A stretch of DNA of 43,105 bases from NCBI RefSeq assembly GCF_000820725.1, contig NZ_CCXH01000090.1, forward strand, positions 1 through 43,105. The letters are read 5' to 3'. Positions 1 through 43,105 of the stretch are shown here, one piece after another. The position numbers and the translations under genes were made by a program. The notes beneath the pieces were generated by a model, which was given only the letters and a program-made list of their open reading frames with translations, had not been told where the DNA came from and did not search any database. The number at the start of each line of letters is the position of its first letter. Position 1 is the first letter of the stretch. The DNA is from Actinomyces polynesiensis (GTDB lineage: Bacteria > Actinomycetota > Actinomycetes > Actinomycetales > Actinomycetaceae).

Positions 1-685
1 CCTCGCTGCGGCGCGCGGGCTCCCGGTGGGGCATGCGCCCCCCGGCGGTGGTGACCGCCGAGCCGACGTCGGCCAGGCTGATGCGCCCGGCCCGACCCGT
101 GCCGGTGACGGCACCCAGGTCGATGCCGTGCTCGTCCGCGAAGGCGCGGGCGTGGGGTGTGGCGAACACGGAGTCGTCCGTGCTCCCGCGCAGGGACTCC
201 GGGACCACCACGCCACCCGTGTCGGTCGGTGCCGGGCCCGAGGTGGCGCAGGTCGCGGGGCCGCCCTCGTCGGTGGCACAGGTGCCCGCGGGGACGGGTG
301 CGGGGGAGGACTGCGCCACCGGGGACGGTGCCGCCCCGGCTGGCTCGCCGGTTGTCTCCCCGGACGCGCCCGGTGCCGCGGGGGCGGGGCCCGGCTGGGT
401 GTGCTCGGCGATGAAGGCCTCGACCTCGGAGTCGGGGACCGACGGGTCGGCGCTCACCGCGATGAGGGCACCCACCGGCAGGGTGTCCCCGATGCCGACC
501 ACGATGCGACGGAGGAACCCGTCGAAGGGGGCCTCCAGCTCGTTGCTGATCTTCGAGGACTCGATGGTGCACAGGGGTGCTCCCTTGGAGAAGGACTCCC
601 CCTCGGCGACCTGCCACTCGCCGACGGTGCCCTCCTCCATCGTCATCCCCCACTTGGGGACCTCGATGGGGTGGATCTCGCTCAT
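1..685 (-). CDS. acoC: Dihydrolipoyl acyltransferase E2 of an acetoin-dehydrogenase-type complex (partial, C-terminus off window)
   Basis: E2 transfers the acyl group made by E1 to coenzyme A through a swinging lipoyl arm. The reading frame begins MSEIHPIEVPKWGMTMEEGT. It has a biotinyl/lipoyl domain at about residues 1-80 with the lipoyl-lysine at K45 in ESSKISNELEAP. A long Pro/Ala/Gly/Thr-rich hinge follows, then an E3-binding (PSBD) domain from about residue 173 (FATPHARAFADEHGIDLGAV). The catalytic domain lies beyond position 1. The start ATG lies 1 nt beyond the E1-beta stop codon, so the two genes are probably translationally coupled. The adjacent AcoA/AcoB-like subunits and divergent GAF regulator favour acetoin over branched-chain oxoacids, but substrate cannot be fixed from sequence alone. 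Confidence 0.88.
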   Translation of the reverse strand, partial: MSEIHPIEVPKWGMTMEEGTVGEWQVAEGESFSKGAPLCTIESSKISNELEAPFDGFLRRIVVGIGDTLPVGALIAVSADPSVPDSEVEAFIAEHTQPGPAPAAPGASGETTGEPAGAAPSPVAQSSPAPVPAGTCATDEGGPATCATSGPAPTDTGGVVVPESLRGSTDDSVFATPHARAFADEHGIDLGAVTGTGRAGRISLADVGSAVTTAGGRMPHREPARRSE

Positions 686-686
686 C

Positions 687-1703
687 TCATGCCCCCAGGA
701 CCTTGCGCACCGCATCCCCGATGCGGGCGTCGGAGGGGACCCATTCCTTCTCCAGGACCGGCGAGAAGGGGACGGGCGTGTGGGGAGGCGTGACCAGCTG
801 GACCGGGGCCTTCAGGGAGTCGAAGGCCTGGGTGGCCGCGAGCGCGACCACGTCGTGGCCGAATCCGCAGCGCGCCGCGGACTCGTCGGCGACGACCAGA
901 CGCCCGGTGGAGGCCACCGACTCCAGGATCCCCTCCTCGTCCAGGGGGCTCGTGGTGCGCGGGTCGACGACCTCCACGGAGATCCCCTCCGCCGCGAGCT
1001 TGTCGGCCACCCTGTTGGCGGCGTTGACCAGGTTCGACAGGGCCACGATCGTCACGTCGCTGCCCTGGCGGGTGTAGTTCGCGACCCCGAGAGGGATCGT
1101 GTAGGGCTCGTCGGGGACCTCGCCCTTGACGTCGTAGATCGCCTTGTGCTCGCAGAAGATCACCGGGTCGTCGTCCCGGATGGACTCCAGCAGCAGCCCG
1201 CGCGCGTCGTAGGGGTTCGAGGGCGCCACCACCTTCACCCCGGGGGTCGAGGTGAAGATCTGGTAGGGCGAGTTCGAGTGCTGGGCGGCCGCGCCCACAC
1301 CCGCCCCGATGATGCCGCGCACCACCAGGGGGGTGGTGGCCTTGCCGCCGAACATGTAGCGGAACTTCGCGGCCTGGTTGTAGACCATGTCGTAGGCGAC
1401 CCCGAAGAAGTCCATGAACATGAGCTCCGCCACCGGTCGCAGGCCGGTGGCCGCCGCCCCGGCCGCCATGCCCAGGATCGCGGACTCGGTGATGGGCGTG
1501 TCGATCACCCGGTCGTCACCGAACTCGGTCCACAGGCCCAGGGTGACGCCGAAGACGCCACCGAAGGCCTCCACGGTCGGGTCGGGGTTGGTCCCTCCCC
1601 TCCCCCCGCGCAGGTCCTCACCCATGAGGACGACCTTGTCGTCCTCCCGCATTGCGTCTGCCATCCCCATGCGGATGGCCTCGCGATAACTCCTCGACGT
1701 CAT
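687..1703 (-). CDS. acoB: Thiamine-diphosphate-dependent dehydrogenase E1 component, beta subunit (AcoB-like)
   Basis: Beta subunit of the alpha2-beta2 E1 that decarboxylates or cleaves the substrate with thiamine diphosphate and hands the acyl unit to lipoyl-E2. At 338 residues it has the usual family length. The family pattern of transketolase pyrimidine-binding and C-terminal domains is visible: MGEDLRGGRG near residue 27, a TPITESAILGMAAGAAATGL block, then MFMDFFGVAYD and FRYMFGGKATTPLVVRG. The start ATG is preceded by a strong AAGGAGG ribosome site about 6 nt upstream. It lies 27 nt after the E1-alpha stop and 1 nt before the E2 start codon. The AcoB-like sequence around the NQAAKFRYMFGGK segment is the main reason for the acetoin call; pyruvate or branched-chain substrates remain possible. 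Confidence 0.9.
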   Translation of the reverse strand: MTSRSYREAIRMGMADAMREDDKVVLMGEDLRGGRGGTNPDPTVEAFGGVFGVTLGLWTEFGDDRVIDTPITESAILGMAAGAAATGLRPVAELMFMDFFGVAYDMVYNQAAKFRYMFGGKATTPLVVRGIIGAGVGAAAQHSNSPYQIFTSTPGVKVVAPSNPYDARGLLLESIRDDDPVIFCEHKAIYDVKGEVPDEPYTIPLGVANYTRQGSDVTIVALSNLVNAANRVADKLAAEGISVEVVDPRTTSPLDEEGILESVASTGRLVVADESAARCGFGHDVVALAATQAFDSLKAPVQLVTPPHTPVPFSPVLEKEWVPSDARIGDAVRKVLGA

Positions 1704-1730
1704 CGTCGATCCTCCTTCACGTGTGTGGGC

Positions 1731-2738
1731 TCAGTACGTCTTGTAGACGTCGGTGAGCACCTGGCTGGGGGCGGGCCATTCGGCGGCCCGGGCGTAGGCC
1801 ACGGCCTCGTCGACCTCGGTGGTGGCGGCCTCGTCGATCGCGTCGAGCTCGGAGGGGTCGATGACACCCTCGGTGTTCTCGCGGAAGATCTTCAGCGGGT
1901 CGCGCTCGTCCTTGTAGGTCTGGAGCTGCTCGGGCGTGCGGTACAGGCCCGCGTCGCCCTCGAAGTGTCCGTAGAAGCGGATGGCACTCGCCTCGATGAC
2001 GGAGGGGCCCCCGCCCTCGCGCGCACGCTGGACGGCCTCCGCCGCGGCCTCGCGGACCGCGAAGTAGTCGGTGCCGTCCACGACCGTGGCCGGCAGGCCG
2101 AAGCCCGCCGCACGCCCGGCGACGTCCCCGGAGCCCACCGCGAAGGCGGCGCCCGTGGCCTCACCCATGCCGTTGTTCTCGAAGACGAAGACGACGGGCA
2201 GCTGGAGCACCACCGCCATGTTGAGCGCTTCGAAGGTGAGGCCCTGGTTGGATCCGCCGTCCCCGGTGAAGGAGACGCCCACCCCACCGTTGCCCAGCAC
2301 CTTCGCGGACAGGCCCGCACCGATGATCAGGGGCGGGCCGCCGCCGACGATGCCGTTGGCGCCCAGCATGCCCACCGACAGGTCCGCGATGTGCATGGAG
2401 CCGCCCTTGCCGCGGCACAGGCCCTCGTCCCTGCCGAAGATCTCGCACATCATGGGGCGGATCCCGCAGCCCTTGGCCAGGCAGTGCCCGTGGCCCCGGT
2501 GGGTGGAGGCGATGATGTCGGTGGGCCTGAGGTTGTCGCAGACGCCCACGGCGATCGCCTCCTCCCCTGCGTAGAGGTGGATGAAGCCGGGGATGTCCCC
2601 GGTCATGTTCTCGAGGTGGAGTCGGTCCTCGAAGGCGCGGATCTCGCTCATGCGGCGATAGGCGTCCTTGAGCTCCTCCACGGGGAACGCGGCCGCACCC
2701 GACTTGCGGGTCGACCGACGCTTGGTCGTCGTACTCAT
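1731..2738 (-). CDS. acoA: Thiamine-diphosphate-dependent dehydrogenase E1 component, alpha subunit (AcoA-like)
   Basis: Catalytic alpha subunit that binds thiamine diphosphate and Mg2+. The cofactor motif runs from GDG at residues 159-161 to NN at 188-189 (GDGGSNQG...FENNG), the spacing known for this fold. It also has the conserved HRGHGHCLAKG and GKGGSMHIAD blocks. The start is taken at MSTTTKRRSTRKSG, giving 335 residues, which matches AcoA-type proteins. The frame stays open upstream to about 2972, but that extension would run into the divergent regulator region and shows no family similarity. It is the first gene of the three-gene minus-strand operon. Expression is probably controlled by the divergent GAF regulator. 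Confidence 0.9.
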   Translation of the reverse strand: MSTTTKRRSTRKSGAAAFPVEELKDAYRRMSEIRAFEDRLHLENMTGDIPGFIHLYAGEEAIAVGVCDNLRPTDIIASTHRGHGHCLAKGCGIRPMMCEIFGRDEGLCRGKGGSMHIADLSVGMLGANGIVGGGPPLIIGAGLSAKVLGNGGVGVSFTGDGGSNQGLTFEALNMAVVLQLPVVFVFENNGMGEATGAAFAVGSGDVAGRAAGFGLPATVVDGTDYFAVREAAAEAVQRAREGGGPSVIEASAIRFYGHFEGDAGLYRTPEQLQTYKDERDPLKIFRENTEGVIDPSELDAIDEAATTEVDEAVAYARAAEWPAPSQVLTDVYKTY

Positions 2739-2900
2739 CTCACACGCATCCTCATCGACTCGTGTTGCCGACGTCGTGCCGGCATCCGACCCCCGTTGGC
2801 CGGACCTGACCCCACGGTAGGCACGAAGGTCCCGGGCAGCGTCGCCATCGCCCCTCCTGCTTCTCCGCAACCGCGGGATCATGCGGATCCGGAGCACATG

Positions 2901-2919
2901 CCACGTGGTGCAACGTTGC
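2901..2919. promoter_or_regulatory. Two adjacent palindromes in the divergent aco promoter region
   Basis: The 254-bp gap between the E1-alpha start and the regulator start holds CCACGTGG (2901-2908) directly followed by GCAACGTTGC (2910-2919), both perfect inverted repeats. Their place between divergent genes suggests an operator for the GAF-domain regulator. No sigma54-type -24/-12 promoter (GG-N10-GC in the right context) was recognised. The binding role is inferred from position and symmetry only. Confidence 0.45.
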
Positions 2920-2992
2920 CCTCCCCAGGGGGAGCGCCCCGCACTAGACTGGAATGATCCGACCGGAGGCAATGGTGCTCAGGGGAGGCAGG

Positions 2993-4219
2993 GTGCGCGG
3001 CTACGAGATGGCGATGGGCCACGGGCTCAGCCCTGAGCGCCAGATGCGTCTGCTCAGCCAGGTCCACGCCGCCTTCCTGGAGGGTCGACGCCCCCCGGCC
3101 CAGCCCAGACGCGTCATCCGGGACTCCTGGACACGCGTGCGCCGCAGCGGGCTCAACCCCGTCCGTGGGGGCGTGCCCGTCGACGGCGGGGACATGACCC
3201 GGGCCCGGGAGTCCGACCCCGCCCAGCACGGAGGGGTCGCCCTGCTGGCCGTGTCGAAGGTCCTCTCCGCACAACTGGATCCCCTGCTCAGCGACGGTGA
3301 CCTGCTGCTGGTGCTGGCCGACCGGGACGCGAGGGTCCTGACCCGGGCGGGATCTCGCGGGATCACCCGGGGTGCCGACGAGCTCGGCTTCCGGGCTGGC
3401 TGTGAGTGGTCGGAGGCCTCGGTGGGCACCAACGCGATCGGGACCACGCTGGTGACCGGGGCGCCGGTCCACGTCCATGCCGCTGAACACTTCTGTCTCT
3501 CCCAGCACACCTGGAGTTGCGCGGCGGCGCCGGTGCGTGACCCCCGCACCGGACAGGTCCTGGGAGCCATCGACCTGTCCTTCCCCGCCCGGGCCGTCCA
3601 CCCCAGCGTGGTGGCCCTGGCGACGTCCCTGGCCGCGCAGGCCGAACTCGTGATGCGGGACGCCCACCGACGCAGCCTCTCACGCCTGCGCGACTCCGTG
3701 ACCGCAGCACCCGGCGGCGGAACCTGGGCGCTGGTCGATCCCTGGGGGTGGGTGGCCGACTCCGGTGGTGTGGCACTGCCCGACCGTCTGGCCCTGCCCG
3801 CCCACCCCGTCGGGACCGCCGTCGTGGAGGGGCTCGGTGCCGTGGAGGCACGCGAAGTGCGCGGCGGGTGGCTCCTGGTGACCCGACCGGGGACCGACGA
3901 CGGCGCCGAGGGGATCCGCGTCCGCCTCGAGGGCGCACGTTGCGAGGTCGGGGTGGTCGTGGCCGGACACACCTGGAACCACGTGCTGGTCGGGCGCCGG
4001 TCGGCCATCGTCGCCTGCCTGGCCCGCCACCCCGAGGGACTCGGCGCCCTGGAACTGGCCCGGGAGGTCTACGGCGAGGGCGGTTCGGAGGTCACGGTCC
4101 GGTCCGAGATCCACAGGATCCGCACGGCGATCCCCGGACTGCTGGACACCCGGCCCTACCGGTTGGCCGCCGGGGTCGAGGTCGGGACCGGCACGGGGTC
4201 GCCCGGGGCCTCCCGCTGA
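2993..4219 (+). CDS. GAF-domain transcriptional regulator, AcoR-like but without an AAA+ domain
   Basis: Predicted activator of the divergent acetoin-type operon. The N-terminal half carries the family opening (RRVIRDSWTRVRRSGLNP), then a GAF-like sensor region containing GFRAGCEWSEASVGTNAIGT and APVRDPRTGQVLGAIDLSF. The C-terminal ~60 residues (LELAREVYGEGGSEVTVRSE, then PYRL) match the winged-helix-like tail of actinobacterial GAF regulators that sit beside dehydrogenase genes. There is no AAA+ sigma54-interaction domain and no C-terminal Fis helix-turn-helix. The GTG at 2993 is chosen because GGAGG (2984-2988) lies 4 nt upstream. In-frame ATGs at 2954, 2972 and 3008 are alternatives. The ligand may be acetoin or an aldehyde, by context only. 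Confidence 0.78.
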   Translation: MRGYEMAMGHGLSPERQMRLLSQVHAAFLEGRRPPAQPRRVIRDSWTRVRRSGLNPVRGGVPVDGGDMTRARESDPAQHGGVALLAVSKVLSAQLDPLLSDGDLLLVLADRDARVLTRAGSRGITRGADELGFRAGCEWSEASVGTNAIGTTLVTGAPVHVHAAEHFCLSQHTWSCAAAPVRDPRTGQVLGAIDLSFPARAVHPSVVALATSLAAQAELVMRDAHRRSLSRLRDSVTAAPGGGTWALVDPWGWVADSGGVALPDRLALPAHPVGTAVVEGLGAVEAREVRGGWLLVTRPGTDDGAEGIRVRLEGARCEVGVVVAGHTWNHVLVGRRSAIVACLARHPEGLGALELAREVYGEGGSEVTVRSEIHRIRTAIPGLLDTRPYRLAAGVEVGTGTGSPGASR

Positions 4220-4364
4220 CATCCGCGGCGCCGGGCCGCCCTCGTCGCCCGCCCCGCCACCGCCACCCGGTGGCCCCCGTGACGGGCTCCCACCGAGGAC
4301 CCGGCCACAGGATGCAGGTGCCCGCGGGCGGACGGTCCCCCCGGTACCGCGCCCCACACGGAAA

Positions 4365-4411
4365 TGGCCGGTGCGGGACAGGCGCACGTCGCGCCCGCCC
4401 CGCACCGGCCA
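4365..4411. terminator. Probable bidirectional terminator between convergent genes
   Basis: A perfect 13-bp inverted repeat (TGGCCGGTGCGGG at 4365-4377, its complement at 4399-4411) encloses a second small stem GGCGC-ACGTC-GCGCC at 4381-4395. It sits between the stop codons of the GAF regulator (plus) and the GH92 gene (minus), 16 nt past the latter. There is no clear T-run, as is common in actinobacteria. The other ~150 bases of this gap show nothing else recognisable. Confidence 0.6.
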
Positions 4412-4427
4412 CCCGATCAGGTCCGGC

Positions 4428-7400
4428 TCACTCCTCCCCGTGCGCGGCACCCTCGACGCCCGCGCGACGTCGACGGGTGACCTTCATCCCGACACCCGCG
4501 GCCAGCAGGACGGCAGCCGCGAGGGAGACGAGGCCGAGACCCCACGCACCCGTGATCGCGAGGCCGCCACCGTGGCCCGGGTTGCCCGGCTCGGAACCGT
4601 TCCCCGGCTCGGAGGGTGCGCCCTGCTCGGTGACGGACAGGGGTGCACTGGCCCTGAGGCCCGAGTCCTGCCCGACACCGACGACCGTGTGGTCGCCCGC
4701 CGTCGCGGTGGCCGGGACGGTGACGGTGACGCTGAAGCCACCGTTGTCGTCCGTGGTGACCGTGGTGAGGGTGATCGGGTCGGACTCGAGCGTGAGCACG
4801 ACCTTCTCACCTGCGGTGAACCCGCGACCCGTGATTCCCAGGACCTCGCCCGGAGCGCGGCTGGAGTGGGACAGGACCAGTCCTGCCTCACCGACCGGGG
4901 CGCTCCCGACCGTGATGGTCACGGAGTCCGAGGTCGACCCGGAGAAGGAGTCCGGGGCGTCCGGCACGAACACCGCGTGGATCTCGTGGTCACCCGAGGT
5001 CGCGAGCCTGACGTCCGCGACGGCGACGCCGCCGGAGACCGTCGCCTCACCGATCTGCACGTCACCCTCGAGGAAGCGCACCGTTCCGGCCGCCTCCGCG
5101 GGGGAGACGGTGGCCGTGAGCCCGAAGGACTGGTCGACGAGGATCTGCCCGTCGGGGGCCTTCAGGTCCAGGGTGGTGGCGGCGGGTCCCGGGACGGGGG
5201 CACCGACGGTGACCGACGCAGTGGCCTCGACCTGGGAGACCTCACCCACCGCGCTGATCGCGTGGACGCCCGGTGTGGCGTCCTCCGGCACGGTGACCTC
5301 AGTGGTGAAGCCACCGGCCACGTCCGCCTCCACCGAGGTGGTGTCGCCCCCGAAGGTCACCGTCACCGACTCGCCGGGGGCGAAGCCCTCGCCCACGACC
5401 TGCACCCCCGCTCCCGGCAGCACGGCGTCGCCGCTCACGGACAGCGTCGGCGCGTAGACGACGTCCTGCTCGTCCACCGTCACGCCCACCTGTGCCGATG
5501 CCGACGTGACTCCGTCATCGACCGTGACCGTCACCTTGTAGGTGCCGGCCTTCGCGTAGGTGTGCGAACCCGCGACGGTGTTGTCGTCGACGTCGGAGTC
5601 GGCGACGGCGGTCCCATCGCCCCAGTTGACGGTCGCCGTGAGATCGGCGCCGGTGCGCCCACCCTCGACGGACGCCAGCGTGCCACTGAACTCGGTGCCG
5701 ACCGTGGTCGTCACGTCATCGGCGGGGGTCACGACCAAGGAGTGGTCCTGGGTGCGGTCGCCGTCCGAGGCGATGGCGAACACGTGGATCCGACCCTTGG
5801 CGACCAGGGAGCCCTCCTCCTGGGGCAGGGTCAGGCTGACCACCGTCTTGGGGGCGCCGGACTCGTCCTTGTCCAGGGCCACGGGCGTGGTCGCGAACAC
5901 GGCGGACACCTTGATGCTCGACTCCGGGGTGGTCCCGATCAGGCGACCGTTCGAGACGCCCACGACCACGTTCCCGTGGACCGGGTTCTTCGCCGCGCCC
6001 ACCCAGTCACCGAACCGCAACGGGATCGTCTGGGTGGTGCCGTCGGAGAAGGTCAGGGTGCCCGTGAGGTCCTTGCCCGACTCCGTGGCCGTGCCGATCA
6101 CCGAGATCTTCGTCGCGCCCGTCCCGAGGTCCAGGGCGATGGTCTGTCCCTCCCCGGTGACGTTGTCGGGCTGGCCGGGCTCCACCGCCGGCAGGTCGAA
6201 GGTCAGGTCCGTCCCCGTGACGGGAAGGGTCTCCCCCTGCCTGAACCCGGACGTCGCCAGGTCATCGCGCTTGTAGCCGGATCCCTGTCCGTCGCAGCTC
6301 GCACCATGAGATGCGTCGGCGATGCAGGTGTTGTTGAAGGACCCCTGCAGCGTCGAGTCCCGCGACACGACCACGTCGGTGGTGGCCGAGGCCGCCCCGC
6401 CGGAGCCGTCCGTGACACTGACGGTCACCGTGTACGTCCCGGCCTTGGCGAAGGTGTGCGGCGCGCTGACCGCCCACCCGCCCAGGCCGTTGGCGGTGAG
6501 CCTGCCCGCCGTCGGTTCGGTACCGTCCCCGTGGGAGACGAGGACGGTGTAGTCCGAGGCCGAGGTCCCGGCACCGACGACAGTCGCGAGCGTCCCTGAG
6601 AACTCCTGCCCGACCGCGACCTCCTGCTGACCCGAGGAGGTCACGGAGAGACCGGAGGCGTCCGCCGCATGTGCGAACAGCTCCACCTCGGCCAGACCCA
6701 CCCGGGTGCCCGCGGCGGAGTGCACCACGAGGCGGAAGCTCGTGTAGGCAGCGGGGTCACCCCCGACGGAGAAGGGACGCGTCTGGGTGCCGAAGGGGAA
6801 GGTCTGCCCCTCGCGTTCGTCCAGTGTCGTCCAGTTCTCCCCGTCCAGGGATCCCTGCAGGGTCCACGACGACGGAGCCGTGGCCCCTGAATCCTTCGTG
6901 GAGGTGAGCGTGTACTGGTGCACGGCCACGGGTCCCGAGGCCGACTTCCAGGTGAGCGAGGCGGAGTCCGAACCGAAGACGACCGAGCTCGTCATGTTGT
7001 CGTCGACCAGCTTGGACACGCCGGTGCCGTCCTCGGCGACGAAGGTCCCGTAACCGGACTTGGTCGCGTCGACGAGGGTCTGGGGCACCTCGAGCTCCTC
7101 CGTCATGTCCTTGGCACCCCAGGTGCTGGGGGTGTCACTCATGGTGAACTCCAGCGTTCCGCCGCTGCGGACGAGGGCACCGTCGAAGGTCGTGTCCGTG
7201 ATCTCCTTGCCGTTCGCCCTGACGCCGGCGACGTAGACCTTTCCCTCGGAGGCTCCCGGGGCCGTGATCGTGAGTGTCTTGCCACCCATGTGGACCTTGG
7301 CGGAGTCGAACAGCGGGGAACCGATGGTGTAGTTCCCGGAGCCGACCTCCAGGGGGTAGAAGCCCAGCGCGGAGTAGATGAACCACGCCGACATCTCACC

Positions 7401-10400
7401 GTTGTCCTCATCGCCCGGGTAGCCCTGACCGATGTCGGAACCGGCGAACAGACGCTGGGTGATGTTGCGGATCAGTTCCTGGGCGCCGGAGGGGTCACCC
7501 GCCTCTGCGAGGACGTAGGGGATGTGGTGGGCGACCTGGTTGGACATGCCGAGCATGCCCAGACGCACGTCGCGCGCCTCGCGCGCCTCGTGGATGCCGG
7601 AGTAGGCGGCACGCTCCTGGGTGGTCAGGAACTGGTGGAGTTCGTCCACCAGCCCCTGGCGGCCTCCGTACAGCGCCGCGAGACCGTCGACGTCGAAGGG
7701 TGCGTGGAAGGCGAAGGTCCACCCACTGGCCTCGGTGAACGCACCTCCCCAGGCCTTCTTGTCGAAGTCCGCCCCGTCGGGCCAGGTGCCGTCCGCATTG
7801 CGCGCGGTGAACACCCCCGCCTCGGGGTTGTACATCTCGACGTAGTGCTTCGACCGGGCCTCGAAGTACTCGGCCTCGTCCTTCAACTGGTCGACGCGGT
7901 CCGCGGGGGTCTCGGGATCGGCGGCGAGCTTCTTGGCCATCTCCGCGATGCCGAAGTCGTTGATGAAGCCCTCGAGGCCCCACGAGGCGCTCTGGTGGGT
8001 CGTCTCAGGGGTGAACCCGAGGAAGATCGACGTGTCCAGGCCCTTGCGGCCCACGGCATTGGAGGCCGGGAGCGCGGTGGCGTTCTTCACGGCCGCGTCG
8101 TAGGCCTCCAGGGCGGTCTTGTTGCTCAGTGTGCCGTCCGCGTATGCCTCGGCGAATGCGACGTCGGAGCTCGTGCCCGTCATCAGGTCGGCGTAGCCGG
8201 GGGAGGACCAGCGGGCGATCCACCCCGAGTCACGGTACTGCTGGACGAACCCGTCGACGAGTTCCTCGCTGAGGTCCGGGTACAGCATGGAGATGGCGGG
8301 CCAGGCCGTGCGGTAGGTGTCCCAGAACCCGTTGTTGACGTAGATCTTTCCGGACTTGACCTGGGCGTTCGTCGTGGTGTCGGTCGCGCTGCCGCTCGTG
8401 GCGGCCACCGGGCTCGCGTACTCGTACGAGGGCGACGCAGCGGTGCCGACGTTCTCGAACTGCGAGTTCGGGTAGAGGTTGAGCCGGTAGAGGCTCGAGT
8501 ACAGCGTGACGAGTTGGGAGTCAGAGGCACCCTGCACGTCGGTGATGACACCGAGGCGGTCGTTCCAGGCGGCCGTGGCGGCGTCATGGGCCTTCTCGAA
8601 GGAGAGGCCGTTCAGCTCGAGGTCGTAGTTCTTCTTCGCCTGGTCTGCCGAGATGAAGGAGGAGGCGATGCGCAGTTCCACCGTCTTGTCGGAGGAGGTG
8701 TCGAACGCCGCGTAGCGGGCGGTGGAGCGGTCCCCCTTGGGGGTGTTCCCGGCCGCCGTCGGGGTCGTGTCGAAGACGCCGTGGATGAACATGCGCGTGC
8801 GCCCGGGCCACCCGGACCCACCGTCGACCCATCCGCTGACGGTCCCGTCCGCGGAGACGGAGAGCTTGGAGCTGTCGACCAACTGGTCCACCAGGACCGA
8901 GCCCTTGTCCCCTGTGAAGGTGAAGCGGTACACCGCACCGTGGTCCGTGGGCGTCACCTCGGTCCTGATTCCGTTGTCGAAGTCCACGGAGTAGATGTCC
9001 GGACGTGCGACCTCGTTGTCGTGGCTGAAGGTCAGTCGCCGGTCATTGAGGTTCGAGGTCGGCTGGTCTCCGGCCGCGGGCATCACCGCGAGCTGGTTGC
9101 GGTCGCCCATCCAGATGCTCGGCTGGTGGGAGAAGCCGATGCCGTTGAGTCCCGGCTTGTTCTCGGAGTTGTTCGTGCGCTGGTAGTGGTAGACGGTGCC
9201 GTAGTTGTCGGCATTCGTCATGGGCGTGATGAAGTTGAACCCGTTCGGCCAGGCCGTCGCCGGGAGGTTGTTGCCCCGGGAGTACCCGCCCGTCGAGTTC
9301 GTGCCCCGACGGGTGTCCACGTAGCTGACGAGTCCGTCCGAGGTGTCACGTTCGGGCGCCTGGTCCAGGGTGACGTCGTCCACCCATCCGGTGAAGGCGG
9401 TCCCCGCCGCAGCATCGGGGTTGGAGTACTGGAGGAGGATCTCCTTGACGGTCCGCCCCGCGAAGGCGCTCAGGTCGACCGTCACCGAGTTCCACTGGTC
9501 GGGCCACAGGATGTCGGCCTCCCCCTGGGCCGCCGCGTTGGCCGCGAACCCGTAGGCGTCCGTCGCGTCGGAGGTGGAGAGCCTCTGGCCGTCGTCCATG
9601 ACCAGGTCAATGGCGACATGGGTGGCGGAGTAGGTGACGTCGGAGTCCAGGACCGGGAACACCTTGTAGGACAGCTGCATCCCCTGGGTCACCTTGACGT
9701 CCGTCGAGAACAGCTGGTTGGTGGCCTTCGCCTCGCCGGCCGTGATCTGGCGACCCTGGTAGTGCAGGGCGGCCAGTCCGGTGAACCCGACCCCCGTCTT
9801 CGCCGTCTCGGAGGCGGTCGGGCCCTTGTCGATGACGGTGCTCATCGGCGAGGACGTGGTGGGTCTCTGCGAGTCGAGGAGCTCCCAGTCCGCCACCTGG
9901 AGCAGGCTCGCCCCGTTGTTGGCGGTGATCCTCAGCCGGTACTGGGAGTACGCGGCCGTCCTCGAGGCGAGGGAGTACTCCTTGGTGACCAGACGGTTGT
10001 CCTTGTCGGTCTTCCAGACCTGAGCGCTGCGGGTGTCCAGGACCTCCCACTTCGATCCGTCGTTCGACCCCTCGAGGGTGAAGTCCTTCGGGTCGCGCTC
10101 AGGCGCGTCGTTCGCGGAGGTCAGGGTGTAGCTCGTGATGGGGGCGGCCTCGGAGAGCCGGTAGACGACCCAGCCGGTGGACTCGCGGGTCAGCCACTTG
10201 GTGGAGGGCTGGGCGTCCTTGAGGGAGTCGGCGATCTCACTGGGCGGGTTCTCGTTCGAGGCGGTCACCTGCGCCACCAGGGGCAGGAGGCTCCCGTCGC
10301 GGAATGCCTGACCGGTGATGTTGGAGAGTTCGTCGCCGTAGGGCGTGGAGGGAGTCGGTCGGGGGTCGGACGCCTCGAAGGAGGAGCTGAACCCCGGTTG

Positions 10401-10532
10401 GGGGTTCTCCGCCGGGGCCGCCAGACCCGCCGTCGGAGCAAGTGTCAGCCCGAGGATGCCTGTGAGAGCCAGCGCCGTGAGCCGCGGCGTTCGCGCACGG
10501 GCCCCTCGCCGTCTCGGGGATTGGTGTGCCAT
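4428..10532 (-). CDS. Giant cell-wall-anchored GH92 alpha-mannosidase with two discoidin-like and several Ig/PKD-like domains
   Basis: GH92 enzymes are calcium-dependent inverting exo-alpha-mannosidases acting on N-glycans and yeast mannan. At 2034 residues this is far longer than the ~750-residue core. Domains in order: signal peptide (1 to about 45), F5/8 type C-like module (~90-227), beta-sandwich module (~230-390), GH92 core (~396-1138) with the acidic motif GDEDNGEMSAW near 1037-1048, a second F5/8 C-like module (~1150-1287), PKD-like repeat (~1294-1390), a 200-residue beta-rich module, second PKD-like repeat (~1594-1687) and three Ig-like repeats (~1689-1970). The C-terminus has LAITG (1991-1995), a hydrophobic span and RRRR, i.e. 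a class E-type LAxTG sortase signal. The start MAHQSPRRRG has GAAGGAGA upstream. It is divergent from a LacI regulator. Confidence 0.93.
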   Translation of the reverse strand: MAHQSPRRRGARARTPRLTALALTGILGLTLAPTAGLAAPAENPQPGFSSSFEASDPRPTPSTPYGDELSNITGQAFRDGSLLPLVAQVTASNENPPSEIADSLKDAQPSTKWLTRESTGWVVYRLSEAAPITSYTLTSANDAPERDPKDFTLEGSNDGSKWEVLDTRSAQVWKTDKDNRLVTKEYSLASRTAAYSQYRLRITANNGASLLQVADWELLDSQRPTTSSPMSTVIDKGPTASETAKTGVGFTGLAALHYQGRQITAGEAKATNQLFSTDVKVTQGMQLSYKVFPVLDSDVTYSATHVAIDLVMDDGQRLSTSDATDAYGFAANAAAQGEADILWPDQWNSVTVDLSAFAGRTVKEILLQYSNPDAAAGTAFTGWVDDVTLDQAPERDTSDGLVSYVDTRRGTNSTGGYSRGNNLPATAWPNGFNFITPMTNADNYGTVYHYQRTNNSENKPGLNGIGFSHQPSIWMGDRNQLAVMPAAGDQPTSNLNDRRLTFSHDNEVARPDIYSVDFDNGIRTEVTPTDHGAVYRFTFTGDKGSVLVDQLVDSSKLSVSADGTVSGWVDGGSGWPGRTRMFIHGVFDTTPTAAGNTPKGDRSTARYAAFDTSSDKTVELRIASSFISADQAKKNYDLELNGLSFEKAHDAATAAWNDRLGVITDVQGASDSQLVTLYSSLYRLNLYPNSQFENVGTAASPSYEYASPVAATSGSATDTTTNAQVKSGKIYVNNGFWDTYRTAWPAISMLYPDLSEELVDGFVQQYRDSGWIARWSSPGYADLMTGTSSDVAFAEAYADGTLSNKTALEAYDAAVKNATALPASNAVGRKGLDTSIFLGFTPETTHQSASWGLEGFINDFGIAEMAKKLAADPETPADRVDQLKDEAEYFEARSKHYVEMYNPEAGVFTARNADGTWPDGADFDKKAWGGAFTEASGWTFAFHAPFDVDGLAALYGGRQGLVDELHQFLTTQERAAYSGIHEAREARDVRLGMLGMSNQVAHHIPYVLAEAGDPSGAQELIRNITQRLFAGSDIGQGYPGDEDNGEMSAWFIYSALGFYPLEVGSGNYTIGSPLFDSAKVHMGGKTLTITAPGASEGKVYVAGVRANGKEITDTTFDGALVRSGGTLEFTMSDTPSTWGAKDMTEELEVPQTLVDATKSGYGTFVAEDGTGVSKLVDDNMTSSVVFGSDSASLTWKSASGPVAVHQYTLTSTKDSGATAPSSWTLQGSLDGENWTTLDEREGQTFPFGTQTRPFSVGGDPAAYTSFRLVVHSAAGTRVGLAEVELFAHAADASGLSVTSSGQQEVAVGQEFSGTLATVVGAGTSASDYTVLVSHGDGTEPTAGRLTANGLGGWAVSAPHTFAKAGTYTVTVSVTDGSGGAASATTDVVVSRDSTLQGSFNNTCIADASHGASCDGQGSGYKRDDLATSGFRQGETLPVTGTDLTFDLPAVEPGQPDNVTGEGQTIALDLGTGATKISVIGTATESGKDLTGTLTFSDGTTQTIPLRFGDWVGAAKNPVHGNVVVGVSNGRLIGTTPESSIKVSAVFATTPVALDKDESGAPKTVVSLTLPQEEGSLVAKGRIHVFAIASDGDRTQDHSLVVTPADDVTTTVGTEFSGTLASVEGGRTGADLTATVNWGDGTAVADSDVDDNTVAGSHTYAKAGTYKVTVTVDDGVTSASAQVGVTVDEQDVVYAPTLSVSGDAVLPGAGVQVVGEGFAPGESVTVTFGGDTTSVEADVAGGFTTEVTVPEDATPGVHAISAVGEVSQVEATASVTVGAPVPGPAATTLDLKAPDGQILVDQSFGLTATVSPAEAAGTVRFLEGDVQIGEATVSGGVAVADVRLATSGDHEIHAVFVPDAPDSFSGSTSDSVTITVGSAPVGEAGLVLSHSSRAPGEVLGITGRGFTAGEKVVLTLESDPITLTTVTTDDNGGFSVTVTVPATATAGDHTVVGVGQDSGLRASAPLSVTEQGAPSEPGNGSEPGNPGHGGGLAITGAWGLGLVSLAAAVLLAAGVGMKVTRRRRAGVEGAAHGEE

Positions 10533-10590
10533 GGATGGGGTCTCCTTCGTCTCCACTGGATGACTGTCCTGAGGGATTCGGTCCTGCGCC

Positions 10591-10612
10591 GTCCTTCCAC
10601 CGGTGGGAGGAC
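10591..10612. promoter_or_regulatory. Candidate LacI-family operator proximal to the GH92 gene
   Basis: A 22-bp near-perfect palindrome, mismatched at one symmetrical pair, centred on CCACCGGTGG. It lies about 60 bp upstream of the GH92 start codon in the 202-bp divergent region. The central CG is typical of LacI-family operators. It shares the ACCGGT core with the second site at 10702-10721. Assignment to the neighbouring LacI protein is inferred. Confidence 0.5.
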
Positions 10613-10701
10613 TGCACCCCTGGCTCTGCAGGAGGGACCACATGTGTGTTGACATCGCTGTCACAGCACCTCGACAGATTAGCACCTGTCCCAAACCCGG
10701 T

Positions 10702-10721
10702 GGTGCCAACCGGTCGATACC
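10702..10721. promoter_or_regulatory. Candidate LacI-family operator proximal to the regulator gene
   Basis: Imperfect 20-bp palindrome of form GGT-nnC-n-ACCGGT-n-Gnn-ACC, ending 13 bp before the lacI-type ATG. Both this site and the one at 10591-10612 are centred on ACCGGT, so they could bind one protein that controls both divergent genes. A separate small inverted repeat GCTGT-C-ACAGC lies between them in the 10656-10666 area. Confidence 0.4.
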
Positions 10722-10734
10722 CGAGAATGTGTCC

Positions 10735-11772
10735 ATGGCAGAAGACGATCGGCCCGGTTCTCCCGCTCCCCGCCGCCCCACACTCGCCCAGGTGGCGGCC
10801 GCCGCGGGGGTGAGCCTCAAGACGGCCTCGCGCGTCCTCGCCGGTGAGCCCCATGTCCGCGAGGAGACCCGACGACGCGTCCTCGCCCATGCCCAGCAGC
10901 TCGGCTACCAGCGCAACTCCGCTGCCAGCCTCCTCGCGGCGGGACGGTCCGTCGACTACATCGGCGTCATCACGGGAGACCTCACCAATCCCTTCTACGC
11001 GGGACTCGCCCAGGGGATCGAGGACGGCGCCCGGGACCACGGCCTCCACGTGAGCATCGCGAGTTCCGCGGAGTCCCCGGAGGCCGAGTGGTCACTCGCA
11101 CAAGGCCTCGCCTCCCAACGCTGCCAGGCGATCATCGTCGTCTCGGCGATGGAGGACCACGCCTGCTACCAGAGCATCCGGCAGGGGGGAACGCCCGTCG
11201 TGTTCGTCGACCGCCGCGCACGTGGGCTCGACGCCGACTCCGTCGTCCTGGACAACGTCACCGGTGGGAGACTCGCAGCGGAGCACCTCCTGGGCGCGGG
11301 GCACCGCAGGATCGCCTATGTCGGGGACTTCGAGTGGTTGCCCACCCAACGGGACAGGATCCGGGGCTTCGGCGCCGCGATGGAGCGCTCCGGGGTGGAG
11401 CAGTGGAGGTCCCTCGTGTGCTCCGACGCCCACGACGCCACCTCCGCGCGGAAGGTGGCGGCCGAGCTCCTCGACGGCCCGCACCCGCCCACGGCACTGG
11501 TGGCGGGCAACAACCGTTCCGCCCTCGGTCTCCTCCAGGAGCTCTCCTCGCGCCACCCGCGGTGCGGTGGACCCGCCCTGGTCGGGTTCGACGACGTCGA
11601 GTGGGCCGAAGTGGTCGGACTGACCGTCATCGCCCACGACCCCGTGGAGATGGGTCGGCGCGCCGCACGGCTCGCCATCGACCGCCTGGGTGCGCGGGAG
11701 CGGGAGGCCGAGACGGTCGTCCTCCCCGTCAGCCTGGTGGTACGTGGCTCAGGTGAACGCCCCGCGGGGTGA
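10735..11772 (+). CDS. LacI-family transcriptional regulator of the GH92 mannosidase gene
   Basis: A 345-residue repressor with an N-terminal LacI helix-turn-helix (TLAQVAAAAGVSLKTASRVL, about residues 15-34) and hinge helix region (NSAASLLAAGRS). A periplasmic-binding-protein-like sensor domain follows (DYIGVITGDLTNPFYAGLAQ near residues 80-100, VDRRARGLDADSV, AGNNRSALGLL, LVGFDDVEWAE). The ATG start is chosen because it gives the usual family N-terminus; upstream in-frame codons reach into the operator region. It is divergent from the GH92 gene, so mannose or a mannosyl oligosaccharide is the likely effector, by context. Confidence 0.9.
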   Translation: MAEDDRPGSPAPRRPTLAQVAAAAGVSLKTASRVLAGEPHVREETRRRVLAHAQQLGYQRNSAASLLAAGRSVDYIGVITGDLTNPFYAGLAQGIEDGARDHGLHVSIASSAESPEAEWSLAQGLASQRCQAIIVVSAMEDHACYQSIRQGGTPVVFVDRRARGLDADSVVLDNVTGGRLAAEHLLGAGHRRIAYVGDFEWLPTQRDRIRGFGAAMERSGVEQWRSLVCSDAHDATSARKVAAELLDGPHPPTALVAGNNRSALGLLQELSSRHPRCGGPALVGFDDVEWAEVVGLTVIAHDPVEMGRRAARLAIDRLGAREREAETVVLPVSLVVRGSGERPAG

Positions 11773-11783
11773 GAACGACCCGC

Positions 11784-12707
11784 TCAGTCCCCCTCACCCT
11801 CCCAGGCGGCGCGCAGCGCGGCCAGGTCGAACTTGTGCATCGGCAGGAATGCCTCTGTGAGGCGAGCGAGCTGTTCGGGAGTCCCCGTCGCCGTCATCAC
11901 CGCCATCTCCGCTGGCGCGATTTGCCAGGACACCCCGAAGCGATCCTTCAACCATCCGCACTGCTCGGCTTCGGGGACCGCGGAGAGTGCCTCCCACAGT
12001 CTGTCGATCTCGGCCTGGTCCTCGCACTCGACCAGCAGGGAGACGCCCTCGTCGAAGGAGAACGAGTGGTCGAGGGCGCTGTCGGCCGCGGCGAACCACT
12101 GCCCGGCCAGGGTGAAGTCGCCGAACATCAGGGTGCCCTCGGCGTCAGGCTCCATTCCGGCGGGGTAGGGCGCAGTCAGGCCCTCGTGGGAGTCCTCGAA
12201 GACCGACATCCAGAAGTCACGGGCCTCGATCGCCTGGCCGGCCCGTTCCCGCGTGAACAGCAGGGAGGGGACGATGACCGGTCGTGGGTCGCCGTCCGGG
12301 TCGGTGAGGATGAGCTGCCAGGAGACCCCGAAACGGTCCTGGACCCACCCGTAGTGGGAGGAGAACGGGTACTCCCCCAGCTCCATGAGCGCCTCACCGC
12401 CCTCGGAGAGGACCTCCCAGAGTTCGTCGAGGTGCTCGCGCGCCTGCGGGTCTCGCGAGGGGTCGAAGTTGACGAAGAAGGAGATCGAGGGATTCGGGTG
12501 GAAGTACGGACCGCCGTCGATGGCCATGAACCGGTGGCCGGCCAGGGTGAACGCGAGGCTCAGCGCGTCCCCGGAGGGAGTGCCGGGCAGGACGACGGAC
12601 GAGTCGACGCGCGACTCCCCCAGCTGGGCGAAGGCCCGGACGTAGGTGTCCACGGCCTCACCGGCCCGGTGGTCGAACCAGAGGTGGGGGACGATCTCCT
12701 GGACCAT
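11784..12707 (-). CDS. Two-domain VOC/PhnB-like protein (3-demethylubiquinone-9 3-methyltransferase-type fold)
   Basis: A 307-residue protein made of two copies of the PhnB/3-dmu-9_3-mt type vicinal-oxygen-chelate unit. Copy 1 starts EIVPHLWFDHRAGEAVDTYV and ends WVQDRFGVSWQLI. Copy 2 starts VPSLLFTRERAGQAIEARDF and ends WLKDRFGVSWQIAP. The repeated RFGVSWQ motif at the end of each copy is the clearest sign of internal duplication. Members have no settled reaction; they are not real ubiquinone methyltransferases. Only 11 bp separate its stop from that of the convergent LacI gene, so the two transcripts may overlap. It is not obviously part of the mannoside operon, as a 129-bp gap with a hairpin lies upstream. 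Confidence 0.85.
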   Translation of the reverse strand: MVQEIVPHLWFDHRAGEAVDTYVRAFAQLGESRVDSSVVLPGTPSGDALSLAFTLAGHRFMAIDGGPYFHPNPSISFFVNFDPSRDPQAREHLDELWEVLSEGGEALMELGEYPFSSHYGWVQDRFGVSWQLILTDPDGDPRPVIVPSLLFTRERAGQAIEARDFWMSVFEDSHEGLTAPYPAGMEPDAEGTLMFGDFTLAGQWFAAADSALDHSFSFDEGVSLLVECEDQAEIDRLWEALSAVPEAEQCGWLKDRFGVSWQIAPAEMAVMTATGTPEQLARLTEAFLPMHKFDLAALRAAWEGEGD

Positions 12708-12777
12708 GGCGGACTCCCGGTGCGACGGAGGGACAGGGCCCCGGACATGTGCCGGGGATCACAACCCTAGTCCGGGG

Positions 12778-12794
12778 TCGCGCCCTCGGCGCGA
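12778..12794 (-). terminator. Hairpin after the mannoside operon
   Basis: Perfect 7-bp stem with 3-nt loop (TCGCGCC-CTC-GGCGCGA), about 43 nt past the stop codon of the PHP-domain gene, the last gene of the operon. There is no T-run, so this is a candidate terminator only. The flank at 12791-12819 is a short run of GGAGGTGGC-like repeats. Confidence 0.4.
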
Positions 12795-12836
12795 GGTGGC
12801 GGAGGTGGCGGAGGCGGCGCCCGCCCCCGGTGGGGG

Positions 12837-14096
12837 TCACGAGCACACGGCCAGGACCGTCCTGCTCGCGTCCTCGAGCCTGTAGGGCCCGTCCTCCTCG
12901 GGTGCGGTCACGAGCTCGTCACGGGAGCGCACCATCCGGCGGCGGCCGTCGAGCGAGACCAGTACCGTCCCCTCCGCGTCGATGGGGCGCAACCGGGCCC
13001 CCTCCCGGATGAGGACCGGGACCCCCGCATGGACGGGCCGCCCCACCCCGCCCTCGAGGATGCCGCTGGTGGTGACCGTCGTGCGTCCCTCCCGCATCCC
13101 CTCGAGGATGGCTTCCTCCGAGCACTCCTCGGCTGCCACCCACGTGGTCGGCAGGCCCGGACGCACGGGCGTCGAGCGGTTGTGGAAGTCGCCTCCCCCC
13201 AGCACCACGACGTCCCTCTCCCACCGCAGCATCCAGGCGATCACGGAACGGCCGTGCGGCTCCTGGTACCACGTGCTGTGGCACAGCTCCACGCCCCGGG
13301 GCACACGGTCCAACTCGTGGATCCAGGAGCAGTCACCGGAGACCGGGTGGTTGACGGAGAGGATCCCACCCCGACCGGCCACGTCCTCCACCCACTCGCG
13401 CGCCGGTCTGCGGAAGTCGATGAACCCGATGCGTCCGAAGGCGTTGGCGTGGCCCATGTGCGTCGTGACCTCCTGGCCGGCGACGAGTGTGATTCCCTGG
13501 CGCTCCCCCACGGCGGCGAGGTGTGCGTGGTGACTGGTGGTGTTGTGGTCCGTCACGCACAGGAAGTCGAGTCCCGAACGCACACCCTCGTTGGCGAGCT
13601 CCCAGAGGCTCAGCGCCCCGTCGGAGTGGAGCGAGTGGCTGTGCGTGTCGCCCGCGTACCACCGCATGCCCGCAGGTGCGGGCAGGTCCCGGTCGCTCCC
13701 GCGGCGCTCCCTGGGAACCGGGTCCTCGACCGGGCCGTGGTCGGGTCGGTCGACCGCAGGGCTGACCACGCGCACCTTCAGGTCGACCCCCGCGGCCGGG
13801 ACGGTGTGCACGCCGAGGACCACCCACCACCGCCCCGCGTGGACACCCCCGGGGAGGTAACCGGGGGTCGCGTCCTCCTGCGACACCACGAAGGAGCGAC
13901 GCGCGCCTCCCGACCAGCCCCTCCAGCCGTCGGGGCCCTCGCACCCCAGGTCGATGCACGCGCCCTCGACGTCGTCGACCTCGAGGAACACCTCGAAGGA
14001 GGTGTCCCCCTCACGGAGGTCGAAGGGAACGCGCGGATAGCGGTCCGTCGCCTGGGTGGACAGGTCGACGTGCATCTCGGTGACGGTCTGCGTCAT
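12837..14096 (-). CDS. PHP-domain metallohydrolase, CehA/McbA-like
   Basis: PHP enzymes are multinuclear metal phosphoesterases or esterases. The first 145 residues form a beta-sandwich-like region with no recognised family. The PHP domain then shows all its metal motifs: GDTHSHSLHSDG (149-160), VTDHN (181-185), GQEVTTHMGH (208-216), VNHP (248-251) and GGGDFHN (300-306). At 419 residues it fits the CehA/McbA-like group. The start ATG overlaps the GH38 stop codon (ATGA), so it is translationally coupled and belongs to the mannoside operon. No signal peptide is seen, so it acts in the cytoplasm. A role in removing an ester or phosphodiester substituent from imported mannosides is an inference. 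Confidence 0.82.
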   Translation of the reverse strand: MTQTVTEMHVDLSTQATDRYPRVPFDLREGDTSFEVFLEVDDVEGACIDLGCEGPDGWRGWSGGARRSFVVSQEDATPGYLPGGVHAGRWWVVLGVHTVPAAGVDLKVRVVSPAVDRPDHGPVEDPVPRERRGSDRDLPAPAGMRWYAGDTHSHSLHSDGALSLWELANEGVRSGLDFLCVTDHNTTSHHAHLAAVGERQGITLVAGQEVTTHMGHANAFGRIGFIDFRRPAREWVEDVAGRGGILSVNHPVSGDCSWIHELDRVPRGVELCHSTWYQEPHGRSVIAWMLRWERDVVVLGGGDFHNRSTPVRPGLPTTWVAAEECSEEAILEGMREGRTTVTTSGILEGGVGRPVHAGVPVLIREGARLRPIDAEGTVLVSLDGRRRMVRSRDELVTAPEEDGPYRLEDASRTVLAVCS

Positions 14097-16897
14097 GATT
14101 CCTCCTCTGGTCCTGCCCGTGTGATGTCAGGTGCCACCAGCGCGTCCCCGGAGCGGAGCGTCACGACCGCCCCGGCGGGCACGGGGTGGTCCCAGAGATC
14201 GACCGGGCCGGTGGCACCCAGTCCCTCCATGTCCGTGGGCGACCACGACCCCACTGCCCTGACGCGCATCGGTTCCGGCTCGCGACCGTAGTTCACGAGA
14301 CGGGCCTCCAGACCTGTCTCCCCCACCCGTCGAAGGGACTCCAGGGCGACGCGGCCCTCCGTGACCAGTGGACCGGAGGACTGCCCGGGACCCGCTGCCC
14401 CAGCGGACGCCGCACTGCCCGCGACCGTGACGGGGTCGAACCGGAAGACGTCGGAGTGCTCCACGACACCGGGTCCCGACCCGTCACCGGCGGAGAGGTC
14501 GAGGGCGAAGGAGGCGCGCACGTGGACCCCCACGTACTGGGCCCCCGGGACGGCCAGCTCGGACCCCGCCGGCTCGTCGCGCAGGGGATGGACGTTGACG
14601 CTCATGAGCCCCACGGCCCTCAGCACCGTCAGCGCGATGTCGGTCGTGCCCCCACCGGGGCGGTCGACGAGCTCGTACTCCGTGAGCTTGTCGAGGAGGA
14701 CGCCGGCCGACCCGGCCCGGACGAATCGTGTGGCGGGGAAGGTGGGGAGGGGGAACTCCCCCCACCCGCCCTCGGCACCGCGTCCACGGGTGGTCACCCC
14801 GAACTGTCCTGCCGAGGAGGACTCGGCCACCGCCGCCACTCCTGTCGGCACGAGCACCCGCAGCCGGTGGTCGCGCACGGTGTTGACGAGCTCCACCTCC
14901 ACGCGCAGGAACGGTTCGCCGACGCGGAGCTCGAGGTGCGTGTCCACCTCCTGTTCCACCGTCTCGGAGGAACGCCGTGAGCGATCGGACGGGTCCAGCC
15001 CACGGGGCAGCCGGTAGCGCCTGCGGACGCGGATCCGTCCCCGCAGCGGGCCGGACTCCACGATGTCGACGTCGACGGACACCGGTTCCCGGACGGTTCC
15101 GCCCCCCAGGGGACCGAAGTTGTAGGAGTCCCCCCGGTCCCCCTCGTCGACGAGGCCCAGGGCATCGGTGATGCGCCTGCCGCTGACCGGGTCCTCCACC
15201 TCAACGAGACCTGTCGGCCGGACACGGACCGTGACGAGGGAGTTGCCAATCGAGGCGGACGCCCCGTCGACCTCGACCGGTGCTCCCCCCGGCCTGGAAT
15301 GGCCGGGGACCAGGGGCACCACGGAGTTCCCGGGCACGTCGGCGCCCACCAGCACCCGGCTCCGGGGCGGGGTGACCGTGAGGACGTGCCACAGGTGGTC
15401 CTCGGTCGTCCCCGCCACTCGCCGGGAGAGCTCGTCGGAGAACTCCGCGAGGTCGAAGTCCCCGGCGGCGGACTCCGCGACCTCGAAGACGAGCTCGCGA
15501 CCCTCCCAGCTCCACCCCCTGATCTGTCCCCCGAACAGCTCCTGGCCGTGGATGCGCCGCAGCAGCCTGGGGAGGTCCCGCGAGGTCATCGACTCGTCAC
15601 CGATGACGGTGTCGAGTTCCTCCAGGAGTTGCGTGTCCGCGGGCAGGTCGTCCACGGTCCGCTCGACGACGACCTCGGTCAGGACGGTGCGCCCCCAGCC
15701 GGACTGGTTGAAGACGGCGACGGAGCCACGGGGTGCACACGCGGCGAGCCGGGGGAGACAGGTGTCGATGGCACCCCGGGCGGTGTGGGTCGCCACATGG
15801 AGCCTGGACTCGACCTCCTCGGCGGTCTCGTCCACACCGCACCCCGTGACGGAGTCGTGGGCGGTGGACTCGACGACCATCCTCCACCCCCTGCGGAAGA
15901 GGGCCGACCGTGACGGGCCCCCCGCCCACGCGTCGAGTCGTTCCGCCGTGGTGAGGGCCCGTTCCGCGGCAGCCATCGCGGCCTTGATGTTCGTCCGGAC
16001 GGAGAAGACCCCGGGGAGGATGTTGCCGCGGGCGTGGGAGCGCAGCTCACCGCGCACGAGGGGCAGTGCCCCGAGGGCCTCCGGGGTGTGGTCCCTGGAG
16101 TCGATGACCTCCCCGACCGTCGCGATGCGCAGGGCGAGCCCGGGCGAGACCTCGTGGACGCCCTCGACCACCTCGACGAGGTCCTGCCGAGGCAGCATGT
16201 GGTCGGTGCCGAACATGCCCGCGGCGGGCTCCCCCCGGAACCAGGCGGCATTGGTGCGCAGGTACTCGCCGATGAGTTCCGGTGCCCTGTCCAGGGGGTC
16301 GAAGAGCTTCAGCGCGCTCCCGTAGCCGTCCCACAGGTACTCGACCCTGACGCGTTCCCCGTCGAGTGCCTCCCACTCGAAGGCGTGCTCGCGCACGGAG
16401 TCGGGGACACCCCGCCACAGCGCGGCGTCCGCGATCCCGAACCCGCGCAGGATCTGCGGCATCTGTGCTGCGTGCCCGAACATGTCCGGCAGGTATCCCA
16501 CGCGCATCTCGGTGCCCACCCGCCGGGCGGCCTCGATCCCGAGCTCGAGGTTGCGCACGATGGTCTCCCCGTCGCAGCAGAACTCGTCGAGGAGGATCAG
16601 GAAGGGACCCACCGCCAACTGGCCGCGTTCCACCGCCGAACGCAGCCGACCGGCCGCCTCGGGGCGGATCTCCAGGTAGTCCTCGAAGGCCGCGCTCTGT
16701 CCGTCCAGGGTGAACCGGTAGTCGGGTTCGGACTCCAGGAGGTCCAGGAGCGCATCCACCATGACCACCAGGCGTGCCCGGAAGACGTCATGGGGTTCGT
16801 ACCACTCCCGGTCCCAGTGGGTGTGGGGGACGAGCCACATCGCCGGGGGGGCCGCCGCGCCCGGAGCGGACGACCCGGGCTCGGAGGCACCGTTCAC
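14093..16897 (-). CDS. GH38 alpha-mannosidase (cytoplasmic)
   Basis: GH38 enzymes are zinc-dependent retaining alpha-mannosidases. The metal and active-site motifs are present: VPHTHWDREWY (residues 23-33) and GYLPDMFGHAAQMPQIL with the likely nucleophile D138, followed by a GTDHMLP block. At 934 residues it has the usual bacterial length, with the helical middle and beta-sandwich C-terminal domains. There is no signal peptide. The GTG start at 16897 overlaps the ABC ATPase stop (GTGA). The next in-frame candidate, ATG at 16840, begins right at MWLVPHTHW and would leave almost no N-terminus. Its co-expression with an importer implies it cuts short alpha-mannosides inside the cell, complementing the surface GH92. 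Confidence 0.93.
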   Translation of the reverse strand: MNGASEPGSSAPGAAAPPAMWLVPHTHWDREWYEPHDVFRARLVVMVDALLDLLESEPDYRFTLDGQSAAFEDYLEIRPEAAGRLRSAVERGQLAVGPFLILLDEFCCDGETIVRNLELGIEAARRVGTEMRVGYLPDMFGHAAQMPQILRGFGIADAALWRGVPDSVREHAFEWEALDGERVRVEYLWDGYGSALKLFDPLDRAPELIGEYLRTNAAWFRGEPAAGMFGTDHMLPRQDLVEVVEGVHEVSPGLALRIATVGEVIDSRDHTPEALGALPLVRGELRSHARGNILPGVFSVRTNIKAAMAAAERALTTAERLDAWAGGPSRSALFRRGWRMVVESTAHDSVTGCGVDETAEEVESRLHVATHTARGAIDTCLPRLAACAPRGSVAVFNQSGWGRTVLTEVVVERTVDDLPADTQLLEELDTVIGDESMTSRDLPRLLRRIHGQELFGGQIRGWSWEGRELVFEVAESAAGDFDLAEFSDELSRRVAGTTEDHLWHVLTVTPPRSRVLVGADVPGNSVVPLVPGHSRPGGAPVEVDGASASIGNSLVTVRVRPTGLVEVEDPVSGRRITDALGLVDEGDRGDSYNFGPLGGGTVREPVSVDVDIVESGPLRGRIRVRRRYRLPRGLDPSDRSRRSSETVEQEVDTHLELRVGEPFLRVEVELVNTVRDHRLRVLVPTGVAAVAESSSAGQFGVTTRGRGAEGGWGEFPLPTFPATRFVRAGSAGVLLDKLTEYELVDRPGGGTTDIALTVLRAVGLMSVNVHPLRDEPAGSELAVPGAQYVGVHVRASFALDLSAGDGSGPGVVEHSDVFRFDPVTVAGSAASAGAAGPGQSSGPLVTEGRVALESLRRVGETGLEARLVNYGREPEPMRVRAVGSWSPTDMEGLGATGPVDLWDHPVPAGAVVTLRSGDALVAPDITRAGPEEES

Positions 16898-17985
16898 CGC
16901 TCGCCACCACCGATCCTGGTCCCGTTCCCCGCGTCGAAGAGGAGCGTCTTCGACACGGGCATGGTGAACCAGCACTGCTGACCGACCTCGGGGAGCGGGT
17001 CCTCGGCGACCACGGCCTGCAGACGCGCCCCACCGACACGGGCGGTCAGCAGGACGCTGGCCCCGAGGTTCTCCACCGTGGCGACCTCCGAGCCGATGGC
17101 CCCGTCCACCGCCTGCGCGGACCACCCCACGTACTCCGGTCGCACACCCCACACGACCTCGAGGCCGTCCTCGACCCCCTCCAGCACCCCGGCACGGACG
17201 GGCAGCTCCGTGCCGTCGGCGGTGCGCACCGCGCCGCCCGAGACGCGGGCATCGACGAGGTTCATCGGGTGTGAACCGATGAAGGAGGCAACGAAGGTGT
17301 TGATCGGATCGTGGAAGACCTCCCGCGGGGTGCCGATCTGCTGGATCCGCCCCTCCTTCATGACCGCGATCCTGTCGGCCAGGGCCAGGGCCTCCGACTG
17401 GTCGTGGGTGACGAACACCGAGGTCACGCCCAGCTCCTGTTGGAGCTCCTTGAGGAAGGACCGTGCCTCGAGACGCAGGCGAGCGTCGAGGTTGGAGAGG
17501 GGTTCGTCCAGGAGCAGGACCCTCGGTCTGGTGGCGATCGCCCTGGCGAGGGCCACCCGTTGCTGCTGGCCACCGGAGAGCTGACCGGGGCGGCGCTCCA
17601 GCAGCGCGCCCAGCGAGAGCTTCGCGGCCGTGTCGGTGGCGACGGCGCGACGGTCCTCCTTGGGGACCTTGCGCACCCGCAGGGGATAGGCGATGTTGTC
17701 GCTGACGTCCATGTGCGGGAAGAGCGCGTAGTCCTGGAACACCATCGCGACCCCGCGGTCGCCGGGTTCGCGGTCCGTCATGTCCTCGTCCCCGATGAGG
17801 AGCTGTCCCTCGGTGATCGACTCGAGCCCGGCGATCGAGCGCAGCAGGGTCGTCTTGCCGCACCCGGAGGGGCCCAGCAGGGCGAAGAACTCCCCGTCGT
17901 CGATCCGCAGGTCCACCCCGTCGACGCCCCGTACCCCGTTCGGGTACTGCTTCACCAGGGATGTGGCGGTGATGGTAGCGGTCAT
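16894..17985 (-). CDS. ABC transporter ATP-binding protein of the sugar (MsmX/UgpC/MalK) type
   Basis: Energises the adjacent sugar importer. In 363 residues it has Walker A GPSGCGKT (38-45), Q-loop FQD (83-85), signature LSGGQQQR (136-143), Walker B LLLDEP (157-162) and the H-loop in VFVTHDQSEA. A C-terminal TOBE-type domain follows (FIGSHPMNLVDARV onward), as in MalK-like subunits. It overlaps both neighbours by 4 nt. Many Gram-positive genomes share one ATPase between several sugar importers. Here a dedicated subunit is encoded in the operon, so this importer is self-contained. Confidence 0.96.
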   Translation of the reverse strand: MTATITATSLVKQYPNGVRGVDGVDLRIDDGEFFALLGPSGCGKTTLLRSIAGLESITEGQLLIGDEDMTDREPGDRGVAMVFQDYALFPHMDVSDNIAYPLRVRKVPKEDRRAVATDTAAKLSLGALLERRPGQLSGGQQQRVALARAIATRPRVLLLDEPLSNLDARLRLEARSFLKELQQELGVTSVFVTHDQSEALALADRIAVMKEGRIQQIGTPREVFHDPINTFVASFIGSHPMNLVDARVSGGAVRTADGTELPVRAGVLEGVEDGLEVVWGVRPEYVGWSAQAVDGAIGSEVATVENLGASVLLTARVGGARLQAVVAEDPLPEVGQQCWFTMPVSKTLLFDAGNGTRIGGGER

Positions 17986-18851
17986 GACTTGATCCCCCCG
18001 TAGAAGCGGAAGCCGAACTTCCTGTTGACGAAGAAGTAGATGAGGATGACGGGCAGCGCGAAGACGAGGGAGAAGGCGGAGATCAGACGGAGGTCTGCCT
18101 GTCCCGACTCCGTGTAGAAGGTGTACATGAGCACCGCCGCCGGTTGCCGGTCGGGATCGCGCAGGAGGAGGTAGGGCACCAGGAAGTTGCCCCACACCTG
18201 CACGATGGTCCAGATCGCGACGAATGCGATCCCCGGTCGGGCCACCGGCACGACGACATCGCGCAGGATCCGGAACGGACCGGCCCCGTAGAGGCGCGCC
18301 GACTCCTCGTAGGACTTCGGGACGGAGTCCATGAAGTCCTTGAGGATGAAGACGACCGTGGGGAGCAGCCCTCCCGACAGGACGAGCATCACGCCGGTCT
18401 GCGTGTTGATGAGCCCCACCGCGTTCATGAGCTGGAAGGTGGGGACCATCGCGGCGGTGCCGGTGACGATCGAGGAGAGGAGGAGCAGCCCGTAGAGCAG
18501 GGAGTCCCTCCCGGGGATCCGCACCCTGGACAGCGCGTAGCTGGCGAGGGTGCCGAACACCACCGTGACGGCCATCGTCCCGGCGGCGATCAGCAGGGAG
18601 TTGCCGATGGAGCGCAGCGCGTAGGGATTGTCCACCAGCCTCTGGAAGTTGCCGAACGTCCAGTCCGGCCACTTGACCGCCATGGTCGGGTTCGCGTCGA
18701 AGGGCGCCACGAAGAGCCAGACGAGGGGCAGTGCGAAGAACACCCCGATGAGGGTGAGGCCCGCGACGAAGAGGATCCTTCCCAGCACCTTCCGGAACTG
18801 CCTCGCCAGGCCCGTCCTCCGGGGGGTCTCGATCCCGGGCCGTGTGCTCAT
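17982..18851 (-). CDS. Carbohydrate ABC transporter permease, MalG-type
   Basis: Inner-membrane channel subunit of 289 residues with six predicted transmembrane helices. The first is LFVAGLTLIGVFFALPLVWL. The cytoplasmic EAA loop that docks the ATPase is seen as SYEESARLYGAGPFRILRDV followed by VPVARPGIA. The start ATG overlaps the stop of the MalF-type gene and has AGGAGC about 6 nt upstream. The longer open frame upstream lies inside the neighbouring gene and is not part of the protein. It pairs with the next permease as a heterodimer. Confidence 0.95.
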   Translation of the reverse strand: MSTRPGIETPRRTGLARQFRKVLGRILFVAGLTLIGVFFALPLVWLFVAPFDANPTMAVKWPDWTFGNFQRLVDNPYALRSIGNSLLIAAGTMAVTVVFGTLASYALSRVRIPGRDSLLYGLLLLSSIVTGTAAMVPTFQLMNAVGLINTQTGVMLVLSGGLLPTVVFILKDFMDSVPKSYEESARLYGAGPFRILRDVVVPVARPGIAFVAIWTIVQVWGNFLVPYLLLRDPDRQPAAVLMYTFYTESGQADLRLISAFSLVFALPVILIYFFVNRKFGFRFYGGIKS

Positions 18852-19774
18852 GACCTGCTCCTTCCCACCCGCATGTAGAACAGCGCGATGACGAGGTTGA
18901 TCAGCAGCATGATCATCGACAGTGCTGCGCCCAGGCCGAGCTGACCGCCCGGGATCGCCGTCTGGTAGATGTAGACCGACAGGATCGACGTCTTCCCGTT
19001 CGGCCCGCCCGCGGTGAGCAGGTAGGGCGTGAAGGTGTTGAAGGTCCACAGCGTGATCATCAGTGTGTTGGTGAGGATGTGACCCCTGATCGTCGGGATG
19101 ACGACGTCACGGAGCTGCTGGAACCCGGACGCCCCGGCCATCTGGGCGCTCTCGAGTTGCGAGGGCGGCACGGCGGAGAGGGCCGAGGAGAAGAGCTGCA
19201 TCGAGAACGCGGTGCCGATCCAGATGTTGAACACGATGATGACGAGCATCGGGTGCTCGATGAGCCAGGCCTTGTTGGGGGTGTTGAGGATCTCGTTGAG
19301 CGTGCCCCCGCGTCGGTCCAGGAGCGCGATCCACAGGAAGGCGTGGACGCTGCCCGGGATGACCCAGGCCGCCAGCACGATCGACTCCAGGAGCGTGCGC
19401 GCCCATCCGGCGATCCGCCTGGTGCTCCACGCGAGGATGAACCCCAGCACGGACTGACCGATGACGCCCGAGAAGAGGACGAAGACCACCGTGAGGCGCA
19501 ACGAGTTCCAGAAGGAGGGGTCCTTCAGGGCTCCGATGTAGTTGTCGAACCACACGAAGCTCGTGTCGGCCGCCGCCAGACCGGTCAGACGGAAGTCCGT
19601 CAGACCCAGGTAGATGGTCCATATGGCGGGGAAGAGCAGGAAGAACCCGATGATGACGAGGGCGGGGACGACGAAGAGTCCGGCACGTGTCATGCCGAGC
19701 CCGGCGACGTCCTCCGCACGGTGCCGGGAGCGCGTGCGCGTCCCCGGCACCGTGGTCTGCTGAGGCGTACTCAC
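18848..19774 (-). CDS. Carbohydrate ABC transporter permease, MalF-type
   Basis: Partner channel subunit, 308 residues, six predicted transmembrane helices after a ~30-residue charged N-terminus. Its EAA loop reads LESAQMAGASGFQQLRDVVI followed by PTIRG. The GTG start (VSTPQQTTVPG) lies 8 nt after the stop of the solute-binding gene. The region further upstream in frame is inside that gene and was discarded. Together with the MalG-type partner it forms a CUT1-type importer, the class that normally moves oligosaccharides rather than free monosaccharides. Confidence 0.94.
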   Translation of the reverse strand: MSTPQQTTVPGTRTRSRHRAEDVAGLGMTRAGLFVVPALVIIGFFLLFPAIWTIYLGLTDFRLTGLAAADTSFVWFDNYIGALKDPSFWNSLRLTVVFVLFSGVIGQSVLGFILAWSTRRIAGWARTLLESIVLAAWVIPGSVHAFLWIALLDRRGGTLNEILNTPNKAWLIEHPMLVIIVFNIWIGTAFSMQLFSSALSAVPPSQLESAQMAGASGFQQLRDVVIPTIRGHILTNTLMITLWTFNTFTPYLLTAGGPNGKTSILSVYIYQTAIPGGQLGLGAALSMIMLLINLVIALFYMRVGRSRS

Positions 19775-19782
19775 GGGTGCGC

Positions 19783-21201
19783 TCAGTTCCCCGCGATGTT
19801 GTCCGCGCCGACGATCCCGCCGAGCGTCGAGACGTAGCTCGAGATCGCGTCGTCCACCGAGGTCCCGGTGACGACGTCGAGGCTCAACTGCTGCAGGGCC
19901 GAGGAGACCTCCGGGTACTCCGCGAGGCCCGGACGGTACGCCGTGATCGGCAGGACCTCCTTGCTGACGAACGTCAGCATCGGATCCGAGGCCAGCAGCT
20001 TCTCGTTGACATCGTCGCGCGGGGAGATCGACAGGGTCCCGGCCGCGCGGGCCTCGAACGCCTCCGGGGAGTTCATGAAGGTGAGGAGGTCCCACGCCAG
20101 TTCGGGGTTGGCGCTGTTGGGGTTGAGGACCCGCCCGGTGCCTCCCGACATGGACACGAAGTCCTGACCGTTCAGGCCCTTCCCGGCCGAGACGGCCGGG
20201 ATCTTGGCGTAGCCGACGACCTCGTCGCGGTCCGCCATCGGGGCAGTTCCCACGCCCTCCGCCGGGTTGATCACGGAGCGCCAGAAGTAGTCGCCCTCGA
20301 GGAGGATCCCGATCTGCCCGTCGGCGAACTCCTGGAAGGAGGTGTCCCGGCCGGAGGCCTCCTGCTGGAGGACCGCGTCGCCCAGGTCCTCGTCCACGTA
20401 GATCGTCTTGTAGAGGGAGAGGACCTCGCGGAGCCCCTCGGTGTCACCGGCCCACTTGCCGTCCGACCAGAGCTGCTGCCCCGTGCCCGCCAGGAGCGGG
20501 AGGATGCCCTGCATCGTCGTGGCCTCCCCCATCGCGGTACCCGCATTGAGCTGGAGCGGGACGACCCCGTCGAGCTTCTTCAGTGCCCGGGCGGCCGTGA
20601 GGATGTCGTCCCAGGACGTGGGCTGCCAATCGGTGGAGAGACCGGCCTCCTGGAACAGCTTCTTGTTGTAGTAGAGCACCCTGCCGTCCGTGCCCTGCGA
20701 GATGCCGTAGCGCTTGCCCTCGAAGGAGATCGAGTCCTGGACGGCTTGGGGGATCTGGTCCCATCCGTCCCATGAGTTCACCGCGTCACCGGCGACCTCG
20801 TCGAGGGGCTTGATGTAGCCGGCCTGGGCGAACTCACCGATCCAGATGCCGTCCAGCCCGAGGATGTCGGCACCCTTGCCGGACTTGAGGTCCAGGGCGA
20901 CCTTGGTCTTGTAGTCCTCGTCATCGACGCCCTGGGGCTCGAACTTGACGGTGACCTCCTTGCCCGCGGCCTTCTGGGCCTCCTCGAACTTGGGGATGAC
21001 CCAATTGGTGATCCAGTCGGCCTCCGCGGCGTTCTTGCCCCCGGAGATGGCGTTGGTGGTGATGGTGAGCACCGTGGCACCACCCTGGCCTCCCGAGGCC
21101 GCACCGCTCTGGCCACCGGAGGAGCATGCCGTCAGGGTCAGCGCGGTTGCGGTGCCCACGGCGAGGGCCGCACAGGCCCACGACGCCTTCTTCGACTTCA
21201 T
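19783..21201 (-). CDS. Extracellular sugar-binding lipoprotein of the ABC importer
   Basis: Captures the oligosaccharide at the cell surface. It is a 472-residue type-1 solute-binding protein (CUT1 class). The N-terminus MKSKKASWACAALAVGTATA is followed by the lipobox LTACSS, so it is lipid-anchored. Later family-like features are GISQGTDGRVLYYNKKLF, a conserved start-to-bind helix, and WDLLTFMNSPEAFEARAAG near the end. The ATG at 21201 has GAAGGGA upstream, and it follows a pair of RNA hairpins in the 61-nt gap after the Gfo/Idh gene. Given the GH92 and GH38 enzymes at this locus the ligand is probably a mannose-containing oligosaccharide (inference). Confidence 0.95.
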   Translation of the reverse strand: MKSKKASWACAALAVGTATALTLTACSSGGQSGAASGGQGGATVLTITTNAISGGKNAAEADWITNWVIPKFEEAQKAAGKEVTVKFEPQGVDDEDYKTKVALDLKSGKGADILGLDGIWIGEFAQAGYIKPLDEVAGDAVNSWDGWDQIPQAVQDSISFEGKRYGISQGTDGRVLYYNKKLFQEAGLSTDWQPTSWDDILTAARALKKLDGVVPLQLNAGTAMGEATTMQGILPLLAGTGQQLWSDGKWAGDTEGLREVLSLYKTIYVDEDLGDAVLQQEASGRDTSFQEFADGQIGILLEGDYFWRSVINPAEGVGTAPMADRDEVVGYAKIPAVSAGKGLNGQDFVSMSGGTGRVLNPNSANPELAWDLLTFMNSPEAFEARAAGTLSISPRDDVNEKLLASDPMLTFVSKEVLPITAYRPGLAEYPEVSSALQQLSLDVVTGTSVDDAISSYVSTLGGIVGADNIAGN

Positions 21202-21220
21202 CGTCGTTCCCTTCTCGTCC

Positions 21221-21274
21221 CCGGTGACACGGCACCGGTTCCCGGATGTCGGGCGGGGCCGGTCAGCCCCGCCC
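21221..21274 (-). promoter_or_regulatory. Two consecutive RNA hairpins between the Gfo/Idh gene and the solute-binding gene
   Basis: A perfect 9-bp GC stem (GGGCGGGGC at 21251-21259, GCCCCGCCC at 21266-21274, 6-nt loop) has the Gfo/Idh stop codon in its loop. A second stem CCGGTG-N6-CACCGG (21221-21238) follows on the transcript, just before the solute-binding gene. Such structures before binding-protein genes often set mRNA ends and raise the stoichiometry of the binding protein. Partial termination is the other option. Confidence 0.55.
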
Positions 21275-22432
21275 CTGTCTTCCAACTTCGCCCTGGGGAT
21301 CGATCGTGATCCCGTCTGACTCCGCGCAGGCCCTCCACAGCGCCTGTGCGGTGATGAGGTCCTCGCGCGCCTGCACGGGACCGGAACCGGAGGGGTCCGA
21401 CCCCCGTCCGAGATCGGCGAGCATGCGGAGCTCCTGCTCGAATGCCTCCTCCTGGGGCCACGTGGTGCAGGTCTCGGCGGCGCCCAGCGGTCCTGAGGCC
21501 TCCCTGACGCGCAGCTCGGTGGGGGCATTGAGGATGTAGGGGGTGCGGAACAGGAGTTCCAGCGTCCCCTTCTCGTGGTGGATGGTGACGGTCTCGCGGT
21601 ACTCGGGACAATCCGCGATGAAGTGCCACCCCATCGTCCAGACACCGTCGCCCACCGTCGTCCCGACCACGGTCAGGGAACCGGGGAAGCCGGGACCCGT
21701 GCGCCTGGCGGTGTCGACCCGCACGAGGGGGACTCCGAGCGCCCGCGTGAGGGAGATGTCGTGGATCACCGATCCGAGGACGACATTGGTGTAGAGGGCG
21801 CGCATCGTCGGGTCAGGAGTGCCGAGCGTGCGGTCCAGCAGCAGGTCCATCGAGCGCCTCGAACGGGCGGCGACCACGGGAGGGATGTCGTCGGTGGGCG
21901 GCTGGAGGTGGGCGAAGGAGAGCTGACGGGCATCGGCGGGGTGGAGGACCTCCACCCGTACGGCACGCACGTCCAGGTCCCTGGTCAGTTCCGCGGCGCG
22001 GCGGACTGCCGGGTCGTACTCCTTCATGTAGCCGACACGCACCCAGTGGGAGGGATCCCGGGAACCGGCCCTGATCCTCTCCTCGAGGCCGTCGAGCTCC
22101 TCCAGGGAGTAGGCGAGGGGCTTCTCGACCAGGACCCTGATCCCTGCCGCGACCAGGGCGGCGGCATCCTCGACGTGGCTGCCCGTGGAGGCGAGGACCG
22201 CGACGTCGACCGGGGCGGTTCCCGCCTCCACCGCCTCGACCAGGGCGGGTACCGAGGAGAAGCGCCGGGCCTCGGGCACGCAGTTCAGTCCGCCGACCGT
22301 CGCCAGCCGGGACGGGGAGACGTCGACGACTGCGGTGAGGTCGAAGGTCTCCCGGTTGCGTCGGACCAGGGGGAGGTGGACCGTCTGGGCGATCGTGCCG
22401 AGTCCGACGACCGCGATCCCCAGCCCCGTCAC
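21263..22432 (-). CDS. Gfo/Idh/MocA-family NAD(P)-dependent oxidoreductase
   Basis: Oxidises or reduces a sugar or sugar derivative. The Rossmann motif AVVGLGTIAQ is at residues 7-16, with VVDVSPSRL after the second strand and the family EKP triad at 103-105 (VLVEKPLAYS). At 389 residues it has the usual length, with the C-terminal beta-sheet domain. The GTG at 22432 is preferred: GGAGG lies 8 nt upstream and its codon overlaps the stop of the TIM-barrel gene (GTGA). A GTG at 22441 would sit inside that SD sequence. Pairing with an IolE-like protein recalls inositol and 3-keto-glycoside systems. The precise substrate is unknown. Confidence 0.9.
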   Translation of the reverse strand: MTGLGIAVVGLGTIAQTVHLPLVRRNRETFDLTAVVDVSPSRLATVGGLNCVPEARRFSSVPALVEAVEAGTAPVDVAVLASTGSHVEDAAALVAAGIRVLVEKPLAYSLEELDGLEERIRAGSRDPSHWVRVGYMKEYDPAVRRAAELTRDLDVRAVRVEVLHPADARQLSFAHLQPPTDDIPPVVAARSRRSMDLLLDRTLGTPDPTMRALYTNVVLGSVIHDISLTRALGVPLVRVDTARRTGPGFPGSLTVVGTTVGDGVWTMGWHFIADCPEYRETVTIHHEKGTLELLFRTPYILNAPTELRVREASGPLGAAETCTTWPQEEAFEQELRMLADLGRGSDPSGSGPVQAREDLITAQALWRACAESDGITIDPQGEVGRQGRG

Positions 22433-23355
22433 GGGACCCACCTCCGGAGGCGGTCACGGTTCCTGCGTTGGTCCTCGACCGCGCGGCGCACGTCCGCGAC
22501 GTCCATCAGCACGACGTCCTGCTCGACGACGACCCATCCGTCGTACCCCGATTCCACGAGCCGGTCCATGAAACCGGGCACGTCCACGTCTCCCTCGCCC
22601 AGGGCGACGAAGACGCGCCTCTCCCAGATGTCGCGCACGGGGTCGTCGGACCCCCTCCCCGCCACCATGACCTCCCGGTCGACGTCCTTGAGGTGGACGT
22701 GGTTCACACGGTCCTGCCACCGCTCCAGCGCCTCGAGGGGGTCGCCACCCCCGAGGACGAGGTGACCGGTGTCGAGCGTGAGGTCGATCGTGGTGTCCTC
22801 GAGCAGGCGGTCGATCTCCACGGGCGTCTCCACGTGGGTGACGGCGTGGTGGTGGAAGGTGGGCTCGAGCCCGAGGTCACGGACCTCCCCGGCGACCCTC
22901 TCGACCCGCCGCGCGAAGGTGTCCCACCGTTCGCGGTCGAGGGAGAGGCCCGGACCTCCCCCCGGGTGACGCCTGCGCTCCTCGGAACCGGAGTCGGCGA
23001 TCGTCGGGAGGGGGGCTGGTCCGTCCTGACGGGAGGCGACCGTCGCGAAGTCGTCCAGCACGGCACGGGCCTGCGTCAGGGCTGCGTCGAAGTCCCGGTC
23101 GGATCCCGCGAACGGGAAGTCCAGCCACCCCCCGCACAGGCGCAGTCCGTGCCGCTCAAGGTTCTCCACGAGGGCGGTCCCGGTGCCGAGGAGTCCGTGG
23201 GGTCCCAGGTCGACACCCTCGTACCCTGCGCCCTGCACCAGGTCCAGCAACTCCTCCCCGCCGGGCAGCGGGACGCGGTCGGGACGTGAGAGGGCGAAGA
23301 CTCCGTAGGAGACGGGCGCGTTCGCGGACAGGATCAAGATCGGGCACCTCCACAT
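22429..23355 (-). CDS. Sugar phosphate isomerase/epimerase-like TIM-barrel protein (IolE/AP-endonuclease-2 fold)
   Basis: First gene of the mannoside operon. It has the xylose-isomerase-like TIM-barrel motifs with likely metal ligands: FHHHAVTHVET (residues 167-177), LTLDTGHLV (192-200), NHVHLKDVD (218-226) and a C-terminal WVVVEQD (274-280). At 308 residues it resembles inosose dehydratase or hexulose epimerase relatives. The start is uncertain. ATG at 23355 is taken, but TTG at 23337 with GGAGG at a suitable distance upstream is a good alternative and gives a more family-like N-terminus (MILSANAPVSYGVF). It lies 46 bp downstream of the ROK-type operator and overlaps the Gfo/Idh gene by 4 nt. 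Confidence 0.85.
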   Translation of the reverse strand: MWRCPILILSANAPVSYGVFALSRPDRVPLPGGEELLDLVQGAGYEGVDLGPHGLLGTGTALVENLERHGLRLCGGWLDFPFAGSDRDFDAALTQARAVLDDFATVASRQDGPAPLPTIADSGSEERRRHPGGGPGLSLDRERWDTFARRVERVAGEVRDLGLEPTFHHHAVTHVETPVEIDRLLEDTTIDLTLDTGHLVLGGGDPLEALERWQDRVNHVHLKDVDREVMVAGRGSDDPVRDIWERRVFVALGEGDVDVPGFMDRLVESGYDGWVVVEQDVVLMDVADVRRAVEDQRRNRDRLRRWVP

Positions 23356-23400
23356 CGAGGACCTGAGGCGGGCACCGGGACACCGGGGCCACCACTCATT

Positions 23401-23431
23401 TAAATCCTAAGCTCGGATTTATTGTGGTCAA
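23401..23431 (-). promoter_or_regulatory. Promoter and overlapping ROK-type operator of the mannoside operon
   Basis: On the minus strand TTGACC (23426-23431) and TAGGAT (23404-23409) are separated by 16 bp, a good actinobacterial -35/-10 pair. Covering the -10 and spacer is a perfect 7-bp inverted repeat TAAATCC-N7-GGATTTA (23401-23421). This is one of the few AT-rich spots in the window. The operator geometry means bound repressor would exclude RNA polymerase. The adjacent ROK repressor is the obvious candidate ligand-sensor. Confidence 0.75.
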
Positions 23432-23462
23432 GATCTCCCACCGTTCGATACCGAACCGTGAC

Positions 23463-24698
23463 CTAGGAACCGCTGCCGCCCACCACCGGGGAGGCCCTGC
23501 GCGGCGCACGTGGAACGTACCGCTGGTCGAGGACCACCGATGCCGCACCGATCGCACCCACGTCCGCCCCCATGGCCGTGGAGAACACGCGCACCGGGTG
23601 GGGCCCCCGTGCCGAGGGCGCGGCCAGCGTCGAGATCGCGACCGGCTCGTACCACGGGCGCACGAGCTCCCAGTAGGGACCACCGAACACCGCCATGTCC
23701 GCATCGACGAGCTCGGTCGCCATCAGCACCATCTCGGCGATGCGCACGGCGGCCTGCTGGAGGAGGTCGGCGGCGTCACCACCGTCCCGCGCCGCGATGG
23801 CGCACAGCCGCCGGAAGTCGCGGTCCACCCCACGACGGTCCCGCGGACCCGGCGCCGGCTCGTCCAGGATCCCCGACTCGTGGGCCTTCGCGACGACGGC
23901 AGCGGGATCGTTGTCGATGCCACCGGCACGCCGGTCGTCACGGGCCCCCACCGCCACCAGCATCGCGCCGACCTCGCCCGCGTTCCCCGAGAACCCCCTC
24001 ACGGGTTCCCCGTTGAGGGAGAGCCCCACACCCGTGCCCGCACCGAGGTAGACGAAGACCATGGTGGCGTCCAGCGACTCCCCGCCCCGGACCCAGTTCT
24101 CACCGATGACGGCGGCGAGGGTGTCCTTGACGACCGGCACGGGGAAGCCGAGATGGGTCCCCAGGGCCCTCCCGACGGGGAAGCCGGTCCAGGCGGGCAT
24201 CCAGACCGAGTGCCAGGGCGCCTGGGTGACGGGGTCGATCGGGCCCGGGGAGGCGACGCAGGCACCGACCACCCGACCGCGGTCCACCCCGGCGCCCCGC
24301 ACCAGCCTCGTGGCACCCTGCGCAAGGTCCTCGACCGTGCGCCCGGGGTGGTCCAGGTCGACCTCGTCCTGCGAGGAGGAGGCCACCACCGTCCCCTTCA
24401 TGTCGAGGAGCACCGTCGTCACCAGTGCCGGGTCGATGTGGAAGCCGATGGCATAACGTGCGGATGCCACGAGGTCGATGATGACGCGGGGACGTCCGCG
24501 CCCGACCGACTCGGTCGTCAACTCCCTGACCAGACCGCGCACGGCGAGACCACGGAGAATGGCCGACACCGTCTGCACCGAGAGACCCGACATCTCCGCG
24601 ATGGGCCCCTGGCTGGAGGGACCGAGTCGACGCAGGGAGTGGATCACCACGTTCTCGTTGTACTTCGCAACCCTGCTGAGACTTGATCCAGCGCGCAC
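23463..24698 (-). CDS. ROK-family transcriptional repressor lacking the zinc-cysteine motif
   Basis: Predicted repressor of the mannoside operon. It has an N-terminal winged helix (about residues 12-75, with GLSVQTVSAILRGLAVRGLV) followed by a ROK sugar-sensing domain. ROK-like landmarks remain: GACVASPGPIDP, VYLGAGTGVGLSLNGEPVRG and GNAGEVGAML. The usual CxCGxxGCxE zinc-binding motif that should follow is absent, and the N-terminal DxGxT phosphate loop is replaced by HIDPALVT. It is therefore not a kinase and differs from NagC/Mlc proteins, which keep the cysteines. The GTG start has AGGGAGG 7 nt upstream. It is transcribed toward the operon it probably controls, with 107 bp between them, and divergently from the symporter fusion. 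411 residues. Confidence 0.88.
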   Translation of the reverse strand: MRAGSSLSRVAKYNENVVIHSLRRLGPSSQGPIAEMSGLSVQTVSAILRGLAVRGLVRELTTESVGRGRPRVIIDLVASARYAIGFHIDPALVTTVLLDMKGTVVASSSQDEVDLDHPGRTVEDLAQGATRLVRGAGVDRGRVVGACVASPGPIDPVTQAPWHSVWMPAWTGFPVGRALGTHLGFPVPVVKDTLAAVIGENWVRGGESLDATMVFVYLGAGTGVGLSLNGEPVRGFSGNAGEVGAMLVAVGARDDRRAGGIDNDPAAVVAKAHESGILDEPAPGPRDRRGVDRDFRRLCAIAARDGGDAADLLQQAAVRIAEMVLMATELVDADMAVFGGPYWELVRPWYEPVAISTLAAPSARGPHPVRVFSTAMGADVGAIGAASVVLDQRYVPRAPRRASPVVGGSGS

Positions 24699-24748
24699 CG
24701 GTCCACCTCCCTGTCGCCACCCCGAACCTGCGGCGGATCACCGACGAG

Positions 24749-24766
24749 GTCACCACCACTGGTGAC
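24749..24766. promoter_or_regulatory. Inverted repeat in the divergent region of the ROK and symporter genes
   Basis: Perfect 7-bp arms GTCACCA-N4-TGGTGAC, 51 bp upstream of the ROK start and 51 bp upstream of the symporter start chosen here. The sequence differs from the AT-rich operator at 23401, so it may bind another regulator or be chance. Its central position between divergent genes favours a regulatory role. Confidence 0.45.
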
Positions 24767-24817
24767 ATCATGGGCTGGATCGCGCAGCGCCGCGCGGAAA
24801 GGACACCGAGAAGTCCC

Positions 24818-27202
24818 ATGACCCCTGCACCCCCCGACAGTGCGTCCCGACGCCCCACCTCACCGGCGCGGTACGCCGTCGGAATGTTCGGGACGTCGAT
24901 CCCCATCAACGTCATCAAGGGATCGATGCTCTACTTCTACGTGTCGGTCCTCGGCATGGACCTGCGCGCCTACGCCGCGGTCTACACGGTCTACGGCGTG
25001 ATCGACGCGATCGACAACCCGATCTTCGGGCACATCTCCGACCGCACCCGGTCACGGTGGGGACGACGCAAGCCCTACCTGATCGTGGGCGCCCTGGTCC
25101 TCATGTGCTCGATGGCGGCGCTCTTCTGGGTCCCCGACGCGGTCACCGCGCGCACGACGACCCTCCTCGTGGCCTGGTTCGCGGTGTTCGCCATCCTCTC
25201 GGAGGCCTCCGACTCCCTGATCAACGCGAACTACGGGGCGCTCCTGCCGGAGCTGTTCCCGCAGGAGAAGCGTCGCGCCCTGGCCAACTCCCTGCGCCAG
25301 GGTTTCCAACTCGTGGCGATGGTCCTCTCCCTCGGCCTGACCCCCCTCCTCACCAGGCAGGTCCTCGGCTGCGAGGTCACGGACGTCACCTGCTCGGACC
25401 CGACAGTGGGGTACCGGTGGCTGTCCCTGGTCTACGGGGTGCTGGGGGCCGGCGTGATCATCTTCATGGCCCTGGGCGTGCACGAGAACACGCAGATCGA
25501 GGACACGGTCAGGCCACGGTTCCTCCACTCGATCAGGGACGTGGTCACCAACCGCTACTTCTGGACCGTCGGGCTGGTCTCAGCGCTCTACGGGGCCTCC
25601 ATGGCACTCCTCCTGGGTGGCCTCCAGTTCTACGTACGGCATTCGCTCGGGGGCACCGCACTGGACGCGACCATCCTCCAGGTCGTCGTCATCCTCGCCT
25701 CCGTGGGATTCCTGGTCGGGTGGACAGCGGTCGTTCGCAGGCTCGGCGCCGCCCGCACGTGGCGCATGGCACTGCCCATCGCAGCGGCCAGCTTCCTTCC
25801 CCTCTTCCTGGCGCGGGACCTCGTCACCGGGATCATCGCCGGTCTCTGCGTCGGGTTCGGGTACGCGGGCCTGCTCGCCACGAACGACCTCATCATGGCC
25901 CGGGTGCTGGACGACGACGCACGCAGGACCGGTGTCCACCGCGAGGGCATCTTCCTGTCGGCCTTCGGGGTGCTGGGCCGACTCTCCGCGATCCCCACAT
26001 CCGTCGCGCTGCTGTCCCTGGGATGGTTCTTCGGGTACCGGTCCGGGGACGTCCCGGGCGCGGATCCGGGGACTGCCTGGCGTGTCTACATGTCCCTCTA
26101 CCCCTTCGCGTTCCTCGCCCTGGGCTCCCTGATCTCCCGCTTCATCCACCTTCCCGCGGACGCGTCCCCGGACTCCTCCGAGTTGCCCGACTCAGCCGGA
26201 CCGCCCGACTCCCCCGGACTGCCCGGGTCACCGGCCCCCGGGGCCCCTCGACCCCACTGCGGATCCCGGGCGCCCAGGCGTGGCCACCTCCGGGCCGTGG
26301 GACGGAGGTGCCCAATGACCCGGGTGGAACCGACCTCGCCGGACGCCACGACGCCGGCGGGACAGCGGAACCTCGTCCTCACCGCCGATGACTTCGGGTA
26401 CGACCCGGGGACGAGCGCGCTCATCGTCTCCCTGTTGGAGAAGGGTTGCGTGTCCGCGACCACCGTCCTCGCCGTCGCCGGGGACCTCCGGGACCAGGTG
26501 TCCCCGCTCCTCGACGTGACGCAGGGCCGCTGCGGACTCCATGCCGCGACGAACTCGGACAGGGGCCCCGCCCCGTGGCGCCCCCTGTCGTCGCCCGGCA
26601 CGGCACTGGCCGATCCGGACGGCCTCCTCCCCGACGACCCCCTCGTCGCCGAGCAGCGGGCGACACCCGATGTCATCAGTGCGGAACTGCACGCGCAGAT
26701 GTCCCACCTCCTCGCGTCGGGGCTCACTCCGGTGCGGCTCGACTCCCACTCGGGCACGCTCTACGGACTCCACGGGAACTCGATGCTGGGGGTGGCCATC
26801 TCCTTCTGCGCCGAGCACCGACTGGGACTGCGACTGCCGCGCACACTCGGTCTCCTCGCGGGACCACGGCCCCCCGAGCACCTGCGCCTGGCCCATTCCC
26901 GGGCGGTGGCCGCCGCGGATGCGTCAGGGGTGACCCTCCCCGTCGAGGTCGCCACCGATCCACGCCCCCACGACCGGATCGAGGACTACGCGGACCTGCG
27001 TGCCCACTACGTCTCCCTCCTCCGCTCGCTGCCCGAGGGGACGAGCGAGATCTTCCTGCACCCCGGCGCGGACTCCCCCTGGTCGCGGGCCCACATGGGC
27101 CCGGCCTGGCGCAAACGCCTGTGGGAGGCGCGCCTCCTGGAGGACCCCCACTGGCACCGGATGATCGAGGAGGAGGGGATCAACCTGGTCGCCACGTGGT
27201 GA
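24818..27202 (+). CDS. Fusion: GPH-family sugar:cation symporter with C-terminal ChbG/YdjC-like carbohydrate deacetylase
   Basis: One uninterrupted frame of 794 residues. Residues ~15-445 are a 12-helix GPH transporter with the signature DNPIFGHISDRTRSRWGRRK. A Pro/Ser-rich linker (about 446-499, with PDSAGPPDSPGLPGSPAPG) follows. Residues 500-794 are a ChbG/YdjC-type deacetylase with ADDFG (523-527) and DSHSGTLYG from D642. These enzymes remove N-acetyl groups from amino-sugar oligosaccharides. GPH proteins have both ends in the cytosol, so the enzyme would sit at the inner mouth of the transporter. The ATG at 26315 has its own GGAGG, so a separate deacetylase may also be made. The ATG at 24818 is chosen as it leaves a short tail; 24770 and 24683 are alternatives. 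Confidence 0.85.
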   Translation: MTPAPPDSASRRPTSPARYAVGMFGTSIPINVIKGSMLYFYVSVLGMDLRAYAAVYTVYGVIDAIDNPIFGHISDRTRSRWGRRKPYLIVGALVLMCSMAALFWVPDAVTARTTTLLVAWFAVFAILSEASDSLINANYGALLPELFPQEKRRALANSLRQGFQLVAMVLSLGLTPLLTRQVLGCEVTDVTCSDPTVGYRWLSLVYGVLGAGVIIFMALGVHENTQIEDTVRPRFLHSIRDVVTNRYFWTVGLVSALYGASMALLLGGLQFYVRHSLGGTALDATILQVVVILASVGFLVGWTAVVRRLGAARTWRMALPIAAASFLPLFLARDLVTGIIAGLCVGFGYAGLLATNDLIMARVLDDDARRTGVHREGIFLSAFGVLGRLSAIPTSVALLSLGWFFGYRSGDVPGADPGTAWRVYMSLYPFAFLALGSLISRFIHLPADASPDSSELPDSAGPPDSPGLPGSPAPGAPRPHCGSRAPRRGHLRAVGRRCPMTRVEPTSPDATTPAGQRNLVLTADDFGYDPGTSALIVSLLEKGCVSATTVLAVAGDLRDQVSPLLDVTQGRCGLHAATNSDRGPAPWRPLSSPGTALADPDGLLPDDPLVAEQRATPDVISAELHAQMSHLLASGLTPVRLDSHSGTLYGLHGNSMLGVAISFCAEHRLGLRLPRTLGLLAGPRPPEHLRLAHSRAVAAADASGVTLPVEVATDPRPHDRIEDYADLRAHYVSLLRSLPEGTSEIFLHPGADSPWSRAHMGPAWRKRLWEARLLEDPHWHRMIEEEGINLVATW
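26304..26317 (+). promoter_or_regulatory. Internal ribosome site and start codon inside the symporter-deacetylase frame
   Basis: GGAGG (26304-26308), 6-nt spacer, ATG (26315-26317), in the same frame as the symporter. It begins MTRVEPTSP just before the deacetylase domain. It suggests two formerly separate genes whose stop was lost, or dual production of fused and free enzyme. Confidence 0.6.
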
Positions 27203-27209
27203 TCCACAC

Positions 27210-27223
27210 GGATGCCGGCATCC
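27210..27223 (+). terminator. Small palindromic hairpin after the symporter-deacetylase gene
   Basis: GGATGCCGGCATCC is a perfect 14-nt palindrome (5-bp stem, 4-nt loop if folded), 7 nt past the stop codon. Weak as a terminator but correctly placed. Confidence 0.35.
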
Positions 27224-27340
27224 GCGACCGTGGGATCGCGCGTCGTCGGCATCCCAGGAGGAGCGGCGACGCTGTGGAGCTGGTCAACCACTCCTGACGC
27301 GGGTCCCCGCACGGGCTCGCGGCGTCATCCGGGTCAATGA

Positions 27341-27378
27341 TTGTCCACGGGAATGGGGCGGCCAGTAAGTTGTCCACA
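27341..27378 (+). promoter_or_regulatory. Two DnaA-box-like sequences upstream of the DUF222-HNH gene
   Basis: TTGTCCACA (27370-27378) is a perfect match to the actinobacterial DnaA box; TTGTCCACG (27341-27349) matches 8 of 9. The first is also half of an inverted repeat TCCACA-N5-TGTGGA (27373-27389). No dnaA, dnaN or oriC-like cluster is nearby, so this is not the chromosomal origin. It may be a DnaA-titration or regulatory site. Confidence 0.5.
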
Positions 27379-27399
27379 GATTTTGTGGAGCACTGGTGG

Positions 27400-27415
27400 T
27401 CGAACATGTGTTCTA
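27400..27415 (+). promoter_or_regulatory. LexA (SOS) box
   Basis: TCGAACATGTGTTCTA closely fits the actinobacterial SOS box TCGAAC-N4-GTTCGA, with a single mismatch in the outer bases. The core is GAACA-TG-TGTTC. It lies 13 bp before the start codon of the DUF222-HNH gene, where bound LexA would block transcription or ribosome access. DUF222/13E12-type genes of mycobacteria are known members of the LexA regulon, which supports the call. Confidence 0.8.
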
Positions 27416-27428
27416 CTACGATGGGGTC

Positions 27429-29024
27429 ATGGAAGCACCGACCTCCCTCCCAGTGGCCCCACCGGGGCAGGCCAGCACCTCGGCCCTGCCCGGGCGGGAG
27501 TCCACTGCGCCCGTGTCGGGCCGGGAGATGCCCGGCCCCAAGGGCCCGACGGGGGTGGTGGGCCCGACGGGATCTGGGGGCCCGGCAGGGGTGGAGGGCC
27601 CGACGGGAGTGGAGGGCCCGACGGGATCTGGGGGCCCGGCGGGAGTGGAGAGCCTGGCGGGGATCTCCGCGCTCCTGCGTGACGGGGCCACCCTGGTGGA
27701 GGCGTGCAGTGAGAGGGAACTCGTTGACCTCATCGGGCAACTCGAGGACATCAAGAACCAGTGCAGCGCGGCCCAGACCCATGCGGCCCTCGCCCTGGAG
27801 GACGCCCGCGAGACCCGGGCCACCACCCCAGGGGAACGCGAGGCCGCGCACCGCAGTGTCGTCAGTGAGATCGCCCTGGCACGCCGCGAGTCCCCCCACC
27901 GCGCCCGCACCCTCCTCGGACTCGCCACCGCCCTGCACACCGAACTCCCCCACACCCTCGCCCACCTCGCCGCCGGGCGCATCAGTGAGTACAGGGCCAC
28001 CCTCGTGGCCCGCGAGACCGCCTGCCTGGACCCCCAGGACCGGCGGGTGGCCGACCGGAAACTCGCAGAAGGCCTCCCCTCCTGGTCCAACCGGGAAGTC
28101 TCCACCCACGCCCGACACATCGCCTACACCCTGGACCCCCACGCCATGGTCACCCACATCGAGCGGGCGGAGGGGGACCGCCACGTCACCATCCGCCCCG
28201 CCCCCGCCTGCATGGCCCTCATCACCGCCCTCCTACCCGCAGCCCAGGGCGTCGCCGTCCACGCAGCCCTCCTGCGCGCCGCCGAATCCGCCCACGCCAC
28301 AGGGGACGCGCGCGCACGCGCACAGGTCATGGCCGACACCCTCGTCACCCGCATCACCGGACAGGACAGACCCGAGACAGTCCCCATCGAGGTCCGCCTC
28401 GTCATCACCGACGACACCCTCCTGGGACAGGGCGACACCCCCGCACGCCTCATCGGCTACGGACCCGTCCCACCCACCATCGCCCGACGACTCCTCACCC
28501 ACACCACCAGTGGCAGTGGCTCCGGCGACGACCGCGACAATGGCACCGGCAGTGGCAACCGCAGTGGCGACGACACCACCCTCCTCGTCCTGGACGGCGC
28601 AGCGGAGAACACCTCCACCGGCAGTGGCACCCCCAATGACACCGAGACCCAGACCCGCCAGTGGATCCGACGCCTCTACGCCCACCCCACAACCGGCCAA
28701 CTCATCGCCATGGAATCCACCCGCCGCCTCTTCCCACCCGGCCTGCGCCGCTACATCGCCACCCGCGACGCCAACACCTGCCGCACGCCCTGGTGCGGGG
28801 CACCCATCGCCCACATCGACCACGTCACGCCCGCACGCAACGGAGGCCCCACCACTGCCACCAACGGCCAAGGCCTGTGCATCCACTGCAACCAGACCAG
28901 GGAAGCACCCGGCTGGGACGCACACGCCCACCCCGACGGCACCATCACCCTGACCACACCCACCGGACACACCCACACCACCCGACCACCACCACTGCCC
29001 CACACCAGAGCCCCAGCCGCCTGA
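27429..29024 (+). CDS. DUF222-HNH endonuclease family protein (13E12-type) with collagen-like N-terminal segment
   Basis: A 531-residue protein of the actinobacterial DUF222-HNH group. After about 35 residues comes an uninterrupted run of 13 Gly-X-Y triplets. The DUF222 helical region covers about residues 75-320 (SERELVDLIGQLEDIKNQCS to the ARARAQVMADTLVTRI segment). A Gly/Ser/Asp/Asn-rich low-complexity insert follows (about 357-395). The C-terminal HNH nuclease reads RDANTCRTPWCGAPIAHIDH, then NGGPTTATNGQGLCIHCNQT with the expected His, Asn and Cys residues. The ATG at 27429 is chosen because an upstream GTG (27396) would place the LexA box inside the gene. Members are DNA-damage-inducible and often occur in several copies per genome; their target is unknown. 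Confidence 0.9.
   Translation: MEAPTSLPVAPPGQASTSALPGRESTAPVSGREMPGPKGPTGVVGPTGSGGPAGVEGPTGVEGPTGSGGPAGVESLAGISALLRDGATLVEACSERELVDLIGQLEDIKNQCSAAQTHAALALEDARETRATTPGEREAAHRSVVSEIALARRESPHRARTLLGLATALHTELPHTLAHLAAGRISEYRATLVARETACLDPQDRRVADRKLAEGLPSWSNREVSTHARHIAYTLDPHAMVTHIERAEGDRHVTIRPAPACMALITALLPAAQGVAVHAALLRAAESAHATGDARARAQVMADTLVTRITGQDRPETVPIEVRLVITDDTLLGQGDTPARLIGYGPVPPTIARRLLTHTTSGSGSGDDRDNGTGSGNRSGDDTTLLVLDGAAENTSTGSGTPNDTETQTRQWIRRLYAHPTTGQLIAMESTRRLFPPGLRRYIATRDANTCRTPWCGAPIAHIDHVTPARNGGPTTATNGQGLCIHCNQTREAPGWDAHAHPDGTITLTTPTGHTHTTRPPPLPHTRAPAA
27534..27650 (+). repeat. Tandem repeats encoding a collagen-like (Gly-X-Y)13 segment
   Basis: The 117 nt code for 13 perfect Gly-X-Y triplets, mostly GPT, GVE, GSG and GPA. 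Two 36-nt units (27561-27596 and 27615-27650) differ at only two bases and are separated by an 18-nt partial unit. Such repeats expand and contract by slippage, so length is expected to vary between strains. Confidence 0.9.
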
Positions 29025-29327
29025 CACCACCCCACACCCACCCCGGACCCCAACACCACGCGGACCGAGCCCCAGACCGCGCCGCCACACCCCCTCAGTT
29101 GTCAGAACGCGAGAAACGGTTGCACATCCCGTTGCTGGCGATGAGGAGGACGCAGTCCAGCAGTGACTCGGTCTCCGCGCGCACCGTGGCGGCGTCGCGA
29201 AGATCCCGGCCCGCAGCGGAGCACCCGCCGCCTGAGACACACGGAGAGGACTGCCGGGTCACCGACCCGAGGGGTCCGGCGCAGGAGACCAGGCACGGGG
29301 TCCGGTGCGGACCGCCATCCCATCCGC
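29025..29327. other. Intergenic stretch with a short protein-like relic frame
   Basis: This 303-base gap between the HNH gene and the aldo-keto reductase has no complete gene. The minus strand carries an open frame ending at a TGA (29095-29097) whose last 30 or so residues look protein-like (ETESLLDCVLLIASNGMCNR, then FSRSDN). No start codon with a ribosome site or conserved N-terminus was found, so it may be the 3-prime relic of a lost gene. No tRNA or strong hairpin was seen. Confidence 0.35.
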
Positions 29328-30182
29328 TCAGAGCTCCTCCATGGCGGGGGCGGACTCCGTCGGTGCGGGGAAGTCCGCCTCGAGGACTGCCAGGTCCTGC
29401 GCATCCAGCTCGGCGGCCAGTGCCTGCGCGGCGGCGTTGTCACGCACGTGCCCAGGACTGGAGGCCTGGGGGATCGCGATGACGCCGGGGTGCGTGAGCA
29501 CCCAGGCCAGAGCCACGCGCGCCGGGGACACTCCGTGGCGCCCGGCCACCCGCCCCAGGGCGTCGGAGCCGAGGATCCGGCCCTGCTCGATCGGGGAGTA
29601 GGCCATCATGGCGACACCACGGGCACGGAGTTCGGGCAACAGCGCCGGTTCCGGCCAGCGACGCGACAGGTTGTAGAGCACCTGGTCGACCTCCGGCACC
29701 TGTCCCTCCGGCAGGTCGGCCAGATCATCGACGTCCAGGTTGGACACACCCCACCCTCCGATGAGTCCACGACCGACGAGGTCACGGAACCCCTCGATCG
29801 TCTCCTCCAGGGGCACCCGGCCCCGCCAGTGCAGGAGGTACAGGTCGACGTGGTCCGTGCCCAGACGGCGCAGACTGGCCTCGCAGGAGTCCTGCACGCC
29901 ACGGCGCGTGGCATGGGAGGGAAGCACCTTGGTCACCAGGAACGCGTCATCCCGCCTGCCCGCGAGCGCCTCCCCGACCAGACGCTCCGAGCGTCCGTCG
30001 CCGTACATCTCGGCCGTGTCGACCACCGTGAGACCGAGGTCGAGGCCCTCGCGCAGGGTGCCGATCTCGCGTTCCCGGCGGTCGGGCCTGTCCCCCATGT
30101 GCCAGGTTCCCTGGCCCAGTGGGGGGACGGTCCTGCCCGATGGGAGGGTGACGGTGGAGGATGGTGCTGACGGTCGGTCCAT
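29328..30182 (-). CDS. Aldo/keto reductase
   Basis: NADPH-dependent carbonyl reductase of 284 residues with the TIM-barrel AKR fold. The catalytic tetrad is visible: D55 and Y60 in VVDTAEMYGDG, K85 in LVTKV, and H118 in LYLLHWRG. The cofactor-binding end includes AIPQASSPGHVRDN, where the usual Lys/Arg/Ser pattern of AKR family members is only partly kept. The natural substrate is unknown. It is monocistronic and divergent from the DUF523 gene, with a 99-bp shared upstream region in which no clear operator was seen. Confidence 0.92.
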   Translation of the reverse strand: MDRPSAPSSTVTLPSGRTVPPLGQGTWHMGDRPDRREREIGTLREGLDLGLTVVDTAEMYGDGRSERLVGEALAGRRDDAFLVTKVLPSHATRRGVQDSCEASLRRLGTDHVDLYLLHWRGRVPLEETIEGFRDLVGRGLIGGWGVSNLDVDDLADLPEGQVPEVDQVLYNLSRRWPEPALLPELRARGVAMMAYSPIEQGRILGSDALGRVAGRHGVSPARVALAWVLTHPGVIAIPQASSPGHVRDNAAAQALAAELDAQDLAVLEADFPAPTESAPAMEEL

Positions 30183-30281
30183 GGGTCCACGCTAGGCGCG
30201 CACCCCCACAGGTGCATCCGCTGGGCCCGGCACCGACACTGCGGGTGCGACCGGGGCGATGACAGGGGAGGACGGGAGTTC

Positions 30282-30761
30282 ATGGACGGTACGAGGGAAC
30301 CCCGGACGACCCCGCCCGTCCTCGTCAGTGCCTGCCTGGCGGGACTCCCCTGCCGCTACGACGGACGGTCGAAGCCCGATCCCGGGATCGTCGCCCTCGT
30401 CGAGGAGGGCGGGGCCATTCCGGTCTGCGCCGAGCAGCTCGGCGGACTGGGCACTCCCCGCGCGCCTGCGGAGATCGTGGGTGGGGACGGGCACGACGTC
30501 CTGCGCGGACACGCCCGGGTCCTCACCGACACCGGTGAGGACATCACCGCGCAGTTCCTCGAGGGCGCCGGACGGACCGCCGCCGTCGCGCGCGAGCACG
30601 GGGTGCAGGAGGCCGTCCTGCAGGCGCGCAGCCCCTCCTGCGGGTGTGGCCGCATCTACGACGGCACGCACTCGGGCTCCCTCGGCGACGGGGACGGGGT
30701 CCTCGCAGCGCTCCTGCAGGAGAACGGCATCTCGACGAGGGCGCTCCGCGGAGGGCGATAG
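30282..30761 (+). CDS. DUF523 family protein
   Basis: A 159-residue DUF523 protein. Family marks are VSACLAGLPCRYDG near the N-terminus, CAEQLGGLGTPRAPAEI in the middle, and QARSPSCGCGRIYDG toward the end. The conserved cysteines suggest metal or iron-sulphur binding. The biochemical role is not established; in some proteins the domain is joined to DUF1722. The start has GGGAGGACGGGAG upstream. The next gene, a SEC-C protein, begins 9 nt after its stop, so the two are probably co-transcribed. Confidence 0.88.
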   Translation: MDGTREPRTTPPVLVSACLAGLPCRYDGRSKPDPGIVALVEEGGAIPVCAEQLGGLGTPRAPAEIVGGDGHDVLRGHARVLTDTGEDITAQFLEGAGRTAAVAREHGVQEAVLQARSPSCGCGRIYDGTHSGSLGDGDGVLAALLQENGISTRALRGGR

Positions 30762-30770
30762 CCTTCACCC

Positions 30771-31154
30771 ATGTCCTCCTGCCCCTGTGGATCCGGTCGC
30801 GACCTCGACGGGTGCTGCGGGCCGTTCCTGGACGGCTCCGCCGCCCCCACGGCCGAGGCCCTGATGCGTTCGCGGTACAGCGCCTTCGTCCGGGGCGACG
30901 AGGACCACCTGTTCCGCACCTGGCACCCCCGCACCCGCCCGCCGGGACCGTACGCGGCTCCCGACATCACGTGGACGGGTCTGCAGGTCCTCCGCACGTC
31001 CGGCGGCGGGGAGGGGGAGCTCGCCGGCACCGTCGAGTTCATCGCCTCCTGGAGACGCGACGACGGCGTCACGGGGGAGGTCCACGAGATCTCCCGGTTC
31101 GCCCGTCGCGCGGGCCGCTGGTTCTACCTGGACGGGGAACTGGCCGAGGGGTGA
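30771..31154 (+). CDS. YchJ-like (UPF0225) SEC-C motif protein
   Basis: A 127-residue protein with an N-terminal SEC-C zinc motif (CPCGSGRDLDGCC, residues 4-16) followed by a single YchJ-type NTF2-like domain, including LMRSRYSAFVRGDEDHLFRT and the end segment FARRAGRWFYLDGE. Classical YchJ also has a second C-terminal SEC-C motif, which is missing here, as in most actinobacterial homologues. Function unknown; SEC-C motifs bind zinc and often mediate protein contacts. It lies 9 nt behind the DUF523 gene. Confidence 0.9.
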   Translation: MSSCPCGSGRDLDGCCGPFLDGSAAPTAEALMRSRYSAFVRGDEDHLFRTWHPRTRPPGPYAAPDITWTGLQVLRTSGGGEGELAGTVEFIASWRRDDGVTGEVHEISRFARRAGRWFYLDGELAEG

Positions 31155-31229
31155 GAGACCCGGGATCGGGTCCCGCGGGCCGGCTCCCGGCGCCCGGCCC
31201 CGTAGAATGTCGCTGGAACGGGGGTCTCG

Positions 31230-32267
31230 GTGGCGAAGCGAACAACCATGGCCGACGTGGCCGCACACCTGGGCGTGTCGGTGGCGACGGTGAGCATGGT
31301 CCTCAACGACCGCCCGGGTTCACGGATCCCCCAGGAGACGAAGGACCGGGTCCGCCGTGCCGCCCTCGAACTCGGGTACGCGCCCAATGCGGCCGCCCGG
31401 AGCCTGCGCACGGGTCACAGCCACGCGATCGGCTTCGTCTCGGACGAGGTGATGATCACCCGCTTCGCCTCCGCCATGATCCGCGGGGTCCTCGACGTCG
31501 CGGACGAGCGCGGGTACGCGGTGCTCATGGCGGAGACCGACCACAGCGTCACCCGCCTCGCACGGGCGACGGACGCGCTGACCGCGCAACGCATCGACGC
31601 CCTCGTCCTCGGGCTCATGCACGCCCGTCGCGTCGACCTGCCCGACCTGGGTGAGCTGCCCCCACACGTCCTCGTCAACGGGGCGACCGCCGGGTGGCAC
31701 TCGATCCTGCCCGACGAGTACACGGCGGGCCGCACGGCAGCGGACCACCTCATCGAACGGGGACATCGGCGCATCGCCCTCATCGGACGGTCTGCCCTGC
31801 ACCTGAACCCCGCGGAGTCGGTCACCATCACCCGCCGCATGGCGGGCATCGATGACCGGATGGCGGAGGCGGGCCTCCCGCTGGCCGTCGAGTACGAGGG
31901 AGCCGACTGGGAGCCCGACCTGGGGTACCGCGGTGCCCGGGCGATCCTGCCCGCGTCCGGGGTCACCGCGGTCATCGCGGCGAACGACCGTGTGGCCTTC
32001 GGCGTCTACTCGGCCGCGCAGGAGATGGGCATGTCGATCCCCGGGGACCTGTCCGTGATCTCCTTCGATGACGAGCAGCTGGCCACCTACCTGCGACCAC
32101 CGGTCACGACCCTGCGACTCCCCTACTGGGAGATGGGCGCTGCCGCGACGACGATGCTGCTCGACGACGTGGAGCACGGCACCCCGGGCACTCCCGCGCC
32201 CGATGGCGAGACCCTGGTCCCCATGCCGCTGGTCGTGCGGGAGTCGGTCCGCGACATCCGCGCCTGA
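31230..32267 (+). CDS. LacI-family regulator of the sucrose-type locus
   Basis: A 345-residue LacI repressor. The helix-turn-helix is TTMADVAAHLGVSVATVSMV (about residues 6-25), with the hinge at PNAAARSLRTGHS. The sensor domain begins HAIGFVSDEVMITRFASAMI and includes VLVNGATAGWHSILPDEYTA and VISFDDEQLATYLRPPVTTL. A GTG start at 31230 is chosen; ATG at 31248 would cut into the DNA-binding domain. A -10-like TAGAAT lies at 31203-31208, implying a leader of only about 15 nt. The downstream symporter and GH32 genes with a LacI-type operator suggest it senses sucrose or a fructoside (inference). Confidence 0.92.
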   Translation: MAKRTTMADVAAHLGVSVATVSMVLNDRPGSRIPQETKDRVRRAALELGYAPNAAARSLRTGHSHAIGFVSDEVMITRFASAMIRGVLDVADERGYAVLMAETDHSVTRLARATDALTAQRIDALVLGLMHARRVDLPDLGELPPHVLVNGATAGWHSILPDEYTAGRTAADHLIERGHRRIALIGRSALHLNPAESVTITRRMAGIDDRMAEAGLPLAVEYEGADWEPDLGYRGARAILPASGVTAVIAANDRVAFGVYSAAQEMGMSIPGDLSVISFDDEQLATYLRPPVTTLRLPYWEMGAAATTMLLDDVEHGTPGTPAPDGETLVPMPLVVRESVRDIRA

Positions 32268-32284
32268 GGGGCGCGTCCGGACCT

Positions 32285-32373
32285 CCCCGACCCCGGTTCC
32301 GGAGGCGCCCGGTACGCGGGGTGATTCGCACTGATCTTCGCCGAGCCCCGACCCCGGTTCCGGAGGCACCCGG
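32285..32373. repeat. Pair of 28-bp direct repeats after the LacI gene
   Basis: Two copies (32285-32312 and 32346-32373) of a 28-bp unit, identical but for one base and offset by 61 bp. Each contains CCGGTTCCGG. They lie between the LacI stop and the csc-type promoter. They could be a local duplication or weak terminators. No mobile-element features accompany them. Confidence 0.75.
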
Positions 32374-32415
32374 GCGACCCGCACCACCCGGGGCGTCACC
32401 CGGGACCTTGGACCT

Positions 32416-32470
32416 TTGCGCGACACCCGCGCTGTGCTAGCTTGCTCTCAGTGCTTTAACGATTAAGCAC
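32416..32470 (+). promoter_or_regulatory. Promoter and LacI-type operator of the sucrose symporter-GH32 genes
   Basis: TTGCGC (32416-32421) and TAGCTT (32438-32443) are 16 bp apart. GTGCTTTAACGATTAAGCAC (32451-32470) starts 7 bp after the -10 box, at the likely transcription start. The arms GTGCTT/AAGCAC are perfect and the centre is A-n-CG-n-T, the classical LacI-family operator layout. It is AT-rich relative to the surroundings. The repressor encoded just upstream is the probable ligand. Confidence 0.82.
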
Positions 32471-32523
32471 CGCACGGGCGCAACAGCGGCGCCCGTCCAC
32501 TCAGAGAGGAGTGCTGGACGACG

Positions 32524-33825
32524 ATGGCCAGCTTCACGAAGTCACTCAAGAACCCCGCCTACCTCCAGAGTTCCCTGACGATGCTGCTGTTCTTCGCATC
32601 GTGGGGCATCTGGTGGTCCTTCTTCCAGATCTGGCTGACGAACGAGAAATCGGGTCTGGGCCTCTCCGGCGCCCAGGTCGGGACCGTCTACTCGGTCAAC
32701 TCACTGGCGACACTGGTCATCATGCTGTTCTACGGCACCCTGCAGGACAAGCTGGGGACCAGACGCCACCTGGCGATCCTCGTCGCCGCACTCACCACTC
32801 TGGTCGGCCCCTTCTGCATCTGGGTCTACCGACCCCTGCTGGAGAACCAGTTCATGCTCGGCGTGGTCCTCGGCGCCATCGTCCTGTCTGCCGGCTTCAT
32901 GGCCGGTGTCGGACTCCTGGAGGCCCTGACCGAACGCTTCAGCCGCCGGTACGGGTTCGAGTACGGCCAGGCCCGCATGTGGGGTTCCTTCGGCTACGCC
33001 CTCGTCGCCCTCGCCGCCGGCTTCCTCTTCGTCATCAACCCCGCCCTGAACTTCTGGCTGGGATCCGCCTTCGGCCTGGCCAACCTCCTGATCCTCCTCT
33101 TCTGGAAGCCCGGCGAGAAGGCCGCGACGACGCTCCGTCCGGAGGACGTCGAGGACGAGGTCGAGGTCCCCGCCTCCACCCCCGGGATCCGCGAGATGGT
33201 CGGCCTCCTGAAGATGCCCGCCCTGTGGCTGATCATCGTCTTCGTCATGTTCTCCTGGACCTTCTACACGGTCTTCGACCAGCAGATGTTCCCCGACTTC
33301 TACACCAGCCTCTTCCAGACCCAGGAACGCGGCCAGCAGGTCTACGGGACCCTGAACTCCGCGCAGGTCTTCCTCGAGGCCGCCATGATGGGTGTCGTCC
33401 CCGTCGTCATGCGCAAGGTCGGCGTGCGCAACGCCCTGCTCATGGGCGTGACCATCATGTTCGTGCGCATCCTCGGCTGCGCCGTGCTCAGCGACCCGAT
33501 CGCCGTGTCCGCGGTCAAGATGCTCCACGCCCTGGAGGTGCCTCTGTTCATCCTCCCGATCTTCCGGTACTTCACCCTCCACTTCAATCCGGCACTCTCC
33601 GCCACCCTGTACATGGTGGGCTTCCAGATCTCCGCGCAGGTCGGCAACGTCATCCTGTCGACGCCCCTGGGGTGGCTGCACGACCAGATCGGCTACCAGC
33701 CGACCTTCCTGGTCATCGCGGGAACCGTCTTCCTCTCCGGGATCTACGCGTTCTTCGTCCTGAAGAGGGACGACGTCGAGGTCCTGGGTGACCCCTTCGT
33801 GAGGGAGCCCGCCACGATCGCCTAG
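32524..33825 (+). CDS. Oligosaccharide:proton symporter, LacY/CscB-type MFS transporter (probably sucrose)
   Basis: A 433-residue membrane protein with 12 predicted helices in the oligosaccharide:H+ symporter group. The N-terminus MASFTKSLKNPAYLQSSLTM leads into helix 1. The helix 2-3 loop GTLQDKLGTRRH is the MFS loop signature. The central segment FSWTFYTVFDQQMFPDFYTS resembles the LacY/CscB YDVFDQQF region. It stands between its regulator and a GH32 beta-fructosidase, so sucrose uptake is the likely role; raffinose or short fructans are possible. GAGAGGAG lies about 12 nt before the start. Confidence 0.88.
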   Translation: MASFTKSLKNPAYLQSSLTMLLFFASWGIWWSFFQIWLTNEKSGLGLSGAQVGTVYSVNSLATLVIMLFYGTLQDKLGTRRHLAILVAALTTLVGPFCIWVYRPLLENQFMLGVVLGAIVLSAGFMAGVGLLEALTERFSRRYGFEYGQARMWGSFGYALVALAAGFLFVINPALNFWLGSAFGLANLLILLFWKPGEKAATTLRPEDVEDEVEVPASTPGIREMVGLLKMPALWLIIVFVMFSWTFYTVFDQQMFPDFYTSLFQTQERGQQVYGTLNSAQVFLEAAMMGVVPVVMRKVGVRNALLMGVTIMFVRILGCAVLSDPIAVSAVKMLHALEVPLFILPIFRYFTLHFNPALSATLYMVGFQISAQVGNVILSTPLGWLHDQIGYQPTFLVIAGTVFLSGIYAFFVLKRDDVEVLGDPFVREPATIA

Positions 33826-33891
33826 ACGCGACGACACCGAGCCACGAACGACACGACCACCACACACGACGGAGTGAGAGGCAGGAGCACC

Positions 33892-35382
33892 ATGACCACC
33901 ATGAAGGAACAGCTCGAGAGGGCGGAGCAGGGCGTCGACACGCTGCTGCGCACGCGCAGGGACCGCTGGTACCCGACCTTCCACATCGCCGCCAAGGCGG
34001 GGTGGATCAACGACCCCAACGGCCTGTCGTACTTCCACGACCGCTACCAGGTCTTCTTCCAGCACCACCCCTTCAGCACGGAGTGGGGACCGATGCACTG
34101 GGGCCACGTCTCCAGTTCCGACCTGGTGACCTGGAGGCGGGAGCCGATCGCCATGGCCCCCAGCATCGAGGCCGACCGCGACGGTGTCTTCTCCGGATCC
34201 GCCGTGGTCTCCGACGACGGTAAACTCGTCGTCTACTACACCGGCCACCGCTGGCGCAACGGCGTCAACGAGGACGACGGCAACCTCCAGGTCCAGTGCA
34301 TGGCCGTCTCCGATGACGGCGTCAACTTCCACAAGCTCGGCACCATCGTCGAGTGCCCGGACGGGCTCCTGCACTTCCGGGACCCCAAGGTCTGGCGCAC
34401 GGGGGACACCTGGTACATGGTCTTCGGCGCCTGCTCCGCCGACAAGCGCGGCCAGGTGTGGCTCTACACCTCCCAGGACATGCACACATGGGCCTTCGAC
34501 CGCGTCGTCTACGAGGACCCGGACCCCGACGTCTTCATGCTCGAGTGCCCCGACATGTTCCCCCTGGGGGACAAGTGGGTCATCGGGTACTGCCCGATGG
34601 GTCCGCGCCCCCAGGGCTACGTCGGTCGCAACGGCCACAACGCGGGCTACGTCGTAGGTTCGTGGCAGCCGGGGAAGGAGTTCCACCAGGAGACCGACTA
34701 CCGGCTGTGCGACTGGGGGCACAACTACTACGCCCCCCAGACCATGCTCGCCCCCGACGGGCGGCGTCTCGTGTTCGGCTGGATGGGGTCCTTCACGCTG
34801 CCGGTGGCCACCCAGGCGGAGGACGGATGGTGCGGGCAGCTCACCGTCCCCCGCGAACTCACCCTGGGCGAGGACCTGCACGTGCACGCCGTCCCCGCCC
34901 GGGAGCTCACTGCCCTGCGCGAGGACACGGTCGACTTCGGGTCCTTCGAACTCGGAGCGAACGAGGACAAGCTCCTCCTGGAGGACGCCGAGGACGTCGA
35001 GATCGAGCTGGAGGTGGACCTCACGCGCACGACCTCGGAGCGTGTGGGCCTCAACGTCCACAAGACCCCGGACGGGCACCACACCTTCGTCTGCTACGAC
35101 GACCTGGCCCACCGCGTGGTCATCGACCGGCGGGACTCCGGCAAGGGCGACCGTGGCTACCGGGGCGCCCCGTTCACCGGTGACCACCTGAGCCTCAGGG
35201 TCCTGGTGGACCGCGGGTCCATCGAGGTCTTCGTCAACGGGGGCCAGGAGACGGTGACCTCCTTCAGCTTCCCGAACGAGGGCGCCCGCGCCCTGGAGTT
35301 GACCTCGGAGTCGGGGACGATCGCGGTGGAGTCGCTGAGGGTCCACCACCTCCGCACGATCTGGGAGACGCCCGACCGCTGA
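33892..35382 (+). CDS. GH32 beta-fructosidase (sucrose or sucrose-phosphate hydrolase)
   Basis: Hydrolyses sucrose or short fructosides, 496 residues, no signal peptide, so it acts on imported sugar. All three catalytic blocks are present: WINDPNG (38-44) with nucleophile D41, HFRDPKVW with transition-state stabiliser D164, and ECPD with acid/base E218. The five-blade propeller is followed by the usual C-terminal beta-sandwich (GFGSFELGANEDKLL-like region to the VDRGSIEVFVNGG segment). The ATG at 33892 has AGGAG 5 nt upstream; GTG at 33874 is less likely. It lies 66 nt behind a non-PTS symporter, so free sucrose rather than sucrose-6-phosphate is expected. Confidence 0.94.
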   Translation: MTTMKEQLERAEQGVDTLLRTRRDRWYPTFHIAAKAGWINDPNGLSYFHDRYQVFFQHHPFSTEWGPMHWGHVSSSDLVTWRREPIAMAPSIEADRDGVFSGSAVVSDDGKLVVYYTGHRWRNGVNEDDGNLQVQCMAVSDDGVNFHKLGTIVECPDGLLHFRDPKVWRTGDTWYMVFGACSADKRGQVWLYTSQDMHTWAFDRVVYEDPDPDVFMLECPDMFPLGDKWVIGYCPMGPRPQGYVGRNGHNAGYVVGSWQPGKEFHQETDYRLCDWGHNYYAPQTMLAPDGRRLVFGWMGSFTLPVATQAEDGWCGQLTVPRELTLGEDLHVHAVPARELTALREDTVDFGSFELGANEDKLLLEDAEDVEIELEVDLTRTTSERVGLNVHKTPDGHHTFVCYDDLAHRVVIDRRDSGKGDRGYRGAPFTGDHLSLRVLVDRGSIEVFVNGGQETVTSFSFPNEGARALELTSESGTIAVESLRVHHLRTIWETPDR

Positions 35383-35408
35383 CCGCCCCGGCCCGCACCC
35401 CCGCCCGC

Positions 35409-35433
35409 GTGGTGCTCCCCCGTCCTGCACCAC
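35409..35433. terminator. Bidirectional terminator between convergent GH32 and redox genes
   Basis: Perfect 7-bp arms GTGGTGC (35409-35415) and GCACCAC (35427-35433) around an 11-nt loop. It lies in the 94-bp gap between two convergent stop codons and can serve both directions. No T-run. Confidence 0.55.
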
Positions 35434-35476
35434 CCTGCCGTCGGGGCGCCCACACCCCGCGCGGTGGGGCCCTGGG

Positions 35477-36976
35477 TCAGTACCCGGTGAAGGAGTCGGT
35501 CACGACACGGCGGACGCCGACCTCACCCAGCGCGCCACGGACCGCCGCGACGAACCCGGGTGGCCCCGACACGAGGGCGCAGCGCCGCGCGGCGTCCGGG
35601 CAGTGTGCGAGGACCTCCCCGGCAGACGGTGGCAGCCCCGCGACCACGGTGACCACCTCCACCCCCGGACCCGCCAACTCCCGGGAGCACGCCGCGTCCG
35701 CGGCACTACGGACCACGTGGACCAGCACGACGTCCCGTTCCTCCCCGCGCTCGTGCAGGTCCCCCAGCTGCGCGAGGAAGGGTGTCACCCCGATCCCGCC
35801 GGCCACGAGCAGCAGTGGCACCTGCGGGTCCCCCGGCAGCAGGAAATCCCCCCGGATGCCCTCACGGCGCACCACCGCCCCCTCCGGCATGGCCACGAGG
35901 GCGGCCTTGACGGCGCTGGGGCGTTCCGGGACGCGGAATGCGACGCGCAGACGCGGCTCGGCGCCGCGAGCCTGTGCGGGGGTGCCGGCCAGGGAGAAGA
36001 CCCGTCGGTTCCCGCGCACGTCCAGGGCGGTGGGCACGGTCAGTTCCACGTACTGTCCCGCCAGGAACGGCACGGGGCGCCGTGGGGCGAGCACGACCTC
36101 GGCGATGCCCGGCGTCGGGCGCAGGACCTCCACGACCCGCAGGTCACCGGCAGCGCCCCGCCCCGCGAGGACGGCGGCCACGAGGTTGGCCACGACGATC
36201 CCCGCCTCGGGGCCCGTCGTCAGCGTGTGTGCCCCCAACGTCACCGTCACCGTCAGGCACACGAGGACGCCCATGAGGACGGCGACCACTCCTCTCTGCC
36301 ACCTGCGCGACGGCAGCGTGAGCGGTTCGGTCGCCATGAACACCGCCAGGAAGACCACCGGGTAGGACAGCAGCGCAGTGGAGAGCGCCTGCCCCGGCGC
36401 CGCCCCGGCGAGGACGAGGCGCAGGACGGTCCCGGACAGGGCGGTCACGACGACCAGACCCGCCACACCCCACCCGCCGGCCCGCCGCAGGACCAACGCA
36501 CCCCCCACCGAGACCGCGGGGAGCATCCACGGGGTGGCCACCCACCACACCGGGGCACCGATCCCGAGGGCCGCGACCACCAACGCCCCGAAGGCCGCGG
36601 GATTGACCAGCCGCCGGCCCCGCACCACCAGGAGGTACTTCGACGCGGTCGCCACCAGTGCCGCGAGCGCAGCCGCGAGCACGTCCCGCGTGGAGACGGA
36701 CGGCCACAGCAGGAAGAACAGCAGGAGGCCGGTGGAGACGGATGAGGCATGGCGCGACGGGGCGCGCACCGCTGCCCCGACCAGGCAGTTGGCGCCCACG
36801 GACACCCCCACGCACACGCCCAGGGATGCGACGAGGTCACCCGCGGACTGTGACAGGGCCCCGACGAGGGACCCGAGGAGCGCCCAGCCAGCCAGGGCGG
36901 TGAGGACCGCGAGCAGCACCCCGTACATCGAGGTGCGCCCCAGCACACGGTCGAGGTCCACGGAGACCCGCCTCAT
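35477..36976 (-). CDS. NqrB/RnfD-like membrane domain fused to an NAD(P)H:flavin (ferredoxin-reductase-type) module
   Basis: A 499-residue fusion. Residues ~15-272 carry eight or so hydrophobic helices with RnfD/NqrB-like marks: ASKYLLVVRGRRLVNPAAFG (111-130) and ATEPLTLPSRRWQRG (215-229). Residues ~278-499 form an FNR module with AGQYVEL, the flavin motif RRVFSLAG (324-331) and the NAD motif VAGGIGVTPF (391-400), ending in VTDSFTGY. No iron-sulphur motif is seen, and no SGAT flavinylation site is evident in the membrane part. It should pass electrons from cytosolic NAD(P)H across the membrane. The start overlaps the ApbE stop (ATGA), third gene in the operon. Confidence 0.87.
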   Translation of the reverse strand: MRRVSVDLDRVLGRTSMYGVLLAVLTALAGWALLGSLVGALSQSAGDLVASLGVCVGVSVGANCLVGAAVRAPSRHASSVSTGLLLFFLLWPSVSTRDVLAAALAALVATASKYLLVVRGRRLVNPAAFGALVVAALGIGAPVWWVATPWMLPAVSVGGALVLRRAGGWGVAGLVVVTALSGTVLRLVLAGAAPGQALSTALLSYPVVFLAVFMATEPLTLPSRRWQRGVVAVLMGVLVCLTVTVTLGAHTLTTGPEAGIVVANLVAAVLAGRGAAGDLRVVEVLRPTPGIAEVVLAPRRPVPFLAGQYVELTVPTALDVRGNRRVFSLAGTPAQARGAEPRLRVAFRVPERPSAVKAALVAMPEGAVVRREGIRGDFLLPGDPQVPLLLVAGGIGVTPFLAQLGDLHERGEERDVVLVHVVRSAADAACSRELAGPGVEVVTVVAGLPPSAGEVLAHCPDAARRCALVSGPPGFVAAVRGALGEVGVRRVVTDSFTGY

Positions 36977-38070
36977 GCGAAGACCTCCCACTCGCGGGAT
37001 CCGTCCTGCGACCAGGCTGCGGAGCCGTCCTCGTGCAGGACCAGGGCATCCACACCCAGGGCACGCGACACGCGGGTGGGTCCCTCGAAGAAGAGCGCGG
37101 TCGTCGCGGCATCGGCGAGCATCGCGTTCGGTGCGGCGGCCCACGTCGCCAGCACACCGTCGACCGGTCGGCCGGTGCGCGCGTCGAGCACGTGGTGCAC
37201 ACCGGGGGCCCAGGTCCGCCGGTTCGTCGAGGACCCGCACACGGCACCACCGCTGGAGGTGACGACCCCGATGACCCGGGCGGCATCGGCCGGGTCCTCG
37301 AGGCCGACGCGGAGGGTGCCCCGGTGGGCGACGTCCCCTCCGGCGTCCACCACGATCCCCGTGGCCCCCTGCGGCACGGGGCCGTCCCCGGGGTCCTCCC
37401 CAGGGTTGCTCCCGATGCCGCACCCCTCCAGTTCCGCGAGCACGAGGTCCACCAACTGCCCCTTTCCCACCGCCCCGACGTCCAGGGTGACGGGCACCGA
37501 CGTGGTCAGACGCCTGCCGTCCCAGTGGCACACCTCGTCCCACGCGGGCGCGGGCAGGTGCCCCGGGGAGGGTCGCAGTCGGTAGTCGGGCCCGTAGCCC
37601 AGATGGACGAGGGCGGCCCCGACCAGCGGGTTGAAGGCACCCCGGGTCAGCTCCCCCACACGCGCACAGGTCTCCAGGAGGTCCCCGGCACAGTCCGGGA
37701 GCTCGAAGGTGCCGGCGCTCCGGGTCATCGCGGAGACCACCGAGTCATCGCGGAACCGGGAGAACACCCGGTCGTAGTCCTCGATGACTGCCGAGACCCG
37801 TCCACGCACGGCCATGGACAGGGGCTCCGGCGTGGTGAGGCGCCACCGCGTGCCGATCGCCCAGAACGTCCATGCGCGGCCGCCCTCGTCGATTATGTCC
37901 CGGTCGGCCCTGTCCCCGTCACTGCACCTGTTGACGGTGGGACACTCGGCGCCACCGGGCGTTCCGCTGCAGGGCGGGCGCACGGGCGCGGGAGCGGCGC
38001 ACGAGAGCGACTGGCACTGCGTCCCTTCCGTCCCACCGGGGACGGGCCGGGGCGATGCGGGCTCACCCAC
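36973..38070 (-). CDS. apbE: ApbE-type FAD:protein FMN transferase
   Basis: Transfers FMN from FAD onto a threonine of target proteins. Family motifs are present: FWAIGTRWRL (69-78), LDVGAVGKGQLVD (196-208), GIVVDAGGDV (238-247), HVLDARTGRPVDG (293-305) and the metal-site end ADAATTALF (319-327). The GTG start overlaps the FMN-binding lipoprotein gene by 8 nt. The N-terminal ~60 residues are unusual, with five cysteines and no recognisable Sec, Tat or lipoprotein signal, although the target lipoprotein is outside the membrane. Either the true start or export route is unclear, or flavinylation is done before secretion. 365 residues. Confidence 0.9.
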   Translation of the reverse strand: MGEPASPRPVPGGTEGTQCQSLSCAAPAPVRPPCSGTPGGAECPTVNRCSDGDRADRDIIDEGGRAWTFWAIGTRWRLTTPEPLSMAVRGRVSAVIEDYDRVFSRFRDDSVVSAMTRSAGTFELPDCAGDLLETCARVGELTRGAFNPLVGAALVHLGYGPDYRLRPSPGHLPAPAWDEVCHWDGRRLTTSVPVTLDVGAVGKGQLVDLVLAELEGCGIGSNPGEDPGDGPVPQGATGIVVDAGGDVAHRGTLRVGLEDPADAARVIGVVTSSGGAVCGSSTNRRTWAPGVHHVLDARTGRPVDGVLATWAAAPNAMLADAATTALFFEGPTRVSRALGVDALVLHEDGSAAWSQDGSREWEVFA

Positions 38071-38527
38071 CGACCTGCTCGCGGATCTGGTCGAGGGCGT
38101 CGTTGAACCCCTGGCCCGTCAGGGAGGAACTCGCCACGGTGCCCACCGAGACCTCGTCCAGGGACTTGCCGACGACCTGCTCGGCGACGTGGTCCGCGAA
38201 GTCCTCCTCGTAGCGCAGGGACTGGGAGTCCACGGCGCCGGGGGTCACGGTGACGGCGGTGATCGTCCCGTCCTCGACCGTGAGGTCGACCTCGACGGTC
38301 TGGGTCCCACCGGGACCGGTGTAGGTGCCCGTCGCGGAGTACTCACCGGTCGCCGCACCGACCGAGGAACTCCCTGCCGTGCTGTCGGTGGTCGGGGTCG
38401 TGTCACTGGCCGAGGGGGTGGGAGGGGCGGTGTCCGTTTCCTCGGCGGCGGTCGTCGTGCAGCCGGTGGCGAGCACGACGAGTCCGGCGCTGGCGCCCAG
38501 CCGGGCGAAGGCTGAAGGTCGGGGCAT
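38063..38527 (-). CDS. FMN-binding-domain lipoprotein, predicted flavinylated electron carrier
   Basis: A 154-residue surface lipoprotein. Signal peptide with lipobox LATGC (cysteine 23), a Thr/Ser/Pro-rich tether (about 24-58), then an FMN_bind domain (GEYSATGTYTGPGGTQTVEV onward, about 61-152). Flavin would be attached by the next gene product, ApbE. The usual attachment motif S/T-G-A-T is changed here to SSLT (residues 134-137), leaving T137 as the candidate acceptor. The ATG at 38527 has AAGGAG upstream. It leads the redox operon and may carry electrons from the membrane fusion protein to an outside acceptor. Confidence 0.87.
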   Translation of the reverse strand: MPRPSAFARLGASAGLVVLATGCTTTAAEETDTAPPTPSASDTTPTTDSTAGSSSVGAATGEYSATGTYTGPGGTQTVEVDLTVEDGTITAVTVTPGAVDSQSLRYEEDFADHVAEQVVGKSLDEVSVGTVASSSLTGQGFNDALDQIREQVGG

Positions 38528-38764
38528 CGGGGGCTCCTTCGGAGGCGGGTGGGTGGTCCGGTCGAGGGGAAGTCCCACGCTTGGGTGGCTGCCCGGAGGC
38601 GGGCGGAGCACCTGTCCGCCACTTCCTCCCCGGGACCGGCACACCGATCGTCGTGGGTGGGACTGGGTGGCGACGGTGACGGACCTGTCCCCCGGCTGTG
38701 AGGTGGCTGCAGCCGGAGGCCGACCCCGGAGGGGCTCACCCACCCCGGCGGGCGGGCGACCTCC

Positions 38765-40156
38765 TCAGAAGCTCCCGTCGATGTCGGAGACCACCACGAC
38801 CTTCTGGTTCACGAACTCCGTGAGGCCGAGGTCGATGAGCTCACGCCCGTAGCCGGAGCGCCTGGTGCCCCCGAAGGGGATGTCCGCGCGCACGCCGGTG
38901 GGCTGGTTGATGTAGACCATGCCCGTGTCCAGCCGGCGGGCGAGGGCCTGGGCCCGTGCGATGTCGGAGGAGAAGACGGATCCTCCCAGACCGAAGGGGG
39001 AGGAGTTCGCGATGCGCACGGCGTCGTCCTCGTCGGTGGCGCGGTAGAGCTGGGTGACGGGTCCGAAGAATTCGGTGCGCGCGGTGTCGGAGTCCACCGG
39101 GATGTCGGTGAGCAGGGTGGGCCGGAAGAAGGCGCCCTCCTCGGGGACCTCCCGTCCGATCTCCTCCACGGTGGCGCCCTCCTCCTTCGCGTGCGCCACC
39201 TGCGCCCTGAGCGTCTCGACCGCCCCGGCGGAGGACAGCGGCGCGAGCGTGGTCTCGGGGTCCATCGGGTCCCCGGCCACGAGGGCGGAGACGCCTGCGC
39301 GGTAGACCTCCAGGAAGTGGTCGTACACGGAGTCCACCACGATGAGCCGCTTGGCGGAGCAGCAGACCTGCCCGGCATTCCAGTGGCGCCCGAAGACGGC
39401 CCAGTGTGCGGCCTTCTCCACGTCCGCGTCCTCGAGGACCACGAAGGCGTCGGACCCGCCCAGTTCCAGGGTCGACTTCTTGAGGTTCTGCGCGGCCAGT
39501 GCGGCGATCGAGGCCCCCGCGCCCTCCGAACCCGTCAGGGCCACGCCACGGACCCGGGGATCGGCGAGGATCTGGGCGGAGGCCTCGTGCGGGATGAAGA
39601 CGTTGGTGAGCAGCCCCTCGGGTGCGCCGGCCTCCTCGAGGAGTCCCTGCATGGCCAGGGCGGACTGGGGGACGTTGGAGGCGTGCTTGAGGAGCATCGC
39701 GTTCCCGGCCGTCATCAGTGGGGCCCCGACACGCACCACCTGGTAGTAGGGGAAGTTCCAGGGCTCGACGGTGAAGATGACGCCCATCGGGTCGTTGACC
39801 AGGGCCACGTCCGTGTCCGCGAACCCCTCGGCGTGCAGGTAGCGCGGGGTGAGGAGCTCCGCCCCGTGACGTGCGTAGTACTCGAGGATCTTGGCGGAGA
39901 GCTCCACCTCGGCCTCGGCCTCGCCGATGAGCTTGCCCATCTCGAGGGTGAGGATGCCCGCGTAGCGGGTGTGGTCGCCCCTCAGGAGGTCCGCGGCGCG
40001 CTGGAGGATGTCGGCCCGGTGCTCGGGTGAGGTCGTGCGCCAGGTGGTGAAGGCGGCGTCGGCGCGGGCGATGGCGGCATCGACGTCCTCGGCTGTGGCG
40101 GTGGGGAAGGTCGCGACGACCTCCCCGGTGTGGGGGTTGGTGGTGGCATAGGCCAT
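38765..40156 (-). CDS. NAD(P)-dependent aldehyde dehydrogenase, succinate-semialdehyde type
   Basis: Oxidises an aldehyde to the acid, 463 residues, usual GabD/SSADH length. Active-site residues are E231 in LELGGSD and C265 in NAGQVCCSAKR, 34 residues apart as in the family. Other conserved blocks are EPWNFPYYQV and the C-terminal FGGTRRSGYGREL. The ATG at 40156 has AGGAG 7 nt upstream. It is monocistronic and followed by a 237-bp gap to the lipoprotein gene in which nothing further is seen. No gab genes are nearby, so the in vivo aldehyde is uncertain. Confidence 0.9.
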   Translation of the reverse strand: MAYATTNPHTGEVVATFPTATAEDVDAAIARADAAFTTWRTTSPEHRADILQRAADLLRGDHTRYAGILTLEMGKLIGEAEAEVELSAKILEYYARHGAELLTPRYLHAEGFADTDVALVNDPMGVIFTVEPWNFPYYQVVRVGAPLMTAGNAMLLKHASNVPQSALAMQGLLEEAGAPEGLLTNVFIPHEASAQILADPRVRGVALTGSEGAGASIAALAAQNLKKSTLELGGSDAFVVLEDADVEKAAHWAVFGRHWNAGQVCCSAKRLIVVDSVYDHFLEVYRAGVSALVAGDPMDPETTLAPLSSAGAVETLRAQVAHAKEEGATVEEIGREVPEEGAFFRPTLLTDIPVDSDTARTEFFGPVTQLYRATDEDDAVRIANSSPFGLGGSVFSSDIARAQALARRLDTGMVYINQPTGVRADIPFGGTRRSGYGRELIDLGLTEFVNQKVVVVSDIDGSF

Positions 40157-40274
40157 GGGTGCGCTCCTGGTGTCCCGACCCCGGGAACGAGGGCGACGCC
40201 GTCGCGACGGCTCCCCGCCACGCGACTCGGCCACCGCGGGGCGCGGGTGCGCCCGGGACCAGGACCGACGATTT

Positions 40275-40290
40275 CGTTGACACGTCAACG
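40275..40290. promoter_or_regulatory. Palindrome upstream of the aldehyde dehydrogenase
   Basis: CGTTGAC-AC-GTCAACG is a perfect 7-2-7 inverted repeat about 120 bp upstream of the start codon. The layout resembles a dimeric repressor site. No regulator is encoded nearby, so the binding protein is unknown. The TTGAC half could also serve as a -35 element, but no matching -10 box was found. Confidence 0.5.
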
Positions 40291-40326
40291 GTAGGTCAGG
40301 GTCCATGGGGCGGCAACAGGGAGTGG

Positions 40327-40536
40327 TCACCTGTCGGTCGGCACGGCCCGTGTGCCCCGCTGCGCGGGCCGTGCCCCGTGGCATCTCGACCTCCCGGCCG
40401 CCCCCGAGGTCGATGACCCCAGGGCGAGGAGGGACAGTGACGTGAGTATTGCCACAACACCCACCGGCAGCCTGTTGGAGATGAACAGGGCCACGCACAC
40501 GGCGAGCACGAGGAGGGTGATCACTGCTTCCGACAC
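40327..40536 (-). pseudogene. N-terminal remnant of an SLC13/DASS-type transporter
   Basis: The frame starts GTG with GGAGG upstream and reads VSEAVITLLVLAVCVALFIS, then NRLPVGVVAILTSLSLLALG, which is the typical first hydrophobic segment of SLC13-type (dicarboxylate/sulphate) permeases of 450-600 residues. After about 40 residues the sequence turns into Arg/Gly/Ala-rich non-conserved text and stops at 69. The rest of the transporter is absent from this spot. It is best read as a 3-prime-deleted pseudogene that keeps its ribosome site. A real small membrane protein cannot be excluded. Confidence 0.65.
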
Positions 40537-40811
40537 GGTCCCTCCGATCCCCGTCGACCCCGGGTGGATCCGGGTGGGCGGCAGGTGCCGTCCGGCCCGC
40601 AGGACCGGGGTGCACCAGCGGTTGGCATGGCTGACGACGACCCCGCCACACCCCAGATCCTAGGAGCAACGGGGTCCCCCGGGGCGTCCCCACGCGTGGG
40701 GGTCCCGAGTCCCGGACGGTGGTCCCCCGTCGGGGTCGGGAGGAGGGTTCTCCCCTCCTGGGGACGGTCGCGACGTCGCCACGGGGGTTCCCCGGGAGGC
40801 GGCGGGGGCAT
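40537..40811. other. Hairpin-rich intergenic region upstream of the siderophore operon
   Basis: No gene is supported here. Several perfect inverted repeats occur: CCCCACGCGTGGGG (40688-40701) and AGGAGGG-TTCTC-CCCTCCT (40741-40759), plus smaller GC stems around 40715-40730. They may include a terminator or an RNA leader. No known riboswitch pattern was recognised. Confidence 0.4.
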
Positions 40812-40830
40812 TAAGGTAAGCCTGCCCTCA
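40812..40830 (+). promoter_or_regulatory. DtxR/IdeR iron box of the siderophore uptake operon
   Basis: TAAGGTAAGCCTGCCCTCA matches the 19-bp DtxR consensus TTAGGTTAGCCTAACCTAA at 14 positions, including the central GCCT. It lies 39 bp upstream of the binding-protein start. Iron-loaded DtxR would repress the operon, giving uptake under iron shortage. Confidence 0.8.
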
Positions 40831-40869
40831 CGTAATTGAGGGCCCCGTCACCACCCACAGGAGGTCCCC

Positions 40870-41937
40870 GTGCTCCGTGCCCGTCTCACCGCTGCGATCA
40901 TCGCGACGGCCGCCCTCGCCCTCGCCGGATGTTCCGGCGGCGCCGCGCAGTCGGGGGGTGCCGCCGCCTCAGGGGACACCCAGAGCTCCGGTGCGTCCTC
41001 CACCACGCTGGCCGACGGCACCTTCCCCGTCACCATCCAGCACGCATACGGGTCCACCACCATCGAGTCCCAGCCCGAGCGTGTCGCCACGGTCGCCTGG
41101 GGCAACCACGAGGTCCCCCTGGCCCTCGGCGTCGTGCCCGTGGGCATGAGCAAGGCGACCTGGGGCGACGACGACGGGGACGGCGTGCTGCCCTGGGTGG
41201 AGGACAAGCTGGAGGAGCTGGGCGCCGAGACGCCCGTCCTCTTCGACGAGACCGACGGCATCGCCTTCGAGGCCGTCGCGGACACCCAGCCCGACGTCAT
41301 CCTCGCGGCCTACTCCGGCCTCAGCCAGGAGGACTACGACACGCTGTCCAAGATCGCCCCGACCATTGCCTACCCCGGGGTGGCCTGGGGGACGTCCTAC
41401 GAGGACATGATCCGCCTGAACTCCGAGGCCATCGGGCTGGCCGCCTCGGGCGAGGCACTCATCGAGAACCTGCACACCACGGTGGAGGCCGCCATGGACG
41501 AGCACCCCGCCCTGAAGGACGCCAAGGTCCTCTTCTCCTACCTGGACCCCACGGACTTCAGCCAGATCGGCTTCTACACCAGCCACGACACCCGCCCCGG
41601 GTTCCTCGAGTCCCTGGGCCTGCCCGCGCCCTCCGTCGTGGAGGAGGAGTCCGCCAAGACCGACGCCTTCTACACCACCGTGTCCGCCGAGCAGGCCGAC
41701 CGCTTCGACGACGTCGACGTGTTCGTCACCTACGGCGACGCCGACGGCTCGATCATCGACCAGCTCCAGGCCGACCCGCTGCTGTCCCAGATCCCCGCGA
41801 TCAAGGACGGCCACGTGGCCATCCTCCAGGACTCCACGCCGCTGGCGGCCTCGGCCAACCCCTCGCCCCTGTCGATCCCCTGGGGGATCGACAAGTACTT
41901 CGACCTCCTCGCCGGGACACTCGACCAGGCCGACTGA
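40870..41937 (+). CDS. Iron-siderophore ABC transporter substrate-binding lipoprotein
   Basis: Binds ferric-siderophore at the cell surface. It is a 355-residue FecB/FepB-type protein with signal peptide and lipobox LALAGCSGG (cysteine 21). A Ser/Ala/Gly-rich tether is followed by TFPVTIQHAYGSTTIESQPE and RVATVAWGNHEVPLALGVVP, the typical cluster of this family, and a C-terminal helix-rich lobe. The GTG start has AGGAGG 5 nt upstream. It is the first gene of an iron-box-controlled operon, with the permease starting 4 nt after its stop. Confidence 0.95.
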   Translation: MLRARLTAAIIATAALALAGCSGGAAQSGGAAASGDTQSSGASSTTLADGTFPVTIQHAYGSTTIESQPERVATVAWGNHEVPLALGVVPVGMSKATWGDDDGDGVLPWVEDKLEELGAETPVLFDETDGIAFEAVADTQPDVILAAYSGLSQEDYDTLSKIAPTIAYPGVAWGTSYEDMIRLNSEAIGLAASGEALIENLHTTVEAAMDEHPALKDAKVLFSYLDPTDFSQIGFYTSHDTRPGFLESLGLPAPSVVEEESAKTDAFYTTVSAEQADRFDDVDVFVTYGDADGSIIDQLQADPLLSQIPAIKDGHVAILQDSTPLAASANPSPLSIPWGIDKYFDLLAGTLDQAD

Positions 41938-41941
41938 ACCC

Positions 41942-42994
41942 ATGAGCACCACCGCGCCCGCCCTGGGCCAGCCACTGCCGGACGTCGCACCCCTGCGACG
42001 CCCGGCAGCGGTGCGCCTGGCATGGATGGGGATCGTCCTGGCCTGCCTGGCGCTGCTGTGCATGGCATCGGTGGCCTTCGGTGTGCGATCGGTGGGCCCC
42101 TCGGACATCCTCGCCGCCCTCGCGGGCGACGCCACGGGCGTCGACCGGGCCGCCGTGGTGGCCCGCATACCGCGCACCGTGCTGGCCGTGGTGGTGGGGG
42201 CGGCGCTGGGCATGTCGGGCGCCAGCATGCAGGCCGTCACCCGCAATCCCCTGGCCGACCCGGGGATCCTCGGGGTCTCCAGCGGCGCCGCGTTCGCGGT
42301 CGTCGTCGGCATCGCCTTCTTCGGGATGTCGAGTCCCCACGCGTACATGCTGGTCGCCATCCTCGGCGCGGCCGGTGCGGCGGCCTTCGTCTACACCGTG
42401 GGCTCCCTGGGTGGAGGCGGGGCGACACCGCTCAAGCTCGCCCTGGCCGGTGCCGCCATCTCCGCGGCCTTCACCTCCCTGACCAGTGCCGTCCTACTGC
42501 CCCGTGTCGACGTCATGGAGTCCTTCCGTTTCTGGCAGATCGGCGGCGTCGGCGGCGCCACCTGGGAGCGCACCCTGGCGGTGCTGCCGGTCCTGGGTGC
42601 GGGCGCGCTGGTCTGCCTCGCCGCCGCACGCGGTATGAACTCCCTGGCCCTGGGCGACGACATGGCCGCATCCCTGGGTGAGAACGTCGCACGCACACGT
42701 CTCATCGCCTCCGCGGGAGCGGTGGTCCTGTGCGGGGCCGCGACCGCGGTGGCCGGCCCCATCGGCTTCGTCGGGCTGGTCGTGCCCCACCTGTGCCGGC
42801 TCCTCATCGGCACCGACCACCGCTGGCTGCTGCCCTTCTCCGCCGTGACGGGAGCGGGCCTGCTGGTCGCCGCGGACATCGTCGGTCGCCTGGTGGCGCG
42901 TCCCTCCGAGGTCGAGGTCGGCATCGTCACCGCCGTCATCGGAGCCCCGTTCTTCATCTGGATCGTGCGGCGTCAGAAGGTGAGGGAGCTGTGA
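41942..42994 (+). CDS. FecCD-family iron-siderophore ABC permease
   Basis: A 350-residue membrane subunit of the siderophore importer with about nine to ten hydrophobic helices. Family marks are RIPRTVLAVVVGAALGMSGA, NPLADPGILGVSSGAAFAVV, the LGENVARTRL coupling segment and the conserved AGPIGFVGLVVPHLCRLLIG loop. It starts 4 nt after the binding-protein stop and its own stop overlaps the next start (GTGA). Confidence 0.96.
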   Translation: MSTTAPALGQPLPDVAPLRRPAAVRLAWMGIVLACLALLCMASVAFGVRSVGPSDILAALAGDATGVDRAAVVARIPRTVLAVVVGAALGMSGASMQAVTRNPLADPGILGVSSGAAFAVVVGIAFFGMSSPHAYMLVAILGAAGAAAFVYTVGSLGGGGATPLKLALAGAAISAAFTSLTSAVLLPRVDVMESFRFWQIGGVGGATWERTLAVLPVLGAGALVCLAAARGMNSLALGDDMAASLGENVARTRLIASAGAVVLCGAATAVAGPIGFVGLVVPHLCRLLIGTDHRWLLPFSAVTGAGLLVAADIVGRLVARPSEVEVGIVTAVIGAPFFIWIVRRQKVREL

Positions 42995-43105
42995 GCACGC
43001 AGACCCGCAGGTCCGACGGTTCCACCGGGGGCGCCCTCGTCGACCTGGACGCGCCCCCCACCGCACCCGCACACCCGAACGCCCCGGCGACCTCGCGCGC
43101 GGGGG
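42991..43105 (+). CDS. Start of the next siderophore-operon gene, probably a second FecCD permease (partial)
   Basis: A GTG overlapping the previous stop codon opens a frame reading MSTQTRRSDGSTGGALVDLD and then a Pro/Ala-rich cytosolic tail to the window edge. The conserved part is off the window. Operon logic makes a second FecCD-type permease most likely; an ATPase is the alternative. Confidence 0.6.
   Translation, partial: MSTQTRRSDGSTGGALVDLDAPPTAPAHPNAPATSRAG

Follow-up and report, generated by a model that had tools for sequence, protein, structure and literature searches.

The open frame and its two genes

The window, meaning the whole stretch of 43,105 bases analysed here, is a 43-kb contig within a 2.88-Mb draft assembly of 309 contigs. 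On its plus strand a single stop-free frame runs from an ATG at 24818 to a TGA at 27200-27202 and encodes 794 amino acids, in which Pfam places two domains, both above their cut-offs: MFS_2 at residues 19-445 (193 bits vs 27) and YdjC at residues 518-785 (109 bits vs 29.7). The uninterrupted symporter-deacetylase frame described in a sequence-only reading of this DNA is therefore present. The frame stays open upstream as far as a TTG at 24683; the start at 24818 coincides with the beginning of the tblastn match in Actinomyces provencensis SN12, and agrees with matches that begin at residue 1 or 2 in three other relatives (L013, L014 and L017). PF04794 was found at E <= 0.001 in a single place in the whole genome, the frame at 24818-27202. 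The region between the two domains, proposed as a Pro/Ser linker of about 55 residues, is indeed stop-free, and about 29 of its residues (446-474) are Pro/Ser-rich as described. These, however, are the symporter's own tail, and the linker is only apparent in that it has two further parts, about 25 residues (475-499) translated out of frame and the deacetylase's own N-terminus, which starts at Met500 (26315). The features of the pair and its junction, all on the plus strand, are:

24818-26239, plus: GPH/MelB-type sugar:cation symporter, part in frame with relatives (Pfam MFS_2; 98% identical to SN12)
26218-26240, plus: site of the length differences from SN12, with an 18-base tandem unit absent at 26218 and a net +1 in CCCCCGGGGCCCC at about 26240
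26241-26314, plus: stretch translated outside the symporter's proper frame (stray residues about 475-499), 74 bases identical to SN12
26304-26308, plus: GGAGG, a Shine-Dalgarno-like motif read directly, 6 bases upstream of the deacetylase ATG and the same in SN12
26315-26318, plus: ATGA, the deacetylase start overlapping the symporter TGA of SN12, here out of the symporter frame
26315-27202, plus: YdjC/ChbG-type carbohydrate deacetylase, 295 aa, complete (Pfam YdjC, 109 bits)

The MFS_2 score puts the symporter in the GPH family by the Pfam criterion, and it resembles GPH symporters such as MelB in its full-length domain match, with the melibiose carrier as its best solved sequence relative (phmmer to 4m64, E=1.3e-8, aligned over most of the length). 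It differs from them in its long Pro/Ser tail and in falling below the NCBIfam TIGR00792 cut-off (138 vs 231 bits). The C-terminus of MelB is cytosolic, and by analogy that of this symporter should be as well. The deacetylase belongs to the YdjC/ChbG superfamily, with PF04794 over its cut-off and six active-site residues present: Asp25, Asp26, His76, His145, His249 and Arg268 are invariant in 18 of 18 aligned deacetylases (17 relatives and the window, the alignment leaving out L017, L034, L066 and L067). In the part of the Klebsiella ChbG report consulted, D10, D11, H61, H125, H206 and R223 are described as coordinating the metal, acting as catalytic base and acid, or taking part in binding (PMC9402603). 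The six invariant residues are the predicted counterparts of this Asp-Asp-His-His-His-Arg set, matching it in order and spacing, with phmmer covering part of the correspondence. The likeness does not extend to the chitin disaccharide deacetylase model, NCBIfam NF002559, against which the protein scores 41 bits vs a cut-off of 227.

The junction compared with its nearest relative

Among the loci found, the nearest relative is that of A. provencensis SN12 (L012), which is 99.18% identical to the window over 14.4 kb (blastn), with both proteins 98-99% identical. In SN12 the symporter and deacetylase are two genes that share an ATGA, in which the TGA (7516) closes the symporter, whose C-terminus reads ...GGAQ, and the ATG (7515) opens the deacetylase. 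The length differences in the 14.4-kb alignment are an 18-base loss at 26218, a gain of one base near 26240 and a difference at the extreme edge (27234). The first two fall in the symporter's Pro/Ser tail and account for the distance from one ATG to the other, which is 17 bases shorter in the window than in SN12 (-18 +1). The 18-base loss leaves the reading frame unaffected and the single extra base changes it, so that the net +1 near 26240 brings the symporter frame into coincidence with the deacetylase frame and hides the stop; when the frame of SN12 is followed past the extra base, the window meets a TGA at 26316-26318 after 24 codons. Close to the extra base, a few positions away in the G/C run of CCCCCGGGGCCCC, the window also shows an A-to-C difference relative to SN12. 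Codon comparison with SN12 gave 7 synonymous and 7 non-synonymous differences in the GPH gene and 0 synonymous and 3 non-synonymous in the YdjC gene, which are too sparse for showing selection. The 18-base tandem unit, which lies in the symporter tail (26180-26240) and codes for Pro/Ser, is unequal in copy number between the window and SN12.

Gene layout in relatives

We surveyed 21 places in 21 genomes in which a GPH gene is followed immediately by a YdjC gene in the same orientation, counting the layout of each pair from its open reading frames. Duplicates (L039, the same place as L006; L003, the same as L012; L004, the same as L013), the window's own genome (L001, L002 and L021) and YdjC matches with no adjacent same-strand upstream GPH gene (L022-L031 and L041-L046) were omitted; of the other loci, L009 and L010 match weakly, L011 is another piece of L007, and L015 and L016 are GPH matches with no YdjC match seen within the fetched stretch. 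L017 was kept in the count although its deacetylase is divided between two frames. No pair is fused (0/21), all 21 relatives having a stop between the symporter and deacetylase genes. The sequence-only reading had proposed a search for the same fusion in other genomes and had named a stop between two genes in relatives as one half of the evidence against it; the former was found in none of the 21, the latter in every one. High open-frame values in L003 and L005 (817 and 776), considered as possible further fusions, come from out-of-frame open stretches across the symporter gene.

In 19 of the 21 relatives the two genes share a four-base NTGA (ATGA, GTGA or TTGA), with the deacetylase in the overlapping frame. 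TTGA is confined to L017, and there a further ATG follows 5 bases past the stop's first base. The two exceptions are L034, which has an ATGA but a deacetylase match starting 52 bases later in a different frame, and L048, in which the TGA is in the same frame and the next ATG lies 12 bases further. Five or more families of a single actinobacterial order share the overlap. Because YdjC relatives with no adjacent upstream GPH gene exist (L022-L031 and L041-L046), the pairing is frequent in the order and not universal. A search with the deacetylase part against 296 genomes of the phylum (E <= 1e-30) matched three: the genome that contains the window and two others from its order. The match to the deacetylase in the Actinomyces ruminis draft (L017, 5152-5990) lies in two frames, indicating a gene break or an assembly error there.

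The absence of a stop is weak evidence of fusion, since the deacetylase frame is already open upstream in most overlapping pairs: for at least 25 codons upstream of its own start in 16 of 19 and for at least 200 codons in 8 of 19. In SN12, where the genes are separate, it is open for 522 codons. As judged from these sequences, the open frame is not beyond what GC-rich sequence with a single indel would be expected to give. In DNA of this kind, a suitable one-base slip in the symporter tail yields a stop-free 'fusion' without selection, and stop-free 'linkers' in high-GC genomes are accordingly poor evidence of fusion in general.

Two coupled genes or one fused protein

Very probably the locus is a two-gene operon with an ATGA overlap, in which a net +1 in a G/C run, real or in error, hides the stop in one assembly. 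A symporter gene followed by a YdjC/ChbG-type deacetylase gene would form an operon joined by the four-base stop/start overlap, and the net +1 in the G/C run of the symporter tail would move the symporter frame into the deacetylase frame, already open. In the relatives, ribosomes that have translated the symporter would stop at its TGA and begin again at the start codon overlapping it, so that the products would be a symporter in the membrane and, separately, a deacetylase in the cytosol; the former may import an N-acetylated sugar, from which the latter would strip the acetyl group. Since the GGAGG and ATG are intact, free deacetylase should still form whether the extra base is an error or a mutation, and if the base is real some fusion protein would be expected beside the free deacetylase made from the internal ATG.

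One study, in the part consulted, reports that short gene overlaps couple translation and are over-represented among the subunits of complexes (PMC10666635). The pairs described here resemble the translationally coupled pairs of that account in the four bases common to stop and start in 19 of 21 relatives, and differ from them in that the TGA in the window is out of the symporter frame and in that coupling is read from sequence. We conclude that the transporter-deacetylase pair is conserved and probably coupled in translation; the enrichment among complex subunits makes a physical association of symporter and deacetylase possible. A functional link between the two proteins, which the sequence-only reading had also proposed, is upheld by the conserved adjacency and the usual four-base overlap. 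From the overlap across families we predict that the two proteins are produced together and work on one and the same imported sugar.

The reading of the fusion as a working design is not supported, with none of 21 adjacent pairs fused and a net frameshift relative to a 99%-identical locus. It would require that the extra base be real and that the cell use a transporter with a tethered cytosolic deacetylase, a private fusion that we consider improbable. In its favour, no stop interrupts the frame, neither domain is damaged, and gene evolution commonly proceeds by the fusion of conserved adjacent genes. A young fusion that works would also be compatible with the intact gene bodies and with there being one close relative alone to polarise the change. 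Against these points, no relative shares the fusion, and both the internal ATG with its GGAGG and the 74 bases past the extra base are unaltered relative to SN12, so that the stray 25 residues show no adaptation; the A-to-C difference a few bases away in the same G/C run also argues against a genuine fusion. A related possibility, to which we give a small chance, is that a coupled and perhaps physically associated import-and-deacetylate unit exists order-wide and that a real one-base change has just tethered transporter to enzyme here. On that reading this would be a fusion at its birth, with free deacetylase still produced from the internal start.

The converse, that the separate genes of SN12 are erroneous and the fused form is true, is hardly conceivable: just two close sequences disagree, which would leave room for it, but 20 further relatives (32-74% protein identity over matched parts) all have a stop between the genes. 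Our overall judgement is of an unremarkable operon of two overlapping genes, with a difference of one base in a single draft assembly; the claim of a fusion needs sequencing reads behind it before it is taken further. A claimed new protein architecture is thereby removed, and the four-base gene overlap takes its place as a simpler, testable statement. In the titles and abstract openings searched, from a literature lying mostly outside subscription journals, no transporter-deacetylase fusion or pair was described.

Origin of the extra base

Whether the extra base is a sequencing error or a true mutation we judge to be about equally likely. The neighbouring A-to-C difference in CCCCCGGGGCCCC may reflect a local consensus error. 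To gauge the assembly we compared other parts of it with SN12, using aligned pieces of at least 800 bases and at least 90% identity and tallying indels regardless of gene position. The aligned parts of two other contigs (L076/L089, 8.2 kb; L077/L079, 3.4 kb; 94-95% identity) contain no isolated net frameshift, indels that are not multiples of three being cancelled within a few bases. With 11.6 kb free of such frameshifts, a generally error-ridden assembly was rejected as an explanation, poor quality not being shown. It follows that the extra base at 26240 could be real, and the same 11.6 kb counts in favour of the private fusion. Other length differences are adjacent insertions totalling 24 bases in a 1.4-kb stretch (L077/L080), one isolated 1-base difference at 40417, upstream of an aldehyde dehydrogenase domain, when 40407-43105 is compared with L068, a 2-base difference at 28628 (within the 27396-29024 open reading frame, its aligned piece ending eight bases away), 1-base differences at the ends of two aligned pieces (27234 and 31166) and a cancelling pair at 11877/11883.

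The idea of a hairpin-driven sequencing artefact at 26240 was dropped as support for an error, single-strand DNA at the site folding no better than shuffled sequence (z = 0.78; 155 of 200 shuffles fold as well). The longest pure G/C run in the last 150 bases before the deacetylase start is 17 in the window. Pure G/C runs longer than 17 occur in the symporter tails of L005, L008 and L033, all unfused, so the run by itself is insufficient to explain the shift. It is highly improbable that slippage at this run toggles expression between two proteins and a fusion as a switchable or programmed frameshift. The unequal number of 18-base tandem units in the window and SN12, and a site that is purely G/C, would suit such a switch; however, the longest single-base run in the same 150 bases is 5, which is short for a contingency locus, and none of the 21 relatives has the exact CCCCCGGGGCCCC in its own last 150 bases.

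Neighbouring genes and possible substrate

The minus strand near the pair carries ROK, IolE-like, Gfo/Idh-type, ABC importer (a substrate-binding protein, SBP, and two permeases), GH38 and CehA/McbA-type genes, with GH92 further off:

4428-10820, minus: GH92 alpha-mannosidase, 2130 aa, with F5/8-type, Big_3_5 and PKD modules (Pfam GH92, 406 bits)
12837-14096, minus: CehA/McbA-family metallohydrolase (NCBIfam, 133 bits, cut-off 80)
14093-17863, minus: GH38 alpha-mannosidase (Pfam GH38N, 106 bits)
23463-24698, minus: ROK-family regulator, divergent from the pair (Pfam ROK, 70 bits)

A LacI-type regulator frame on the plus strand (10603-11772) begins over the 5' end of the GH92 frame. The overlapping IolE-like (TIM-barrel) and Gfo/Idh-type oxidoreductase genes (21263-23355, minus), which lie beside the mannosidase and importer genes and whose NCBIfam matches are below cut-off, hint at an inositol- or keto-sugar step.

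The window combines alpha-mannosidases with an ABC sugar importer (GH92, GH38, SBP and two permeases), as expected of an N-glycan locus. In the parts consulted of reports on the N-glycan genes of Streptococcus pneumoniae and Cutibacterium acnes (PMC5215778, PMC6160142), an ABC sugar importer likewise accompanies a GH38 alpha-mannosidase. The S. pneumoniae set also includes GH92 and a ROK-family gene, and its importer genes are elsewhere in the genome (PMC5215778, PMC6160142). The difference from both is that no GH20, GH85, GH18, GH125 or GH29 was found among the subset of the window's open reading frames scanned with Pfam, nor was any hexosaminidase or endoglycosidase cleaving a chitobiose core found among them, and the word 'deacetylase' is absent from the main texts of both reports (PMC5215778, PMC6160142). 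The sole NCBIfam match of the GH38 protein is to mannosylglycerate hydrolase, below cut-off.

By analogy, the N-glycan setting put forward earlier has local support from GH92, GH38 and the ABC importer, but this does not carry over to relatives: in tblastn searches of 17 relative loci, each 10-16 kb long and containing the pair, a match to the window's GH38 lies near it in just two (L020 and L052). The pair of L052 adjoins a GH38 gene with an ABC importer, and in L013/L020 importer, GH38 and metallohydrolase genes lead into the pair, all in one direction; other relative pairs lie near RNA polymerase, UvrD-type helicase or ribonucleotide reductase genes. Because the pair occurs without mannosidase genes and the deacetylase reaches only 41 of the 227 bits, the further suggestion of a chitobiose-type core as substrate is only a guess. 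Relatives of the metallohydrolase are the more frequent neighbours, standing directly beside the pair in 5 of the 17 loci (tblastn), and a CehA/McbA-family enzyme is a possible third partner of the symporter and deacetylase:

L020, 7136-8389
L054, 8778-9935
L056, 8396-9619
L058, 8769-9950
L062, 5682-6893

Downstream of the pair on the plus strand, a LacI regulator, a LacY-type symporter and a GH32 glycosidase (31230-35382) form a probable sucrose or fructan utilisation operon.
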